From Ignavibacteriales bacterium (GTDB lineage: Bacteria; Bacteroidota; Ignavibacteria; Ignavibacteriales; Melioribacteraceae): a stretch of 64,000 nt of DNA. A program made the position numbers and the translations under genes. Of the stretch, positions 1 through 64,000 are shown one piece after another. Location of the stretch: assembly GCA_021740915.1 (NCBI GenBank), contig JAIOYW010000008.1:62001-126000 (forward strand), in the 5' to 3' direction. Below the pieces are notes generated by a model. That model was not told where the DNA came from. It worked only from the letters and a program-made list of their open reading frames with translations, and ran no database searches. Position 1 is the first letter of the stretch; every line of letters starts with the position of its first letter.

Positions 1-2596
1 TTTTAAGTAGTGACGCCTTATTAATATACGACAACTTGTCCTCGAAATCGGTTTCGGGTAAAACACCTGTGTCTTTTACTGAACGAAAAATGAGGTAATC
101 CATTGTAAAATCAATAGTTATCAGCGCACCCCGGTGTTTTTTCAGGTTAATAACAGAAGTATAGCTATTTGGCGGGGAGATAAGTTTTTTGAGCATTGTT
201 TTCATTTCATCTCTAATTGAGACGATATCTGTTTTGCTGATTTTATCAAGTAATATTTTTCGGATTTCCGCATACAAATTTTTGTCGCCTGCAATATACC
301 GCAATTTCAATAGCGCCTGGAACTCCCAGACCCTTGCCCGATTACAAATATATTCTTCAAAATAGTTAATATCCGGGGTAATCAATGCTCCACCGCCTTC
401 AGGTCTTAACCGGAGATCGATTTCTTTCCCCTGAAATATTTTTTTTGCTTCCGAAATTAGATCGATGGAATATTCCTGGATTTTTGAACCGGTGCCTGCA
501 TTTTGTGACAAAAAAAACAAGTCTATATCAGAACCAAACGTCATTAATTTGGAGCCATAGCTTCCAAGACCACCCACCAAAAAATTGCAATGGCAGTTAG
601 AATTTGCTATGATTTTGGAAATTCCGCTGTCAATGTATCCTGCAAGCATTTTCGAAACATTTGCAGAATCAATTAATCCGAGTGCCGCTTGGATGCTTAA
701 TATGAATTCCCATTGCTTTTGAGAAAAATTATCATAAAAATCATAAAGATTCTTAATAAAAACTTCGCGGCTGAGAAATAATTCAGCATTCGATGGCTCG
801 GTTATTAAAGCATCTATGCTTTTCTGAGAAATTTCAGCAAGCCGTAAAAAATCCTCAAAATACTTTTGATTACTAAACTCACTGTACCAGATTGATGTTA
901 ATTTTGAGTTCTGAATTACCCTGGCGAAATTATCCAGAATTAAATCCGGGCTGGCTGAAGAATTTAATTGTTTTAATAAAACCCCTTCAATTTTATTAAA
1001 AACATTTATTGTTCTGGTGTCAAACGCCTTATTCCCCATAAGTCCGACACCACTTTTTAGAAACTGGTAATTTTTGAGCGCTCTGTTTCGGTCCCGGAAT
1101 TTAATGCTGTCAGTTGTAGTGTCGCTTTCGTCATTAGTTATTCCAGGTTCTACAATTGAAAGATAAATTTTCCTGACAGCATGACGAATGCGTGTTAATT
1201 CGTTCTCGAAAGACTCTTTATCCGGGAAGCCCATGAAGCGGCCAATTTTATGCGGAATTTCACCCTCTTTTGGGATTGTATGTGTCTGTGTATCGTTCAT
1301 TAACTGAAGGTAATGTTCTATTTTCCGGAAGAAAATGTAAGAGTTTTTATAGGTTTCAGCTTCTTCTGCGGAAAGCAAATCATTTTCTTTTAGAGCCGAA
1401 ATTGCAACAAGGGAGTTTCCGGTCTTGAGACTGGGCTCTCTTCCTCCATTCAAAAGTTGTAATGCCTGAATAGAAAATTCGATATCCCTTATGCCGCCGG
1501 AAAAATGTTTTACGTCATATTCATCGCCCACGCGTCTCTCTATTGCCGCCTTCATTTTTTTTACTTGCAGCAACGGAGAACTGCTGAAGGTCGCCGGAAA
1601 AATAAAAGACTGGATATAATTGGTAAAATTTAAGTACAAATTATGATCACCACCGATATAGGAAAGTTTTAAAAGCATTTGTCTTTCCCAGTCTTCTCCC
1701 TTTGTTTCGTAATATCTAATTGTGTCTGAATAAGTTCTCGCCAATGGAGAATGTTTTCCATCCGGGCGAAGTCGGAAATCGACTCGATACAAAAAACCAT
1801 TTGGTGTAAGTTCGGTAGCGTAGCGTATGAATAAGAGAACAGTATCGTTCAGCAATTCAAAGTATTGTCGGTAATTTGCTTCTGGGATAATGTTGTTTTC
1901 ATCGAAGAATAATATAAAATCGGCGTCTGAACTATAATTTATCTCATCTCCCCCAAGTTTGCCCAAACCACAGAGGGTATATCTGTTGATAAGGTTTTCA
2001 ATTTCATATTTTGCAAGCACCTCTTGGTAACACAACTCAAAAAGTGCCGCAACTATTTCGCGGGTAATTATCGAAAGCGAGCCGGTTATTGTGAATAAGT
2101 CAGATAGTCCCAAGAGGTCTTTCATTCCAATGAGCAAAGTGTATCTGCGTTTGAAATTCCTGAGATAATTAATTCGGGTCGCATTCGATTTATAGCTGTA
2201 AACTCCTTTTTTTATTTCCTCCTTTGTTCCCTCCGCGGTAATTTCCTTTTTTAGTTTTTCATTGTCGTAAATCAGGTAAAGATATTCAGGGTTTCTGACA
2301 ATAATATCAGTCAGGTAATTACTGTTTGCTGCGAGCGTTATCAGGACTTCGGCGTGATATGGATACGCTATTATGTCGCGTAGTAAACTAACTTTATCAA
2401 AAGATGATAAAATAATACGCAGGAGGTTCGATTCAGACGAGAATGTAAAGAAATGTTTTTGTGCTTCTTTCGTAAAAAGGGAAAATAATATATCTAATTC
2501 TTCAGTTTTTAAGAATCCTTCAACTGACAAAAATATCTTGCTGATAAAGTCGTCTGTAAATCTGTATTGTGTTTCACGGACTGAATTAATGCCCAT
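1..2596 (-). CDS. glnE: Glutamate-ammonia-ligase adenylyltransferase (partial, C-terminus outside window)
   Basis: Bifunctional enzyme that adenylylates and deadenylylates glutamine synthetase to tune nitrogen assimilation. The minus-strand frame is open from the ATG at 2596 to base 1, at least 865 codons. Both nucleotidyltransferase domains are visible. The N-terminal one has GLGKLGGDEINYSSDADFI (about 1900-1980), then YRVDFRLRPDGKHSPLA and the SGGIRDIEFSIQ segment. The C-terminal one has GGLGSYGSKLMTFGSDIDL (about 510-580) and EIDLRLRPEGGG. In this family the N-terminal domain removes AMP and the C-terminal domain adds it. The family is about 950 residues, so roughly 80 residues are missing off the left edge. 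It starts 20 nt after cdsA stops. No clear Shine-Dalgarno (SD) sequence; an in-frame stop lies at 2683-2681. Confidence 0.95.
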   Translation of the reverse strand, partial: MGINSVRETQYRFTDDFISKIFLSVEGFLKTEELDILFSLFTKEAQKHFFTFSSESNLLRIILSSFDKVSLLRDIIAYPYHAEVLITLAANSNYLTDIIVRNPEYLYLIYDNEKLKKEITAEGTKEEIKKGVYSYKSNATRINYLRNFKRRYTLLIGMKDLLGLSDLFTITGSLSIITREIVAALFELCYQEVLAKYEIENLINRYTLCGLGKLGGDEINYSSDADFILFFDENNIIPEANYRQYFELLNDTVLLFIRYATELTPNGFLYRVDFRLRPDGKHSPLARTYSDTIRYYETKGEDWERQMLLKLSYIGGDHNLYLNFTNYIQSFIFPATFSSSPLLQVKKMKAAIERRVGDEYDVKHFSGGIRDIEFSIQALQLLNGGREPSLKTGNSLVAISALKENDLLSAEEAETYKNSYIFFRKIEHYLQLMNDTQTHTIPKEGEIPHKIGRFMGFPDKESFENELTRIRHAVRKIYLSIVEPGITNDESDTTTDSIKFRDRNRALKNYQFLKSGVGLMGNKAFDTRTINVFNKIEGVLLKQLNSSASPDLILDNFARVIQNSKLTSIWYSEFSNQKYFEDFLRLAEISQKSIDALITEPSNAELFLSREVFIKNLYDFYDNFSQKQWEFILSIQAALGLIDSANVSKMLAGYIDSGISKIIANSNCHCNFLVGGLGSYGSKLMTFGSDIDLFFLSQNAGTGSKIQEYSIDLISEAKKIFQGKEIDLRLRPEGGGALITPDINYFEEYICNRARVWEFQALLKLRYIAGDKNLYAEIRKILLDKISKTDIVSIRDEMKTMLKKLISPPNSYTSVINLKKHRGALITIDFTMDYLIFRSVKDTGVLPETDFEDKLSYINKASLLK

Positions 2597-2616
2597 CGAA
2601 GGCTGGCCAGAACCAG

Positions 2617-3444
2617 TTAAAAGATGTTGTGAGTGAAGTGCAGATAAAGGAAAACCGCCGGAGCAGTGAACAACAAGGAATCAAACCGGTCAAGAATTCC
2701 ACCGTGACCCGGAATTATTTGCGAAGAGTCTTTGACATTGGCGTCCCTCTTGATAAGACTTTCAACTAAATCTCCAGTCTGTCCGATTGTTCCGGCAATT
2801 ATTCCGATAGAAACCGCATCAGTCCAGGAAAGAAATTCGAGGAACCATGATTTGAAAACAATCATTGCAATCATTGAAAATACAAAACCTGCAACGGCGC
2901 CTTCCCAGCTTTTATTTGGACTAACCCGCGGGAAAAGTTTGTGTTTTCCGAATGCAACTCCAAGAAAAAATGCCGCTGAGTCGCAGACCCAAATTGTTGC
3001 CAGAATGCCAATGATCAGCAGACCCCCGTTACTGTAAACAAATTGAGACTGACCATAAAATTCGCGTAAATATATCAGGGTGGAAGGGAGAAAACCAAGA
3101 TAAAATATTGCCGTAATACTTGCTCCAATGTTATGGATTGCCGAACCATTATTGCGGAAAAGTTCGGTTAGAAAAAGAACAAGAATTATTATCAGCAGGA
3201 GCACTTCGAAAGATTTTATAAACTGAAAATAAGATTCCAAAATAATCAGTGAGATCGCAGTGATACTAACAGGAATATTTGGTCTGGAATTTTTATTCAG
3301 TGAAAGGGCTGCGTATTCCGTAAAGGAGATAATCCCGATGAGAAGGACTAATCCCAGAAAAAAATATCCCCCCAAATAACATGCACTTAGTAAAAAGGGG
3401 ATTCCGAAGACAGAAACAAGAATTCTGGTTTTTGTGTTACTCAA
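2617..3444 (-). CDS. cdsA: Phosphatidate cytidylyltransferase
   Basis: Makes CDP-diacylglycerol from phosphatidate and CTP at the inner membrane, the entry point to phospholipid synthesis. Several hydrophobic segments are followed near the C-terminus by the family signature SLIKRDANVKDSS...GHGGILDRFDS. An upstream ATG at 3474 gives 285 residues. I prefer the TTG at 3444 (275 residues), because AAGGTGA lies 8 nt before it, it overlaps the stop of the preceding gene, and the protein then begins just before the first membrane segment, as is usual for CdsA. It sits between the DUF2007 gene and glnE in one run. Confidence 0.93.
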   Translation of the reverse strand: MSNTKTRILVSVFGIPFLLSACYLGGYFFLGLVLLIGIISFTEYAALSLNKNSRPNIPVSITAISLIILESYFQFIKSFEVLLLIIILVLFLTELFRNNGSAIHNIGASITAIFYLGFLPSTLIYLREFYGQSQFVYSNGGLLIIGILATIWVCDSAAFFLGVAFGKHKLFPRVSPNKSWEGAVAGFVFSMIAMIVFKSWFLEFLSWTDAVSIGIIAGTIGQTGDLVESLIKRDANVKDSSQIIPGHGGILDRFDSLLFTAPAVFLYLHFTHNIF

Positions 3445-3775
3445 TACCCGAATCACCTTTGTAAATATTCTCAATCAATGCTATTGCCCCGGTCACATCT
3501 TTTTTCTTGACCATCAATTTGACCACAGCAAGTCCGCCTACACCAGGATAAACATGATCTTTCTGTGCCAGAATAAGCGCGGAAATTCCGCCGGATTCGA
3601 GATTGTCTTTCAGCATCTGGGCTTCATACTCTTCACTAAGAGTTTTGATAATAACCCAATCGGCAGGCGTAGTCAGCTTGCCAGCGAATTCATCCACAGG
3701 AATCAGCCTGGTACCACAATCCGGGCAATCAGTGATTTCATCAATATATTCATACTCACATTTCGGACAAATCAT
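3437..3775 (-). CDS. Zinc-ribbon protein with DUF2007 domain
   Basis: Small cytoplasmic protein of 112 residues. The N-terminus carries a zinc ribbon (CPKC near residue 3 and CPDC near residue 18). The C-terminal two thirds match the DUF2007 'putative signal transducing' fold: an alternating pattern around EEYEAQMLKDNLESGGI and a GGLAVVKLMVKKKDVTGA end. The function of this family is unknown. The ATG is preceded by GGAGGAGCAG. Its 5' end overlaps the CPBP protease gene by 20 nt and its 3' end overlaps the TTG start of cdsA, so the three are probably translationally coupled. Confidence 0.8.
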   Translation of the reverse strand: MICPKCEYEYIDEITDCPDCGTRLIPVDEFAGKLTTPADWVIIKTLSEEYEAQMLKDNLESGGISALILAQKDHVYPGVGGLAVVKLMVKKKDVTGAIALIENIYKGDSGIE

Positions 3776-4727
3776 CTGCTCCTCCAGTGTTTTTGGAATA
3801 TTGATTGTTAATAAATAGAATTATTAAGCCAAATGCAAGCGAAAAGCCGACGAACAGTGATATAATAATGCTCAAATCTTCGGTTGGGGGTGACATCTGC
3901 GTTTCAATGAGAGAATTGTCATCCAGAAAATAGTAGAAAATTAGAGAAACGAAGTTGTTTGTGAAATGAAGTATCATTGGAATAATAATTGTTCCCGATC
4001 TATAGTATGAATAGCCGAGAAAAACCCCAAGAAATATCAGAGGCAGCAGCCCATAAGGATTAAAGTGTATGAGTGCGAATAATAACCCGGTGATTAGTGC
4101 GCTTTTGAAAGGAGAAAGCCGGAATTGAAAACTGCTTTGTATAAAGCCGCGAAACAAGACTTCTTCACAGAGGGCGGGCGTAACTGCAATAACAACGGCA
4201 ACGAATGATAATTCGAAAATTGAATTCGACTTTAAAAATATTTCATATGACCCGGAGAGGGATTTATCAAGAAGATCCAGCGCCTCTTTTAAGGACTTAA
4301 TTGTTGATGAATTTTCCGCCAGGTTGTGAATTAAATATGATTGTAATTCAACGTAGTATTGAAAAAGCGGCATTAAAAGGGCAAGAGCGACGATAAAGAA
4401 CAGAATTTCCCGGACAGCAGGCAGACGAAATTTTAAGATAAAACCCACATCCTGATATATTACTTTTGCAAGGATTAAAGCGGGGGCAAGTAAAAACAAA
4501 ATCTGAGAGGCTATTTGCAGAAGTCTCAGTGCATTTTTATCAGCCTTTTCGAAATCCAAACCAGTGATGGCAATAGTCAGAAGCCCGCCGCCGATAAAAT
4601 ATAGAAGCATGACTCCAAAAACACCTAAGAATGCTGCAGCAAATGGTGAAATCAAAGGGTTTTGCGGAGAAACCACCCTGTACCTTTTAAGTTGGTCGTC
4701 GTTTGGGTTGAAATTATCGTTTTGCAT
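3756..4727 (-). CDS. CPBP-family intramembrane glutamic endopeptidase
   Basis: Multi-spanning membrane protein (323 residues) of the type II CAAX protease/ABI (CPBP) family. The conserved motifs are present in order: EExxxR as CEEVLFRGF (E188, E189), FxxxH as FALIHF (H221) and HxxxN as HFTNN (H254). Glutamates and histidines of these motifs form the active site in characterised members. About eight hydrophobic segments are visible. The substrate cannot be predicted. The first 25 residues are polar and probably cytoplasmic. Overlaps the DUF2007 gene downstream. Confidence 0.88.
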   Translation of the reverse strand: MQNDNFNPNDDQLKRYRVVSPQNPLISPFAAAFLGVFGVMLLYFIGGGLLTIAITGLDFEKADKNALRLLQIASQILFLLAPALILAKVIYQDVGFILKFRLPAVREILFFIVALALLMPLFQYYVELQSYLIHNLAENSSTIKSLKEALDLLDKSLSGSYEIFLKSNSIFELSFVAVVIAVTPALCEEVLFRGFIQSSFQFRLSPFKSALITGLLFALIHFNPYGLLPLIFLGVFLGYSYYRSGTIIIPMILHFTNNFVSLIFYYFLDDNSLIETQMSPPTEDLSIIISLFVGFSLAFGLIILFINNQYSKNTGGADDLSEM

Positions 4728-4782
4728 TTACAGTTTTCAGGTTTGAATAATTCTTCAATCAATGAAAATTAATAATAAAGGG

Positions 4783-5565
4783 TTATTTTTTTGACGAGGG
4801 TACACCAGCCAATCCCTCATACTCAATCAGTTCTGCATCGATTGATCCGATTATAACTTTTGTTTTTACTTTTATGGGAACTTTCAGTTCATCATCACTA
4901 AGCCAGATATAAATACTCCCCTCATTTTTAAAGAGTCCGCCCTCAACAACCAGCGGTTCAACAATGATGCACTCAAATTTTCCCGCTTCCACCTCGATGG
5001 TCTCTTTTCCATGATATACTACCTCAAGTGGAAATACTTTGTCCTTATAAAAATTCTCAAGCCTGAAACTCTCACCTTTTTTTAGAGATTTGTAATCATA
5101 AATTCTTGCAAAATAGAAAGCGGAAATTATATCATGAACATATTGGGGAATCTCATAATCACCCTGAGGAGTCTTTGCTTTTCCTTTTCTGTGATCAAAA
5201 AAAGCCGAGAAATCTCTGGAGTAATTTCCTTCTCTGATATGCTGTTCAAATCTCCAGGGAAAGATACCAGCCTGATCCACATACGTTTCATACCTGTCCC
5301 GGACCTTAAAAAACGGATCAAAAGTTGAAACCGAATTAACACGGAAAGTAATATGAAAAGCATCTCTGCCGGCTATCCTTTTTGCTGAAGGAATAGCCAT
5401 TTCTGCTACACCGGCTGTGATAAATCCATACTTAATTGCGAATGTAAGTTTTTCACCTATTTTAAACGAATTATTGGTGAGTTTTCTGAATTCCGGCGTA
5501 TTTCCTTCAACTGCGGTCAGAAGCAAAATTCCCCAGACAACGAGTACCCGCATATGTTTAACCAT
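4783..5565 (-). CDS. Exported DUF3108 domain protein
   Basis: A 260-residue protein with a signal peptide (hydrophobic VLVVWGILLLTAVEG near residues 7-21) followed by a DUF3108-like body: GEKLTFAIKYGFITAGVAEMAI at the start, a RYETYVDQAG...PWRFEQH segment, and C-terminal EVEAGKFECIIVEP and IYIWLSDDELKVPIKVKTK. DUF3108 proteins are periplasmic or outer-membrane proteins of unknown role in Bacteroidota and Proteobacteria. The start at 5565 lies 3 nt after the GT9 stop, with GGGACG upstream. Linkage to the GT9 gene suggests a role in envelope polysaccharide or LPS, but that is inference. Confidence 0.8.
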   Translation of the reverse strand: MVKHMRVLVVWGILLLTAVEGNTPEFRKLTNNSFKIGEKLTFAIKYGFITAGVAEMAIPSAKRIAGRDAFHITFRVNSVSTFDPFFKVRDRYETYVDQAGIFPWRFEQHIREGNYSRDFSAFFDHRKGKAKTPQGDYEIPQYVHDIISAFYFARIYDYKSLKKGESFRLENFYKDKVFPLEVVYHGKETIEVEAGKFECIIVEPLVVEGGLFKNEGSIYIWLSDDELKVPIKVKTKVIIGSIDAELIEYEGLAGVPSSKK

Positions 5566-5568
5566 TTT

Positions 5569-6612
5569 TTAACGTCCCATATTCAGTTGGAAGACTAATT
5601 TTTTAATGCTCTCATGTACGCGATCGATGTTGATAGAATTCATACAATTTAATTCTTCGCATTGTTTCCTTGTGCAATTACTGCATTCTATCTCAGGCAT
5701 AAAAATAGTCTTTTTTTCTGTATAGGGTCCCCATCTTTCCGGCGAACATTGAATAATTTTTGGGTAGAATCCGACAACAAATTTGTTCAGTGCTGCTGCA
5801 AGATGTATTGGGCCGGTTGAATTTGCAACGAGGATATCACAGAAAGAGATTGCAGCAAGTAACTCTGATATTGTTGCTGTTCCGCTGAGGTTAATAATGC
5901 TGTCATTAGTTTTAAGCCTTTGGCAAAGGTCGGTTTCTGCTTCAGAACCAGTCAGAATAATGTTGCAATTCAGATCTGCACAGTTCGAAATCAATTGTTT
6001 CATTTTTTCCTCAGGCAGATCAACAGCACTTCCACCGCTCCCGGGATGAAAGCAGAGGGTCGCCTTTTTCTCATCCCATCCTGAAGAAAGCAGCAGGTTT
6101 CGAATTTCTGTGGTTGAACCGGATTTTAAGCTTAAACCGGAATATTCATATAGTGAATCTATTTCCGGCTTTTCAATTCCAAGCGGCTTCAGAAGATTCA
6201 GGTTGTAAACAAGTTCATGTTTCTCTGCAGTCTTGCGGTGCTCAAAAACCCTTCGATTAAAAAAGAAGGAATACCAGCGATATCCGGTGCCAATTCTTAC
6301 AGGAATTCCGGCGAAGAAAACCAATAAAGAATTCAGAAGACTTGGTGAGAATAAAACAGCGGCTGAAAATTTATATTTCTGAATTCTTCGCACTTCATCA
6401 AAGAAGTCCAATAGATTTTTAATCTGTGCGCTGATAATCAGATTATCTATTTGTTGATTATCAGCAAGCAGACTGCTAGTATATTCTTTAAGATAAAACG
6501 ATACTGAACAACCCGGGATATTTTCTTTAATAACTTTCACCGCCGGCGACGTGAGTACCAGATCGCCAATCCGGTCAGTTCTTATCAGGAGGACATTATC
6601 AGCGGGAGACAT
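5569..6612 (-). CDS. Glycosyltransferase family 9 (heptosyltransferase-like)
   Basis: Member of the ADP-heptose:LPS heptosyltransferase (GT9) family, which transfers sugars to lipid A core at the cytoplasmic face of the inner membrane. Visible hallmarks are N-terminal VLLIRTDRIGDLVLTSPAV, CFHPGSGGSAVDLP in the middle, and a C-terminal nucleotide-sugar site with VANSTGPIHLAAAL. A longer reading frame begins at 6669. I choose the ATG at 6612 because AAGGATA precedes it and the family pattern begins there, giving 347 residues and a 14-nt overlap with the glycosylase gene. A cysteine group near the C-terminus (CSNC...CEELNC) is seen in many GT9 proteins. Confidence 0.88.
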   Translation of the reverse strand: MSPADNVLLIRTDRIGDLVLTSPAVKVIKENIPGCSVSFYLKEYTSSLLADNQQIDNLIISAQIKNLLDFFDEVRRIQKYKFSAAVLFSPSLLNSLLVFFAGIPVRIGTGYRWYSFFFNRRVFEHRKTAEKHELVYNLNLLKPLGIEKPEIDSLYEYSGLSLKSGSTTEIRNLLLSSGWDEKKATLCFHPGSGGSAVDLPEEKMKQLISNCADLNCNIILTGSEAETDLCQRLKTNDSIINLSGTATISELLAAISFCDILVANSTGPIHLAAALNKFVVGFYPKIIQCSPERWGPYTEKKTIFMPEIECSNCTRKQCEELNCMNSINIDRVHESIKKLVFQLNMGR

Positions 6613-7204
6613 ATTCACTATCCTTGACAAGGAATCTCCATTTGAATTCCTTCGATTTCGAAATACCAATCCTTTCCGTCTGCAAATATTCGATATTTTC
6701 TGAAGGATTTTGTTCGGCTATAAATAGGTTATCGCCAAATAAACTCTTTCCATTGTTTGAATTGTCAATATTAAATGCCTTACAAATCTTGCCGGGTCCA
6801 TTCAGTAATTTTCTGTCATCGGTTATCGGAAATTTTCTTTTTGAGTATTTCCACCTGTTTTCTTGCATCAATTTGATTCCGGAGAGGGGCTGCATTGATC
6901 TGATGAGTACGGCTTCGCCAATGCCTTCTTGTCCGGTTACAATATTAACGCAAAAATGATTACCATAAATAAAATACACGTAAATTACTCCGCCTTCCTG
7001 GAACATTGCCCCATTTCTATTAGTTCTTCCCTTGAACGAGTGCGATGCCTCGTCAATTATTCCGCAATATGCTTCAGTTTCAGTAATAATTCCGGCAAGA
7101 TATTCGTTTTTGTCTTTTTTAACAAATAATTTTCCCAATAGATCGGGTGCAATTTCAATAGCATTTCTGGTGAAAAATTCTTTCCGGTCGATTTTTCTGA
7201 ACAT
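6599..7204 (-). CDS. DNA-3-methyladenine glycosylase (AAG/MPG type)
   Basis: Base-excision repair enzyme that removes alkylated and deaminated purines. At 201 residues it matches the bacterial AAG family length. Motifs seen are AIEIAPDLLGKLFV, the catalytic ITETEAYCG stretch with the active-site glutamate, DEASHSFKGRTNRNGAMFQ, VIYVYFIYGNHFCVNIVT, the EAVLIRSMQPL block and LLNGPGKICKAF. The gene ends inside the GT9 gene (14-nt overlap). Its product is unrelated to its neighbours, so it is probably just carried in the run. Confidence 0.93.
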   Translation of the reverse strand: MFRKIDRKEFFTRNAIEIAPDLLGKLFVKKDKNEYLAGIITETEAYCGIIDEASHSFKGRTNRNGAMFQEGGVIYVYFIYGNHFCVNIVTGQEGIGEAVLIRSMQPLSGIKLMQENRWKYSKRKFPITDDRKLLNGPGKICKAFNIDNSNNGKSLFGDNLFIAEQNPSENIEYLQTERIGISKSKEFKWRFLVKDSEYVSR

Positions 7205-7247
7205 AAAGTTTATTACCGGTTATTAGGCAAGATACAAAATTTGAGGA

Positions 7248-7802
7248 TTATTCCGGAGAAATAGATTTTAAGAGTTTATCAAAATACTGACGTTTTTCTG
7301 GGTTGCGCAACTGAAGTTCTTTCAAGATTTCGGTAGCTTCAGCTATTTTCCCCTGATTCGCAAGTATTTTAGCATAAGTTTCTGTATAAATTAGATTGGT
7401 TTTTTGGGGCTTAAAAGGAATATCAATCTCCTGATCTGCCTGGAAATCTTCAGTGGGATTTACCTGAGGTTCATTGGAAGCCACAGGGCTGTTAATTTCC
7501 TTGATCTCATTTATCCTGGTTGAATAATAATTATAGGTAGATGTTGGATAAATCAGGTTTTTGTGGTCTTCCAATATCTTTTCCGATTCCCTGTACATTC
7601 CAAGATGCGCCAGGCATAAAGAATAGATAATATGAGCAGTAAGGTAATCCGGAAAGAGTGTCAGTCCTTTTTCAAGAATTTCTTTAGCCTCGCCAAACCG
7701 CCCTTCACTTAAAAGGCGGTCGGCATAAAAGGCAAATTTGGGGGATTTGTTGTCTAATTCATAGATTATGGAAAAAAGGGCGCTATCTTTTTCGCTAACC
7801 AT
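7248..7802 (-). CDS. TPR-repeat protein
   Basis: A 184-residue soluble protein without a signal peptide. Two tetratricopeptide-like units lie near residues 20-80 (GRFGEAKEILEKGLTLFPDY, AHLGMYRESEKILEDHKNL) and another near 145-175 (ANQGKIAEATEILKELQLRNP), separated by an acidic, probably disordered linker. Such proteins act as scaffolds. It follows the GT2 gene by 2 nt, so it may serve that membrane glycosyltransferase; this is inference. Confidence 0.75.
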   Translation of the reverse strand: MVSEKDSALFSIIYELDNKSPKFAFYADRLLSEGRFGEAKEILEKGLTLFPDYLTAHIIYSLCLAHLGMYRESEKILEDHKNLIYPTSTYNYYSTRINEIKEINSPVASNEPQVNPTEDFQADQEIDIPFKPQKTNLIYTETYAKILANQGKIAEATEILKELQLRNPEKRQYFDKLLKSISPE

Positions 7803-7804
7803 AC

Positions 7805-9277
7805 TTAAGCAGTTTTGTGCTTTGTCGAAAAAGTGTTCTTTAATGATAAAATTGATACTGACAGAAATCCCAGGAAGAACATCATCTGAAAAGGAAGCGA
7901 AGCAATTTCAAGAAAATAAAGGGAGCCAGCCACACCAATTGCACAGTAACTTGCAAGCAGTAATTCAACGAAAGCTGATTTGTCAATCTTGGTGGTTTTA
8001 TGGTATTTGTTCTTTTTGAAATCGTCTGTCTTATCCACAATTTTATATTTTGGTGTTCTTACGAACTCACTCTTACGGCTCATTAATCCTTCAATCACTG
8101 CCCTCGAATTGTTTAAAGCAAACCCCATGCTCCCGGCCATAAAAAGAGGAAAAAGAACTATCTTTTTTCGCCAGTCAGAGTAAACGTCCCGTTGAGCATA
8201 AAGATAAAATAAAAACGAGCTTATAAAAGCCATAACAAATACAGACATGTAATTAAAAAACCCGTCATAAGGACCGGCGTTCTTAATAAAGATCAAAGGA
8301 ACATTCAGAATTCCGGCAAGCAGAATAAATGGAAAAACAATATTATTCGTCAGGTGAAATGTTGACTGCAATTTAATTCTAAGGGGAAGTTTGGTTTTCC
8401 AAACAAGCGGAAGAATTTTTTTTGCTGTTTCAATAGCGCCCTTAGTCCATCTGAATTGCTGTGCTTTAAGTGCATTCATTTCAGCGGGCAATTCTGCGGG
8501 AGTTGTGAAGTCGCGGAGGTAGACAAAGCGCCAGCCCTTAAGCTGAGCTCTGTAACTGAGATCCAGATCTTCAGTGATCGTGTCATCCTGCCAGTTCCCG
8601 GCGTCTTCGATGCATTCTTTTCTCCAAACTCCGCCTGTGCCGTTAAAATTAATAAAAAAACCGGCGCGGTTTCTTACAGTCTGCTCAATAACAAAATGAC
8701 CGTTAAGAGCCAAAGCTTGTATTTTAGTTAAGATTGAATATTCTTCATTAAGATGTTCCCAGCGGCTTTGAACCATGCCTATCGAAGGGTCATTAAAATA
8801 GCGTAATGTGTTTTTAAGAAAATCAGCTTTTGGAACAAAGTCAGCATCGAATATGGCTATATATTCACCCTTGGCAGTTTTAAGCCCTTCTTTTAATGCT
8901 CCGGCTTTGTATCCCTGGCGATTTTCTCTTCTGAAATGAACTATGTCAAATCCCAGATCTTGTTTCTCTTTAACTTTTTTGGCAACTACCTGAACAGTTT
9001 CATCGGTTGAGTCATCAAGAACTTGTATTTCCAGCAATTCTTTTGGATAATCAATCTCGCAAACAGCATCAATCAGTCTGTCCGAAACATAAAGTTCATT
9101 AAACAATGGAAGCTGTATAGTGACTTTTTTCTCGGGAACAAAAGATTCAAGAGGTTTGGGTTCGTTTTTAAGATATTTACGGTGATAGTAAATCATTATA
9201 AAGCCGTGCGAACCGAACACAAAAAGCACGGTTAGTGAAACAATATAGGTTATTAAAACAATTTCATCAAAAATCAT
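7805..9277 (-). CDS. Membrane glycosyltransferase family 2 (cellulose-synthase-like)
   Basis: Processive-type GT2 enzyme of about 490 residues. An N-terminal membrane helix (about residues 5-28) is followed by a cytoplasmic GT-A domain with DDSTDET, the metal-binding DAD (FDADFVP), the TEDLDLS acceptor motif and QQFRWTKG (QxxRW). Four or so C-terminal membrane helices follow. This order matches the cellulose synthase/glucosylceramide-type group; the sugar and product cannot be told from sequence. The ATG at 9307 is the longest start, but AGGAG at 9292-9288 favours the ATG at 9277. Placement next to an LptE-like gene suggests envelope glycan or glycolipid synthesis. Confidence 0.88.
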   Translation of the reverse strand: MIFDEIVLITYIVSLTVLFVFGSHGFIMIYYHRKYLKNEPKPLESFVPEKKVTIQLPLFNELYVSDRLIDAVCEIDYPKELLEIQVLDDSTDETVQVVAKKVKEKQDLGFDIVHFRRENRQGYKAGALKEGLKTAKGEYIAIFDADFVPKADFLKNTLRYFNDPSIGMVQSRWEHLNEEYSILTKIQALALNGHFVIEQTVRNRAGFFINFNGTGGVWRKECIEDAGNWQDDTITEDLDLSYRAQLKGWRFVYLRDFTTPAELPAEMNALKAQQFRWTKGAIETAKKILPLVWKTKLPLRIKLQSTFHLTNNIVFPFILLAGILNVPLIFIKNAGPYDGFFNYMSVFVMAFISSFLFYLYAQRDVYSDWRKKIVLFPLFMAGSMGFALNNSRAVIEGLMSRKSEFVRTPKYKIVDKTDDFKKNKYHKTTKIDKSAFVELLLASYCAIGVAGSLYFLEIASLPFQMMFFLGFLSVSILSLKNTFSTKHKTA

Positions 9278-9290
9278 TTTCTTTTGGCTC

Positions 9291-9809
9291 CTACCAATTT
9301 GAAACAACCGACAGAAGGATATCTTCGGCTAATTTATCCATTGCTGCTTCAATGGCTTGTTTTCTTTCGTCATAAACGTTACCCTGATTGCTATAATTCC
9401 CGAAATCCGAGAAATTTTTATCAAAAATCAATTCGCGTTTCACGAGATCACGATAGACAACTTTAATGTTTATCGTCAATTTTCTCAGGGTAACATCTTC
9501 ACCACCCGATACTACAGCAGGAGCATCGGAGAGTGAAATAACAGTACATTCAAGAGTTGCATCTGCATTTGCTCTTTCAGCTATTTGAAGCGTGTTGTCA
9601 TCAATAAAAGCCTGGACGATTTTTGTGTTAAACACATCAACAAGATCAGCTTCTCCCGAACCACTTCTATCAATGGGGAAGGGAATGTTGATAGATTTCA
9701 GATGCGGAGGTACGGAAGCACCTGTAAAAGAATAACTGCATCCCCGAAACATAGTTAAACTTATTAATATAAACAAGATAGCAGCCCTTTGAGTCCCGAA
9801 ACTATTCAA
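9291..9809 (-). CDS. LptE-like LPS-assembly lipoprotein
   Basis: Probable outer-membrane lipoprotein of about 172 residues. A hydrophobic segment ends in a candidate lipobox cysteine (MFRGC), followed by YSFTGASVPPHLKSINIPF, typical of the LptE family that plugs the LptD barrel for LPS export. The reading frame extends back to 9905 but that would overlap the activator gene by about 100 nt. I choose the TTG at 9809, which overlaps the activator's stop codon and has AAGG 9 nt upstream. The lipobox is not canonical (arginine at -2), so lipidation is likely but not certain. Confidence 0.75.
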   Translation of the reverse strand: MNSFGTQRAAILFILISLTMFRGCSYSFTGASVPPHLKSINIPFPIDRSGSGEADLVDVFNTKIVQAFIDDNTLQIAERANADATLECTVISLSDAPAVVSGGEDVTLRKLTINIKVVYRDLVKRELIFDKNFSDFGNYSNQGNVYDERKQAIEAAMDKLAEDILLSVVSNW

Positions 9810-10905
9810 TCCCGTATTCCTTGAGTTTTCGATAAAATGTGCGCTCACTAATCGCAAGGAAATTCGCTGCTTTTCGCTTATGCCAGTTCGTATATTCGAG
9901 AGCATTTAGTATAGCTTCTTTTTCAAGAACGACGAGTGGTTTGATTTCCCTGATCTTAAGATCGTTGCTATCGGCTTCTGTAACCGGATGCATGCGTGCC
10001 ATGTTTTTGAGATCAAGAAGATCCTTTTTGATTTCGATAAGGGCACGGTAAATTAATTCCCTGTCAGCGCTCTCAGGGGATATTCTGGTTGTGACAGGCA
10101 GATTTCTGTTTATTTCATTTTCTGATCTGAGCATTAACAGATTCTCGAAATCTCTTGAAGTGATAACACCTGTTTTGTTAAGAGCAACGGAAGTTTCCAC
10201 AGCATTTTTTAATTCTCGGATATTCCCCGGCCAGTGGTAGGTTGTGAGCAAGTTAAGAGCATCGGTCGATATTTTCGGGAATGGGATTTTATTTTCAGTG
10301 CAATAATTTTCAAGAAAGTGATCCACAAGGGGCAAAATATCTTCTGCCCGTTCACGCAGTGGCGGTATAAATAAAGTAACTGCTTTCATTCTGAAAAACA
10401 GATCTTTTCTGAATCGTTTCGCGAGCACTTCGTTTTCCAGGTTTTTATTTGCGGCAGCTATTATTCGAATGTTGACCTTTGTAACTGTTTCACTGCCGAT
10501 TCTCATAAATTCTCTTGTCTCAAGAACACGCAGAAGTTTAACCTGTGTGGTCAGCGGCATCTCCGCTATTTCATCAAGAAAAAGAGTTCCGCCATCGGCA
10601 ATTTCGAAATATCCTTTACGGCTTTCAACTGCACCAGTAAAAGCACCTCTTTGATGCCCGAACAGCTCGCTTTCGAGTAAAGACTCGGGTATTGCCCCGC
10701 AGTTTACACTTATAAGTTTTTTCTCGCTCCTCCTGCTTGAGAAATGGATAGCTTTGGCAAAAACCTCTTTGCCGACACCGCTTTCCCCCTGAATCAGAAC
10801 TGAAATGTCAGCGCCGGCAACCTGCATAATAATATCGCAGAGATCTTTGATGGTTTTTGATTTACCAATTATTCCAAACCTTTCCTGGAATTCTTTTACA
10901 GTCAC
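9802..10905 (-). CDS. Sigma-54-dependent transcriptional activator without sensory domain
   Basis: Bacterial enhancer-binding protein of 367 residues. The AAA+ domain starts almost at the N-terminus: Walker A GESGVGKE near 40-47, sigma-54 contact loop GAFTGA at 87-92, Walker B TLFLDEIAEM. A Fis-type helix-turn-helix closes the protein (RKAANFLAISERTFYRKLKEYGIE). There is no receiver, PAS or GAF domain, so activity must be set by a partner or by level, as for PspF. It overlaps the MBL gene by 4 nt upstream and the LptE-like gene downstream, so it is embedded in an envelope gene run. Whether it controls that run is not shown; I found no certain -24/-12 promoter. Confidence 0.92.
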   Translation of the reverse strand: MTVKEFQERFGIIGKSKTIKDLCDIIMQVAGADISVLIQGESGVGKEVFAKAIHFSSRRSEKKLISVNCGAIPESLLESELFGHQRGAFTGAVESRKGYFEIADGGTLFLDEIAEMPLTTQVKLLRVLETREFMRIGSETVTKVNIRIIAAANKNLENEVLAKRFRKDLFFRMKAVTLFIPPLRERAEDILPLVDHFLENYCTENKIPFPKISTDALNLLTTYHWPGNIRELKNAVETSVALNKTGVITSRDFENLLMLRSENEINRNLPVTTRISPESADRELIYRALIEIKKDLLDLKNMARMHPVTEADSNDLKIREIKPLVVLEKEAILNALEYTNWHKRKAANFLAISERTFYRKLKEYGIE

Positions 10906-11675
10906 CTTATTGTTTTCCTCAATGAATCGTATGCAATCATTATCTTTTTTTGTAATTCGGGCTCTAATGACTTAATCCAATCCCGCAGGACCGGAAGCTC
11001 TTCAGAGTGATAATGAATAAGGTATATCTCCGGGGACATAATACCCTTCAGAATTTTGCCCATAGCGTTAAGGCTGACATGACCACATTCTGTAATAAAA
11101 ATCTCATAAGGGTAATTTACGTAATTTATTAAATCGTTTTCATTTCCAATATCCGAAGTGTAAAAAAACTCCTTGTCGTTTTCAAAAATTTTTATCGACG
11201 AAGAAACTGGATTTATTCCCGGAGAAGTGTATTTCCCCTCTGGCAAAATATGAGTATTTGGATAAGCAAAAAATCCTGAGTGTATTTTAATTTTGGTTTT
11301 GGCGCCGTGTTCGAAAGGCACAAGTTCAGCCTCAAAATCAAGGAATTCGAGAGGAACATGAAATATTTTTAATAAGTGAGATATCATCCCAAGATGCTTT
11401 TTATGGACAAATATTTTTAAAGCTTCCTTTCTGCGACAAATTTTCATCTGTGTCAGTAGTGATGGCAAGCCGGCAAGATGGTCTGAATGTGTATGTGTAA
11501 TCAGAATGTTCTGAATTGAAGAATAATCAATGTAATTCCTTTGTAAACATCGGCTGATAGAATCGCCCGAGTCAATAAGTAGATTTTGTGAATCGTCAAA
11601 TTCAATAAATAGCGAAGAATGGTATTTTTCAGGATCGGTTTTTCCCGATCCTGTGCCCAGGAATGTTATATCCAC
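10902..11675 (-). CDS. MBL-fold metallohydrolase (RNase Z-like)
   Basis: Metallo-beta-lactamase fold hydrolase of 257 residues. The start MDITFLGTGSG and the metal-binding HTHSDHLAG motif are characteristic of the RNase Z/arylsulfatase-like branch. Later ligands include FYTSDIGNEN and the C-terminal LIHYHSEE. The exosite arm of true tRNase Z is not evident, so the substrate is uncertain. Its stop overlaps the start of the sigma-54 activator by 4 nt, implying coupled translation. Confidence 0.8.
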   Translation of the reverse strand: MDITFLGTGSGKTDPEKYHSSLFIEFDDSQNLLIDSGDSISRCLQRNYIDYSSIQNILITHTHSDHLAGLPSLLTQMKICRRKEALKIFVHKKHLGMISHLLKIFHVPLEFLDFEAELVPFEHGAKTKIKIHSGFFAYPNTHILPEGKYTSPGINPVSSSIKIFENDKEFFYTSDIGNENDLINYVNYPYEIFITECGHVSLNAMGKILKGIMSPEIYLIHYHSEELPVLRDWIKSLEPELQKKIMIAYDSLRKTIR

Positions 11676-11676
11676 T

Positions 11677-12384
11677 TTATTTCTCCTGAGAATCTGAGAT
11701 AATAACCCTTCCGTTCAAGTTGTACTTTGTTTTTAATAAATTCAACAACGGTGCAGCGTCATTCTCGCTTTCAAACGAGCCAACTCTTACAATGTTCAAC
11801 AAACTGCCCCCAACACTTTTAGTGCTGATTCCCGAACTGTATCCTGCTTTGATTAGCTCATCACGCAGCGACTGTGCGTTTTCAGGATTTAAGAAAGCAC
11901 CAGCCTGAACCGTGAACTCGTGTTTTTTTTGAGGGGTATGCGATTCGGAATCCCAGTCGTTTTTAACAATTACGGGAGTTTCTTCACGCGGTGGTGAAAT
12001 CGCATTAATAAATTGAAGATAGGGAGAAGACGGAAAACGTCTTGCGAGTTCGTTTGTCGTTTCATCTGCTTTTTTGTATTCCCCGACAGCAAAATAATAA
12101 CTGAAGATCCTGTACAGCGCCGCATCTGAATATTTAAATTCTGGATAAACATCCACTATTTTCCGGTATTTTTGAAGGGCGTCAGTTCCGTTTATTGTTA
12201 GAACTGCCTCAAGAAAAAGAAGTCCCGGATCACCGGGGTATTCGGTCTGAAGATTCTGCAATTCCCGGAGAACCTGCTGTGACTCTCCGGACTCAATACG
12301 CTTGAGATAATTTTCAATCCGGAGAGCCTGGCCGAATAGAAAAACATTGAAAAAAAACACAAAAATAAAAATTGTTTTTTTCAT
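11677..12384 (-). CDS. Exported TPR and SPOR domain protein
   Basis: A 235-residue protein with a signal peptide (IFIFVFFFNVFLFGQA), a TPR-like middle (RYPGDPGLLFLEAVL, GEYKKADETTNELARRFPSSPYLQFI) and a C-terminal SPOR domain near residues 157-232 (EFTVQAGAFLNPENAQSLRDEL...LLNIVRVGSFESENDA). SPOR domains bind denuded septal peptidoglycan glycans, so a periplasmic role in division or cell-wall remodelling is likely. It lies 2 nt after miaB and 1 nt before the MBL gene. Confidence 0.85.
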   Translation of the reverse strand: MKKTIFIFVFFFNVFLFGQALRIENYLKRIESGESQQVLRELQNLQTEYPGDPGLLFLEAVLTINGTDALQKYRKIVDVYPEFKYSDAALYRIFSYYFAVGEYKKADETTNELARRFPSSPYLQFINAISPPREETPVIVKNDWDSESHTPQKKHEFTVQAGAFLNPENAQSLRDELIKAGYSSGISTKSVGGSLLNIVRVGSFESENDAAPLLNLLKTKYNLNGRVIISDSQEK

Positions 12385-12386
12385 TA

Positions 12387-13739
12387 TTAAGCCGTCAACT
12401 GAATTTTATCCTTAACCGGGTTTACTGTTTCAACATATTTTCCAAACAATGTGGCAGAAGTCGCAGAATTTATTACTGTTTTTACATAGTCTCCTGGAAG
12501 AATTCCATCAATTGCCGGAAATATCAAAACCTTGTTCGTGTCGGTTCGTCCCGACATAAATGCATCCGACTTTTTGCTGTATCCTTCAACGAGAACGATC
12601 TCCTCTTTCCCGATAGTCGATTGGTTAATTTCAAAAGAGATTTTTTGCTGAAGGTCAATTATCTCGGTCAATCTTTTGGACTTCATTTCTTCAGTGACGT
12701 CGTTTTCCATCTTGTGGGCTTTAGTCCCTTCGCGGGGTGAGTACTTAAACATGTAAGCCCCATCATAACGAACCTTATTCATGACATCAATGGTCATAAG
12801 GTGATCTTCATAAGTCTCCGATGGGAAACCTGCGATAATATCTGTCGAAAAACTTACACCGGGAATAATCTTTCTTGATTTTTCAATTAATTCAAGATAA
12901 TGTTCTACGGTATATGTCCTGTTCATTAATTCTAAAATCCGATTGGAGCCGGATTGTACAGGCAAATGGATATAGTTGCAAATATTTGGGTGTTCAGCAA
13001 TCGTATATAGTAATTTGTCCGATAAATCCTGGGGATGTGATGTTGTAAATCGGATCCTGATCAACTTATCCACAACAGCAGCGGCAGCAAGAAGATCAGC
13101 AAAATCCCTGCCGTTATCAAGATATGAATTAACATTCTGACCCAGCAGGGTTACTTCACGGAAACCGCGTTGAGATAATAGTTTAATCTCGTTGACAATA
13201 GAATCAAGTGAACGGCTTCTTTCTCTCCCCCTTGTAAAGGGAACGACACAGAAAGTGCAGAATTTGTCGCAGCCCCGCATAACAGAAAGCCATGCGGAAA
13301 TCCCGTCTTCCCTGAAGGGAATAATATCATCATAGGTTTCTGTCCGGGACAGTTTAACGCCTATGCCTTTACCCCCGTTATATACCTCGTCAATAAGTTC
13401 AGTAATCCGGCGGTATTCATCGGGACCGACGACCAAATCTACAACTCCTTTACTGCCAATAAGATTTTTGCGCAGCCGTTCGGCCATACATCCCAATATC
13501 CCGACAACCAATTCTGGCTTTTTATTCTTTTGTTTTTTCAGGTTTCCTAACCTGCCGTAAATCCTTTGTTCGGCATTGTCCCTGATACTGCATGTATTCA
13601 GAAGAATAATATCTGCTTCGTTTTGATTTTTGGTAACCTGATAGCCTTTGTTCCAGAGTACTCCAAGAATAACTTCTGTGTCTGCCAGATTCATCTGGCA
13701 GCCATAGGTTTCTATATAAACTTTGTGTAATTCGCTCAT
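12387..13739 (-). CDS. miaB: tRNA-2-methylthio-N6-dimethylallyladenosine synthase
   Basis: Radical SAM methylthiotransferase that adds the 2-methylthio group to i6A37 of tRNAs reading U-starting codons. All three domains are present. The N-terminal UPF0004 domain has cluster cysteines C14, C50 and C84. The radical SAM core has C157-x3-C161-x2-C164 (RGCDKFCTFC). A TRAM domain sits at the C-terminus (KEEIVLVEGYSKK...GILPGDYVKTVINSATSATLFG). At 450 residues it is full length. First gene of the minus-strand run; a TATATTTG box on the minus strand at 13767-13760 is a candidate promoter. Confidence 0.95.
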   Translation of the reverse strand: MSELHKVYIETYGCQMNLADTEVILGVLWNKGYQVTKNQNEADIILLNTCSIRDNAEQRIYGRLGNLKKQKNKKPELVVGILGCMAERLRKNLIGSKGVVDLVVGPDEYRRITELIDEVYNGGKGIGVKLSRTETYDDIIPFREDGISAWLSVMRGCDKFCTFCVVPFTRGRERSRSLDSIVNEIKLLSQRGFREVTLLGQNVNSYLDNGRDFADLLAAAAVVDKLIRIRFTTSHPQDLSDKLLYTIAEHPNICNYIHLPVQSGSNRILELMNRTYTVEHYLELIEKSRKIIPGVSFSTDIIAGFPSETYEDHLMTIDVMNKVRYDGAYMFKYSPREGTKAHKMENDVTEEMKSKRLTEIIDLQQKISFEINQSTIGKEEIVLVEGYSKKSDAFMSGRTDTNKVLIFPAIDGILPGDYVKTVINSATSATLFGKYVETVNPVKDKIQLTA

Positions 13740-13946
13740 AATACTTTTGTTTTAACTTACAAATATACCCAACATTCACAACATTTTTATACAAAATAAC
13801 GGACGAGCTGTCTTATTAATCACAAATTCTTTTATTTTTGCAAAAAATATTGAGATTGACGTAAAACTATCTTAACTTAAGTACTAAAATTATTTTCCTG
13901 CAAATCACTTATGCTGAATTTTGAATTTAATCGGAGTAATGGTTAT
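13740..13946. promoter_or_regulatory. Divergent intergenic region with two TAnnTTTG boxes
   Basis: Intergenic region between miaB (minus) and the giant surface protein (plus). Two matches to the Bacteroidota -7 element TAnnTTTG are visible: TATATTTG on the minus strand at 13767-13760, for miaB, and TATTTTTG on the plus strand at 13833-13840, about 105 nt before the surface-protein ATG. A clear -33 TTTG at the usual spacing is not seen for either, so both are candidates only. GGAG at 13933-13936 is the ribosome binding site that selects the ATG at 13947. Confidence 0.4.
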
Positions 13947-16900
13947 ATGAAAAAAAGAATTCAACTATTTTGTCTGTTGTTCTTTTTATCACTCGGGAGT
14001 ATCAATGCCCAGACATTTTTGTTAAATCCGGCGCAGGGTTATTTCCTTGATGATCCGGGTGATCTCAAGTATAAGTTGTTGTTCAGTCAGACAGACAGCG
14101 TTGTTTTTTCATGGCTGGCAAACCTGACGGGCACAAATTCTAAAATTAAAATCGGTCTCTCTTCGGGAAATTACAACATCAAAAGCATCGCGGTTTCCGG
14201 AAGCAGGGCTGGGTACAAAGCCAATCAGACGCCTTTAAATCTTTCAACAGGAAGATATTACGCAATTGTTACAAATTCAAATGCGACTACACTGGCTCAG
14301 ATACAGGCTGATTTTGCTGCCAGCCCGACCACTATTAAGTACTCTAATGAGATTCAGTTTGTAATCGAAGCGCCAATCGCTCCTGTTGCATTGAATCCCT
14401 CCGGTGTAATTACCGAAGCCACACCGGATTTTGAATGGACATCAGTGGCGGGCGTACCGGCGTACTATCTTATTGTCTCGAGCACCCCTTTTAATGTAGT
14501 GACACTGCCATCAGGTGAAGTTAGTGTTGAGGGCGCCAATATTATATGGAATTTTATTACTACCGGAACCTCAGTCCAATATGGTGAACTGGATCCATTA
14601 TCGCCGTATTATATTCCGGCTCCTCCCCTTATACCCGGGAATACTTATAACTACACTATTCTGAATTTATATGACGAATCGGATATTTCTTTTGCCAGCA
14701 CGGTGTTCAGCGGTGTTACTGCATTTACATTTCAGGGGACACAAACCCTCACACCGCCGATTTTAGTTTATCCGCCTGACGGAGCAACATTCTCTTCCGA
14801 TGAATATATTAATTTCCAGTGGGATCCCGTTCCAAATGCAAACAGTTACTCCATTTTCTTATATCAGCGGGTATCTACTTTCGCCGGAAACAATCAGCAG
14901 TTTGATGTTCCGATCTGGAATTCAACCGTAACAAGTACAAGCATCAGTTATCCCGCTGTAACTACTTTAACGAAATCCGATTATGTCTGGTTCGTTATTC
15001 CAAATGATAACTCCGGTGCTGGTGTTGCCAGTCAGACCTCACTTTTTCACTATATTCAGCCAATCGGCGGGTTCCGGATTACTTGTATCGATGCTGAGAC
15101 TGGATCAAATTTCACAAATTTTGAAGTCGAAGTAAACTCATTGTCGGGAGGTGTTTCTCCGGCTAATCCGATTATTGTTTCAAATTCACAGTCCTTCTCA
15201 GATTCACTTGTCGTCGGCACATATGAATTTACGGCTAAGAAGCCAAATTATTATGATTCAACTTTTGTTGTTACCATAACTGAGAATGGTTTTGTGATTG
15301 CTAATCTGGCAGTTCGCCCATATCCAGCACTTATCTCAGGCTCAGTAAAGGATCAGTTCAACGCTGCTGTAAACGATGCACTGATCACTCTTAAAAATGT
15401 TGCGACCACGGAAGAATTTCTGGTGCAGACAAATTCACTGGGCGATTTTAGTGCTGCTCTTCCGCGCGGAACATATACAGTCCGCGCCACAAAAAACGGT
15501 TATATCCCATCCTCACAGCGAACAGTCACGGTGGAGGGTGATCAGTTAATAATTTCACCACATTTAACACTCACACTTGATAATGCATCTATTTCAGGCA
15601 AAGTTCTTAATGATCTGGGAACACCGGTACAGCTGGCTACAATTACAGCAACCAGCGGTTCAGTTACTCAGCAGGTAGTTACGGATGGCAATGGAAATTA
15701 CAGCATCACTCTGAATTCAGGAAATTGGCTGATTTCGGTGTCGAAATCCGGATTTATTCCTTCAGAACCACAAACTATTTCACTGATTACCGGCGATAAT
15801 CTTCAGAATCAAAATTTTATTCTTGTGCCGAGAGCAAACCAAATTACCGGATTTGTATATAAAGTGACCTCCGGAGGCAGTACACCATTTGCAGATGTGA
15901 CTGTGACGGCAATTCCCACAAGCGGAACACCCGTAACAACAGTCTCAACTAATTCTGGAGAATACAGCTTAAGCCTTCGGGCCGGATCCTACAATATTGT
16001 AGCATCAAAACAAGGTTATACTTCAAGCGCTCCTGTGCAATTAACATTAACTCTTGGAATCGCACAAACTATTTCCGGAGTGAATTTTGATATGATTCCA
16101 AACCCATCCTCAATATCCGGTACCGTAACAGGTCCGGATGGCGCAGGAATATCAGGAGTGACAGTCTCAACTCTGTCTGGCGTGACCGGTACTACTTTGC
16201 CGAACGGAACGTATTCTATCAGTGTTTCACCTGGGACCAGGACTCTTAGCGCACAGAAAACAGGGTATGTTACCCCATCTCCAAAACAGGTTTCGGTTCT
16301 TACCGGTCAGAATATTACAGGGATTAATTTTATTTTATCACCTAATGCCGCAACAATTTCTGGCAAGGTTCTGAATCTTCAGCAACCGGTAGTGGGCGCT
16401 ACGGTTACAGCTACTTCAGGAAGCAGTTCAAGTTCAGTAACCACAAATTCAAATGGAGAATATACTTTTAACCTGCAGCCAGGCACCTATTCTTTAAATG
16501 CACTAAAAACCGGATTTATCGGAGGCGCTACAATAAATGTTACTGTTTCGGGTGGTCAGCAGAGTTTGAATAACAATTTCAATCTTGCCAGGAATCTTGC
16601 AACAGTAAGAGGCACTATATTATCAAATTCCGGAAATCCGATAAATGCAGTTACGGTCATAGCAGAAAATACGACAAATTCTTCAAAAATATTTTCAACC
16701 TTATCATCCTCTGATGGAAGTTATTCACTTGGTGTAGAAGGCGGAGCGGCATATAAAGTAACTCTTACTGAACAAGTGCATTCATCTTACACTGAGACAA
16801 CTTCGGTTCTCAATGCCGGAGACACAAAAACAATCAATGCGACACTGACTGCCAATCTTTCAACAGTCTCTGGTATTGTGAAGGACAACCTGCAATCCCC

Positions 16901-19900
16901 GGTTATCTCCGCGACTGTCACATTACGAAATTTAGGTACCGGAATCGTTGAGAAAACAATCACAACTCAGGCAAACGGCACATTCAGTTCAGGAATAAAC
17001 CAGGGAAATTATGCAATTGTTGCAAGCAAAGACGGGCACATCAGAGATAGTATTGTTGTAAACCTAAGCGCTGGTCAAACTCTTTCCAACCTGTCTCTGA
17101 CACTCACCCAGAATTTTGCGCTCATGACAGGAAATATAACTGATACAGGCGGTCTGCCACTTGATGATGCTGTACTTAATCTTGACGGTCAATATTCAGC
17201 CACTGTAACGGCAAATGAAACCGGAGTATATTTGCTCACAGGAATTGTCGGCGGAACGTATTCTGTCAAGGTATCGAAGCCAGGATACAAAGACACTATA
17301 ATAACTTCCTATGTGATTACAGGCGGGTCGTCAAAATCTCAGAACTTCCTGTTGCCTCAACTGACCGGAAAAATATCCGGTATTATAAGCGGAGCCTCTA
17401 TCGGTAATGTTAAACAAGCTACCGTGTTTGCAAAAAGCAATACGAGTAACGAAGTGCTTGCAGAACTCTCCGATGATAATGGTTATTTTGAGTTCATAAA
17501 TCTAAATTTTGATTCCTATACGATCAGTGCGTCAAAAACTGGTATGACTAGTACGGCTACTGTCGCACTAACAATTTGGGCTGATAATCAGCAAGGCACA
17601 GCTGATATAAGTGATTTTATTGCCCAGAGTTCAAAAATAAAGGGAACTGTTGTTGATGGTTCCGGAACTCCTTTGGGTAATGTTCAGATTACGGCGAGCG
17701 GTCTTGCCGGCTCGGGCCTATCGACCTCATCGAGCAACGGCACGTATATTATGACGAATCTTACTCCGGGCAACTATACCCTCAGTGCAAATAAAGTTGG
17801 TTATACTTATGGGGGCGCAACAATAAGTCTTGTTGATAGTTTTGTTCTGAATCCAACTTTGATCAGGAATACATCTACGATAACAGGTACAGTAAAGAAT
17901 CAGATTGGCGAAAAACTTAGAATTCAGACTCAGGTCAAAGCCGTCTCATCCGGATCTGAATCATATACTGCCACTGTAGATGCAAATGGTAATTATTCAT
18001 TAACAAATGTTGCAAGCGGAAAACAATACACGGTTTTTAACGATATTTACCGGGAAGGGTTTGATAATGATACCTCGAGCATAACTGTACCCGAAGGAGC
18101 GCCAACTGCCGGACCTGTAAATCTGCAGGTTCAGGTGAATCTCTCGGGAATCAAAGGGAATGCCGGGACACCAACTGCAAACTTAAAGATTCAGAATATA
18201 TCGACAAGTGAAATATTCACAACTTCATCCACCGGAACCGGCAGTTTTGAGAAATTGTTCCTCCCCAACGGTTCTTACAGAATTACTCCAAATAAGCAGG
18301 GATTTACTTTCAGTCCTACAACCACCACCGTTAATCTTTCTGTGAGGGATACACAGACAGTTAACTTTACTGCTTCTTCGCAAGTTGGTAAGGCAAATAT
18401 TACTGTCAGTGAAAGTAACGGGACAAAAATAGCCGGCGTTGCCATCAGTCTGACAAATGCTGCCGGAAATACTGTCCTTAATGGTGTTACAAATACAGCC
18501 GGGAATGTTCTGATAAGCGATATTCCTTCAGGTGCTTATACTCTCCGGGCAAGCAAAGAAGGATTCTCTCCGCTGTCTCCCACAACTTCGGTTACCATTT
18601 CAACCGGACAGACTGCTGAATCATCTGTTCAAATGGTAAGAAACACAGCAAGGTTATCCGGAACTGTGTATAAGAAAAGCAGCACAACCTCAGTTCCTTT
18701 CCCGAATGTGACTGTTAAGTTAAGATATTCTACTGGCGTAACGCTGGTTGGTCTTACAGATGCACAAGGCAAATACTCTCTGAAAGACCTGCCCGCCGGA
18801 CAAGCTTATGTGTATGCTATCCAGAGTGGTTATACTACAGATTCACTCGCTGTTAATCTTGCGATCGGAGCAAACATTGCAAGAGATGTTAATCTGAGCG
18901 CCGCCTTTGTTGCTGTCCGTGGAAAGGTTTTACTTGAAGGTGTCGGGCTTAGCAATGTAAATATTACAGCTACCGGATCATCTGTAAATTCAGTTAAAAC
19001 TGATCAGAACGGACAATTTACTTTTCCGGCGCTGACAATTCAGCAGGGAGCAGGAGACTCGACTCTTTACAATATTGCAATTAACGATTCCAGATACCCG
19101 ATAAAATCCATTGTCCGGTCATTCACTGCTGCGGAAGCAGGGACAACAGTTACTTTAGGCGATTTTATTCTTCCCTCCGGTCAAATGTTCATCACAGTTA
19201 CTGACGGAAAGAGCGTCCTTCCAGGCGCTAAAGTAATTCTTACCAGACCTAACGGAGTTAACCGTACAGAAATAACCGGGTTAAACGGTATATTCACTTC
19301 GAAGAACGAGCTATTTAAAGGTACTTACAGAGTATCTCTTGAAAAAGAGGGTTATCTTGGACCTACTGAAGAATATACACGCGTTATTCTTAACGATGAC
19401 ACTTCCTCTGTCCGTGTGACTTTCAGGATGCCTTATATTTTTGATACTGTAGATACGATTTTTGCAGATGAGAACACTGTAATTAAAGTATTTTCGAATT
19501 TGACAGATGATGTTCCTGTTCCCACATTATATTATCGCAAATCTTCTGACCAGGAATTTACCGCTCTTGGAATGACAGTTTCCGGTGATACGATTTCGGG
19601 AACCATTCCCGCTCAATTCAGTTTGGAAGATATTGAGTATTATCTTGAAATCAAAAATTTAACAACCGGAATTCTGAACCGTTCACCGCACTATACTGTC
19701 ACTCCTTTAGCAAAAGGTATTTTAAGTGCACTGAAGATAGACCCGGAACTCAATGGACTCATTCTAAGGATGGGTGACACGTACCAGATTTCTGCGATTA
19801 TCAGAGATGGTATAGGGAACGACTTGAAAGATAAGTTCACCGGGACATCCAGCCCGGGTAAAATCTCATGGACCAGTAATGATCCTGATAATCTGCCGAT

Positions 19901-21083
19901 CACATTCCCTATTGCCTCTGACAGCACGATTTCTCTGTTGAATGCAGACGCAGCCGGTGAATACAGTGTTACTATTGAGACGGCATTAAATGGAGTTGAA
20001 CAGCGGAGAACTTTGAATCTGACAGTTACTGATGTACCAATATCAAGCATCTCACTCAGAGCTCCGCAGGCAAGAATAAAGAATTCATCTCCGGGTATCC
20101 AGATAAGCCTTACCGGGAAAGACACACTTAATAGAAGTGTGTATCTTGGAAGTTCCGCTGTTTGGATACTTGATCCAATAGGCGCCGGGACTATTTCACG
20201 CACCGGGTTTTTTGTTCCGAAAGATACCACATATATTGGTCGCCCGTTAGTAACAGTTCGTGATGAAGCAACAGGTTTCAACGCCAGCACAGAATTTAAT
20301 GTTTATTCAGTAGTTAATTCGGATAACTCATATAAACTTTATAATGCAAGAGGTGTTGAAATATTTATTCAGCAGGGTGCGGTTAATTTCCCGATCGAAT
20401 TATCATTAACAAGACCCCAGGCTGGTCCTACAAAAAAACAATATACTCCGATAGGTGAAAGAAACACTTACAGGGTAAGCAGCGATATCTATAAAATACA
20501 ATATAGAGGGAGCGTTGCGCTTTCGGGTGATACTCTTATCAAGCCAGCTTCAATGATTTTACCAGTCGATAAGTCGCTTAAATTTTTTGACGGTAAAAAA
20601 TATATTGGACGTTATAATCCCGAGTCTAAGCAGTGGAGTCTGTATAAAGGATCGGGTTCGTTAGGTAAAACAAGCCTGGCTGCTTCAGGACTCGAAGTTA
20701 ATACAATTTCATCGTTTGGTGAATATGCAGTGCTCAGCGAGAATGAGCCGCTCGGAATAAAACACCTTGCCGTTTTACCATCGCCTTTCTCTCCCGATGT
20801 GGCGCCGCTTAAGATTGGATATTTCCTGACTTCCCCGGACAGATTTGCCACTGTCACCATTAAAGTGTATAATGTCAGGGGTGAACTTGTGAAAACCATT
20901 TTGGAAAATGATCTTCAGGAATCTGGGAAATACGGTACAAGAACCGGAATTAAAGAAGTTACGTGGGACGGCAGTACCGATGACGGACGTTTAGCACGTA
21001 ATGGCAGATATATAATTCAAGTATTAGCTAAAGACAGCTCCGGCGAGAAGTCGGAATTAACTCAGGTCGTATTAGTTAAATAA
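13947..21083 (+). CDS. Giant secreted carboxypeptidase-regulatory-like repeat protein
   Basis: About 2378 residues. A signal peptide (LFCLLFFLSLGSINAQ) leads into a region of fibronectin/Ig-like character (about residues 130-460). Then come roughly 16 tandem CarboxypepD_reg-like beta-sandwich units of 85-90 residues, each opening like SGKVLNDLGTPVQLATITATSG and containing GNYSITL and SKSGF-type turns. An Ig-like segment near residue 1960 and a C-terminal FlgD/sorting-type domain (LPSPFSPDVAPLKIGYFL...ITWDG-like...NGRYIIQVLAKD) follow. Such architecture suits a long surface stalk or adhesin exported by the type IX system. I chose the ATG at 13947 over 13911 because of GGAG upstream and the signal peptide. 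It is followed after 17 nt by a PorV-like gene. Confidence 0.88.
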   Translation: MKKRIQLFCLLFFLSLGSINAQTFLLNPAQGYFLDDPGDLKYKLLFSQTDSVVFSWLANLTGTNSKIKIGLSSGNYNIKSIAVSGSRAGYKANQTPLNLSTGRYYAIVTNSNATTLAQIQADFAASPTTIKYSNEIQFVIEAPIAPVALNPSGVITEATPDFEWTSVAGVPAYYLIVSSTPFNVVTLPSGEVSVEGANIIWNFITTGTSVQYGELDPLSPYYIPAPPLIPGNTYNYTILNLYDESDISFASTVFSGVTAFTFQGTQTLTPPILVYPPDGATFSSDEYINFQWDPVPNANSYSIFLYQRVSTFAGNNQQFDVPIWNSTVTSTSISYPAVTTLTKSDYVWFVIPNDNSGAGVASQTSLFHYIQPIGGFRITCIDAETGSNFTNFEVEVNSLSGGVSPANPIIVSNSQSFSDSLVVGTYEFTAKKPNYYDSTFVVTITENGFVIANLAVRPYPALISGSVKDQFNAAVNDALITLKNVATTEEFLVQTNSLGDFSAALPRGTYTVRATKNGYIPSSQRTVTVEGDQLIISPHLTLTLDNASISGKVLNDLGTPVQLATITATSGSVTQQVVTDGNGNYSITLNSGNWLISVSKSGFIPSEPQTISLITGDNLQNQNFILVPRANQITGFVYKVTSGGSTPFADVTVTAIPTSGTPVTTVSTNSGEYSLSLRAGSYNIVASKQGYTSSAPVQLTLTLGIAQTISGVNFDMIPNPSSISGTVTGPDGAGISGVTVSTLSGVTGTTLPNGTYSISVSPGTRTLSAQKTGYVTPSPKQVSVLTGQNITGINFILSPNAATISGKVLNLQQPVVGATVTATSGSSSSSVTTNSNGEYTFNLQPGTYSLNALKTGFIGGATINVTVSGGQQSLNNNFNLARNLATVRGTILSNSGNPINAVTVIAENTTNSSKIFSTLSSSDGSYSLGVEGGAAYKVTLTEQVHSSYTETTSVLNAGDTKTINATLTANLSTVSGIVKDNLQSPVISATVTLRNLGTGIVEKTITTQANGTFSSGINQGNYAIVASKDGHIRDSIVVNLSAGQTLSNLSLTLTQNFALMTGNITDTGGLPLDDAVLNLDGQYSATVTANETGVYLLTGIVGGTYSVKVSKPGYKDTIITSYVITGGSSKSQNFLLPQLTGKISGIISGASIGNVKQATVFAKSNTSNEVLAELSDDNGYFEFINLNFDSYTISASKTGMTSTATVALTIWADNQQGTADISDFIAQSSKIKGTVVDGSGTPLGNVQITASGLAGSGLSTSSSNGTYIMTNLTPGNYTLSANKVGYTYGGATISLVDSFVLNPTLIRNTSTITGTVKNQIGEKLRIQTQVKAVSSGSESYTATVDANGNYSLTNVASGKQYTVFNDIYREGFDNDTSSITVPEGAPTAGPVNLQVQVNLSGIKGNAGTPTANLKIQNISTSEIFTTSSTGTGSFEKLFLPNGSYRITPNKQGFTFSPTTTTVNLSVRDTQTVNFTASSQVGKANITVSESNGTKIAGVAISLTNAAGNTVLNGVTNTAGNVLISDIPSGAYTLRASKEGFSPLSPTTSVTISTGQTAESSVQMVRNTARLSGTVYKKSSTTSVPFPNVTVKLRYSTGVTLVGLTDAQGKYSLKDLPAGQAYVYAIQSGYTTDSLAVNLAIGANIARDVNLSAAFVAVRGKVLLEGVGLSNVNITATGSSVNSVKTDQNGQFTFPALTIQQGAGDSTLYNIAINDSRYPIKSIVRSFTAAEAGTTVTLGDFILPSGQMFITVTDGKSVLPGAKVILTRPNGVNRTEITGLNGIFTSKNELFKGTYRVSLEKEGYLGPTEEYTRVILNDDTSSVRVTFRMPYIFDTVDTIFADENTVIKVFSNLTDDVPVPTLYYRKSSDQEFTALGMTVSGDTISGTIPAQFSLEDIEYYLEIKNLTTGILNRSPHYTVTPLAKGILSALKIDPELNGLILRMGDTYQISAIIRDGIGNDLKDKFTGTSSPGKISWTSNDPDNLPITFPIASDSTISLLNADAAGEYSVTIETALNGVEQRRTLNLTVTDVPISSISLRAPQARIKNSSPGIQISLTGKDTLNRSVYLGSSAVWILDPIGAGTISRTGFFVPKDTTYIGRPLVTVRDEATGFNASTEFNVYSVVNSDNSYKLYNARGVEIFIQQGAVNFPIELSLTRPQAGPTKKQYTPIGERNTYRVSSDIYKIQYRGSVALSGDTLIKPASMILPVDKSLKFFDGKKYIGRYNPESKQWSLYKGSGSLGKTSLAASGLEVNTISSFGEYAVLSENEPLGIKHLAVLPSPFSPDVAPLKIGYFLTSPDRFATVTIKVYNVRGELVKTILENDLQESGKYGTRTGIKEVTWDGSTDDGRLARNGRYIIQVLAKDSSGEKSELTQVVLVK

Positions 21084-21100
21084 AATTATCAGGGTTTTAT

Positions 21101-22084
21101 ATGAAAATAATAAAGAAATACTTGTTAATTCTTATTCTCGTTGCAGCCTGTGATTATTCTGCGCAGGAGCTATCGGGAATTCCCGGCGCCTTTGTTGACG
21201 TTGGCTTTGGCGCCAGACCGGTAAGCATGGGTGGGGCATATACTGCTTTCGCAAGCGATGTTCATAGTATCGTTTGGAACCCGGCAGGCTTATCCCGATT
21301 AAAGAAAAGTCAGGCATCATTCAACTATGTAAACCAGTTAGGGCTTGTTGATTATTATTATATGTCTGCTGCTATGCCTCTTTCACCGGAAAGCAGGTCA
21401 GCCGCCGGTATTCTGGTTATTTCTTCCGGAGATAAAGCTCTCCGTGAGTGGACTTTTGGAACCGCATATTCAAAAGAAATCTGGGGATTTCTTATGGGTG
21501 TGGGAGTCAAAGTGAGGTATGCCACATTTGGCAATAATACGCTTAGCAAAACTGACCTTATTATTTTTGAGCAGGATGAGATCGATGCAGGTTTAGGCAA
21601 TCAGGTTTTCGGAAGCGCTCTTGGATTTGGTGTTGATGTCGGTTTTCTTTTTGATCTTAGTGAACGTGTAGCTTTGGGAATATCATTCCGGGATATGATG
21701 TCATCATTGTCTTGGGATTCCGACAATAAGAACTCAGATCTTAAGCCGAAAGGTAAGTACTCTGAAGCACTTCCGACAGAAGCTTATATCGGACTTGCTT
21801 TTAAGGTTCTGGATGAGCTTAGTATTGCCGCTGATTATAGTCCGGGATTTATTCAGGATGCCAATCCCAAGCTTTTTGCCGGAGCGGAAGGCGTTCTTTT
21901 TAAAATTCTTTACCTTCGGGCCGGCACTCAATACTATATCAATAATGTCCAGGATGAAAAATTTACTCTGGGTATAGGGCTTGATATTAATGCTTTACCG
22001 GATATGACAATAAAAACAGATTTTGGTTATCTGATCGAAAGACTGGACAACACCGTGAGATTTACTCTCGGATTAGAGTTTTAA
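21101..22084 (+). CDS. PorV/PorQ-family outer-membrane protein
   Basis: A 327-residue beta-barrel protein with a signal peptide (LLILILVAACDYSAQ). The start of the mature part is diagnostic of the PorV/PorQ (UPF0164) family: GARPVSMGGAYTAFASDVHSIVWNPAGL. The remainder alternates amphipathic strands and ends LGLEF, an aromatic terminal residue typical of barrels. PorV shuttles type IX cargo to the attachment complex in Porphyromonas gingivalis. Its position directly after the giant protein suggests a dedicated partner, though family members also occur as orphan barrels. AtG/RBS spacing is ordinary. Confidence 0.82.
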   Translation: MKIIKKYLLILILVAACDYSAQELSGIPGAFVDVGFGARPVSMGGAYTAFASDVHSIVWNPAGLSRLKKSQASFNYVNQLGLVDYYYMSAAMPLSPESRSAAGILVISSGDKALREWTFGTAYSKEIWGFLMGVGVKVRYATFGNNTLSKTDLIIFEQDEIDAGLGNQVFGSALGFGVDVGFLFDLSERVALGISFRDMMSSLSWDSDNKNSDLKPKGKYSEALPTEAYIGLAFKVLDELSIAADYSPGFIQDANPKLFAGAEGVLFKILYLRAGTQYYINNVQDEKFTLGIGLDINALPDMTIKTDFGYLIERLDNTVRFTLGLEF

Positions 22085-22098
22085 GGGGAGGAAAAAAG

Positions 22099-23751
22099 AT
22101 GAAATATTTAAGATTACCAGTGATTTTCTTGATTCTTCCGATTTTCCTTTTCGGACAGGGCAGCGATACTCCCATAATGCAATATTGGGTTGGGGGAACA
22201 TTAAACATTGATTTCGGAATGCATTTTTCTTCAGGCGGCGGTCCTGGTGCCGGGATATTTGGGGGAGTTATAAGCCCATCTCTAAATAACGGCTCAGCGG
22301 CAGTTTTTGGCAATCCGGCTGAACTTGCTTTAATGACAAAACCACATTTCACGTTTGATACTAAAATACCATTCACTCTGCAGAATTTTGGTATTACACA
22401 GGGCTCACTTATCTCGGCGCAGTCTCTGAAGGAATCTTCTGATGATTTTCTGAGCGATACCACAACTTTTGTGCTTCTGCCCTCGAGTTATAGAAAAGAT
22501 ATAGAACTGAACCGTTTTAATTTTGGTCTTGGTGGGGGCTTGACTTCTTTTTCAGCGGGATTTCCTATCAGCAGGAAATTTATGCTCGCTTACGGTTTTA
22601 ACAATGCTATTGATTTTAATATGAATATGTTCCTGAATGGTATCAGGATGAATATTATTACAGAAAAGCAGATTGGAAATAATATTACCCCGATTGATAT
22701 GATACTCAATTCGTCTTTCCTGATGGAACAGAGGTTAAGAATGAACCATATGAATTTTGCAATTGCGTGGAATATGGTTGAGACTCAGGGATTTGGTCAA
22801 CTTTCGATGGGACTGACATTTAACCGTTATCAGATGACATTTGATTATTCGTCTCTCTTTTATTCAGACGGGATGATGGTTATTAATAACAGCTCAGAGT
22901 ATTACTTTAATAATCCCGCAGATCGTCAGATTGACTTTGCCAAAGGTGAGACGAACGAACTCTATTGGAAAACTGCAGCAAACTTCCGGGGTGAGGATTG
23001 GACTACCAATTTTGGTATTTATTACAATAAGCCCGGCAGCAGGTGGAAATTCTCACTCGTTTATCAGGGTTCGCCATCATTTAAGCTGTTTGATCCCAAC
23101 GCTTATTCGGAAAGCTATCAGCCCAAATTTATGGTTGGAAGGGTGACCGGCGAAAATGATGACGCCTTAGACATAATAATAGATTCACTTAATATTGCCA
23201 AACCAAACCTTACTATTGCGACGAGCAACAGATTTTCTCAGGAATTTGAACTCTCGTTTCCCTCATCACTCACACTGGGTGTTGATTTTGGGCTTGGTGC
23301 ACACATGGTCGCTCTTAATTATGTCAGCTATAGCGGCGAATTTGCATATAGCTTCAATGGTTATAAGATTGGTAAAAAACCCGAGACCGGATTCCGTTAC
23401 GGACTTGATATTAAAATGCCGGAAGAATTTAATACCTGGGGATATATTATGCTTCCTGTAAGACTGCTCTTTTTAGATTTCGACGGCTTACTTTTACAAG
23501 CATTTAAGAAGAGAACAGGTTACCGTGACTCCCATTACCGATTTGGAATTGGTTTGATGACCGGGAAAGGAATTGCCGAAGGTTTCGATGAAGAGACGAC
23601 AAAAGACATGAAAGACCTCATGGACATTCCGTTGCTTACAGGATTATCCTTAAGTAGAAAGTACACTCTTCTTGATAATCTTGATGTTGGGGTTGTGGTT
23701 TTTGGCTGGCCTGATCTTTTTATGAAATTCTCGTTCGGTTACAAATTATAA
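22099..23751 (+). CDS. Putative outer-membrane beta-barrel protein
   Basis: A 550-residue protein with signal peptide (VIFLILPIFLFGQ) and many alternating hydrophobic strands. The early segment GGVISPSLNNGSAAVFGNPAELALMTKPHFTFDTKIPF resembles the FadL/PorV-like start 'NPAGLA', and the protein ends MKFSFGYKL, a barrel-like terminus. I do not recognise a named family. GGGGAGG lies just before the ATG. It is the last gene of a three-gene plus-strand unit with the giant protein and the PorV-like protein, so a role in export or anchoring of that protein is plausible but unproven. Confidence 0.75.
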   Translation: MKYLRLPVIFLILPIFLFGQGSDTPIMQYWVGGTLNIDFGMHFSSGGGPGAGIFGGVISPSLNNGSAAVFGNPAELALMTKPHFTFDTKIPFTLQNFGITQGSLISAQSLKESSDDFLSDTTTFVLLPSSYRKDIELNRFNFGLGGGLTSFSAGFPISRKFMLAYGFNNAIDFNMNMFLNGIRMNIITEKQIGNNITPIDMILNSSFLMEQRLRMNHMNFAIAWNMVETQGFGQLSMGLTFNRYQMTFDYSSLFYSDGMMVINNSSEYYFNNPADRQIDFAKGETNELYWKTAANFRGEDWTTNFGIYYNKPGSRWKFSLVYQGSPSFKLFDPNAYSESYQPKFMVGRVTGENDDALDIIIDSLNIAKPNLTIATSNRFSQEFELSFPSSLTLGVDFGLGAHMVALNYVSYSGEFAYSFNGYKIGKKPETGFRYGLDIKMPEEFNTWGYIMLPVRLLFLDFDGLLLQAFKKRTGYRDSHYRFGIGLMTGKGIAEGFDEETTKDMKDLMDIPLLTGLSLSRKYTLLDNLDVGVVVFGWPDLFMKFSFGYKL

Positions 23752-23781
23752 AAAAAATTAATGATTGTTGGAAGGAAGGGG

Positions 23782-23810
23782 GGCTGTTCAGATTGAACAG
23801 CCTTTCTTTT
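23782..23810 (+). terminator. Rho-independent terminator after the surface-protein operon
   Basis: A perfect 9-bp stem, GGCTGTTCA (23782-23790) pairing with TGAACAGCC (23794-23802), with a 3-nt loop and a TTTCTTTT tail. It lies 30 nt after the stop of the outer-membrane protein gene. Confidence 0.9.
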
Positions 23811-24080
23811 ATGGATAATTAACATATGGGAATATTTCGCATTTTAATAATATTCTTTTCAACCCCCTCAGTTATTAATCGTCAAAATATCCTAGCAGAC
23901 AAATAATTTGGACATGAAATTTGAACGTAATTACCCGGTAAGATCAATAATATTGATCTTTTAGGAAAGTGCAGGATAGTATAAATTAGAACCTAATGAG
24001 AAAAAATAAATTAATGTTTGATCAATAATTCCGGGTTCGAAATATAAACGGGGGCAGGAGCCCCCGTTTATGAAGGTGTT
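23811..24080. other. Convergent intergenic region with a 12-bp hairpin
   Basis: AT-rich sequence between convergent genes with no supported gene. It contains a perfect hairpin: ATAAACGGGGGC at 24044-24055 pairing with GCCCCCGTTTAT at 24060-24071, four-base loop. The hairpin lies 10 nt after the stop of the minus-strand type IX cargo gene. It lacks a T tract on either strand, so it is either an atypical terminator or a 3'-end stabilising structure. Confidence 0.6.
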
Positions 24081-26216
24081 TTACTTAAGCATTATCATTT
24101 TAATTATGCTTTCAAATTGGTTCTGTACAGTAATTTTACATAAGTAAATACCACTTGCAAGATGTGTATTGCCGAATTGAACAACGTGATAACCAGCATC
24201 CATTTCCCGATTGACTAAAACAGCAACCAGCTCGCCAAGAGTATTATAAACCGATAAATTAACAGGACCGGTTTTCGGAATTCCAAATTTAATATTTGTA
24301 AGCGGGTTGAATGGATTAGGATAGTTTTGCATAAGTTCATATCTATCAGGAGTCCCTAATTCAATCTTTATAGTGGAACTGAATTCATAGGAGCCGTCAA
24401 TATCGATTTGTTTCAGGCGATATTCAAAAATCGACCCGCCGGAAAGTTCATCCCTGAACGTAAATGTTGACGGGGTTAAACTTGTGCCATTTCCGTTTAC
24501 AAACCCGATTTTTACAAATTCAGCCTGTTCCACAGCCGTTCTTCGTTGAATCTCAAAACCAAGATTATTCGTTTCTGTTGCGGTTTCCCAGAGAAGTAAG
24601 ACAACATTACCAGTGACTGAAGCCGTAAACGAGGTCATTTCAACGGGAATCACCGGGAAGCCTCCCGCTCCAAAGACCCAGTCAATAGTCCCGCTCAGGA
24701 TCTGAGAGGCATCTTTTGTTACAGGGAATATTACCTCTCTTATTTCAAATGAAAAATAAACAATATTATATGTGTTTCCATCGAAAACAACACCGGCTAC
24801 AGTATCGCTGTTTGAAGGCAAATCAGCGAATCTGTATGCAACCATGCTTCCATTGAGCGTTCCTATTGCATCGGGGTACAAAGAATACAACGAATCACAT
24901 AACCCGGGATTAATTTCCACTCCGCAAATTCTGTTATTATCTGAAGATTGGGGATCATCTTGATAGTATTGTGCATGAAGAGTGTGCCAGAAAAAGGTAG
25001 TATCATAATTAGCACCTGTTGGGTTACCGTGGAAATATCCAATATCATCGCCAAAGATAATTATTGTTTTTTCCTGATCTTTAGTGCCTGCGTTGGTGAA
25101 ATTTATTAAAGCAAGCCTTTCTTCTTCCTGAAGACTTCCGTCTTCAAGCCAGAGAATTGTAGCCCATGGTGTGAAATCTGTATTAGGATTTATATTCCTG
25201 TCGCACTCATCATACAAAACCCCTAAGCTATTGAGTGCAGTAAAAGCACTGTCTCTGTTGGATACGCCATTCGTATATTGGCTTGTCCAGACAACAAGCA
25301 AAGGCTGGGTTTGCACAAATCGGCTAAAATTAGATTTTACAGTATCGTCACTGGGAACAGGATCAGTAGGCGATTTTACATAAGCAAGTGTTTGATATAA
25401 TCCATTTCCGGTAAAATTTGAACAATCATTAAAATAGGCGGTATCGTATTCGCCTGGTTGAAAATTGGTAAAATCTGTGCTGTCGGAATATAGCAGGTCA
25501 CCAGTCGGGCTGAAAATTGATGCGAAATACTTACCCGACATAACTTCGGAGCCATTATTCTCAAATACCGCTGTGACCGGCAATGTTGGATCATTGCTCA
25601 AATTAACCGGCGACAGAATTTCACGGGCAGCTATATTATTGGTAACCTCAATATCGTAACCGAAATTCTGCCAGGACGTAGATGATGTGCCTGTGGTTGC
25701 AACAGGATCAGAAGCGTAAAGTTTTTTTCCGGAAATGCCCGAACCATAAATAGTTGAAAAACCTGTCTGAGTATTTGTTTCCCATTTGACCTCAACAATA
25801 AGAGTTTGAGTCGCATCAAATTGAAAAGTAGATGATAGATCAATTGCGAACCAGTTTCCAATTACCCCGGCAGGAATTGAATAAGTTGGTAAATTGAGTA
25901 CTTCAGTAAGTCCGGTGAAAAATGCCCCGCCGGCAAATGTTGTCTCAATCGTTTGACCAAGACTCACACTGAAATTCGTATATTCGGGGGAAGTTGTTGA
26001 ATTGTACATAAAATAAATCTTTGAAATAGAACCGGAGACTGAAGCAATAAAATCTCCGGGAAGATAAAGCAGCTGAGTTTTTTTTGCACTTGTTGAACCA
26101 AGCAGAAGAGTGCTGCCTGATGTACCGGAACTGACTTTAGTGTTCATTTGTGGAAAGAATTCGGTGGAAAAAGCCAGTAGAATGCTAAGGAAAACAAAAG
26201 TATAAAACTTCTTCAT
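24081..26216 (-). CDS. Type IX secreted protein with C-terminal sorting domain
   Basis: A 711-residue secreted protein. The ATG at 26216, with GGGAGG 5 nt before it, is followed by a signal peptide (FYTFVFLSILLAFSTEFFPQ); an upstream frame to 26276 is not needed. The N-terminal part is a beta-rich domain (SSGTSGSTLLLGS...). A CARDB-like segment sits near 220-300 (AVFENNGSEVMSGKYFA). A Rossmann-like stretch follows (PLLVVWTSQYTNGVSNRDSAFTALNSLG...IIFGDDIGYF). The last 85 residues are the type A sorting domain (NYPNPFNPLTNIKFG...ASGIYLCKI...IKMIMLK). No catalytic motif was identified. Expected location is the cell surface or medium. Confidence 0.85.
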   Translation of the reverse strand: MKKFYTFVFLSILLAFSTEFFPQMNTKVSSGTSGSTLLLGSTSAKKTQLLYLPGDFIASVSGSISKIYFMYNSTTSPEYTNFSVSLGQTIETTFAGGAFFTGLTEVLNLPTYSIPAGVIGNWFAIDLSSTFQFDATQTLIVEVKWETNTQTGFSTIYGSGISGKKLYASDPVATTGTSSTSWQNFGYDIEVTNNIAAREILSPVNLSNDPTLPVTAVFENNGSEVMSGKYFASIFSPTGDLLYSDSTDFTNFQPGEYDTAYFNDCSNFTGNGLYQTLAYVKSPTDPVPSDDTVKSNFSRFVQTQPLLVVWTSQYTNGVSNRDSAFTALNSLGVLYDECDRNINPNTDFTPWATILWLEDGSLQEEERLALINFTNAGTKDQEKTIIIFGDDIGYFHGNPTGANYDTTFFWHTLHAQYYQDDPQSSDNNRICGVEINPGLCDSLYSLYPDAIGTLNGSMVAYRFADLPSNSDTVAGVVFDGNTYNIVYFSFEIREVIFPVTKDASQILSGTIDWVFGAGGFPVIPVEMTSFTASVTGNVVLLLWETATETNNLGFEIQRRTAVEQAEFVKIGFVNGNGTSLTPSTFTFRDELSGGSIFEYRLKQIDIDGSYEFSSTIKIELGTPDRYELMQNYPNPFNPLTNIKFGIPKTGPVNLSVYNTLGELVAVLVNREMDAGYHVVQFGNTHLASGIYLCKITVQNQFESIIKMIMLK

Positions 26217-26597
26217 TAGACCTCCCTGTCTTATTAAAATTCGCTTTAATATACAATAATTATTAAAAATAGTCAATAATTATTTAAAGAACCCCAGGTG
26301 ATTGAAACTAATAATTACACTGAATTGCAACCATATGAAGGTATAGAGATTCATATGGGTAAATCTGTCTGTTCGTATAAATTGAATGAGTTTAAGAGTT
26401 GTGGAAGAACACGGTTGAAATTCAAAACACATTGGAGAGGCGCATTTAATCAATGCGATTGTTATTATTTCGTGCGATGAAAGAAATAATTTTTTAATAA
26501 AGAAACATTGTTCAGTATAATGATCCTGGTGAACAAATGTATCGACGAAAAAATCACCCGACCCAATAATTCATGGATCGGGTGATTCATAAACAAA
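26217..26597. other. Intergenic region between two secreted-protein genes
   Basis: About 380 bases, AT-rich. It holds the upstream region of the 711-residue cargo gene and, at its right end, the terminator of the amylase gene. A 60-codon plus-strand frame starting with GTG at 26298 has no ribosome binding site and no recognisable features, so no gene is called. Confidence 0.5.
26548..26587 (-). terminator. Terminator downstream of the secreted amylase gene
   Basis: On the minus strand, AATCACCCGA (26587-26578) pairs with TCGGGTGATT (26561-26552). A 16-nt loop contains a further GG/CC pairing, and a run of six T follows. It lies 11 nt after the stop of the amylase gene. Confidence 0.85.
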
Positions 26598-29500
26598 TTA
26601 TTTGAGCAGCATCAATTTTTTTACAGTACTTGCTCCATTTTGAGTAAGAGAATAAAAATATACTCCGCTTGAAATCCCTGATGCATTAAACCGGATTGTA
26701 TATGTGCCAGGCTTCATTATCTCATTTACTAAAACTGAAACTTCCCGACCCAGTACATCATAAACTTTTAATTGCGTAAATCCGATTTCGGCAAGACTAA
26801 AACTTATATTTGTCGATGGATTGAAAGGATTAGGATAGTTCTGCTCCAGAGAAAATTTAGAAGGAACATCGGTATCAGGGACTAATTGAGTGGATATAAA
26901 TATTGTTGGGTCCGGAATTCCATCTGAATCTTTATCTGGTCTGAATGCAGCCAGATTCAAAAGACTATCAGGGCCGGCATTACCATCGACATCAGGATTA
27001 TCCGGAGCAGAATCACCGCCTCCATAGTTTAATCCTCCTGCGATCAGGGAAACAATCTGCAAGGTAACATCTGCCGGTACAAGTCCTGCGCCGAGACCAT
27101 AAAGATCATCCCATGCAATTGCAATTTCCACATCATTTCCATCACTGCCGCGCACTCCGAAAATTTTATCAGTCAGTTCATAACTGTTATTTGAATCTGC
27201 CCTGAAAAATGAAGGATTGCTTAAATAATAATCAGCAAAAAAATAGTCGATCTTATTTTCCTGACTAAACACAAAATTCTTTGCATATTCACCGATATAT
27301 CCGTTTTGGGAGTTGAAGTCAGTAACCCCGCCTTCAATTCCTGCATCGAGATATATCATCATAGTGTTATAGTCGTCGTTAAGAATGTATCTAATGCCGA
27401 TGTAAAGTGAATCTGAATCCCAGGTTGAGAAAATATCATAGAGCTCATTATCTGGCGGAACTCCTGGATTCCATTTGCTGTCATTGGTACTATCTGCAAA
27501 AATCAGCCATTCCTCACGCCAATCATCTATTCCGGTGGTGATTATACCATCCAAAACCGGTTTCCCATAAGTTGCAATAAGGGTATCGAGATTTTCAACG
27601 ACTCTGATAAAAAATTCTGTCGAATCTGCTCCGCCCTTTCCATCATTTACTGAAAGTATTATTTCATAATATCCGGTATCGGATATGGCAGGTGTGCCGC
27701 TAATAATGCCGCTTTCTTCACCAACCTTCAGCCAGGCAGGAGAAGTGATAAACTGGTAGGAAAGTAGATCAGAATCGGGGTCGTTTGATATGGTTTGATA
27801 CTGATATCTGTTCGTAGCTTTTATTGTTGTATCTGGTATATTATTTAGAAAGGGTGCAAAGTTCAGATCAACAGAAACCTTAAACGTGTCAGAAACGGAA
27901 GCACCTTTATTATCGGAGATATTTATTATAACATGTGAATCGCCTGTATCAGCATATGCGGGTGTGCCAGTTAGGTAGCCTGAAGAATTAACAGAAAGCC
28001 ATTGTGGATTCCCGGAAAGATTAAAGTTCAGTTGATCCCCGTTCACATCATTGTATATCATTTTATAGTTAAAGTATGAATTCGTATATCCCTGCTGATC
28101 GGGAATTTTATTCAAAACCGGAGGATTATTTAGCATAAGTGTGGTATCCGGAACATAAATTGCGTAGCCTCTTGGAGGAGCATATAATTCAACCCTGCCG
28201 TCAGAAGCGGAAATTTTGTCAATAGCAACACCGGTGTAATCCCGAAAAACCTGGTTTGGATAATCACTATTGACCCAGACACCTCGCCATTCAGCTGGAC
28301 TATCATTCATAACTAAATATACTGCAGGGTGACCGCTTCCGCCATCTCTTCTGGCAACATAAATATCCTTGGAGAGATCACTCTGTGATCCGGAACCGAC
28401 ATACCACGGGTTCAAGCCCGATCTTTTTGTTGTGCCTCCGAATATATAATTTTGCCTGATCCATATAAGAGTATCTATTTTACCCGAAAATCCGTAATCA
28501 AAATAATCTTTGAAAAAAACAGCAGGGCGCCCCTCAGAGAAAATTGTATAAGCATATGCCATCTGCTTATCATTAATAATCGGACTATGCCCATTATCGA
28601 TTTCCCCATCCCAGCCGATTCTGTCAAAGTCATGGTTTTCAACAAAAGTAGAGATATCAAATCCGCCGAGTCCAGAATTCACAAGACCGGCACCATCCAA
28701 CCAGTTCATGTCATAAGTCCCGCTTGTGTTGTCGCACATTTCTTTTAAAGAATAACGAAGAGGAAAATCGAACATTGCGACATCTGCCCCGTTTGCATTT
28801 ACAGTATTAAGCCAATCGGAGATTTCCTGTGTGCTTCCCCATAATTCTGCAACAGCATAACCTCCGGAATTTACATTGTTTAACCAGTAAGCCATAAAAA
28901 CAGGATCGATTGGCTTTACGGCATCAATACGGAAACCATCAAAACCAATAACATTTTTAAGATAATTACCCCAAATAACCAGACTGTCCCGCACAGACTG
29001 CTTGTTGTGATCCAGCCATTCCCCAAACCGGAATAAAGGATCGGTCTGGACAAAACGGGGATCGACCCAGCAGTTGACACTATTTGGATAAAAAGAAGCC
29101 GGAGATTTTTTGAATCGTCCGGAACCGGCTGGGTAATTAAAAATAAGATATGCAGAATCAGGAACGATCGGAGAACCATTATAGAGAGGAATGCACTCAT
29201 AAGCAGCGCTTTGTTCTCCGCCCATCATATGGCGCATAACAGCGTCGGCATAAACTTCAACTCCCGCATTATGAAAAGTAGAAATCATATTTTCAAGTTC
29301 TGTTCGGCTACCGAAACGTGTTTCGCGTGAACCTTTTTGGAAAAACTCGCCAAAATCATAATGATCATATGGATCATATCCCATTGAAAATGAGCCGCCG
29401 GCACCCTTAACCGCAGATGGCACCCACACAGAACTAAATCCGGCAGATGCAATTCTTGGCGCTAAAGCCGCAAGAGAATCCCACCAGATCCCGGCAGGGG

Positions 29501-29636
29501 GCGAATTCCAGTAGAAAGCCTGCATAAACACATCAGACTTCGGATTACTAAGTTTTACAGTGTTACTTTGGGAATAATTTAACCCTGAAGCAGCAAATAA
29601 TATAATAATAATGCAGAAAAACTTAAAATTTCGCAT
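26598..29636 (-). CDS. Secreted GH13 alpha-amylase with Ig-like domains and type IX sorting domain
   Basis: Extracellular starch or glycogen hydrolase, about 1012 residues. Order: signal peptide (FKFFCIIIILFAASGLNYSQ); GH13 barrel, with catalytic residues near D238 (GFRIDAVK), E265 (AVAELWG) and D336 (FVENHDFDR); domain C; two cadherin/He_PIG-type Ig repeats (LNKIPDQQGYTNSYF..., LNNIPDTTIKATNRYQY...) near 530-730; a beta-rich domain of about 200 residues (DWREEWLIFADSTND...) that may bind carbohydrate; and the sorting domain NYPNPFNPSTNISFS...SGVYFYSL...KKLMLLK. The ATG at 29636 directly precedes the signal peptide, with GGGA upstream. The cytoplasmic GH13 gene lies just upstream, suggesting a joint alpha-glucan pathway. 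Confidence 0.92.
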   Translation of the reverse strand: MRNFKFFCIIIILFAASGLNYSQSNTVKLSNPKSDVFMQAFYWNSPPAGIWWDSLAALAPRIASAGFSSVWVPSAVKGAGGSFSMGYDPYDHYDFGEFFQKGSRETRFGSRTELENMISTFHNAGVEVYADAVMRHMMGGEQSAAYECIPLYNGSPIVPDSAYLIFNYPAGSGRFKKSPASFYPNSVNCWVDPRFVQTDPLFRFGEWLDHNKQSVRDSLVIWGNYLKNVIGFDGFRIDAVKPIDPVFMAYWLNNVNSGGYAVAELWGSTQEISDWLNTVNANGADVAMFDFPLRYSLKEMCDNTSGTYDMNWLDGAGLVNSGLGGFDISTFVENHDFDRIGWDGEIDNGHSPIINDKQMAYAYTIFSEGRPAVFFKDYFDYGFSGKIDTLIWIRQNYIFGGTTKRSGLNPWYVGSGSQSDLSKDIYVARRDGGSGHPAVYLVMNDSPAEWRGVWVNSDYPNQVFRDYTGVAIDKISASDGRVELYAPPRGYAIYVPDTTLMLNNPPVLNKIPDQQGYTNSYFNYKMIYNDVNGDQLNFNLSGNPQWLSVNSSGYLTGTPAYADTGDSHVIINISDNKGASVSDTFKVSVDLNFAPFLNNIPDTTIKATNRYQYQTISNDPDSDLLSYQFITSPAWLKVGEESGIISGTPAISDTGYYEIILSVNDGKGGADSTEFFIRVVENLDTLIATYGKPVLDGIITTGIDDWREEWLIFADSTNDSKWNPGVPPDNELYDIFSTWDSDSLYIGIRYILNDDYNTMMIYLDAGIEGGVTDFNSQNGYIGEYAKNFVFSQENKIDYFFADYYLSNPSFFRADSNNSYELTDKIFGVRGSDGNDVEIAIAWDDLYGLGAGLVPADVTLQIVSLIAGGLNYGGGDSAPDNPDVDGNAGPDSLLNLAAFRPDKDSDGIPDPTIFISTQLVPDTDVPSKFSLEQNYPNPFNPSTNISFSLAEIGFTQLKVYDVLGREVSVLVNEIMKPGTYTIRFNASGISSGVYFYSLTQNGASTVKKLMLLK

Positions 29637-29778
29637 AGATTCCCAATATAATGTCAATAATTTTCAAAACAGCAAGATAACCAAATTTGATTAGTGTCTC
29701 AAACAAAGGCGCATATCAGATTGACAAATGTATCTTTGATTGAAATGTTGATAAAAACAGGTTCATGGCAAATAATAA

Positions 29779-31266
29779 TCAAAACCCGAAACTGAAAATG
29801 TGGCTCTGAAAATTTTGTAATTCAATAAAGATTCCGGGATATGCCATTTCAGCAGAATAGCGGTGGTAAACCTGTCCGTTCAGAAGATCAGTAAGATAAA
29901 TTTTTTCAGGAAACCCGCCCACTTCACAACGAATCCTGCCCTGAGCAATACTATCTGAATAATTTACGACTACAAGTCTCCGCTCATTCTCATACTCCCA
30001 GCTCCAGGAGAGCAAATTACGATAGCTGTTATTTCCTTCCCATGAAGGGGAAGGTTCGTGAAGAGTCCATTTACCAATCTGGAAAATTTCCGATTTAATT
30101 ATTGATAAAAGTTTTGTATAATGGTCATTAATACACTTGCTCGTCTGATATTTGGGCTCTGCACCCATCTGTACAGGAAGTTTAATACGCACCCCATCCA
30201 TCTGCCCGTCATAAATAAATTTCATTCCCCGGATAGTACTTACTACAACCGATGCTGCACGCGCTTTGTTTTTCCCAAGAATTTCTGCAGACCGCTGCTC
30301 GTCATGGTTCTCAATAAAACGTAATGACTTTTCCTGATAAGAAGATTCTGCCCTGAGATGATCCCGGATACTTGCAACATTATTATCTTTAAGCCGGTCA
30401 GTAAGTTTTTTATCGTAAGTGTAATCAAAGCCAATAGTTTGTAGTTTGTATTCAAGATCCCAGTAAGCTTCTGCAATGAACAAAAAATCCGGATTTTTAA
30501 CTTTTACTGTTTTAAGTGCATTTTCCCAAAATTCTTCCCCGGGAACGATAAACCCCCCGGCATCGAGTGCTGCACCCCATGTGTTATGAAAAACATTGTT
30601 CAATGCCAGCATAGCCATATCACATCTGACGCCATCACAAAGCTCAGTAAGAGAAAGTAAAGTATCAGTCATAAATGTACGGGCAGATTCGGAGTAATAA
30701 TTAACCTGAATCGTGTCCTGCCAGGCTGGAAAAAAAGGATCGCGACCATGAGCAAAAACAATATTTTTATTGTTTTCCGGTCTGAAATAAGTATGCGAAT
30801 CTCTTTCCAGAAACTCTTCGGCAACCGAAAGAAAAATCTCGGGATTTGATTTTATCAATGAGGACTCTGCACTGAAATGATTCGGGACGAAATCCAAAAT
30901 TAATTTCAGACCAAAGTTATTCAAACGGATTTTCAGTGCTTTGAGAAGACGGGCATTGCCAAAATCGGGGTTAATTTCATAGCGGTCTATTGCATAGGGA
31001 GAGCCTATGATATCATGTCTCTGCCAATCCTTAACTGCTTTAGAATATTCCTTTACAAGTCCTTCTTCAAAACAATACTTATCAATAACTGCTGGATTCG
31101 TTTTCCATAATCCCATTAGCCAGACATAATGAAAGCCCAAATCAGCCAGATTCTTCCAATATTCATCCGGTACATTATTCAGCAGAAAACGATCAACTCC
31201 TGAGTTTGGGAAGCGTTTTATCCAAACACGGGTATTTATCTCAAATATAAGAGGGTTTTGAGGCAT
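29779..31266 (-). CDS. Cytoplasmic GH13 alpha-amylase-family enzyme
   Basis: A GH13 enzyme of 495 residues lacking a signal peptide, so probably intracellular. Catalytic triad near D216 (GVRCDMAM), E266 (FIAEAYWD) and D322 (FIENHDEQR); the LILDFVPNH metal-site motif lies near residue 125. The N-terminus NPLIFEINTRVWIKRFP is a variant of that seen in maltogenic or trehalose-related GH13 proteins. Exact specificity is not predictable. A TTG-led frame begins at 31299, but the ATG at 31266 is preceded by GGAAGAAAA and starts just before the barrel. It lies 62 nt after dnaG and 142 nt before the secreted amylase. Confidence 0.88.
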   Translation of the reverse strand: MPQNPLIFEINTRVWIKRFPNSGVDRFLLNNVPDEYWKNLADLGFHYVWLMGLWKTNPAVIDKYCFEEGLVKEYSKAVKDWQRHDIIGSPYAIDRYEINPDFGNARLLKALKIRLNNFGLKLILDFVPNHFSAESSLIKSNPEIFLSVAEEFLERDSHTYFRPENNKNIVFAHGRDPFFPAWQDTIQVNYYSESARTFMTDTLLSLTELCDGVRCDMAMLALNNVFHNTWGAALDAGGFIVPGEEFWENALKTVKVKNPDFLFIAEAYWDLEYKLQTIGFDYTYDKKLTDRLKDNNVASIRDHLRAESSYQEKSLRFIENHDEQRSAEILGKNKARAASVVVSTIRGMKFIYDGQMDGVRIKLPVQMGAEPKYQTSKCINDHYTKLLSIIKSEIFQIGKWTLHEPSPSWEGNNSYRNLLSWSWEYENERRLVVVNYSDSIAQGRIRCEVGGFPEKIYLTDLLNGQVYHRYSAEMAYPGIFIELQNFQSHIFSFGF

Positions 31267-31293
31267 TTTTCTTCCAATTGGAATAGATAATTT

Positions 31294-31321
31294 AATCAAA
31301 ATAAATTATTTAATTTTGATT
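31294..31321. repeat. Inverted repeat upstream of the intracellular GH13 gene
   Basis: AATCAAAAT (31294-31302) and ATTTTGATT (31313-31321) form a 9-bp inverted repeat with a 10-nt spacer. It sits between the dnaG stop and the GH13 start. There is no T run after it, so an operator for a sugar regulator is as likely as a weak terminator. Confidence 0.4.
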
Positions 31322-31328
31322 TAAATCA

Positions 31329-33182
31329 TTAGGATACAACAAGTTTATTCCTCTCTTCGCTAAGCTGCCCCTGCAGCCTTAAAATTTCAATAAGCTTAAT
31401 CTCATCGGTCTCAATCTCAGCTTCTTTTGCAAGCCTGGCCATCTCTTCATCAATCTTATTAATATGAATTTTGTTTATCAGATCTATCGCTTCTCTTTTC
31501 ATCATCTCCTCATAACTCTCTTCGGAAGCAGAAGCGCCCCATTTTTCGAGACTTATAGTTTCGATTTTCAGCATCAACTTTAATGCGTATTCTTTTAATT
31601 TTGGATCAGTGACCCTATCGAGAATTTTCTCAAGATCAAAAATGTCCTCAAGGTAACTTTCATAAATAATATTTGCCAATATGGAAAGGGAAGGACTTTT
31701 AAAATCTTCAGGATGAAAAACATCGAAAATCTTTCCAGAAACATCGATATTGCCTCTGAGTAAATGATAAATAAGCTCTTTTTCAAAAAGAGAGATTCTG
31801 ATTAGATTTTCACCCTTATTATCCATCGGTGTTTTTGGGGGCACTTCCAGGGGCGTTTGTGGTTGGAATTTTTGTATATCAGAACTTAGTACAGATTTGA
31901 GCTCCTTCTCCAAAAGATTTTCTCTGAGATTGAACCTTTTTGAAATTATTCCAAGAAACATTGTCCGTTTGAGTTCGTCCGGGATAAATGAAATATTTCT
32001 GACAATTTCCCTTATGGATTCAGCCGAGCTGGAAGGGCTATCTAGCGAACCATTCTGTTTGAAATAGTCAGCCTGAAATTCGATAAAATTTTGAGCTTTT
32101 GAGGATGCTTCAATGAATTCTTCTTTTCCGAGTTTTTTTATATATGTATCAGGATCCTCTCCATCGGGAAGCGTAAAAATCCTAACTTCACAATCATTTT
32201 TCAGAAATATTTCGATACTCCGCATTGCCGCCCGCTGCCCGGCGCCATCAGCATCATAGACGACAGTAACATTTTTAGTGAATCGGGTCAGGAGTTTTAC
32301 CTGCTCATCAGTCAGCGCAGTTCCGCTGGATGCAACAACATTTTTAATTTCCGCCTGGTACAGAGATATAAAATCCATGTATCCTTCAACGAGAAAGGCG
32401 AAATTTTTTATTCGGATTTCATCTTTGGCCTGGTATAATCCATATAGCACACGGCTTTTGTTGTAAATTTGAGAATTGGGTGAATTCAGATATTTTGCAG
32501 TAGTATCACTTTTTTCAAGAACTCTGCCGCCAAACCCGATCACACGACCATTTGGCGAGAAAATAGGAAAAATTATCCTGCCGCGGAATTTATCGTAATA
32601 TCCGCCACTCTCCTTTTTATCAAGCAATCCAAGATGTTTCGCTTTTTCCAGATCGATAGAATTGCGTTCGGCATATTTCAGAAAATTATCATATCCGTGA
32701 GGAGCAAACCCAATTCCGAGTGAGCGAATAATCCGCTCCTTTAATTTCCGGTTTTTAAGATATTCAAGGGCACCCTTGCCCTCAGTTTCTTTCAGCAGTT
32801 TTTCAGAAAAAAACAAAGCGGCGAGCCGGTTAATCTGATATAGTTCCTCATTCTCATCTCTGACCGAAGCATCGGAACTCCGGCTGTCATCAATTTTAAT
32901 GCCGGTATAAGCTGCGACCTCCTGAAGCGCCTCAAAAAAAGTGATATTTTTATAATCCATTAGAAATGTAAAAACATTTCCACCTTTAGAACATCCAAAA
33001 CAGTGAAAAATCTGTTTTTGCGGGCTGACATTAAATGACGGTGTTTTTTCCTTATGAAAAGGGCAATTTGTAACATAATTACGCCCTGATTTCCTAAGAG
33101 GGAGGTATCCTCCGATAATCTCTGTTATATCAACAGAGTTTTTTATTTCCTCAATTTTTTCTTCTGAGAGACGTCCGGACAT
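31329..33182 (-). CDS. dnaG: DNA primase
   Basis: Synthesises RNA primers at the replication fork. At 617 residues it is full length. The N-terminal CHC2 zinc site is C40, H43, C61 and C64 (CPFHKEKTPSF...HCFGC). The TOPRIM catalytic core shows FLVEGYMDFISLYQ and VVYDADGAGQRAA. The C-terminal part (about 450-617) is the variable helicase-binding domain. No rpoD or rpsU neighbour is present, so the classical macromolecular synthesis operon is not conserved here. The ATG has no obvious SD sequence. Confidence 0.95.
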   Translation of the reverse strand: MSGRLSEEKIEEIKNSVDITEIIGGYLPLRKSGRNYVTNCPFHKEKTPSFNVSPQKQIFHCFGCSKGGNVFTFLMDYKNITFFEALQEVAAYTGIKIDDSRSSDASVRDENEELYQINRLAALFFSEKLLKETEGKGALEYLKNRKLKERIIRSLGIGFAPHGYDNFLKYAERNSIDLEKAKHLGLLDKKESGGYYDKFRGRIIFPIFSPNGRVIGFGGRVLEKSDTTAKYLNSPNSQIYNKSRVLYGLYQAKDEIRIKNFAFLVEGYMDFISLYQAEIKNVVASSGTALTDEQVKLLTRFTKNVTVVYDADGAGQRAAMRSIEIFLKNDCEVRIFTLPDGEDPDTYIKKLGKEEFIEASSKAQNFIEFQADYFKQNGSLDSPSSSAESIREIVRNISFIPDELKRTMFLGIISKRFNLRENLLEKELKSVLSSDIQKFQPQTPLEVPPKTPMDNKGENLIRISLFEKELIYHLLRGNIDVSGKIFDVFHPEDFKSPSLSILANIIYESYLEDIFDLEKILDRVTDPKLKEYALKLMLKIETISLEKWGASASEESYEEMMKREAIDLINKIHINKIDEEMARLAKEAEIETDEIKLIEILRLQGQLSEERNKLVVS

Positions 33183-33276
33183 GCAAGCAAATTAAAATTT
33201 AAAAGTCGAATGATAAAGATATAAAACCCGGGCATATTGCAATCGAATGTTATTAATATTTATTCGAGGGGGTTAA

Positions 33277-34982
33277 TTAAGATTCAGTATTAACCGGCTT
33301 AATTGATTTATTAAAAGTAACTGTGAATGTGCTTCCTTTTCCGTGAGCAGAATCGACGGAGATTTCTGCTTGTAAAAGCCGGCAGAGTTCAGAAGTCAGA
33401 CTCAAACCCAGTCCGTTCCCTTCATAGGATCTGGTGTAGCCGCGTTCTTCCTGCATAAAGGGTTAAACAGGCTTTTTTGAAATGCTTCATCAATTCCTCT
33501 TCCAGTGTCACTGACTCTAAGATATACATGATTCTGTGATACACCCAGTGTTATTTCAACCCGACCTTCGTCCGTGAATTTCACGGCATTGTCAATCAGA
33601 TGTAAAAATATTTGGTTAAGAAATTCTTTATCAGCAGCAATTAAACTCACGGGTTCAGCAGATTGATATATCAGTTCAATCCCTTTTTGTTTGGCCTCTT
33701 CAGAAATTTCCTTAATTATGGGCAAAACAACATCCTTCTCGAGGTCAACCATTTCAATTCGTGGATTTATGAATCCTGCTTTAGCATCTGAATAGTATAA
33801 TATGGATTCGATTGTTCTGATCAGCCTCATAGATGCTTTTTCAACAGACTGGATCGCTGTCATTGCTAATTCGTCTTCCTTTAGTCCAAGTTCTTCTTTT
33901 ATAAATTGATTGGCAGAAAGAATCACATTTAATGGGGTTCGTATCTCATGAGAAATCTGTGTTAAAAAATCCGATTTAAGCCGGCTGAGTTTTTCCGCCT
34001 CTTCGCGAGCAGAAATAAGCTCGCGTTCTATCATTTTTCTGTGTGTCAGTTCATCAACAATTTCTTTGGTTTTAATATTGACCTGATATTTGAGAGAGCG
34101 GTTCCAAATCGTAACGGCCGTAATGGAGAGCACCAGAAATGAAATTACGACAACCAGGATATATAAATATATTTTATAATTATCGGATGTTTTTCCGGCA
34201 ATGAACCATTTATTATAAATCCTGTCGAATGCGCCATTTTTTTTAAGCATTAAAAGTGATTGGTTAATTTGATTAATAAAAACACTATCGCCCTTTAATA
34301 CAGCAAATCCGTATTCACGAGGGGAAATTATTGTTGATTGAGAAGTAATATTCTCCAGCCCGAATCTCTTTAAATTTGCGATTCCGGAATAGTAGTTAAC
34401 AATTGCTGCCGAGTATTCGCCTGAACTTAGAATTTCCAATGCCCTGGATTCAGTTGAAACCTCAATTAGCTCAATATTTGAAAGATTATTGCGAAGATAA
34501 TCGGAAATATAACCGCCTTTCTCAACCAGAACTTTTTTATTAAATAGGTATGTGAGGTCTCTAACCGAAGGGTCAGCTTTTCGTATAAATATATCATCGT
34601 AAGTCAGTAAAAGAGGATTTGAGAAATCAAGAAAGACTTTACGTGAATTTGAAAAATACAGTGAGGTTAAATTAAATCGTTTATTGTTTCTGAGGGAGTT
34701 TATTACATTGTTCCAGGGTTCGAGAGAAATATGGACTTTGAATTTATTCAAATCCGCAATCTCGTTAAGGAGGTCAATTGTAAAACCTCTTGGGACACCA
34801 TCCCGGTCGAGATATTCAAAGGGAAAAAAGTCAATATTGCCGCCATATGTTATGGTGCCGAAATTTTCCCGGGATGTTTGGGCAAAAGAAATGTTGTTTA
34901 ATCCCTGAATTAAACAAATTAACGTAATGCAAAAACCAATAAACCGGCCACTTCTAAATGAATTAGAAAATGAAATTATCAT
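33277..34982 (-). pseudogene. Membrane sensor histidine kinase with periplasmic-binding domain, frameshifted near the C-terminus
   Basis: Order: signal/anchor segment; SBP_bac_3-type ligand-binding domain (about residues 45-265, TYGGNIDFFPFEYLDRDG...); a membrane helix near 275-295; a coiled linker; HisKA with phospho-acceptor H345 (FLTQISHEIRTPLN); and HATPase with the N box NQIFLHLIDNAVKF and DTGRGI. The frame then breaks at 33457-33459 and stops at 33402. Shifting by one base restores MQEERGYTRSYEGNGLGLSL with the missing G box and continues to a TAA at 33279-33277. A single T is therefore missing from a short T run (minus strand). It is either a sequencing error or a true inactivation. 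No response regulator is adjacent. The ATG at 34982 is preferred over the TTG at 34991. Confidence 0.85.
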
Positions 34983-35088
34983 AAATCTCAAAGCGTCTTT
35001 TCCATAAAAATTAAATTAAAGGTTGTGCCATGCCTGTTAAATTCAAAGAAACTTTATTACGGATCAATGTCACCTAAACCCAAACTGC

Positions 35089-35376
35089 TCACGTAAACTT
35101 TGACTGAATGCTTTTTATTACCTGAGTCAGCAGCTCACCTGGAGTTTTATTCGAATAAATAAGAACCTCGGGAGGCTCATACTCAATTGTAATAATGCAT
35201 TTATAAAACCTGACCCCGCACCTGTCTGCAGTGATTATATATTCGGGTGGAAATTTGAAAGGAGCTCTCCCCTCCCCATAACGCCACTCAATTTTCATCA
35301 ATATTTCAACAAGAAAAGAGTTGATTTGATTCTGTGTCTCTGCCCATTCAGAACCGTGCTTACTTAATTTCTCCAA
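35089..35376 (-). CDS. Small protein of unknown function
   Basis: A 95-residue soluble protein I do not recognise. It has a polar N-terminal helix, a central cysteine-containing strand region (DRCGVRFYKCIITIEYEPPEVLIY) and a helical C-terminus. The piece TIEYEPPEVLIY resembles TIEPSNPPVEYI in the next gene upstream, so the two may share a fold. Last gene of a five-gene minus-strand set (38084 to 35089) with 4-12 nt gaps. The reading frame has ordinary codon use. Confidence 0.6.
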   Translation of the reverse strand: MEKLSKHGSEWAETQNQINSFLVEILMKIEWRYGEGRAPFKFPPEYIITADRCGVRFYKCIITIEYEPPEVLIYSNKTPGELLTQVIKSIQSKFT

Positions 35377-35385
35377 AGAATTTTT

Positions 35386-35664
35386 TCATTCTATGATGTT
35401 GTTATTTTTATCCACAATAACAGAGCCGTTTTTAATATATTCCACAGGAGGGTTTGAAGGCTCAATCGTAAACTCTGTATAAATTTGCAGCCTGTAATCA
35501 AAATTGATCTGAAATAGTAAGTTATCGTCAATATTGCTGATAGTATATGAAACAAGCTGAAAACTCACATAAGTTAAATGACCACTGCCGCTTATCTTTT
35601 CTCCAAGCGTGCCTTCCAACTCAAGTTTGCGTCTGACTATTTCATTAACAGTATTTTTATTCAA
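35386..35664 (-). CDS. Small protein of unknown function
   Basis: A 92-residue soluble protein without signal peptide or membrane helix. A short charged helix (NEIVRRKLELEG) is followed by predicted strands (HLTYVSFQLVSYTISNI, LLFQINFDYRLQIYTEFTI) and a PPVEYIKNGSVIVDKNNNIIE end. The last segment, 'NGSVIVDKNNNIIE', is reminiscent of one WG-type strand pair. No family recognised. Lies 9 nt from its downstream neighbour and 12 nt from the membrane-protein gene. Confidence 0.6.
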   Translation of the reverse strand: MNKNTVNEIVRRKLELEGTLGEKISGSGHLTYVSFQLVSYTISNIDDNLLFQINFDYRLQIYTEFTIEPSNPPVEYIKNGSVIVDKNNNIIE

Positions 35665-35676
35665 AATTGGATATCT

Positions 35677-35889
35677 CTAAAAATAATCTTTCCCGGGCAC
35701 CGGATATCTGTTTTTCCTGATGATAAATAGTAGCCAAAATACACCCAGTCCGACAACTGCAAACACCAATCTTTTTATCCAGAGGAACCAATTATCCGGA
35801 TCTATCAAAATTTGTATTCCGAAGTAAAAAAATAAAACAACACTAATAATTAACAAAATCATATTTGCGTAGTAAAGGAATAGTTTCAT
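35677..35889 (-). CDS. Small two-helix membrane protein
   Basis: A 70-residue protein made almost entirely of two hydrophobic helices (MILLIISVVLFFYFGIQILI and LVFAVVGLGVFWLLFII) ending with a basic tail. It has no recognised family. It lies 4 nt after the WG-repeat gene and 12 nt before the next small gene, so it is probably cotranscribed and may anchor their products at the inner membrane. Confidence 0.6.
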   Translation of the reverse strand: MKLFLYYANMILLIISVVLFFYFGIQILIDPDNWFLWIKRLVFAVVGLGVFWLLFIIRKNRYPVPGKDYF

Positions 35890-35893
35890 GTTC

Positions 35894-37819
35894 CTATCTG
35901 ATTTTCGGGTTAAATGATTCAGGTATTAAGAGCATAATCTCGTTTATGCTCTCAATATGGAAGAATCTTCCGGAACCCATGACATCGGTGTGGGAAAAAG
36001 TGAATTTTTTATAGCTTATTGTCAGGGCATCGGAAGTTTTTTCGTACCCGATATCCGGACACTGTTTATAAATTACAACTCCCGGGATCCCCGCAATACA
36101 GTCCCCTGTCTCACTTGCCAGCAATTCGGGTTTCGAGGGCTTATATTCAAACGGATTTTCACCGAGAACAATGTTTCCTTCCAGCCATGTTCCGGGGTTT
36201 TCTATCGCCTGTGTCTGATAAACCTCAAGTCTTTGGAGAAGCTCATTAAGGTTCATCATCTCTGAGGCTGGAAGACCGGAGACTTCCGCATTTAGCTCCG
36301 GCATATAATCGGAAGTTTTATCTTCGGTCGTTTTAGGCTGATAATCACTGAAGTTTTCCGGTAAAACAATTTCTTCCTCATCTTCTTTAGATAGAAACAA
36401 CCAATTTCGAAGTCTGTTCTTATATTTATCTGACAGGTAATTCACCCAGCTATTGGCGGCATTAAAAATTGAAGAAAAATTATTAACTGCTGAATCAAAA
36501 ATTATTTCTCTCAAGTCTGGCTTTTCGATAGCATCGAAAAGCGAATTGGAAAATAAATTCAGGAGTTGATCTTCAACTGATGCATAATATGAGTCGGCAT
36601 GATCTGTTCGGGTTTTAATCCATCTGCTTTTAATTGGACCCAAATCGGGTGTCAGTTTCAGTAAAAGCATTTTTCCATCGTCGCACCTGAACCACTCGGT
36701 TTCGGGCGGAAGTTCCGTTCCCGGAAGAGCGATATTAATCACAGAATAATTTTTATATGTTTCAGTCGAGAGCACCACAATATTTTCGGGTAACAGGGGT
36801 TTTGATGCGGATATTTCCTCATTTAGGGTCTTCTCAAAAATCTCCCCGGCGGCATATTCAAAATCTGAAATAACGGAAGAGATTTTTTTATTGTTACTGT
36901 ACGATCCGTAAGATGTAAATACAATCCCATATTCTGTAACAGTAAACAAAATTTTGTCATCAGCCGGGGATGAATTATTCTGAAGTTTATGAGACAAAGA
37001 AAAATTTTGCCTGGGAATGACTTCGAACTTTCTCAAAATCTTATTGTGGTCACTATAAAGCGAAATTGTCAAAATATGACGATCACTGTTTTTATTAAAA
37101 ACAAAGTCGTCAGACTCCTGCCATTCTGCCACAACACATACAAATTTCCCATAATAAAGTTGAGACCAAAATTCAAATGCCCTTGCCGCAAGCGTGATCC
37201 ATTGTCTTTCTCCGTCAGATATATCTACAGGTTTTCCATTTTTATCAATCATTTTCTCTTTTCCATCTAATTCAATCAGGGCAATTCCATTCCGGAAGGG
37301 TTTAATTATAGAATCGAATATAGCCGGGATAGCAATTGAACCATCTTTTCTGATAAAACCCCATTTACCTCCTATCCAGACTGAGTGCTCATCTGCAGAA
37401 ATCAAATCACATCCTTCACAAAATGCAGCTAAACCATTTTCAAAAGGGTAAACAGAATAAAAACGCGGCTTGATCACTATCTTTCCATTTAAATCGGCAA
37501 AACCGATTTTTCCGTCTGCAACTATCCGGAAAAGATCTTCAGAGGGGTAATCGGGTCCATTATCAAAAGCGAATACCTCAAAAAGTTCTTTGCCGGTTTT
37601 GTCAAACGCCACGAATTTTTTTCCATCAACCAGATTGATTGAGAAAGCGGAGGAATCTTTTCCTTCGGGTAAATAATAAAACGGCTTTATTGCCGTTGGA
37701 AACAACAACAATAAAATGGTTAAGCGAAAAAAATATAATTTTTGATATGAAAGAAATTCATTAATACACCGCTGTCTATTCTTCAAGGTACACATCACAT
37801 GTATAACCAAGAAATTCAA
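35894..37819 (-). CDS. WG-repeat-containing exported protein
   Basis: A large protein (up to 641 residues). An early hydrophobic stretch (FFRLTILLLLFPTAI) looks like a signal peptide or anchor. WG-type beta-hairpin repeats follow in residues about 60-215: DGKIGFADLNGKIVIKPRFYSVYPFENGLAAF, GGKWGFIRKDGSIAIPAIFDSIIKPFRNGIALI, DGKEKMIDKNGKPV. The rest (215-641) has no recognised domain. WG repeats are thought to mediate protein contacts. The true start is uncertain: the first ATG overlaps the upstream gene by 44 nt, and 37795 (ATG) or nearby GTG/TTG codons are equally possible. Confidence 0.75.
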   Translation of the reverse strand: MNFLVIHVMCTLKNRQRCINEFLSYQKLYFFRLTILLLLFPTAIKPFYYLPEGKDSSAFSINLVDGKKFVAFDKTGKELFEVFAFDNGPDYPSEDLFRIVADGKIGFADLNGKIVIKPRFYSVYPFENGLAAFCEGCDLISADEHSVWIGGKWGFIRKDGSIAIPAIFDSIIKPFRNGIALIELDGKEKMIDKNGKPVDISDGERQWITLAARAFEFWSQLYYGKFVCVVAEWQESDDFVFNKNSDRHILTISLYSDHNKILRKFEVIPRQNFSLSHKLQNNSSPADDKILFTVTEYGIVFTSYGSYSNNKKISSVISDFEYAAGEIFEKTLNEEISASKPLLPENIVVLSTETYKNYSVINIALPGTELPPETEWFRCDDGKMLLLKLTPDLGPIKSRWIKTRTDHADSYYASVEDQLLNLFSNSLFDAIEKPDLREIIFDSAVNNFSSIFNAANSWVNYLSDKYKNRLRNWLFLSKEDEEEIVLPENFSDYQPKTTEDKTSDYMPELNAEVSGLPASEMMNLNELLQRLEVYQTQAIENPGTWLEGNIVLGENPFEYKPSKPELLASETGDCIAGIPGVVIYKQCPDIGYEKTSDALTISYKKFTFSHTDVMGSGRFFHIESINEIMLLIPESFNPKIR

Positions 37820-38084
37820 ATCGCATTTTTAAAGTAGCTTTGCAGTGGGGACAAACAAGGTCGATGATGGAATTATTGCTTGTGAATTTGTCGAAAACAA
37901 GCCGAATTGATTCGAAACAGAAGGGGCAGTCTTCCTGCTTAAGTCCAATGTGCTGAGGGATCGGTATGTTTTTATCAACCATTCTCCAGTTTACTTCGGG
38001 TGAGAGCAGGTTTGCGAGTTCCTGAATATCGGGGGTCCCCTGGAGCAAAATTTTTACTTTATTGTCCAAATCATTTTTATCCAT
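37776..38084 (-). CDS. Small zinc-ribbon protein
   Basis: A 102-residue cytoplasmic protein with a C-terminal zinc ribbon: CPFC near residue 53 and CPHC near residue 79, separated by about 25 residues. The N-terminus is helical and acidic. No named family recognised. It is the first gene of the five-gene set that includes the WG-repeat protein, and overlaps the latter's longest reading frame by 44 nt. Confidence 0.65.
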   Translation of the reverse strand: MDKNDLDNKVKILLQGTPDIQELANLLSPEVNWRMVDKNIPIPQHIGLKQEDCPFCFESIRLVFDKFTSNNSIIDLVCPHCKATLKMRFEFLGYTCDVYLEE

Positions 38085-38099
38085 CGTAAACCTCTATGG

Positions 38100-38173
38100 A
38101 AAACATGAGACAAAAGCAGGAATGGAATTATTTTAAATATAGGAAATTTTGACTAAAAACGATATCCACCAGC
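38100..38173 (-). terminator. Rho-independent terminator of the Gld-like ABC operon
   Basis: On the minus strand, AGCCCCG (38099-38093) pairs with CGGGGCT (38086-... read as 38086-38080) around a TTTTTG loop and is followed by a run of T (38179-38174). It lies about 110 nt after the DUF4340 gene's stop codon region begins at 38209. The mirror structure on the plus strand also has A/T-rich flanks. Confidence 0.8.
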
Positions 38174-38208
38174 AAAAAAAGCCCCGCAAAAACGGGGCTC
38201 ATAAATTT

Positions 38209-39138
38209 TTATCTTAGTCCGGAAGGACCGGTAAATATTTTTTTGCCAAGATCATTTTTGGAATAATCAAAGTATGAATCAGCGTTGTCCGTTGAATTGA
38301 GAACAAGAGTTCCATTATGGTTGAAAGCGCGGATAATTGTATGAGTGCTGTCGCCGCTTTCAATTTTTACCGAATACACCTCAGGCAGCCTGTAATCATC
38401 AGGGATATCATCAATAAATGCAGAACTGTACAGGTTGTTTAACTGGCGTAAATAATTCTCGGTTTTTGCTGAATCAGCCGGCAGATTTCCAATCATCCAT
38501 TTCCCGCCTTCTTTTGTTAAAACAAAAGAACTGTCTGCGGGATAACTGAAACTAAGTTTTCGGAATTTATCGGAAATAGACTGAATAAGTTTATTATCAC
38601 GAAATGAATTTGCATCCTGATTAAAGGAAGCTTCAATAAAACCGTCAACTTCATAAACATCTATGTCCTTATTCAGTCTCACATATGTGGACATACTCCG
38701 CGGTTGCCTGAAAGCAAATTTCCCAATGATTATATCGAGACTGAGCTCGTCTTCCTCAAAAACTTTTACCCTTGTCCCCGATGAATCAACCTGAAACTCC
38801 TGCCATTTTTTTTGATCTCTTGCCGCTAGACTTTTAGGCTTGATAGAGATCAACTGACTGAAAATGTTTTTAATTTTCTGGTCAGGTACATTAGCTTTTT
38901 TCCCATCAGCAAGCCTTATCTGCCAGAAATTCTTTTCTTTTATCAGGCTGATTGGATTTGCCGGTGAACTTTTAGGATAAATTGTGATTTTGCTGACCAG
39001 AGTAGTATCAATTGAAACCAGATCCTCTCTGAAAGACCTGCTGTTTCCTTTCCCCTGGAGAAAATAGAAAAGAATAACAGATATAAGCAAAATGCCGAAT
39101 AATAGACCGAGTTTTTTGTTATTGAGCTTTTTGAACAT
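38209..39138 (-). CDS. DUF4340 domain protein
   Basis: A 309-residue protein with an N-terminal membrane anchor (LGLLFGILLISVILFYFL) and an extracytoplasmic DUF4340 domain beginning VSKITIYPKSSPANPISLIKEKNFWQI. DUF4340 genes commonly follow Gld-type ABC transporter genes in many phyla. Here the gene overlaps the GldG-like gene by 20 nt, so the products probably act in one membrane complex. The exported or sensed substrate is unknown. Confidence 0.85.
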   Translation of the reverse strand: MFKKLNNKKLGLLFGILLISVILFYFLQGKGNSRSFREDLVSIDTTLVSKITIYPKSSPANPISLIKEKNFWQIRLADGKKANVPDQKIKNIFSQLISIKPKSLAARDQKKWQEFQVDSSGTRVKVFEEDELSLDIIIGKFAFRQPRSMSTYVRLNKDIDVYEVDGFIEASFNQDANSFRDNKLIQSISDKFRKLSFSYPADSSFVLTKEGGKWMIGNLPADSAKTENYLRQLNNLYSSAFIDDIPDDYRLPEVYSVKIESGDSTHTIIRAFNHNGTLVLNSTDNADSYFDYSKNDLGKKIFTGPSGLR

Positions 39139-40654
39139 ATTCTACCGTTGATAATTTATTTCTGAGTGTTTTTCTTAGATTGTAACGGAATATGCCGTAA
39201 ACAATTATCAGAATAATTGGAAACAGGAAATTGAAATACTTAAGTATTGCCTTTGTTCCATCTTCGATTGAAGCATCAATAAGCCGTACTGAAACACCTT
39301 TTGTACGCAGGCTGATCAATCCGGTATCATCCGATAACCAATCAACAGAATTGATCATGAGATTGATGTTATCATCCTGAAGTTTCTGGGCGGCTTCACC
39401 TTCCCCGTTCACCACAAAATCTCCTGATCCAAAAACAACCATTTTAGTCGGAGTGTTTCCGATAAATTTACCATCAATTGCAACGGCAACCGGAATTCCA
39501 CTTTCGTCAAAATCAGCCTCGCCCCACTGCTTTGAAACATCGAAAAAGACAGGGGCAGCCTGCTTACCGCTTTTTTCAGAGGTCTTTGCTAAGGTATAAA
39601 CCATAAGCGAAGTATCCCTGGGCGTGATGTTTATTGCAGATGCGAAAGGCAGAAGAACGGCTTCGAGTCCTGCTGTAATGGGATGCTGTTCAAATTTCGT
39701 TATCACAGGAAGATACGGAAATTTGACGGGGGTATTCATAATAAAAAAGCCCTGCTGCTGCCGGACAGAAACTGAGGCACAGCTTGCATCGATGATAAAG
39801 GACTTATCAAGAGAGACACCGAAATTTTTTACCCAATCAAGAAAACCGTTATAAGATTCAGAGCCCTGAGCATTGCTGAGATCACCCTTGACGCTGTTGA
39901 GTGAAAGAGCAATCCTTCCTCCCCGGGCGAGATAATTATCCAGTTTCGAGGTCTCATCTGCCGACAATGAATCTTTCGGGCTTATAATAAGAATTGTGTT
40001 AATATCTGAAGGAATATCAGTCGTGTCTGATAATTCCACATCAGTAATTTCGTAGAGTACAGAGAGTTGTTGAGCAAGTTGCGGAATCTGTGACAAGCCG
40101 GCTTCGCCATTGCCTGTTAGTATGCCCACCTTTGGTTTGTTGTCAACCGAAAGCTTTTTAATAGCAGAAGACAACCCGAATTCCATAGCGGCGCCCGGTT
40201 CAATAAATGGCAGAACCTCCTGCTTGTCTCCAAGTCTTACAATAGCCCCAAGATAAGCTTTTTGCTGCTTCAACTGGTCTTTTTCCCGAACATTGATCAT
40301 AATTGGTCTGATGCCGGCTTGTTGAGCTTCCATTTCGGTCTGTTCATCAACAGCGGGGTCAATAAATTCGTAAACAACCTGACCATCGGCAGCATTCGAG
40401 TACTCTACAAGCAAATCCTTAAAATCTGTTCTGACTTTTTCAATATCGGGCGGCAGGTTTTCAGTGAAATATGCCGAAACAGTAACAGGATTGTTAAGGT
40501 TTTCAAGTATGTTTTCCGTTGCGTCGCTCAGACTATAACGTTTATCCTCAGTGAAATCGAGTCTGAAGAAAAATTCGCTCGCAATAATGTTTATCAATAC
40601 GATTATACCAAATACAAGTAAAACCGATGTTTGAACTTTTTTCCTTGTTAACAT
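39119..40654 (-). CDS. GldG-like ABC transporter auxiliary protein
   Basis: A 511-residue protein with membrane helices at both ends (LLVFGIIVLINIIAS near residue 20; FLFPIILIIVYGIFRYNL near 485). The extracytoplasmic body belongs to the GldG/ABC_transp_aux family: RYSLSDATENILENLNNPVTVSAYFTENLP at the start, YEFIDPAVDE, and a Rossmann-like central part (KPKVGILTGNGEAG, INTILIISPKDSLS). In Flavobacterium GldG works with GldA and GldF and was tied to gliding, but the family is widespread in non-gliders. Between the permease (4-nt gap) and DUF4340 genes. Confidence 0.87.
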   Translation of the reverse strand: MLTRKKVQTSVLLVFGIIVLINIIASEFFFRLDFTEDKRYSLSDATENILENLNNPVTVSAYFTENLPPDIEKVRTDFKDLLVEYSNAADGQVVYEFIDPAVDEQTEMEAQQAGIRPIMINVREKDQLKQQKAYLGAIVRLGDKQEVLPFIEPGAAMEFGLSSAIKKLSVDNKPKVGILTGNGEAGLSQIPQLAQQLSVLYEITDVELSDTTDIPSDINTILIISPKDSLSADETSKLDNYLARGGRIALSLNSVKGDLSNAQGSESYNGFLDWVKNFGVSLDKSFIIDASCASVSVRQQQGFFIMNTPVKFPYLPVITKFEQHPITAGLEAVLLPFASAINITPRDTSLMVYTLAKTSEKSGKQAAPVFFDVSKQWGEADFDESGIPVAVAIDGKFIGNTPTKMVVFGSGDFVVNGEGEAAQKLQDDNINLMINSVDWLSDDTGLISLRTKGVSVRLIDASIEDGTKAILKYFNFLFPIILIIVYGIFRYNLRKTLRNKLSTVEYVQKAQ

Positions 40655-40657
40655 GAA

Positions 40658-41383
40658 TTACTCTACAATATTTCTTTTAGATAATGCGGATTCAGCTAAA
40701 AACAACCCAAAGAATGTTACCGAAAAGAAGTATAACAGACTCTTTGTATCGATAACGCCCCGGGAAATGGATTCAAAATGAGTTGAAAGGCTCAAATAAT
40801 TGAATAATTGTCCGGTAAATCCGGTGAAATTATTTGCAAGCACATCAAAAATGATCAGAAAGAATACTCCAACAAACAAAGATGTAAGGAAAGCAACTAT
40901 CTGATTGTTAGTGATGCTGCTGGCAAAAAGTCCTATTCCTATATATGCCATACTCATGAGCAGTGTGCCAAGATAGCCCGACCAAACGGCGCCGTGATCT
41001 ACAGGTCCTATTGCCCAGATAGTAAGATAATAAGGGATAGTCAGACCAAGGGCAATAGCTATAAGTATAAGGCATGCCAGAAATTTTCCCCAGATGACCT
41101 GCCAGTCTGAAACGGCTTTGGTCAACAGCAGTTCAATTGTGCCGCTTTTCTTTTCTTCAGCGATCATTTTCATTGTCAGAGCGGGGATGAAAAAAAACAG
41201 CGTCCAGTATGCAATGCCAAAAAAAGGCTGCAAAGATGCCTGACCGGTAAAAAACACATCCGATCCGTAGAGCCATGTGAAAAATCCGCTAATCCCGAGA
41301 AAAACAACTATCAGGATGTAGGCAATTAGCGAATCGAAGAATACTTTAAGTTCTCGTTTTGAAATTATCCAGATTGCTTTCAT
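40658..41383 (-). CDS. GldF-like ABC transporter permease
   Basis: A 241-residue six-helix ABC-2 type permease. It starts IWIISKRELKVFFDSLIAYILIVVFL and contains the conserved cytoplasmic MKMIAEEKKSGTIELLLTKAVSDWQVIWGKFLAC stretch typical of GldF/NosY-like permeases. It lies 4 nt from the ATPase gene and 3 nt from the GldG-like gene. With the ATPase it should form the transport core. Confidence 0.9.
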   Translation of the reverse strand: MKAIWIISKRELKVFFDSLIAYILIVVFLGISGFFTWLYGSDVFFTGQASLQPFFGIAYWTLFFFIPALTMKMIAEEKKSGTIELLLTKAVSDWQVIWGKFLACLILIAIALGLTIPYYLTIWAIGPVDHGAVWSGYLGTLLMSMAYIGIGLFASSITNNQIVAFLTSLFVGVFFLIIFDVLANNFTGFTGQLFNYLSLSTHFESISRGVIDTKSLLYFFSVTFFGLFLAESALSKRNIVE

Positions 41384-41387
41384 ATTA

Positions 41388-42317
41388 TTATGTGGTTAAA
41401 TCTCTGAAAATATCTTCAAGTTTTGTTTCAATAGGCGTCATTTCCATAAGCACCCAGTTTTTCTGGACACACATTTGAAAAATATGCCTTCTCGAAGATT
41501 CGTTTAATTTACTGTTAATTAAAAAAGATCCGTTGGAATCTGATATTGGATCAACGGCAGCTATTGTAGGTAAAGAGACAAGTGCTGATATCACTTCATC
41601 TCTGACCGGAGCCTCTCCAATGTTAACTTTTAATACTTCCTGACCCTGGGACTGTTTTCTAAGCATACCAGAAGTGCCGTCGGCAACAATTTGACCTTGA
41701 TTGATAATCAGAATTCTGTCGCAGGTTGCCTCAACTTCAGGCAATATGTGCGTACTTAGGATAACAGTTTTCTCCTTGCCAAGTTCTTTAATCAGTTTTC
41801 TGATTTCGACAATCTGATTGGGATCGAGCCCGGTAGTTGGTTCGTCCAAAATGAGGATTTCCGGGTCATGAATCATTGCCTGTGCAAGTCCAACGCGCTG
41901 TTTGTAACCTTTTGAGAGTTCTCCTATCTTTTTGTGCTTTTCAGCAGCCAGTCCGGTCATGTGAACCATATCGGCAATTCGTAAATTTATTTTATTTCTC
42001 GGAAATCCCTGAAGATCAGCAACAAATTCAAGATATTCAAGAACAGGCATTTCGTAGTAAAGGGGATTACTTTCCGGGAGGTAGCCGATTTTCTTCTTGA
42101 TCTGCTCACTATCCTCAAGAATTGAAAGACCGCCAACTTTTACGTCTCCCTCTGTGGGCGCCATATAACAGGTAATAATTTTCATCGTAGTGGTTTTGCC
42201 GGCACCGTTGGGACCAAGAAAACCTACTACTTCGCCCGTTTTTACCTCAAATGAGATATTATCAACTGCCCTCTGCGGGCCATATTTTTTGGTGAGATTT
42301 TCAACAATTATACCCAT
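41388..42317 (-). CDS. GldA-like ABC transporter ATP-binding protein
   Basis: A 309-residue ATPase subunit. Walker A GPNGAGKTTTMK, Q-loop region YLPESNPLYYEM, signature LSKGYKQRVGLAQAM, Walker B LILDEPTTGLDP and the switch histidine in STHILPEVE are all present. The C-terminal 80 residues form the extra domain seen in DrrA/GldA-type ATPases. First gene of the four-gene transporter operon (42317 to 38209). Confidence 0.92.
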   Translation of the reverse strand: MGIIVENLTKKYGPQRAVDNISFEVKTGEVVGFLGPNGAGKTTTMKIITCYMAPTEGDVKVGGLSILEDSEQIKKKIGYLPESNPLYYEMPVLEYLEFVADLQGFPRNKINLRIADMVHMTGLAAEKHKKIGELSKGYKQRVGLAQAMIHDPEILILDEPTTGLDPNQIVEIRKLIKELGKEKTVILSTHILPEVEATCDRILIINQGQIVADGTSGMLRKQSQGQEVLKVNIGEAPVRDEVISALVSLPTIAAVDPISDSNGSFLINSKLNESSRRHIFQMCVQKNWVLMEMTPIETKLEDIFRDLTT

Positions 42318-42641
42318 AACACTCTATGTAGGTTATTCAAAACTTTTCAATGCGTTTTTACAAAATAATTTTTAAGCAGGTTCCGAAAAAATAAAATTAT
42401 TCGATCTCGCTGATTATGATTTTAAGAATCTGCAAATAAAAATCTTATTTTTTCCCGGAATTTGGTTCAAGGCGGATTATCTCTGTCTCCCGATTGATTA
42501 TTCATCGTTGGGCACTTCAAAAACTTAGCAGTGCAATGGAAATTAATATTTGTTTGTTGGTTTTCGAGTGGAAAAGAATTGAAAGAATTGTTAAAATTCT
42601 TTCACGGCAAACAGCTAATTCAAAGCTTCGAAAAACCGATA
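42318..42641. other. Intergenic region upstream of the ABC operon
   Basis: 324 bases between the rpiA stop and the start of the ABC ATPase gene, both read on the minus strand. It is AT-rich. No hairpin with a T tract, no tRNA and no convincing reading frame were found. It presumably carries the transporter operon's promoter; no certain box was identified. Confidence 0.4.
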
Positions 42642-43334
42642 TTATTTTTGAGGATATAAAATCTTTGTTCCGGAGGGCCCTGATATTATGAGTTTTTTTG
42701 CCATCCCGATAAATAATCCGGTCTCGACTATCCCCGGTTTCGATCGGAGTGCACCTTCAAGCCGCGCAGGATCTTTGATTTCACCAAAATTTGCATCAAT
42801 TATATAATTGCCTTCATCTGTGGAAAACGGATTTCCCCGGTCATCGCATCTTAAAATACCTTTTCCGCCAAGTTTATCGATAAAATCAAGAACCAGCGGA
42901 TAAGCAAGACGAATAACTTCGAGAGGAACAGGCCACTTTTCGCCCAATGTTTTGGAATATTTCGATTCATCGGCGATTATTATAAAATTTTTGGCGGCAC
43001 CAGCCACGATTTTTTCATAGAGAAGCGCTCCACCCCCACCTTTAATCAGATTAAGGGCATGATCAGATTCGTCAGCGCCATCAATTGCGAGATCGATCGA
43101 ACTGACAGAAAGGAAATCTGTGAGAGGGATACCGGCTTTTTCAGCAATTTCTTTTGTCCCAGAAGACGTTGGAATACCTTTAATGCCAGAAATTTCACCC
43201 GATGAAAGTCTTTTCCCAAGTCCCTCGATAAGGTATTTTGTCGTGCTTCCGGTACCTAAACCCAATACCATGCCTGACTTAACAAATTCCAGTGCAGTCA
43301 TTGCAGCTTCTTTTTTATATTTATCAGCACTCAT
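42642..43334 (-). CDS. rpiA: Ribose-5-phosphate isomerase A
   Basis: Interconverts ribulose 5-phosphate and ribose 5-phosphate in the pentose phosphate pathway. 230 residues, the normal length. Family motifs: GMVLGLGTGSTTKYLIEGLG, PTSSGTKEIAEKAGI, DLAIDGADESDHALNLIKGGGGALLYEKIVA (catalytic acidic residues and lysine loop) and ADESKYSKTLG. Starts 1 nt after the stop of the TPR/barrel gene. Confidence 0.96.
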   Translation of the reverse strand: MSADKYKKEAAMTALEFVKSGMVLGLGTGSTTKYLIEGLGKRLSSGEISGIKGIPTSSGTKEIAEKAGIPLTDFLSVSSIDLAIDGADESDHALNLIKGGGGALLYEKIVAGAAKNFIIIADESKYSKTLGEKWPVPLEVIRLAYPLVLDFIDKLGGKGILRCDDRGNPFSTDEGNYIIDANFGEIKDPARLEGALRSKPGIVETGLFIGMAKKLIISGPSGTKILYPQK

Positions 43335-43335
43335 A

Positions 43336-46215
43336 TCAGCGTATCATCCATGAAAGTCCGATATATCCGGAACTCGAAGTATAGCCGACCCCATCCCTGC
43401 TGCTGCTTCCGGTGCCTATTCTTGCAAGAAGAGCGAGTCCGGGGAATATCTGGTACTGACCTTCAGCAAAAAGTTCGGTCAGAACATATTCGTTTTCAAA
43501 GATATAACCCAGTTTTCCTCCGACGACTGCCTTATACACATCTTCTTTTCTGAAATGAAAATTGGCAAAAACACTGTGCGATTCAAAGCCGATAGGCGAA
43601 TAATAATATGCCGATGAAAATCTGAAATTACTATAAAAGTATTCATATCCGGTTTCGATATCCTCAAGGAATTCCCTGCTGATTCTTACAACCAGAGTGT
43701 TTCCTGCATTTTCGGTCAGGTCAGAGCCATCTATCTGAGGAATTGAAAGATATTGGAATAGACCATCGAATTTTATACCATAAGGGTGTCTGTATATACC
43801 GGCGAGTTTATACATTGTTGAATTCTTTCTGACCCCCTCAATAGTTATCAGATATGGTGAATACAACATAAGTCCGGCATCTGTATTAAGATAATTACCC
43901 TGAATCGACCATAATTCATCTTTTGCAACACGCAGGAAAATATCTGTCTCCCTTTGCTTTGCCGAATTCAGGGATGTAATGCTTCCCATACTGAATCCCC
44001 CTGAAACCATCGGAGAGAATTTAACAAATAAATGCCATTTAAAAGTTGTGAAATCTTTAATCGCAATAGTGCCTTTTGTTCTGTTTCTGTAAAGAGACAC
44101 AGCGAAAGTCAGGAAGTCATTAATTCCAAGTTCAACGATGCCGCCAAAATTTCTGAGAGAGAAGCCGGCGTTATCTGAGAAGAAAGAATATACCGGCGCG
44201 AATCTTACACTTGTGGGGAAGCGCTGTATAATCGCATCCAACCCTCTTGCCGGAACCCAGGAACGCCGCTGTTTTAGTATGGCAAACTGTGCGGAATCCG
44301 GCTGGAATGAAGCAGCTGTATCGTATTGTGCCTCAGCCTGTTCCCACATCTCGGCTTTCGAATAAGCGTCGCCGAGATAAACCCTGTCCATAAAATTATT
44401 AGGATTAAGCTCAACAAGTTTTCTGAAATCATTTATTGCGTTCTCATCGTCTTCCATCTCAAAAAAGAGCTGACCTCTTTGAATAAGTACAGTCTCATCC
44501 ATACTTTGTGCAAGCAGAGAATTATAAATTTCAAGCGCCTTGGGATAGTTTTTTGCTCTGAACTGAATATCGCCATATTCCTTTTTAATGAGTTTATTCG
44601 GTTCCGCCTCATCAAGATATTTCTCATAAAAAGGCAATGCTTTATCGTATTTCCCCTCGTTAACTAAATTTCGTCCCTCTTCAAGAATCCCAAATAAACG
44701 CTCTTCTTCAAATCGAAGTTTGTGAAATTCAAGATTCGATTCTAATTTAATTATTTCCGGGTTCATCGGGTCAACTTTTCTTGCTTCGGCGATGTATCGT
44801 TCTGCATCGTCAAAATTATTCTCATTTGTTTCAAGCGAAGCAAGAGTTAATAAGACCGATAAATCCCGCGGTCTTTTTTGGTAAGCCTGCAGAATAAAGC
44901 CCCTCGCTTTCTCCAGATTGGAATTTGTCCAGACAGACAACTGACCCCGGAATAAAAGAAAATCAACATTTTCCGGCTCTGCTGCAAGAGCTTTATCCAT
45001 ATAGCCAACAGCAAGATCGAAATCTTTGAACCATGCAAGGAGTCGTGAGTACATATACAGCAGTCTCGTATCAGATTCATCCGGACGGTTTTCAAAATAG
45101 GCATCAAAAAGACCGATTGCCTCGTCATATTGCTCAAGATTCTCATAATTCTTTGCAATCATGAGTAATGCATCTTTATCAAAGGGGTCGTTAGAAAGTT
45201 TTAGCTCAGCATCAGCGATGCGGTCGTTATAAGCTTTTTCCCTGATTTGAGTAACAGTGCTCCAAAGGTCAATAAATCTTTGAGAATCACTAAAGTCGGG
45301 TTTTAGTTTTAATAATTCAGTATATGCTTCTTCAAAGCGATTGACCTTAACGAGTTCCTCAACGAGTAAAAATCTTGTCTCACTTTCGTTGGGCCTCGAT
45401 TTCAGAATGCGGTAATATCTGTCGATTGCATATTCCTGCGGCACCGGAGTTCTTCCTCTGTCATCTGCATCAATCTGATGATATAGGTAGGCATTTTTCT
45501 GTGCCAGATCAAGTCCTTCTTCAGCCTCCTTAAAAAATGGTTTTATTTTCAGGGAATTTTCAAAAGATGGAACAGCTTCTTTATGTTTCCCCTGCCAAAC
45601 CTGCATGTATCCAAGGCGGCTCCACAAGCGCCAATCCGAAGGGTAACGCTCAACATATATTTTAAGCCAGTCCTCTGCCTTTTTAAGTTTTTTAAGTTCA
45701 ACGAGGACATTTGTAAACCTTATTATCTCATCAGGCGATGCATTGGGGTCCCTTACCAGGTATTCGTCATACCACTGTTCTGAAAGTGCCCATTTTTCCA
45801 TCCAGCGGTAACTGTTTGCTATTCCCAGATAATTCGCAGGGTTCTTTGAGTCAATGGCAATCTCCCTTTTGTGCCCCTCAATTTTCTTTTCCAGGATAGC
45901 ATACCAGGTGTTGATTATCCTTTCCAACTCTGTACGGAAAACCGCATCGTCTTCTTTAAGTGCAATTGCCCTGCGCATATTCAGCCTGGCACTTTCGAAT
46001 TCTTTACGCTTTTCCTGACAGAGGGCAACGAGGTGATACCCTTCCGGATCCTGCGGCTTTTGGGCAATATATTTATTTAAAAGGGTGATGGCTTCACCGT
46101 AACGACCAGTTTTCATGTTTTCGATTGCACGTGCTCTTAACTCGGAAGTACCCACTTGCTGTGCAACAAGAAAACTGTTCGCTATGAATAGAATTGCAAC
46201 AAAATATTTTTTCAT
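43336..46215 (-). CDS. TPR-repeat protein with C-terminal outer-membrane barrel
   Basis: A 959-residue exported protein. A signal peptide (YFVAILFIANSFLVAQQ) is followed by about 16-18 tetratricopeptide units to residue ~650, for example GRYGEAITLLNKYIAQKPQDPEGYHLVALC and EKYLDEAEPNKLIKKEYGDIQFRAKNYPKALEIY. The last ~280 residues have alternating amphipathic strands (APVYSFFSDNAGFSLRNFGGIVELGINDFLTFAV...) and end GYIGLSWMIR, as in an outer-membrane barrel. This TPR-barrel layout recalls YaiO-like and PgaA-like proteins used in polysaccharide or protein export. It is divergent from the cytochrome operon, 260 nt away. Confidence 0.82.
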   Translation of the reverse strand: MKKYFVAILFIANSFLVAQQVGTSELRARAIENMKTGRYGEAITLLNKYIAQKPQDPEGYHLVALCQEKRKEFESARLNMRRAIALKEDDAVFRTELERIINTWYAILEKKIEGHKREIAIDSKNPANYLGIANSYRWMEKWALSEQWYDEYLVRDPNASPDEIIRFTNVLVELKKLKKAEDWLKIYVERYPSDWRLWSRLGYMQVWQGKHKEAVPSFENSLKIKPFFKEAEEGLDLAQKNAYLYHQIDADDRGRTPVPQEYAIDRYYRILKSRPNESETRFLLVEELVKVNRFEEAYTELLKLKPDFSDSQRFIDLWSTVTQIREKAYNDRIADAELKLSNDPFDKDALLMIAKNYENLEQYDEAIGLFDAYFENRPDESDTRLLYMYSRLLAWFKDFDLAVGYMDKALAAEPENVDFLLFRGQLSVWTNSNLEKARGFILQAYQKRPRDLSVLLTLASLETNENNFDDAERYIAEARKVDPMNPEIIKLESNLEFHKLRFEEERLFGILEEGRNLVNEGKYDKALPFYEKYLDEAEPNKLIKKEYGDIQFRAKNYPKALEIYNSLLAQSMDETVLIQRGQLFFEMEDDENAINDFRKLVELNPNNFMDRVYLGDAYSKAEMWEQAEAQYDTAASFQPDSAQFAILKQRRSWVPARGLDAIIQRFPTSVRFAPVYSFFSDNAGFSLRNFGGIVELGINDFLTFAVSLYRNRTKGTIAIKDFTTFKWHLFVKFSPMVSGGFSMGSITSLNSAKQRETDIFLRVAKDELWSIQGNYLNTDAGLMLYSPYLITIEGVRKNSTMYKLAGIYRHPYGIKFDGLFQYLSIPQIDGSDLTENAGNTLVVRISREFLEDIETGYEYFYSNFRFSSAYYYSPIGFESHSVFANFHFRKEDVYKAVVGGKLGYIFENEYVLTELFAEGQYQIFPGLALLARIGTGSSSRDGVGYTSSSGYIGLSWMIR

Positions 46216-46387
46216 AATTTGATGTTGTTAGAATAAAAAATATTATTTTATAAACGTATTCTGATAGAATTTATTCCCGTGAAAGATAAAAAATAATCAG
46301 GGTGCAGGATTGTGCAGAAATTTATCAATAAATCCGGTGTTATCGGGAAAAATTTCATATCGGCATTGAGAAATTTACGAAAAAGTT

Positions 46388-46442
46388 TTGCCAATTTTGG
46401 TTTATATTTTATATTAAAATAATACTTTTAGATACTTTTAGA
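46388..46442 (+). promoter_or_regulatory. Candidate promoter and 10-bp tandem repeat upstream of the cytochrome operon
   Basis: In the 260-nt divergent region, TTGCCA (46388-46393) is followed after 16 nt by TATATT, a possible -35/-10 pair. Just downstream, TACTTTTAGA occurs twice in direct tandem (46423-46432 and 46433-46442). GGAGG before the ATG at 46476 is the ribosome binding site. No sigma-54 type GG-N10-GC element was found on the plus strand here. Confidence 0.35.
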
Positions 46443-46475
46443 CGAGTTTATTACTTATCAATTTCTGGAGGAAAA

Positions 46476-47039
46476 ATGAAAAAAATGCTGAAAACAGCGT
46501 CCTTTCTGACTCTTTGTTTAGGGATATTGTTATCCGGTATTATCAATGCACAGGATAAAAAATTTGGCTATATCGGAACAGAAAAATGCGGTATGTGCCA
46601 TAAGAAAGAAAAAGAAGGCGAACAACTTAAGGTATGGCAGAACAGTAAACATGCCAATGCATATAAAACACTCCAAACAGCTGAAGCCGATGAAATAGCA
46701 AAGCAGAAAGGTTTTGCAACAAAAGCGGCTGAGACAGCGGAATGTCTTAAATGTCACGCCAGTGGTTATAATGTAGATGCATCGCTTCTGGATAAAAAAT
46801 TTGCAGTTGCTGATGGTGTTCAGTGCGAAACTTGTCACGGACCCGGTTCGGAATACAAATCACTGAAAATAATGAAAGACCGCAAACTGGCAGTTGAAAA
46901 CGGTTTGGTTGTATGGGAAGATGAAGCCGGCATTGAAAAGGGCTGCGTGACATGCCATAATGAAGAGAGTCCTACTTATAAGGCTTTTAACTTTAAAGAA
47001 AGGTTTGAAGAAATCAAACACTATATCCCGAAATCATAA
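46476..47039 (+). CDS. Exported tetrahaem cytochrome c
   Basis: A 187-residue periplasmic cytochrome. Signal peptide (ASFLTLCLGILLSGIINAQ) then four CxxCH haem sites: CGMCH near residue 38, CLKCH near 89, CETCH near 118 and CVTCH near 159. The layout GYIGTEKCGMCH, VWQNSKHANAYKTL and DGVQCETCHGPGSEY is typical of the cytochrome c554/multihaem family with histidine ligands such as SKHA. First gene of a four-gene operon with a porin and two larger multihaem proteins, so it probably feeds electrons to or from that complex in the periplasm. Confidence 0.92.
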   Translation: MKKMLKTASFLTLCLGILLSGIINAQDKKFGYIGTEKCGMCHKKEKEGEQLKVWQNSKHANAYKTLQTAEADEIAKQKGFATKAAETAECLKCHASGYNVDASLLDKKFAVADGVQCETCHGPGSEYKSLKIMKDRKLAVENGLVVWEDEAGIEKGCVTCHNEESPTYKAFNFKERFEEIKHYIPKS

Positions 47040-47060
47040 TTCAACTGATCCGGTCTGAAA

Positions 47061-48332
47061 ATGAAAAAAATATTTTTAATATTGATTATAATGCCTTGTA
47101 TGATAATCGCCCAGAATATATCCGGGCGATTTTCATCAAGTCTATACTCATTCGAAAGAGCTGATGCTGCTGGAGAAATGACCAATAATATCCGTTCGTT
47201 CCAGACGTTGCAACTCAGTCTTTCAAAATCGAATTTTGCCCTCAGGACAAGAATGAACCTGGAAGTCAATCTCACAAATAAGTTGAAAGATGATCCCAGG
47301 CTGCGGTTTTATAATTTATATCTCGAAGGCAGGGATCTTTTCGGACTTGCTACTCTTAAAATAGGAAGAATCCCGGTTTTCAGCAGTGTTGCTGGCGGTG
47401 TTTACGATGGAGCCGATCTGAAATTGAAATATGCAGACTTCAGAGTTAATGCGTTTTACGGCGGCATTGTGCCGGCTTATCAGAAACTCGAAATCAACAG
47501 CGACTTTGCCAATAACTATTTTATGTCGGGCGAAGTCAAATACGTTGGACTCGAGAATTTTACTTTCTCAGCCGGATATGCTGATAAGAATGTAAAACCA
47601 GAAAGTTATCTTACTACCAGGCTTGATGAAAATTATGATCCTGTCACTGTTCTTATCCAAAAAGCAAGCTCTCAGTATAAGTACCTTACCGGCGGTATCG
47701 CTTACGTTAAAGACGGCTTCGCCGATATTTATACGAATTATGAATTTGATCTGAATTTTGTCACCACTTCGAAATTTGAAGTCGCAGGCAGATATTCGCA
47801 GATAGAAAATCTTGGAATAGATATTTATTACGGTTATCGCGAACCCAGGGTGAGATACAACTCAATTTTCAGTGTGTTCGATTTTGGCAACACCAGTGAA
47901 ATCGAAGTCGGCGCTGATTATCAGGTTGTTCCGGGAATTACAGTGATCGGTAAATACGGATCTGTTCAGTATAAAGATGATAATTCAGGGAGAATAACAG
48001 CCGGGCTTAGTACAGAGTATGGAACATTTAATTACAGGAAAACTCTGGGTTATGCCGGCGAACTGGATGCTGTTTCAGTTGGAACGGCAAGATCATTTAT
48101 GGACGGTTTTATTACTCCATCATTAGCAGTCTCATATACAACATATAAACTCTCGGCAGATTCTGAGGAGAACTCACTTGTGTCTTTGCTGGGGGGAGTA
48201 AATGTCCGCCCATGGAGATTCTTGTCTTTTGATCTTCAGGGACAGTATATAAGTAATAAAATTTATAAGAATGATTTTAGGGTATTTTTCAAACTGAATC
48301 ATTGGTTCAGTACAAATTTGGGTTTATTATAG
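47061..48332 (+). CDS. Outer-membrane porin of a porin-cytochrome complex
   Basis: A 423-residue beta-barrel with signal peptide (IFLILIIMPCMIIAQ). It is composed of repeated amphipathic strands (ISGRFSSSLYSFERAD, LYLEGRDLFGLATLKIGRIPVFSSVAGGVYDGADLKLKYADFRVNAFYGG) and ends FKLNHWFSTNLGLL. There is no TonB box or other catalytic feature. Flanked on both sides by multihaem cytochrome genes (21-nt and 1-nt gaps), it fits the role of the barrel that lets a cytochrome pass electrons through the outer membrane. The functional assignment rests on gene order. Confidence 0.78.
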   Translation: MKKIFLILIIMPCMIIAQNISGRFSSSLYSFERADAAGEMTNNIRSFQTLQLSLSKSNFALRTRMNLEVNLTNKLKDDPRLRFYNLYLEGRDLFGLATLKIGRIPVFSSVAGGVYDGADLKLKYADFRVNAFYGGIVPAYQKLEINSDFANNYFMSGEVKYVGLENFTFSAGYADKNVKPESYLTTRLDENYDPVTVLIQKASSQYKYLTGGIAYVKDGFADIYTNYEFDLNFVTTSKFEVAGRYSQIENLGIDIYYGYREPRVRYNSIFSVFDFGNTSEIEVGADYQVVPGITVIGKYGSVQYKDDNSGRITAGLSTEYGTFNYRKTLGYAGELDAVSVGTARSFMDGFITPSLAVSYTTYKLSADSEENSLVSLLGGVNVRPWRFLSFDLQGQYISNKIYKNDFRVFFKLNHWFSTNLGLL

Positions 48333-48333
48333 T

Positions 48334-49533
48334 ATGAAAAGCGCGTTGATATACCTTGCTTCTCTATTACTTTTCGTAATTGTACTCGGCGCAGAAAGCG
48401 AAGATGATACAAAAACTAATAAAGAGATAATAAAGTTTTCACATTCTGTTCACGCTGAACTTGCAACCTGTGCTGGTTGCCATACGAATGTACCGGAAAG
48501 TGCGTCACTAAATGATAAACTGTTACCGGAAAAAGCTGCTTGTGCAGAATGCCATGATGTGGAAGACGACGAAAATTGTACAATGTGTCATTATGAAGAT
48601 AATTTCGCGGCACTTGTGGAACCATCGTCCGAATTAATTTTCAGCCATAAACGTCATTACAATGCGGAAGATAAAAACTGTGAACAATGCCATATTGGAA
48701 TGACTCAGGCTGAGTATGGATTTGAACTTATAAATGGAAACCCATCTATGGGGACATGTAGCGGGTGCCACACTGAAGATGGACCTGCGGTTTCAACAAC
48801 AGTTTGTGAATCCTGTCATATTTCCACATTTGATCTGACTCCTGAAAATCACAAGACAGTTTCTTTTATGAAGCAGCACAAATTTATGAGTGCATCTGAA
48901 TCAGCCGAATGTGCGATGTGCCACAATTCGGATTTCTGCGAATCTTGCCATGTGGGGACTACAGCAATGACAGAAGGAAATGTAAAAGATGATTTTTACG
49001 CTCCCTATTCCCCGCATACTTATGTAGATGGAACAAAACAACAGCAGATAACCCGCGTCCACGATCTTAATTTCAGATTTACACACGGCATTGATGCAAA
49101 AGGCAAGACCAATGAATGTGCTACGTGCCATCAGGAAGAATCTTTCTGTGTTACCTGCCATAGTGGCGCTGCTGAAGATTATGCGACCGAAGGATTTATG
49201 CCTTCTTCTCACCGGGTTTCCGATTTTATTGTGCTCGGAGTCGGCTCCGGCGGAGGTCAGCATGCTAAATTTGCCCGCCGGGATATTGAAAACTGCGCGG
49301 CATGTCATGATATAAATGGTGCTGATCCAAGTTGTATTCTTTGTCATTCTGATCCCGATGGTATAAAGGGTACTAACCCCAAAACCCATAAAATAAATTT
49401 TATGAAGGATATCGATGGCGACTGGCATAACGATGAAGGGTCGGTTTGTTTCACTTGTCACCAGGACGCTAATGCAAGACCTGAGGGTCAGAGTGGATTG
49501 TTGTTCTGTGGTTATTGTCATGGACAGAATTAA
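48334..49533 (+). CDS. Exported 14-haem cytochrome c
   Basis: A 399-residue cytochrome with signal peptide (ALIYLASLLLFVIVLGAES). I count 14 CxxCH motifs: CAGCH, CAECH, CTMCH, CEQCH, CSGCH, CESCH, CAMCH, CESCH, CATCH, CVTCH, CAACH, CILCH, CFTCH and CGYCH. Histidine-rich repeats such as FSHSVHAELATCAGCH and FSHKRHYNAEDKNCEQCH supply distal ligands. The first residues after the signal are not lipidated. It starts 1 nt after the porin gene and is the best candidate for the protein inside or beneath the barrel. Confidence 0.93.
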   Translation: MKSALIYLASLLLFVIVLGAESEDDTKTNKEIIKFSHSVHAELATCAGCHTNVPESASLNDKLLPEKAACAECHDVEDDENCTMCHYEDNFAALVEPSSELIFSHKRHYNAEDKNCEQCHIGMTQAEYGFELINGNPSMGTCSGCHTEDGPAVSTTVCESCHISTFDLTPENHKTVSFMKQHKFMSASESAECAMCHNSDFCESCHVGTTAMTEGNVKDDFYAPYSPHTYVDGTKQQQITRVHDLNFRFTHGIDAKGKTNECATCHQEESFCVTCHSGAAEDYATEGFMPSSHRVSDFIVLGVGSGGGQHAKFARRDIENCAACHDINGADPSCILCHSDPDGIKGTNPKTHKINFMKDIDGDWHNDEGSVCFTCHQDANARPEGQSGLLFCGYCHGQN

Positions 49534-49545
49534 TAAGGGTGCAAT

Positions 49546-50421
49546 ATGAAATTGATATATAAATTTATTCTGGTCATTATTACTTCTGTAGCGTTTTTTG
49601 CATGCAGTGAAATCGCAGATGATATCTCGACTCCACAGGAGAAAGTTAATATTCACCCTGAAGGTTTTGCAGTTGCCGGATCTGCGGGTTTTCATTCTGT
49701 ATATCTGAAGGTTACTAAATGGGACCTGGCTAAATGTCAGAGCTGTCACGGATCGAATTATGCCGGTGGAACCACAGGGGCATCATGTGTTGGCTGCCAT
49801 ACCGGACCTTCCGGGCCAGAGGCATGTAATACATGTCATGGCATTTTTGCCAATCCTGAAAGGACAGCACCTCCCACAGATCTTGACGGTAACATTGCTT
49901 CAACATCACCTGGAGTAGGAGCTCATTCAAAACATATCTATGATAACGATTTAGGTCCTGCAATGGGATGCTATACTTGTCATCCGGCTGCTACACCAAC
50001 ATCAGGAAGCTATGTTGCAGCGCATATTGATGACGGAGTTGCCGAAGTGCAGTTTAATCTTTTCTCACAACCGGGAGTTTCGCCGGATTCGAACTTCAGT
50101 GCTCTTTATGGATTTGCTGATAACAAATGTTCTAATGTTTATTGTCATGGTGCATTTGAGTTCTATAAAGACTCTGCCGCCACGGCGAATAAGTGGGTTT
50201 ATACCTCGGCAAAAATGTCCGGGAATTTTGTTGAACCGCTCTGGACAGCAGCAAGTGGTAACACTGAAGCAGCCTGCGGAACATGTCATGGGCTTCCGCC
50301 CACTGGACATATGCCGTTCCCGCTGAATTCATGCGTCTCCTGTCATGCTTCGGTGATAAACGGTTCCGGAGAGATTATCAATAAATTATTACATATTAAT
50401 GGTGAGATTAATCTGAATTAA
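49546..50421 (+). CDS. Multihaem lipoprotein with a CxxxxCH site
   Basis: A 291-residue lipoprotein; lipobox SVAFFAC with cysteine near residue 20. Six CxxCH motifs (CQSCH, CVGCH, CNTCH, CYTCH, CGTCH, CVSCH) and one CxxxxCH (CSNVYCHG) are present, giving up to seven haems. The combination KCSNVYCHGAF...ACGTCHGLPP is the arrangement of the Geobacter-type CxxxxCH/CxxCH domain. Lipidation suggests an outer-membrane or cell-surface location, so it may be the terminal electron carrier facing outside. Last gene of the operon, followed by a terminator. Confidence 0.9.
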   Translation: MKLIYKFILVIITSVAFFACSEIADDISTPQEKVNIHPEGFAVAGSAGFHSVYLKVTKWDLAKCQSCHGSNYAGGTTGASCVGCHTGPSGPEACNTCHGIFANPERTAPPTDLDGNIASTSPGVGAHSKHIYDNDLGPAMGCYTCHPAATPTSGSYVAAHIDDGVAEVQFNLFSQPGVSPDSNFSALYGFADNKCSNVYCHGAFEFYKDSAATANKWVYTSAKMSGNFVEPLWTAASGNTEAACGTCHGLPPTGHMPFPLNSCVSCHASVINGSGEIINKLLHINGEINLN

Positions 50422-50443
50422 TTTAATCAGATCACATTTCTAC

Positions 50444-50489
50444 TGCCCGGAAATTGATGCTGTAAGCAGAAAATTATCCGGGCATTTTT
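50444..50489 (+). terminator. Terminator of the cytochrome operon
   Basis: TGCCCGGA (50444-50451) pairs with TCCGGGCA (50477-50484). The 25-nt loop contains a small TGCT/AGCA helix, and TTTTT follows. It lies 23 nt after the lipoprotein stop. Confidence 0.85.
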
Positions 50490-50496
50490 ATATTTG
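50489..50496 (+). promoter_or_regulatory. TAnnTTTG -7 box directly before the regulator start
   Basis: TATATTTG fits the Bacteroidota -7 consensus and ends 4 nt before the ATG at 50501. There is no SD sequence. The spacing places the transcription start at or next to the A of the ATG, so a leaderless mRNA is likely. The box overlaps the T tract of the preceding terminator. No -33 TTTG is evident. Confidence 0.45.
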
Positions 50497-50500
50497 CCAT

Positions 50501-51826
50501 ATGAATAAAATTGCTCAGGAAGAAATACTCGATTCGCTTGGTGAAGGCGTTTTCACCGTTGATAAAAATTTCAAAATAACCTTTATTAATAAGGCAGCTG
50601 AAAGGGTTACCGGCTATTCACGCAGTGAAGTGGTTGGTAAATTCTGTAAAAACATTTTCAGATCAGAATTATGTTCTCTCGACTGCCCGATTGCCAGGGT
50701 TCTACAATCAAACAATAACCTCTATGACCATGAATCGAAGATAGTCCGCAAAGATGGTGTAAAAACCCCCATTAAACTGAATGCCGCTGTTTTGTTTAAC
50801 GAGAACAACGAGCCCGGGGGCGGAGTGATATCTTTCAGAGAACTCGGAAGTCTCGAAAAACTTAGAAGCCTGATTGAAAAACAGTCCACATTTTTTGGTA
50901 TGGCTGGAATCAGTAAGCCGATGCAGGAAATTTTTGAACTCATAAAAGAAATATCAAATTCGAATGCCAGCGTATTTATCAGAGGAGAATCAGGAACAGG
51001 TAAGGAATTGGTTGCAGAAGCTATTCAGCAGACCTCATCCAGAAAAAATTTCCCTTTCGTTAAAGTGAATTGTTCGGTGTTCCCTCCCAATTTGCTTGCA
51101 AGCGAATTATTCGGTCACGTCAAAGGTGCCTTTACTGATGCGGTGAAAGATAGACCCGGAAGATTTGAAATTGCAGATAAAGGGACTCTTTTCCTTGACG
51201 AGGTCGCCGAGATGCCGCTTCAGATGCAGCCGCAATTGTTAAGAGTGTTACAGGAGGGAACATTTGAAAGGGTTGGTGAATCGAGGACCCGCGAGGCAGA
51301 TGTCCGTATTATTGCGGCAACGAATATAAATATCCACACATATCTCAGCAAAGGTTTATTCCGCGATGATCTCTTTTACAGGTTGAATGTAATTCCAATC
51401 GAGGTTCCTCCGCTCAGAAAGAGGAAAGAGGATATACCTGCTTTGATAAGGCATTTTCTAAATAAATTTTCTATTCTGTATAAAAAAGAGATATACGAAG
51501 TTCAGGATATTGGAATCGATGCTTTAATGAACTATAACTGGCCCGGAAATATACGCGAGTTGGAAAATGTTCTGGAATATGCATTTGTAAGAACACACAA
51601 TTCCAACATCATAACTTTACCGAAATTGCCTTCCAACATCAGAGGAGATAATAAGGTGATTGTTTCTGTTGGGAAGGCGGTGTTTTCAGGCGATAAGGAA
51701 AAATACGATCTGGTTGCAGCGCTTGAAAAATGGAAATGGAATAAAAGTAAAGCGGCGGAAGAATTAGGTATTGGACGTACTACGCTATGGCGGAAAATGA
51801 AAATATTCGGGCTTGATGATGAATAG
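50501..51826 (+). CDS. PAS-domain sigma-54-dependent activator
   Basis: A 441-residue enhancer-binding protein. The N-terminal PAS domain (about 5-110) has three cysteines in the pattern C49-x8-C58-x3-C62 (FCKNIFRSELCSLDCPI), which could bind a cofactor or sense redox state. The AAA+ domain has Walker A GESGTGKE (162-169) and Walker B TLFLDEVAEM. The sigma-54 loop at 209-214 reads GAFTDA rather than GAFTGA. A Fis-type HTH ends the protein (NKSKAAEELGIGRTTLWRKMK). It directly follows the porin-cytochrome operon and is the obvious candidate regulator of it. Confidence 0.9.
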   Translation: MNKIAQEEILDSLGEGVFTVDKNFKITFINKAAERVTGYSRSEVVGKFCKNIFRSELCSLDCPIARVLQSNNNLYDHESKIVRKDGVKTPIKLNAAVLFNENNEPGGGVISFRELGSLEKLRSLIEKQSTFFGMAGISKPMQEIFELIKEISNSNASVFIRGESGTGKELVAEAIQQTSSRKNFPFVKVNCSVFPPNLLASELFGHVKGAFTDAVKDRPGRFEIADKGTLFLDEVAEMPLQMQPQLLRVLQEGTFERVGESRTREADVRIIAATNINIHTYLSKGLFRDDLFYRLNVIPIEVPPLRKRKEDIPALIRHFLNKFSILYKKEIYEVQDIGIDALMNYNWPGNIRELENVLEYAFVRTHNSNIITLPKLPSNIRGDNKVIVSVGKAVFSGDKEKYDLVAALEKWKWNKSKAAEELGIGRTTLWRKMKIFGLDDE

Positions 51827-51841
51827 AAAAAAGAAAGAGAG

Positions 51842-51863
51842 AGGCTGCCCCGAAAGGCAGCCT
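51842..51863. terminator. Bidirectional terminator between convergent genes
   Basis: AGGCTGCC (51842-51849) pairs with GGCAGCCT (51856-51863) around a CCGAAA loop. T-rich sequence follows on both strands, most clearly on the minus strand. It separates the plus-strand regulator from the minus-strand ferredoxin gene. Confidence 0.8.
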
Positions 51864-51871
51864 TAAAATTA

Positions 51872-52204
51872 TTATCTGCCTAATCCATCAAGATATTCTT
51901 TTCTCGCGAGCAGAGTGTCTTTATCCTCAACATGATTTGGATCGGGTACACAGCAATCCACAGGACAGACAGCTGCGCACTGGGGCTCATCGTGGAAACC
52001 AACGCATTCAGTGCATTTATCCGGAACAATAAAGAAAAAATCATTGGAGAAAAAGCCTGTTGCGCCTGTTGGGGCAGCATCACCTTCTCCGTATGTTTTC
52101 CCGGCAAGGCTCCATGCAACACCGCCTTCATATATTGCGGTATTTGGGCATTCGGGTTCGCAAGCTCCGCAGTTAATGCATTCTTCAGTTATCATTATTG
52201 CCAT
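51872..52204 (-). CDS. 2[4Fe-4S] ferredoxin (YfhL-like)
   Basis: A 110-residue soluble electron carrier with two cluster motifs: [12 protein letters not shown] near residue 10 and [18 protein letters not shown] near residue 64. The insertion of about eight residues in the second motif and the C-terminal tail after CCVPDPNH match the YfhL/Chlorobium-type dicluster ferredoxins. AAAGGAGC precedes the ATG. Terminator shared with the convergent regulator gene. It lies 15 nt after the DUF309 gene. Confidence 0.93.
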
Positions 52205-52219
52205 AGTAAGCTCCTTTCT

Positions 52220-52585
52220 TTATGTGATTACTCTGTATTCGAGTCTGGGCAGTGCCGCTTTGCTTGGGTTGACGGGGCTGCCTGCAAAATATTGGTTAAG
52301 TGTTTCAATTAGAGGGTTAACATTAATAAGTAGTTTCTCAATGTTAACACCTGAATATTCCGAAGGATATTTCTCCAGTTTTGTTTTGCCTTTAATAAAC
52401 TGATTCAAAGCTCCTTTGTAATTTTTATGAGTCAGATGATAACATCCGACTGAGATCTGAACCATTCCCTGAAAAAAAAGCCGGTTGCAGCTTTCCGCAT
52501 CAATCCAGAGATCCTCAAAATAATCATGTGACTGAAAAAACTCGGCATTATTGAACAACTCAATGCCTTCTGATAAATTTTCCAA
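52220..52585 (-). CDS. DUF309 domain protein
   Basis: A 121-residue helical protein. The segment ELFNNAEFFQSHDYFEDLWIDAESCNRLFFQGMVQISVGCYHLTHKNYKGALNQ (shown here only to locate residues 9-62) carries the H-x-x-x-E-x-x-W pattern of DUF309, whose function is unknown. The start is a TTG at 52585; an in-frame TGA lies two codons upstream, so no ATG start is available. Upstream of the ferredoxin gene by 15 nt. Confidence 0.8.
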   Translation of the reverse strand: MENLSEGIELFNNAEFFQSHDYFEDLWIDAESCNRLFFQGMVQISVGCYHLTHKNYKGALNQFIKGKTKLEKYPSEYSGVNIEKLLINVNPLIETLNQYFAGSPVNPSKAALPRLEYRVIT

Positions 52586-52713
52586 AATTCAAACCAAAAT
52601 ACTAATTACTTTATGCGGATTCAACAGATTAGAGAAACCGCAGAATAATAACAATAACGAAATGTCAATTAAAATTGTTTTCAAAATAATAATAAAATCC
52701 GAAAACTAAAAAA

Positions 52714-53457
52714 TCACCAACTGCCGCTTGCTCCACCACCTCCAAAACTGCCGCCTCCGCCGCTGAAACCACCAAAGCCACCGCCTCCAAAACTGCCGCC
52801 TCCGCCATGACTTCTTCCGCTTCCGCCAAGCATACTGCCGAGCAGAATTGCAGTTCCGAGATTACCCCCTCTTCCTTTGCCGCCGCGTCCAAACAGAAAA
52901 AATATAAGCAATAAAATGATGAAGCCGATCGGAAAGCCTTTGCCTCCTTTATCTTCTTTAACTTTTTCAGTGCGTGTGTATTCACCCTTAGTCGCAGACA
53001 TAATGGCATTAAGACCGGCTGCGATTCCGCTGTAATAATCGTTCCGCCTGAAATAGGGCGCAACTTCATTTCTAATAATAGAACCTGAAAGAGCATCCGG
53101 CAAAGTACCTTCAAGACCGTATCCCACTTCAATTCGCATTTTCCTGTCATTTTTTGCTATGAGGAAAAGAACGCCGTTATTCTCCTTGCTGCCTATCTTG
53201 TTCTTTTCTGCGGTTTCATTAGCAAACATTTCAATCGGGTAATCTTCAAGAGAACCTACCATCAGAAAAACAATCTGCGTGGAAGTCTGGTCATCAAAAC
53301 CTTTGAGAGCCCGGTTAAGATTCGCAATTTCTTCGGAAGAAAGTGTGCCGCTAAGATCAGTTGCATAGTACTCCAGTTTTGGGATATCCCCCTGAGAAAA
53401 CAGACTTCCTTTAAAAAGGAGCACTAAAAAAAGAATCAAGATAGCTTTGTTTTTCAT
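52714..53457 (-). CDS. TPM domain membrane protein (YgcG-like)
   Basis: A 247-residue protein. Signal peptide (AILILFLVLLFKGSLFSQG), then a TPM/TLP18.3 domain (residues 35-160: DLSGTLSSEEIANLNRALKGF, IVFLMVGSLEDYPIEMFANE, GVLFLIAKNDRKMRIEVGYGLEG), a membrane helix (GFIILLLIFFLFG) and a glycine-rich tail ending SGSW. This is the usual YgcG layout. Its ATG overlaps the LemA stop (TGATG), and LemA/TPM pairs recur in many genomes, so the two probably act together at the membrane. Confidence 0.92.
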   Translation of the reverse strand: MKNKAILILFLVLLFKGSLFSQGDIPKLEYYATDLSGTLSSEEIANLNRALKGFDDQTSTQIVFLMVGSLEDYPIEMFANETAEKNKIGSKENNGVLFLIAKNDRKMRIEVGYGLEGTLPDALSGSIIRNEVAPYFRRNDYYSGIAAGLNAIMSATKGEYTRTEKVKEDKGGKGFPIGFIILLLIFFLFGRGGKGRGGNLGTAILLGSMLGGSGRSHGGGGSFGGGGFGGFSGGGGSFGGGGASGSW

Positions 53458-54065
53458 CAGAATTTTACCTGGGGCGCTTTATCTGAACCCTCTGCCGCCT
53501 GAAAATACTGTTTTTCCTTGAATCCGGTAAAAGATGCAATTAATGCACCCGGGAATCTTTTAATCGTAGTGTTAAAACCCTGAACACTCTCATTAAATTT
53601 CTTGCGTTCAACTGAGATACGATTCTCAGTGCCTTCCAGTTGCTGCTGAAGCTGGAGGAAATTTTCATTGGCTTTCAACTGGGGATAATTTTCCATTGTT
53701 ACGAGCAGTCTCGAGAGTGCCCCCGAAAGATTATCCTGAGCCGCCTGGAATTTTTGAAATAGCTGAGGATTTTCAAGAATTTCAGGAGTTACATTCAAAC
53801 CACCAACGCTTGCGCGCGCCTGAGTGACGGCAGTAAACGTCTCTTTCTCAAAAGAGGCGACACCTTTAACTGTTTCAACAATATTCGGGATGAGGTCTGC
53901 CCTCCTCTGATACTGATTCTCAACCTGGCTCCAGCGCTGTACAACTTCTTCATTCAATGAAACCATATTGTTATAGATGCCTATTCCCCAGCTTGCAACA
54001 ATAAAAACGATCAGGAGTATTCCTATCCCGACGCCGCAGCCAATCATTAAACCTTTATTTTTCAT
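53457..54065 (-). CDS. LemA-family protein
   Basis: A 202-residue protein with an N-terminal membrane helix (GVGIGILLIVFIVASWGIGIY) and the LemA coiled, helical domain: NMVSLNEEVVQRWSQVENQYQRRADLIPNIVETVKG and a C-terminal FNTTIKRFPGALIASFTGF. Role unknown; the N-terminus may face outside and the helices the cytoplasm. AAGGGA precedes the ATG. Coupled to the TPM gene downstream. Confidence 0.94.
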   Translation of the reverse strand: MKNKGLMIGCGVGIGILLIVFIVASWGIGIYNNMVSLNEEVVQRWSQVENQYQRRADLIPNIVETVKGVASFEKETFTAVTQARASVGGLNVTPEILENPQLFQKFQAAQDNLSGALSRLLVTMENYPQLKANENFLQLQQQLEGTENRISVERKKFNESVQGFNTTIKRFPGALIASFTGFKEKQYFQAAEGSDKAPQVKF

Positions 54066-54084
54066 AACTATCCCTTTTAATTCT

Positions 54085-55446
54085 TTAATTTGTTAAACTT
54101 CGCATGGGAGCCGGAATTCTCCCGCCCCTGTTCACAAAATTGGCTGAAGAAAGTTCCCGGATACTCATTACAGGAGCAAGACCGAGTAAGCCGCCGTAAT
54201 CAACTATATCGCCGACAATTTTTCCATAAGCAGGAATTACACGCACTGCAGTGGTTTTGTCATTTATCACACCTATTGCACATTCGTCGGCAATTAATCC
54301 TGCAATTGTGGTCGCCGGCGTATCACCAGGAATAGCAATCATATCGAGCCCGACAGAGCAAACAGCCGTCATGGCCTCAAGTTTTTCTATCGAAAGATTT
54401 CCCCGCTTAACAGCATCTATCATTCCCTGATCCTCACTCACCGGGATAAATGCTCCGCTCATCCCGCCAACACTGCTGCTTGCCATAAGTCCGGCTTTTT
54501 TAACACTGTCATTCAGCATCGCAAGAGCGGCGGTCGTTCCTGGGGCGCCGACATCTTCCACTCCCATAGCCTTCAGAATATCAGCAATACTATCTCCTTC
54601 GGCTGGAGTTGGTGCCAGCGAGATGTCAACAATGCCAAAGGGGACATTATGTTTCTGAGCAACCTCGCGACCGATTAGTTCACCGGCACGTGTAATCTTA
54701 AAAATTGTTTTTTTTATGGCTTCGGCGAGAGCGCTTAAATCTCCCCTGCCAGTTTCTCTAACAGCGTCCAGAACGACTCCCGGTCCGCTGATGCCGACAT
54801 TCAGAACAATCTCAGGCTCACTAACACCATGAAAAGCGCCTGCAACGAATGGATTATCCTCGGGAACATTACAGAACACAACAAGTTTTGCACATCCGAT
54901 TGAATCCTTGTCTTTTGTAAGTTCTGCCGTTTTTTTTATAACATCGGACATCATCAGGATTGCGTCCATATTAATCCCGGCTTTTGTAGATGCCACGTTG
55001 ACGCTTGAGCATACTCGTTTGGTTGAAGACAACGCCCCGGGAATAGACATAATCATATTCTTTTCCCCATTTGTCATACCTTTCTGAACGAGAGCAGAGT
55101 ACCCTGCGATGTAATCAATTCCAATTTCTTCAGCGGCTTTGTCCATTGCCGAAGCGATTTCAATGAACTCTTCTATGCCGAAAGAATCGAACGGGATGGA
55201 TACCGGCGTTACGGAGACTCTTTTATTAGCGATCGAAATACCATATTTCCTTTCAATTTCTTTCGCATATTGTACGTGTTTTGATCCGTAACGTAATATT
55301 TTTTCATAAACTTTCTGTTTTGCTACCTGAGCATTTCTATCTGAACAATCCCTTAGGCTAATTCCGAGAGTTACGGTTCGGATATCGAAATGTTCGATCT
55401 CCGTCATTCTGATTGTTTCTAAAACTTCCTGAAAATCGTATGGCAT
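54085..55446 (-). CDS. UPF0210 (PFL-family) protein
   Basis: A 453-residue protein of the UPF0210 (DUF711) family, structurally related to pyruvate formate-lyase-like barrels but without a demonstrated reaction. Motifs: [29 protein letters not shown]-like [55 protein letters not shown] and [15 protein letters not shown]. It is followed upstream by an ACT protein gene (18-nt gap), a pair conserved in many bacteria, so the ACT protein may be its ligand sensor. Confidence 0.9.
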
Positions 55447-55464
55447 TTTACCTGTTCCCGGCTA

Positions 55465-55896
55465 TTATAATCTGTGCATAGCACGGAAAATATCTTCGTG
55501 CTGAATGTAAATTTTTATGTTTAGTTCTGTTGCAATTTGAAACATTCTCTCCTGGATGTCTTTAAGATCCTGCGAAGAATTAGTTATATCAACTATCATT
55601 ATCATAGTGAAAAAATCGTCCATTATCTTTTGAGACAGGTCGTGAATGTCACAATTGCATACGCTGATTTCTTTTGTGATTGCAGATATAATTCCCGGTC
55701 TGTTAAGACCGAAAGCGGTCAGAATTATTTTACCGGTGGAATTGGAGCTGCCTTGATCCATCACTATTCTTTCAGCATTTGCATTTTCCACGGCCTTCGA
55801 CACAACACTTTTAACTTTATCGGGAGAGGCATTCTCACCCAGCTCGCTGATTGCAATCAGCGCTAATTTTCTTAATTGCTCTTCTGAAAATTTCAA
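55465..55896 (-). CDS. ACT domain protein (UPF0237-like) with N-terminal extension
   Basis: A 143-residue protein. The C-terminal 90 residues are a typical UPF0237 ACT protein (KIILTAFGLNRPGIISAITKEISVCNCDIHDLSQKIMDDFFTM...IQHEDIFRAMHRL is located at 53-143). The first 50 residues (EEQLRKLALIAISELGENASPDKVKSVVSKAV) are an extra helical segment absent from the ~90-residue members. Its start overlaps the preceding TPR gene's stop by 4 nt. Confidence 0.88.
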   Translation of the reverse strand: MKFSEEQLRKLALIAISELGENASPDKVKSVVSKAVENANAERIVMDQGSSNSTGKIILTAFGLNRPGIISAITKEISVCNCDIHDLSQKIMDDFFTMIMIVDITNSSQDLKDIQERMFQIATELNIKIYIQHEDIFRAMHRL

Positions 55897-56753
55897 GGCT
55901 TAATTCCTTCGTAATTACTTAGCAAATATAATAAAGCGTTTTCACTGATGTTTAGATTTTTTTCTTCGGCAAATCTCCCCGCATTTTGAATATTGCCTCG
56001 GTAGAACCTGAGAAAGAGCAGGTCGCCGATCACCAATCCATCAAAAATACGATTTTCTGCAAAAGCATCAATCATATTATATCCCCAAAGAGCAGTCCAC
56101 CCAAAAGAAGCTATACCGGAAAAGTAATTTCCTGAGTAAATCTGTCCGCTGCCGGGTATAATAAAGGACATAATTTTTACTAATTCTACCGAAAGCAACG
56201 ATTCATTAACTCCCCTGCAATAACGTGAAAGCTCATGTCCGGGACTGATTTTATTAAATTCTTTTGCTGCTTCGAACCATTTATACTGATAAATATTGCC
56301 CCATCCTCTCCAATAATATAGTGAATCCATTGCCGGACCGTAAACTGTCTTTTTCTCAAGATCTGCAATAAGATTTTCAGCCGCTGTAAAGTCTCCAATT
56401 TTAAGAAGCACAGCATAAATCCTATAACTTATATCTGTCTCAATGGATGTTTCGATTTGAAGATCTAATGCCTTATTATAATAAGCCAGGCTTTTATGGT
56501 AAAATTTCCCGAACGAATATGAATCTCCAATATTTACAAGATACTTAACATGGTTTTTCTTATCCGGGTCAAAAAAAAGCAGCCTTTTGTATTCAGTGAC
56601 AGCATCATAATATTTGGCGTTACGGAATAAACTGTCAGCTGAATTCTCAATTAATTTCAGACCCGTAAACTCCGGGCTTCCGCCTTCTCCGGCGAAAATA
56701 TTCGTTAATAAAAGATGCGCTAATAAGTACGAGGCAACAAGAATTTTATTCAT
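55893..56753 (-). CDS. TPR protein with C-terminal membrane region
   Basis: About 286 residues. Signal peptide (ILVASYLLAHLLLTNIFAG), TPR-like units (DAVTEYKRLLFFDPDKKNHVKYLVNIGDSYSF, KSLAYYNKALDLQ, KEFNKISPGHEL), and a C-terminal hydrophobic part opening MSFIIPGSGQIYSGNYFSGI. The same PGxGxIYxG motif occurs in the next upstream gene, so the two are tandem paralogues. The frame extends to 56810, but the ATG at 56753, overlapping the stop of the upstream gene by 8 nt, precedes the signal peptide. Confidence 0.75.
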   Translation of the reverse strand: MNKILVASYLLAHLLLTNIFAGEGGSPEFTGLKLIENSADSLFRNAKYYDAVTEYKRLLFFDPDKKNHVKYLVNIGDSYSFGKFYHKSLAYYNKALDLQIETSIETDISYRIYAVLLKIGDFTAAENLIADLEKKTVYGPAMDSLYYWRGWGNIYQYKWFEAAKEFNKISPGHELSRYCRGVNESLLSVELVKIMSFIIPGSGQIYSGNYFSGIASFGWTALWGYNMIDAFAENRIFDGLVIGDLLFLRFYRGNIQNAGRFAEEKNLNISENALLYLLSNYEGIKP

Positions 56754-57609
56754 AGCCGGGAAATTCTGGCAATGGAAGAAAGAAATTATTATTCCGGAAA
56801 AAATTTCCAAGCTTTATTTTTAGATTGATCCGAACCGAAGCATTTGAAATCATTGCGGAATTGAAAGAGCCGTAGATGTTGCCGGCATAAAAATATGCTG
56901 CTAAAGCCCCGAATAAGTAACCTCTGAAATCATGTCCGGCGCCAAGATTGTCAATTGCGATATAAGTCAGGAGTCCGGTCACCACCAGAGATGTTAATCC
57001 ATCCCCGGTCTCACCGGTATATATTTTTCCGGCTCCAGGGAGAATTGCAGAATAAATTGCGGCGCGCCAGGGGTCCTTATAAGTCAGCGATCTGCTCTCC
57101 GAATAAAGCGCTCTGATTGAATCCGCCAAGGGCGGCTCAAAAAGCTGAAAAAATTCAGTTGAATCGACGCTAGAAGGTCTTTCAATAAAATCGCCGTAAA
57201 CTATCATCCTTTTTAAAAGATAAGGTTCGATGCCGGATGAATATAATGACTGCGATGAGTAGTATAAAAATCTCTCGGGCAGATTTAAAAGATACAGATT
57301 ACGAAAAAACTCGATTTTTGCCTGATAATCCAATTCGCGATTAATAAAAAGACCAGTATAATAATCAATTGCTTCGCTGTATCTTCCTATCTTATAAAGG
57401 CTGTATGCAGCATTGAAAACGGCAGTGTCGTTTATACCCGAACTGATCACTTCTTTATATTCATAAAATGCTCTGAGATAATCTTTGTCAGCAAAGAGGT
57501 GATCTGCAAATCTCAGCCGGTTTTCGGGAGTAAAGTAATCTTCAGCGCTTATCTGGGCGTAATATGATGAAAAAGATATGAGCAGGAGCATCCAAAAACG
57601 TAAAGCCAA
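56746..57609 (-). CDS. TPR protein with C-terminal membrane region (paralogue)
   Basis: About 287 residues. Signal peptide (LRFWMLLLISFSSYYAQ), TPR-like units (DYLRAFYEYKEVISSGINDTAVFNAAYSLYKIGRYSEAIDYYTGLF), then a membrane region starting AAIYSAILPGAGKIYTGETGDGLTS, similar to the downstream gene. I choose the TTG at 57609, which sits just past the YidD-like stop with AAAGG upstream. The ATGs at 57660 and 57591 are alternatives. The PGxGxIYxG region resembles DUF5683-type membrane segments. Operon with the YidD-like gene. Confidence 0.75.
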   Translation of the reverse strand: MALRFWMLLLISFSSYYAQISAEDYFTPENRLRFADHLFADKDYLRAFYEYKEVISSGINDTAVFNAAYSLYKIGRYSEAIDYYTGLFINRELDYQAKIEFFRNLYLLNLPERFLYYSSQSLYSSGIEPYLLKRMIVYGDFIERPSSVDSTEFFQLFEPPLADSIRALYSESRSLTYKDPWRAAIYSAILPGAGKIYTGETGDGLTSLVVTGLLTYIAIDNLGAGHDFRGYLFGALAAYFYAGNIYGSFNSAMISNASVRINLKIKLGNFFRNNNFFLPLPEFPGYE

Positions 57610-57610
57610 A

Positions 57611-58087
57611 TCAGCGCTGCCTTTCCATTTGGTGAAAATAAAAGTGAGTCCGGGATTCAATCAGTATCCGGAAAATCTCCTGTGAATTATTAATCCTAAG
57701 ATTGACCGGGTCGAGTATCTTACCTTTTTCTGAGAGTGTGTGAACCCCCGCTTTTTTGATCGGATTAAGGTCGCGCATAAACCGGTCAGAAAAACTGAGC
57801 GCGCCTTTTATCAGCCCTGCTTTGTCAACGGCTTCAACAAGAAAGAATGAACAACTTGGCTCGAAAGGGCAATTATCTCCATCGTAATCGGACCATACTA
57901 ATTTATATGCTTTCTGAATATTTGATAGAATTCCCCTTTGCCCCCCGGATTTACTGGCGGCACTTTTCGCCGGATTTTCTGAGCCAGTCTCTACTGACCA
58001 TCTGCTGGTTTCCGGTTGTGCGGACAAAGAGAAGGTTGAAATCAGCATAATAAATAAAATAAAAAGGGGAATAAGGCTTTTTGACAT
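57611..58087 (-). CDS. YidD-like protein with a signal peptide
   Basis: A 158-residue protein. Its core (about residues 58-125) follows the YidD pattern: AYKLVWSDYDGDNCPFEPSCSFFLVEAVDKAG, with the CxFxPSCSxF signature, then a DRFMRDLN basic segment. Unlike classical YidD (about 70-85 residues, cytoplasmic face) it begins with a signal peptide (IPLFILFIMLISTFSLSAQ) and has extra C-terminal residues. It heads an operon with two signal-peptide TPR proteins, which suggests an envelope role rather than assistance to YidC. The function is inferred only. Confidence 0.75.
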   Translation of the reverse strand: MSKSLIPLFILFIMLISTFSLSAQPETSRWSVETGSENPAKSAASKSGGQRGILSNIQKAYKLVWSDYDGDNCPFEPSCSFFLVEAVDKAGLIKGALSFSDRFMRDLNPIKKAGVHTLSEKGKILDPVNLRINNSQEIFRILIESRTHFYFHQMERQR

Positions 58088-58146
58088 AATTCACTGCAAA
58101 AAATAAAAATAAGCAGTTAAATATATGAAAGATTGCCCAAAAGAGA

Positions 58147-59079
58147 TCAGAGGGTGTATGTCTGCCCTATATTATCAATTACAATTTCCGGTGAGAATTG
58201 ACTTGCGGAGGCAAGCAATCTCTGAATCGGTTCATGAAATGGTTCCTGTCCCTGGCGGAAAGTCATACAGTGAACCGGCACAAAACGTTTTGCTCCGATC
58301 CTGTGCGCCATATCGAGCGCTTCTTCAGGCGTGCAGTGATTTCTTTTCCATGGGTTATATGCTCCTATCGGCATAATAGCAACATCAATGCTTTTTCCTT
58401 TTAAAACATTCAATTTGTCAGTATAGGTTGTGTCTCCGCCAAAAAGAACAGTTTTTTTGTTGTAAGAGATTGTGTATGCGTTAAAACTTCTTCCATCCGA
58501 CATATAACCACGCGAACGATCTTTTTCCCAGGGAAATCTCCAGCCAAAATGTTTGACTTCCAGCGCATCGATATCTATTCCAGAGACTTTTGCCGATTCA
58601 CCCCAGTCGAGCACGGTCAGAGTTTTCCAGTTAAGATCGGAGATTACATCCGAAGTGAGATAAGCAGTAACAGCATCAATTTCTCCGGGATATTTTTCCG
58701 TAAAATATTTTAATGTCGGGAGGTCCATATGATCCATGTGTGCGTGAGAAAGAAGGATCAGATCAGGTTTTGGTACCCGGTCCGGACTGAGTGCGGGAGG
58801 AGTGATCCGTGAGGGTCCGATGCTTTGCCCCAGGAAATATACGCCTACTCTGTCAAAAAGCGCCGGATCGGTGAGCACCCATTTATCGAACATCTTAATT
58901 AACACTGTGGAATGACCAAGCCAGGCAATATTTAATTCCTCCTCGCCCCATAAATGCGGCGCAGGAATATGTTTTAATTCAACCGGGTAGGCTTTCACTT
59001 CACTCGTAAGGACCTTTGCCCCGAGAAAAGTACTTCCGGCAATAAATGCAGTGTTCTTAATAAATGTTCTTCTTTTCAT
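58147..59079 (-). CDS. Tat-exported MBL-fold hydrolase (UlaG-like)
   Basis: A 310-residue metallo-beta-lactamase fold protein of the UlaG/NAPE-PLD-like group. The N-terminus is a twin-arginine signal (MKRRTFIKNTAFIAGSTFLGAKVL, located at residues 1-24), implying folded export to the periplasm. Metal-site motifs: IAWLGHSTVLIKM, LLSHAHMDHMD, FGGDTTYTD and the C-terminal KRFVPVHCMTF. The substrate is unknown. Monocistronic by spacing: 60 nt from the YidD-like gene and 130 nt from the phosphorylase gene. Confidence 0.87.
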   Translation of the reverse strand: MKRRTFIKNTAFIAGSTFLGAKVLTSEVKAYPVELKHIPAPHLWGEEELNIAWLGHSTVLIKMFDKWVLTDPALFDRVGVYFLGQSIGPSRITPPALSPDRVPKPDLILLSHAHMDHMDLPTLKYFTEKYPGEIDAVTAYLTSDVISDLNWKTLTVLDWGESAKVSGIDIDALEVKHFGWRFPWEKDRSRGYMSDGRSFNAYTISYNKKTVLFGGDTTYTDKLNVLKGKSIDVAIMPIGAYNPWKRNHCTPEEALDMAHRIGAKRFVPVHCMTFRQGQEPFHEPIQRLLASASQFSPEIVIDNIGQTYTL

Positions 59080-59208
59080 CTCTTCAATCTTTTATTTCTA
59101 TTAACGCACCAAATCATAAAAAAATTCAAATTAAGCTTATGCTTCAATTCAGAAAAATTTCCCCAATAATTATTTCGTCAAATTAATAGTAAAAGGATTT
59201 CACACGAA

Positions 59209-60528
59209 TTATTTAACAGCAGGATAAAATTTCCGGGAAAGGATAATGTCACCCGGTTCCGGATCCGAAGCGGAGAAACTGATCGATTCCATTATCATGA
59301 CTGCAGCCTTTTCTGCAAGCTGCATCGAACCGGAAAAAACTTCGCATATCTGTTCTCCCTTCCGGACGAATTGCCCTGTCTTTTTGTAAAAAATGATGCC
59401 GGCTGAAGGATCGATACTATCCTCTTTTTTAAATCTTCCGGCGCCTGCATGTAAAGCAGCCATACCTATACCGTAGGTATCCATATTGCTGATAAATCCC
59501 TCTTCGGGTGAATCACAGATAACAGATGCTGCAGCTTTGGGGTATCTCTCAGGCTGCCTCAGAAATTCAGTTTCGGCTCCCTGAAGAGCCGCTATTTCAA
59601 TAAATTTTTCGAAAGCGCTGCCATCGGCAATAGTCCTTTCTGCAATCTTAATGCTCTCGGCTCCGGATGATGCAATGCCCGCGAGTTCAATCATTGAAGC
59701 GGCAAGCGATAACGAAAGTTCGCTCAGATCATTTTTTAACTCTCCGCGGAGTATTTTTATCGACTCAACAACTTCAAGCCAATTGCCGACATAATCGCCA
59801 AGCGGACGGTCCATATTTGTGATAAAACAATGAACATCAACTCCGAGTTTATTTGCTGTGAACGCGAGTGATTCGGCAAGTCGGGAAGCATCATGAAAAT
59901 TTTTCATAAAAGCGCCGCTGCCGGTTTTTACATCCATTACAAGTCCGCTGATATCTTCAGCAAGTTTTTTGCTCATAATGCTTGCAGTGATAAGCGGAAT
60001 TGATTCCACGGTTGCGGTTACATCTCTGAGAGCATAGAACAGTTTATCTGCAGGAGCTATTTCTTTTGTCTGACCAATAAGTACGGCGCCTGTTTTTTGA
60101 AGAATCTCAATTGCCCTCTCAACCGGAATATCGGTTCTGAATCCCGGGATTGACTCAAGTTTATCTAAAGTGCCGCCTGTGTGACCAAGACCCCTGCCCG
60201 AAATCATCGGAACTTTCACTCCAGCGGCAGCGGCAATCGGTGCAAGAATAAGCGAAGTTTTATCGCCGACACCTCCGGTGCTGTGTTTATCCACTTTTAC
60301 CCCGTCAATCCGGCTCAGATCAAGCTTTGAACCGCTGTTGAGCATAGCCGAAGTGAGGTGTGCAGTCTCTTCTGTGTTCAGACCCTTAAGAAATGCTGCC
60401 ATAAGGAAAGCAGATGCCTGATAATCAGGAATATCCCCGCTCGTATATCCCTGAACAATAAATTGAATTTCTCCGGCGCTAAGCTGCAGACCATCCCGTT
60501 TCTTTTTAATTATCTCAACAGCGTTCAT
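59209..60528 (-). CDS. Thymidine/pyrimidine-nucleoside phosphorylase
   Basis: Phosphorolysis of pyrimidine nucleosides to base and (deoxy)ribose 1-phosphate. 439 residues, full length. Family signature SGRGLGHTGGTLDKLESIPGF at about 86-106, phosphate site KHSTGGVGDKTSL, IGQTKEIAPADKLFYALRDVTATVESIPLI and DVKTGSGAFM. The sequence shares features with both DeoA and Pdp, so base specificity (thymidine only or uridine as well) is left open. Divergent from pepT with a 105-nt gap. Confidence 0.93.
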   Translation of the reverse strand: MNAVEIIKKKRDGLQLSAGEIQFIVQGYTSGDIPDYQASAFLMAAFLKGLNTEETAHLTSAMLNSGSKLDLSRIDGVKVDKHSTGGVGDKTSLILAPIAAAAGVKVPMISGRGLGHTGGTLDKLESIPGFRTDIPVERAIEILQKTGAVLIGQTKEIAPADKLFYALRDVTATVESIPLITASIMSKKLAEDISGLVMDVKTGSGAFMKNFHDASRLAESLAFTANKLGVDVHCFITNMDRPLGDYVGNWLEVVESIKILRGELKNDLSELSLSLAASMIELAGIASSGAESIKIAERTIADGSAFEKFIEIAALQGAETEFLRQPERYPKAAASVICDSPEEGFISNMDTYGIGMAALHAGAGRFKKEDSIDPSAGIIFYKKTGQFVRKGEQICEVFSGSMQLAEKAAVMIMESISFSASDPEPGDIILSRKFYPAVK

Positions 60529-60633
60529 GTGATTACATTCCTCAAATTAAGACTGACAGGTTTTGAAAATATTGAACAATTTCAATATACTATGTTTTCG
60601 AATAATTTTATTTATACAATTACAGAGGCGAAA

Positions 60634-61884
60634 ATGTTTGATCAAAACTACAAATTTACATGCGTTGAACGCTTTCTAAGATACGTAAAATATGACACAA
60701 AGTCCGATGAGGAGTCCGCAACATTTCCCAGCGATCCAAAACAGCTTGTGCTTTCAAGAGATCTTGTGGAAGAATTAAAGGCTGTCGGGCTGAAAGATGC
60801 TGCTATTGATGAGCATGGATACGTTATGGCAACACTGCCTTCAAATACTCAAAAAAATGTTCCGGTGATTGGGTTTGTTGCTCATGTTGATACTTCTCCG
60901 GCGGTTTCCGGCAGAGATGTTAAACCTGTAATTCACAAAAACTATCAGGGCGGCGATATTGTGCTCCCGGCGGATAATTCCAAAGTTATCGAAGCTTCGA
61001 ATAATCCGGAATTGAAGGATATGATCGGTTACGATATCATAACTTCGGACGGCACAACTCTTCTCGGCGCTGACGATAAAGCAGGAATAGCTGAAATAAT
61101 TGATGCGATTAATTATCTTATCACGCACCCGGAAGTAAAACACGGAACAATAAAGGTCTGCTTTACGCCTGATGAAGAAGTCGGAAGAGGCACCGAGCAT
61201 TTTGATGTTCAGAAATTCGGAGCCAAATATGCTTATACTATCGATGGCGGAACACGAGGTGAAATTGAGACCGAGACTTTCAGCGCAGACGGAGTTGTAA
61301 TCAAATTTAAGGGAAAAAATGTTCACCCCGGTTACGCAAAAGGCAAAATGATAAATTCGCTTAAAATTGCTTCGAATTTTATGGAATCCCTACCAAAGGA
61401 CAGGCTTTCACCTGAAACCACCGAGGGACGTGAAGGATATGTTCATTGCACACAGATAACGGGTAATGAAGATGAAACTGTTCTTAAATTTATCATCCGC
61501 GATTTTATTGACGAAAAACTGACAGAATTCGAAGATTATCTCAAAGATCTTGCAGAAAAAACAATTGCTAAATTTCCCGGCGCTCAGCTCGAATTCAAAG
61601 TGAATTTCCAGTACCGCAATATGAAAAATGTGCTTAAAGATCATCCGCACGTTGAAGATTATGCCGTTGAGGCACTGCAGAGGCTGAATATTAAACCTAT
61701 CCAGAATCCTATCAGAGGCGGTACTGACGGATCCCGCTTAAGTTTTATGGGCTTGCCCACCCCTAACCTTTTTGCCGGCGGACATAATTTCCATGCTTAT
61801 ACCGAATATGTTGCGGTTCAGGATATGGAAATGGCAACAAAGCTGATAGTTACGCTTGCTCAGGTCTGGGAAGAAAAAGCTTAA
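60634..61884 (+). CDS. pepT: Peptidase T (tripeptide aminopeptidase)
   Basis: Cytoplasmic zinc aminopeptidase (M20B) that removes the N-terminal residue of tripeptides. About 416 residues. Motifs: GFVAHVDTSPAVSG (metal H and D), GTTLLGADDKAGIAE, CFTPDEEVGRGTEHFD (catalytic and metal glutamates), YTIDGGTRGEIETE and GGTDGSRLSFMGLPTPN...GGHNFHAYTEYV. The open frame extends back to 60358 but that would run into the phosphorylase gene. AGAGG 6 nt before the ATG at 60634 fixes the start. Confidence 0.96.
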   Translation: MFDQNYKFTCVERFLRYVKYDTKSDEESATFPSDPKQLVLSRDLVEELKAVGLKDAAIDEHGYVMATLPSNTQKNVPVIGFVAHVDTSPAVSGRDVKPVIHKNYQGGDIVLPADNSKVIEASNNPELKDMIGYDIITSDGTTLLGADDKAGIAEIIDAINYLITHPEVKHGTIKVCFTPDEEVGRGTEHFDVQKFGAKYAYTIDGGTRGEIETETFSADGVVIKFKGKNVHPGYAKGKMINSLKIASNFMESLPKDRLSPETTEGREGYVHCTQITGNEDETVLKFIIRDFIDEKLTEFEDYLKDLAEKTIAKFPGAQLEFKVNFQYRNMKNVLKDHPHVEDYAVEALQRLNIKPIQNPIRGGTDGSRLSFMGLPTPNLFAGGHNFHAYTEYVAVQDMEMATKLIVTLAQVWEEKA

Positions 61885-61901
61885 TTATTTTTACCGCCCC
61901 G

Positions 61902-61944
61902 GAACACCGCAGATTCTGATTCTTTATGCTTCTCTGCGGTGTTC
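61902..61944 (+). terminator. Terminator-like hairpin after pepT
   Basis: GAACACCGCAGA (61902-61913) pairs perfectly with TCTGCGGTGTTC (61933-61944) around a 19-nt loop, 18 nt after the pepT stop. The sequence after it (TATGCGGGTTTTG) has only a short T run. Confidence 0.7.
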
Positions 61945-62069
61945 TATGCGGGTTTTGTCTTAAATATTAAACTAATGTGAATAATTTGTTCCAATCACTC
62001 GGGCAAATGCCTTTCTTTAACATGCGAATACCGTGATATTACGAATCGTTGCGGGATATACATATAAAA

Positions 62070-62119
62070 TTACAACTTATATTCCCGTTATATACAATAG
62101 GTATAGCGGGAAGTTATGC
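62070..62119 (+). other. Possible short attC-like recombination site (left boundary of cassette)
   Basis: An imperfect palindrome. TTACAAC at 62070-62076 faces GTTATGC at 62113-62119, and TTCCCG (62082-62087) pairs with CGGGAA (62107-62112), followed by ATATAC/GTATA pairing around a small loop. The GTTATGC end resembles the R' box of integron attC sites, where the crossover falls after the G. The site is only about 50 bp and less convincing than the right-hand one. Confidence 0.4.
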
Positions 62120-62165
62120 ACAATAAAAACAGAGAGACCGCGTCAAACACAAAAAAGAATGTACA

Positions 62166-63044
62166 ATGAAAAAAACAATTTTATTTATTACAGTTTTAAT
62201 AACCATTTTGACTGGTTGTGGAAAAGATGATAATAGTAACAATTCAGATTCCTGTTATTCAAATACAAATGCACAGACTTTAGTTCATGACGGTCTTAAT
62301 AGAGAATATATATTGTATATACCTAACTCCTATGATGGGACATCTGCTGTTCCATTAATGTTAAACTTTCATGGGTTTGGTGGTAGTGCAAGTGATTACA
62401 TGCAAGATGCAGATATGCGCTCATTGGCAGAATCAGACACCTTTATTTTGGTCTATCCCCAAGGTAGTTGTTTAGATGGATCTTCTCACTGGAATGCTTG
62501 TCCAAATGGTGGAGATAATAAAAGCAATGCTGATGATTTTGGATTTGTTGAATCAATGATTAATGAGATTTCATCGCAATATAATATAGATATTGAAAGA
62601 ATTTATGCTGCGGGGTACTCAAACGGTGGTATGATGGCATATGGACTTGCGAACTATAAAAGTGAATTAATTGCTGCGGTAGCCTCTGTTTCGGGCGTTA
62701 TGTTAGATTGTGTTGGGCCGACAAGTCATCCAATGCCAGTGGTGCATCTTCACGGAACCTCTGATGGTGTTCTTCCCTATAATGGGAGTAGTGACTGGAA
62801 CTCTGCCCAAAGCACATTGGACCATTGGATTAATTTCAATAATACAGTTTTAACCCCAACCGTAACAAGTGACAACAATATTGAACATTATGTTTATGAT
62901 CAAGGAGATAGCTCAGTTTCTGTTGAGCATTACAAATATATTGGTGGAGACCATGTTTGGTTTAGCGCAAATTTTCAAGGTCAGAACACATCTGAATTGG
63001 TTTGGAATTTTGTGTCACGATATAACATAAATGGATTGAGATAA
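62166..63044 (+). CDS. Lipoprotein alpha/beta-hydrolase esterase (PHB-depolymerase/feruloyl-esterase family)
   Basis: A 292-residue esterase. Lipobox LTGCG with cysteine near residue 18, then a low-complexity DDNSNNSDS linker. Esterase_PHB-type fold: REYILYIPNSYDG, NFHGFGGSASDYM (oxyanion region), nucleophile elbow GYSNGGMM, acid region HLHGTSDGVLPYNG and final GGDHVWF histidine. Likely acts on extracellular esters such as polyhydroxyalkanoate or plant-type esters. Its AT-rich style differs from its neighbours, and it is flanked by attC-like sites at 62113 and 63180, so it looks like an acquired gene cassette. Only a 52-nt leader separates it from the left boundary. Confidence 0.88.
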   Translation: MKKTILFITVLITILTGCGKDDNSNNSDSCYSNTNAQTLVHDGLNREYILYIPNSYDGTSAVPLMLNFHGFGGSASDYMQDADMRSLAESDTFILVYPQGSCLDGSSHWNACPNGGDNKSNADDFGFVESMINEISSQYNIDIERIYAAGYSNGGMMAYGLANYKSELIAAVASVSGVMLDCVGPTSHPMPVVHLHGTSDGVLPYNGSSDWNSAQSTLDHWINFNNTVLTPTVTSDNNIEHYVYDQGDSSVSVEHYKYIGGDHVWFSANFQGQNTSELVWNFVSRYNINGLR

Positions 63045-63055
63045 AGAATAAAAGT

Positions 63056-63186
63056 GCATAACAATGTATATAAAAAATAGGCGAGTTTGTGCTGAAATCA
63101 AAGTTTTTGGTTCGTATCAGACTTTGTGCTGAACCGAAAGTTTCGTGCTTCGTAATCGCCTACTTTTCATATACTAAACGTTATGT
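63056..63186 (+). repeat. attC-like integron recombination site
   Basis: GCATAAC (63056-63062) at the left end and GTTATGT (63180-63186) at the right end bracket an imperfect palindrome of about 131 bp. The left arm TATATAAAAAATAGGCGA matches the complement of the right arm, TATATGAAAAGTAGGCGA, except for two positions. The centre is a longer unpaired region with TTTGTGCTGA repeated near both sides. Size, end boxes and position 12 nt after a gene stop fit an attC site. Confidence 0.65.
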
Positions 63187-63497
63187 GCAAGCGGAGAAAA
63201 GACAACGACACAGCAAATTGACAATGAAAATTGAATATTAAACTTGGAATGAAAAACGAAACTGACAGACAAATAACCCGACCTGTCTGCCGACCAGGCA
63301 GGCACTCATTGCCGACCCGAATGTGTTTTAATTTTTTTTACCCACCGCACAGAAATTTTGAAATTCTTCCGACCCACATTGCACACATTGGCAAGTCGCA
63401 CGAGCCAACGCTGATACCAAAGCTTTGTCAAAGAGTGCAATCTTGCCGACACACAAAGAAGTACTTTATTTACAATTCTGATTAAACCAAAAGCAAT
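63187..63497. other. Non-coding segment with a palindrome, upstream of the PLD protein
   Basis: About 310 bases without a supportable gene. An 84-codon plus-strand frame (63231-63485) shows proline/arginine/histidine-rich, non-protein-like composition and no ribosome binding site. A GC-rich palindrome at 63282-63302 pairs CCTGTCTG with CAGGCAGG around a five-base loop. Similar short palindromes recur in Bacteroidota intergenic DNA. Confidence 0.5.
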
Positions 63498-64000
63498 ATG
63501 CTATTAGATAATAAAACCAAGACAGAAGACAGCGAATTTTACAAAGTATTCGACTTCATTAAAAACTATACAGAAAAAGGCGGACTTGACATTGTTACCG
63601 GATTTTTTTCGATTTATGCTTTGGCATTAATGAAGGATGATGTAAATCAAGCTGAGAAATTCAGGCTGATTTTGGGAAACCTTATGCAAGAAGAATCTCA
63701 ACTAAACAAAACTATTGACTTGCTTAATGGAGACCCAAGTATTACAAGTACATTTACTTTAAGTGCTTCGGCTCAAAAAGCAGTTGAATTTTTGAAACAG
63801 GAAAAAGTTTTAGTTAAAACAATTCAAAGGAATTTCTGTCACGCAAAGGCATACATCTATAACGACAAAGACACAAGAAAAAACTTTCATATAATTGGCA
63901 GCTCTAACTTGACAGATGCCGGACTTGGAATTAAAGACAGTAGCAATATTGAATTAAACACCGCTTCAACAGGTAACGACAACGATTATAAGGAAATAAA
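63498..64000 (+). CDS. PLD-superfamily nuclease-domain protein (partial, runs off right edge)
   Basis: The frame is open from the ATG at 63498 to the end of the window (167 codons). Residues ~30-45 read GGLDIVTGFFSIYALALM. A single phospholipase-D-type motif follows near residues 118-145: HAKAYIYND, then HIIGSSNLTDAGLG. The arrangement GFFS...HAKxY...GSSNLT...GL is typical of the N-terminal nuclease domain of PLD-helicase proteins found in defence and restriction loci; the helicase part would lie beyond the edge. It follows an attC-like site. What lies downstream cannot be seen. Confidence 0.7.
   Translation, partial: MLLDNKTKTEDSEFYKVFDFIKNYTEKGGLDIVTGFFSIYALALMKDDVNQAEKFRLILGNLMQEESQLNKTIDLLNGDPSITSTFTLSASAQKAVEFLKQEKVLVKTIQRNFCHAKAYIYNDKDTRKNFHIIGSSNLTDAGLGIKDSSNIELNTASTGNDNDYKEI

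Follow-up and report, generated by a model that had tools for sequence, protein, structure and literature searches.

Results

Four open reading frames on the + strand occupy positions 46476 to 50421 of the window, by which we mean the whole 64-kb stretch of DNA analysed, with intergenic gaps of 21, 1 and 12 nt in gene order. They and the neighbouring regulator gene are as follows.

46476..47039, + strand: tetrahaem c-type cytochrome, 187 aa (PF13435, match to 1bvb, 4 CxxCH)
47061..48332, + strand: predicted outer-membrane beta-barrel, 423 aa, 0 CxxCH, putative sheath of the conduit (AlphaFold2 model, structure comparison)
48334..49533, + strand: 14-haem c-type cytochrome, 399 aa (14 CxxCH; begins 1 nt past the barrel gene)
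49546..50421, + strand: lipoprotein cytochrome, 291 aa (lipobox, 6 CxxCH and 1 CxxxxCH, TIGR01904)
50501..51826, + strand: neighbouring gene, PAS / sigma-54 activator / Fis-type HTH regulator (PF00158 at 226 bits, PF13426, PF02954)

The CxxCH motifs number 4, 0, 14 and 6 in gene order, with one CxxxxCH besides in the last protein; 2000 residue shuffles of each protein averaged 0.010, 0.000, 0.126 and 0.040, with no shuffle above 2. ORF coordinates and motif counts thus bear out the layout given in an earlier note on this DNA: four genes with these gaps, coding for proteins with 4 haem sites, a barrel, 14 and up to 7.

The tetrahaem protein begins with a signal peptide, as judged by eye, and is likely to be a periplasmic electron carrier. 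It has a cytochrome c554-like domain (PF13435, 75 bits against a Pfam cut-off of 20.8) and matches cytochrome c554 in the PDB (1bvb, E 1.8e-8), but set beside the cytochrome c554/c550 (CycA) of ammonia oxidisers it falls short, scoring 51.3 bits with the equivalog NF043010 (c550/CycA), whose cut-off is 400. Its histidines total 6, beside 4 CxxCH motifs, and in the alignment of homologues (rows preselected for 4 motifs, the window protein present twice) only two non-motif histidines are kept, which argues that some of its haems have no histidine as distal ligand.

The barrel protein has no match in Pfam, NCBIfam or PHROGs, and its assignment comes from the AlphaFold2 model, which consists largely of beta strands (24 segments; mean pLDDT 83.6, pTM 0.73). 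Among the matches shown, both Foldseek and VIA-align return outer-membrane barrels. The Foldseek alignments are loose (TM-scores of about 0.3-0.5 and rmsd of 9-17 Å in the matches shown); with VIA-align, Z reaches 17-21 over 323-370 residues against receptor barrels and two pores (20.8 for the siderophore receptor PirA, 19.1 for the FimD pore, 18.9 for that of PapC), and the alignments to PirA, FimD and similar structures span 331-346 residues of the model. Barrels of 22 and 24 strands are among the aligned structures, and no plug domain is found within the 423 aa. On this model, then, the barrel would be wide enough to hold a cytochrome; a barrel too small to do so, which the earlier note had named as telling against its reading, is not what was predicted. 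The barrel alignment drew in 160 relatives, the best 80 of which were retained. Residues assigned inward have a mean entropy of 1.08 (n=140) and those assigned outward 1.47 (n=141), a comparison made within this barrel alone; the inward side is the more conserved in 17 of the 24 strands, and the loop at 261-277 hardly varies (entropy 0.49). An LptD identity was considered, since weak LptD-family matches occur in 9 of 40 alignment members (best E 1e-4; none for the window protein), and was discarded on length and partners.

All 28 cysteines of the 14-haem protein belong to its 14 motifs. Among homologues with 14 motifs (rows so preselected, the window protein present twice), only 12 non-motif histidines are conserved, all of them invariant. 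Judged from this alignment, conserved residues can suffice for bis-His ligation, the usual wiring type, of 12 of the 14 haems, and the other two probably have another ligand. Four homologues show 4, 5, 7 and 10 haems as called by the simple ORF caller, and these may be truncated. The AlphaFold2 model is poor (pLDDT 54, bad beyond about residue 150), and with it Foldseek returns two chains only, both of alternative complex III (E 0.004 and 0.012). Run as a profile, the family finds its best match in c7-type cytochromes (3ov0, E 1.1e-24, strongest over 33-168), with MtrC chains matching less well; a search of genome contigs with the single sequence gave no match. The 14-haem and tetrahaem proteins both pass the Pfam cut-off for the MtrC/MtrF-like domain PF22113. 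With TIGR03508, the decahaem DmsE/MtrA-type model that we take to be the MtrA family, the 14-haem protein scores 15.3 of the 192.2 bits required, and with TIGR03507 25.7 of 209.3.

The last protein carries a lipobox followed by CSEIADD. Its 15 cysteines are fully accounted for by seven pairs and the lipobox Cys, which supports CxxxxCH as the seventh haem site, and this motif is kept in 94/94 of the homologues found. It scores 39.1 bits with TIGR01904 (cut-off 27); with its 7 haem sites it has no match to the OmcA/MtrC-family model TIGR03507 at E up to 1. Across its homologues the haem sites range from 5 to 29. Compared with the 14-haem protein it is the fastest-changing member of the set: mean identity to the window protein is 44.4% for the lipoprotein against 52.9%, and it is the lower in 79 of 81 cases. 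In the separate lipoprotein alignment, made alongside those used to count conserved histidines, rows were preselected below 320 aa and the window protein stands twice.

Of 294 genomes sampled from class Ignavibacteria, 186 have the barrel; in a sample of the phylum it occurs in 42 of 296 genomes, only within that class. Gene order was counted in 140 of 141 sequences with a recognised barrel (L165 has none), 115 of them distinct by identity of residues 61-260, using a simple greedy ORF caller and best BLAST hits as neighbour labels, and counting a lipoprotein only where it matched the window lipoprotein by BLAST. Where both flanks have room, 77 of 95 distinct loci show all four genes in order, so that the homology search of the four proteins as a unit, proposed in the earlier note, does return a conserved unit; the order holds at 70/79 loci of the same order of bacteria or named records, against 7/16, by these criteria, in other families of the class, a share that speaks less well for the unit there. 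A 14-haem homologue follows the barrel in 105 of the 109 distinct loci that have room, and with the 1-nt gap here this makes the two the most tightly linked pair.

Among relatives, 40 of 84 carry upstream a homologue, by best hit, of a multihaem protein, and the example looked at (L035) has a C-terminal b561 domain; downstream, CcsB-like genes are found in 17/90 and HemA in 12/90. These neighbours fit electron export. Stygiobacter electus (L141) has in one stretch the four genes, the regulator, decahaem and rhodanese lipoproteins and a CcsB-like gene. Less in keeping with this, the separate cytochrome b of the relatives found no match in the window's own genome, and their multihaem-b561 protein only a weak one, though another b561-multihaem gene (L175) is present. 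Control of the operon through sigma-54 by the downstream regulator, which has a homologue at 17/90 distinct loci with room, was considered and rejected: sites scoring at least 8 of 10 occur at 1/18 loci with the regulator, 10/79 without it and 48/1940 base-shuffled copies, and the regulator's presence is thus unlinked to -24/-12-like sites. No such site with a GG..GC core is found in up to 350 nt scanned upstream of the window operon. Six of the 10 sites in regulator-less loci sit 57-73 nt before the start codon, and loci of that kind may be under sigma-54 control.

Discussion

We read the operon as a trans-outer-membrane electron conduit of the porin-cytochrome (Pcc) kind and of the Ignavibacterium album type, with a probability of about 85%. 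A porin-cytochrome reading is well supported by the anatomy of the gene set as the sequence gives it: a barrel gene, a clustered 14-haem gene and a clustered lipobox cytochrome gene with 7 haem sites, in predicted locations. In I. album the same set, IALB_1840-1837, was called Pcc, with a 14-haem periplasmic cytochrome of 400 aa and an outer cytochrome whose haem motif is atypical (Shi et al. 2014, PMC4245776, cited here and below from an extract). By published description the match runs through the periplasmic cytochrome, the porin, the 14-haem cytochrome of about 400 aa and the atypical-motif outer cytochrome, under consecutive locus tags in what is apparently the same bacterial class; the sizes here (187, 423, 399 and 291 aa, with CxxxxCH) fit that type. 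Hence the earlier note's variant conduit stands as to its Pcc logic, the wide modelled barrel and the lipoprotein at the end, but not as an undescribed variant, the I. album set having been known since 2014 (PMC4245776).

In the extract, porin and cytochrome of I. album fall outside five Pcc groups and are distantly related to the rest; it gives 18-22 predicted strands for Pcc porins and 5-14 haems for Pcc periplasmic cytochromes (PMC4245776). Geobacter OmbB-OmaB-OmcB and Ext, compared by description, likewise have a barrel, a multihaem periplasmic partner and a multihaem outer cytochrome, but the characterised Geobacter complex has 8- and 12-haem partners (PMC4245776, extract) against 14 and 7 here, and an extra tetrahaem gene precedes the barrel here, unlike in the Geobacter conduits. 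Shewanella MtrCAB and MtoAB would share the cytochrome-filled barrel, and MtrCAB the outer cytochrome; the 28 predicted strands of MtrB and 10 haems of MtrA (PMC4245776, extract) stand against 24 modelled segments and 14 haems here. Porin-cytochrome clusters of Ignavibacteria appear in papers after 2014, including PMC7399161, in which two porins of the class are OmbB-like by HMM and one published genome carries a separate MtrB homologue. The four-gene design is thus already known, from I. album (PMC4245776, extract); added here are the class-wide distribution of the barrel, the counts of four-gene order, the haem-ligand count and the haem range of the lipoprotein.

In the mechanism that we propose, a membrane-bound quinol oxidase encoded outside the operon would reduce the periplasmic tetrahaem protein, which would pass electrons to the 14-haem protein; the latter, threading the barrel and lying partly inside it, would carry them across the outer membrane and on to the lipoprotein cytochrome at the cell surface, and this in turn would deliver them to an extracellular acceptor, whether an Fe(III) mineral, an electrode, a humic substance or a partner cell. 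A lipobox and a variable haem number fit the lipoprotein's putative place as surface terminal. Export to such an acceptor is the most likely direction.

Run inward, the same conduit would have Fe(II), a cathode or a partner cell as its electron source, an unlikely reading that has on its side the Mto and Pio conduits, which can work inward. An extract of PMC4245776 mentions oxidation by such conduits and reports that I. album failed to grow with Fe(III) or Mn(IV) oxides; the latter point is in keeping with uptake and means, in any case, that a conserved conduit need not imply metal respiration. Against uptake, Melioribacter reduces Fe(III) (PMC6137239, extract), and an isolate of Melioribacteraceae is described, in an extract of its source, as an Fe(III) reducer. 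It is highly improbable that the set is instead a reductase of soluble compounds, with the barrel letting the substrate through and the c554-like tetrahaem protein taking part in catalysis. The c554 domain and the haems lacking a His distal ligand would suit that role, but no operon protein reaches the NCBIfam cut-off of a catalytic multihaem family, 12 of the 14 haems of the main protein can be bis-His from conserved residues, and the last gene looks like a surface terminal. As none of the four proteins searched reaches the curated NCBIfam cut-off of an enzyme acting on nitrite or tetrathionate or in the hydroxylamine pathway, the nitrite or tetrathionate reduction that would have spoken against the earlier note's reading is not seen.

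The arrangement could also differ at the 14-haem protein, whose N-terminal hydrophobic segment shows, by eye, no lipobox and no clear signal-peptidase I cleavage site, and whose KD19 mean there (2.23) exceeds those of the lipoprotein (2.06), tetrahaem protein (1.93) and barrel (1.84). An uncleaved helix would then hold it in the inner membrane and out of the barrel, whose interior a different cytochrome of the set would occupy. We consider this quite unlikely: the hydropathy difference is small, Ala is frequent at a plausible cleavage site (by eye), and the barrel and 14-haem genes are the most tightly linked of the set. A broader claim within the porin-cytochrome reading is put forward tentatively and is on the whole rather doubtful, namely that the operon is the ancestral, mostly vertically inherited outer-membrane electron conduit of the class Ignavibacteria and a porin-cytochrome lineage of its own, with a 14-haem wire longer than MtrA reaching far into the periplasm, two of its haems having a non-histidine or partner-supplied distal ligand, and with a surface cytochrome expandable from 5 to 29 haem sites.

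An extract of a 2024 electrode-community study reports multihaem genes of Ignavibacteriaceae upregulated at the electrode and calls the mechanism of their extracellular electron transfer not known (PMC10874420). The operon is a natural candidate for that role: it is widespread in the class, Stygiobacter electus is a named strain that has it, and it combines a tight core of barrel and 14-haem protein with a surface cytochrome that varies. From the ligand count comes a concrete, testable prediction, bis-His ligation at 12 of the 14 haems from conserved residues.

Operon structure and relation to described conduits

The four open reading frames lie where the earlier note had placed them, separated by 21, 1 and 12 nt:

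46476-47039 (+), tetrahaem protein
47061-48332 (+), barrel protein
48334-49533 (+), 14-haem protein
49546-50421 (+), lipoprotein

The haem sites are also as claimed, with 4, 0, 14 and 6 CxxCH motifs and one CxxxxCH in the last protein; shuffles of each protein hold on average 0.126 CxxCH or fewer, all 28 cysteines of the 14-haem protein fall in haem motifs, and the lipoprotein's 15 cysteines make up seven sites and the lipobox. GGAGG stands upstream of the first gene, and the one terminator-like site found by a plus-strand scan of the operon lies within the barrel gene, a number no different from the shuffled range. The proposed porin-cytochrome (Pcc) conduit stands in its components, haem sites and co-conservation, which are the observed part of the mechanism, but not as an undescribed variant, since the operon is a member of a type already described for I. 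album. There, Shi et al. (2014; PMC4245776) describe IALB_1840 as periplasmic, IALB_1839 as the porin, IALB_1838 (400 aa, 14 haems) as the largest Pcc periplasmic cytochrome then known, and IALB_1837 as an outer cytochrome with an atypical motif. OmbB-like clusters are reported for two Ignavibacteria genomes and an MtrB homologue for one (PMC7399161, which cites M. roseus and I. album), Geobacter-like pcc porins for seven Ignavibacteriales MAGs (PMC6137239), and, for a Bacteroidetes MAG, a cluster in which six multihaem genes join one barrel gene and the best hits fall in Bacteroidetes and Ignavibacteriae (PMC8258643). The literature searched yielded no statement on class-wide conservation or ligand count, which may yet be in print.

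Distribution and inheritance

The four genes are conserved as a unit, a point the earlier note had left for a homology search: among 141 stretches (the window and 140 fetched loci; 140 with a barrel, 115 distinct), all four occur in 77 of the 95 distinct loci with room on both sides. By gene, again among distinct loci with room, the tetrahaem gene lies upstream of the barrel in 98/107, a 14-haem homologue downstream in 105/109, and the lipoprotein gene is present in 87/100; 97 of 109 14-haem homologues found have 14 haems and 95 of 100 tetrahaem homologues have four. The barrel itself is present in 48 of 58 close relatives (the window's genome counted), at one match per genome save two fragments in one, in 186 of 294 genomes sampled within the class Ignavibacteria, and in 42 of 296 sampled across the phylum, all 42 within the class. 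Contigs of the best 80 of 160 barrel relatives are for the most part titled Melioribacter, Melioribacteraceae, Ignavibacterium, Ignavibacteria(les) or unresolved Bacteroidetes. A second barrel-profile match in the window's own genome is weak and short (E 6e-5). More than one match is seen in a few class genomes; in one of the class (G421:C6:47956-54004) two full-length matches lie ~5 kb apart, possibly a duplicated conduit.

In a quick tree built from 59 barrel rows, the order Ignavibacteriales splits from the other members of the class at 100% SH-aLRT support; 25 of the tree's 56 inner branches lack resolution, and within the order the families do not come cleanly apart (three changes for the window's family, four for family f3). 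Family labels need 12 changes on this tree, against a minimum possible of 9 and a shuffled mean of 29.8, and by these sequences the conduit appears to be inherited mostly vertically. One barrel (L059, genome G050) comes from a different family of the order and falls inside the window's family, pairing with the locus L168 at 100% support, and either horizontal transfer or a mis-binned contig would account for it. Geobacter genes of the porin-cytochrome type are each reported in 30-50% of genomes and are described as frequently lost or exchanged (PMC12977616). The full four-gene set is found in only 7 of the 16 loci from other class families (L151-L164, L166, L167), whereas 70 of the remaining 79 have it.

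The four proteins

Pfam places c7/c3-type repeats at several stretches of the 14-haem protein, near the C-terminus too, and an MtrC/MtrF-like domain above its cut-off; the best matches of the family profile are c7-type chains. In an alignment of 98 rows selected for 14 motifs (97 distinct, the window protein in twice), every row keeps the 14 motif His, 12 more His and Met139. Twelve invariant non-motif His for 14 haems mean that two haems would need another ligand if ligation is conserved, a claim based on conservation rather than on each protein's His total, which is 26 at its lowest and 27 in the window protein.

The tetrahaem protein carries a domain of the cytochrome c554 type (PF13435, 75 bits), and a PDB search matches it to cytochrome c554 (1bvb, E 1.8e-8). 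With six His, four of them in motifs, at most two of its haems can be bis-His. Conservation across 96 rows (95 distinct, the window protein in twice; six His in total in 21) extends to two non-motif His and to Met133 (0.99). As the window protein has only two non-motif His, at least two of its four haems are without a distal His, and Met133 may serve one haem in that role.

Searches of Pfam, NCBIfam and PHROGs assigned no family to the barrel protein. Its AlphaFold2 model (24 strand segments, mean pLDDT 83.6, pTM 0.73) aligns in VIA-align with siderophore receptors (PirA, Z 20.8 over 346 residues, 4.2 A) and with the FimD and PapC pores (Z 19.1 and 18.9), and FimD, PapC and AlgE head the Foldseek rows, with loose superpositions. 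The model suggests a wide barrel without a plug, and the fold match says nothing on function. In a comparison run without a control barrel, residues that hydropathy assigns to the inside are better conserved on average than those facing out, and this holds in 17 of 24 strands; loop 261-277 is almost invariant, though modelled poorly in part.

The lipoprotein changes fastest of the operon's members. It matches TIGR01904, a CxxxxCH/CxxCH domain (NCBIfam), and carries CSEIADD after its lipobox; its homologues show a lipobox pattern in 85 of 94 cases (mostly CS[DE]), CxxxxCH in 94 of 94, and from 5 to 29 haem sites.

Gene neighbourhood and proposed electron path

Two genes flank the operon, and related or secretion-linked genes lie elsewhere in the window and genome:

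43336-46215, divergent from the operon: 959-aa TPR protein, barrel-like by eye in its C-terminal part; a homologue (51%) is likewise divergent and adjacent in L042
50501-51826 (+): regulator (PAS, sigma-54 activator, Fis-type HTH)
13911-22084: 2390-aa protein that weakly resembles an anammox S-layer family (86.8 of 1400 bits), with a PorV-family gene (type IX secretion) after it
26598-29657: alpha-amylase-like protein with a T9SS tail
L174:7884-10366 (own genome, C20): decahaem lipoprotein (10 CxxCH, 1 CxxxCH) and double-rhodanese lipoprotein, near CcsB-like and HemA genes; pair also in L141
L176:5693-8281 (own genome, C26): 862-aa protein (11 CxxCH, 1 CxxxxCH), ExtM-like (207.8 of 800 bits), with N-terminal hydrophobic helices and apparent molybdoenzyme, Fe-S and NrfD-type neighbours (all by eye)
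L175:7399-11129 (own genome, C11): PhsC-like b561 protein (185.7 of 204 bits) whose N-terminal part holds 7 haems, then an 8-haem protein remotely resembling octahaem tetrathionate reductase (81.2 of 375 bits); possibly a separate quinol-linked system

Downstream of the operon, 90 distinct loci with room show a regulator homologue in 17, the decahaem lipoprotein in 14, the rhodanese lipoprotein in 14 and the two as a 3' pair in 14, a CcsB-like gene in 17 and HemA in 12. The Geobacter ext cluster also includes a rhodanese-like lipoprotein. Stygiobacter electus (L141) holds multihaem protein, operon, regulator, decahaem, rhodanese and CcsB-like genes in one stretch; in the window's own genome the decahaem (63% identity) and rhodanese lipoproteins lie away from the operon. 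Sigma-54-like sites (8-10 of 10 matches) stand 57-73 nt 5' of the tetrahaem gene in six loci (L051, L066, L111, L118, L145, L156), all without an adjacent regulator. Some other class families have NrfE/CcmF-like genes close to the operon; the two tested fall below family cut-offs.

Upstream, 40 of 84 distinct loci with room have a multihaem protein and 13 a separate cytochrome b. In the example L035 the multihaem protein ends in a b561 domain and is plausibly a quinol oxidase; the window's own genome gave just a weak match to it and none to the separate cytochrome b, an empty answer that proves little. In the most likely scheme, a quinol oxidase would first pass electrons to the periplasmic tetrahaem protein, and this to a 14-haem wire presumably threaded inside the barrel; the wire would hand them to a putatively surface-exposed lipoprotein and on to an acceptor, in a presumed outward direction. 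I. album is reported to be unable to grow on oxides of Fe(III) or Mn(IV) (PMC4245776), Melioribacter to reduce Fe(III) (PMC6137239), and a Melioribacteraceae isolate from a mineral-water aquifer to respire iron, sulfur or arsenic compounds (PMC11708057).

Because, beyond the order, no more than 7 of 16 loci have the four-gene set, and the ligand claim is conservation-based, we give roughly one chance in four to the reading that the operon is an ancestral, mostly vertically inherited conduit of Ignavibacteria, a lineage of its own, with a 14-haem wire in which two haems would be non-His or partner-ligated, and with an expandable cap.
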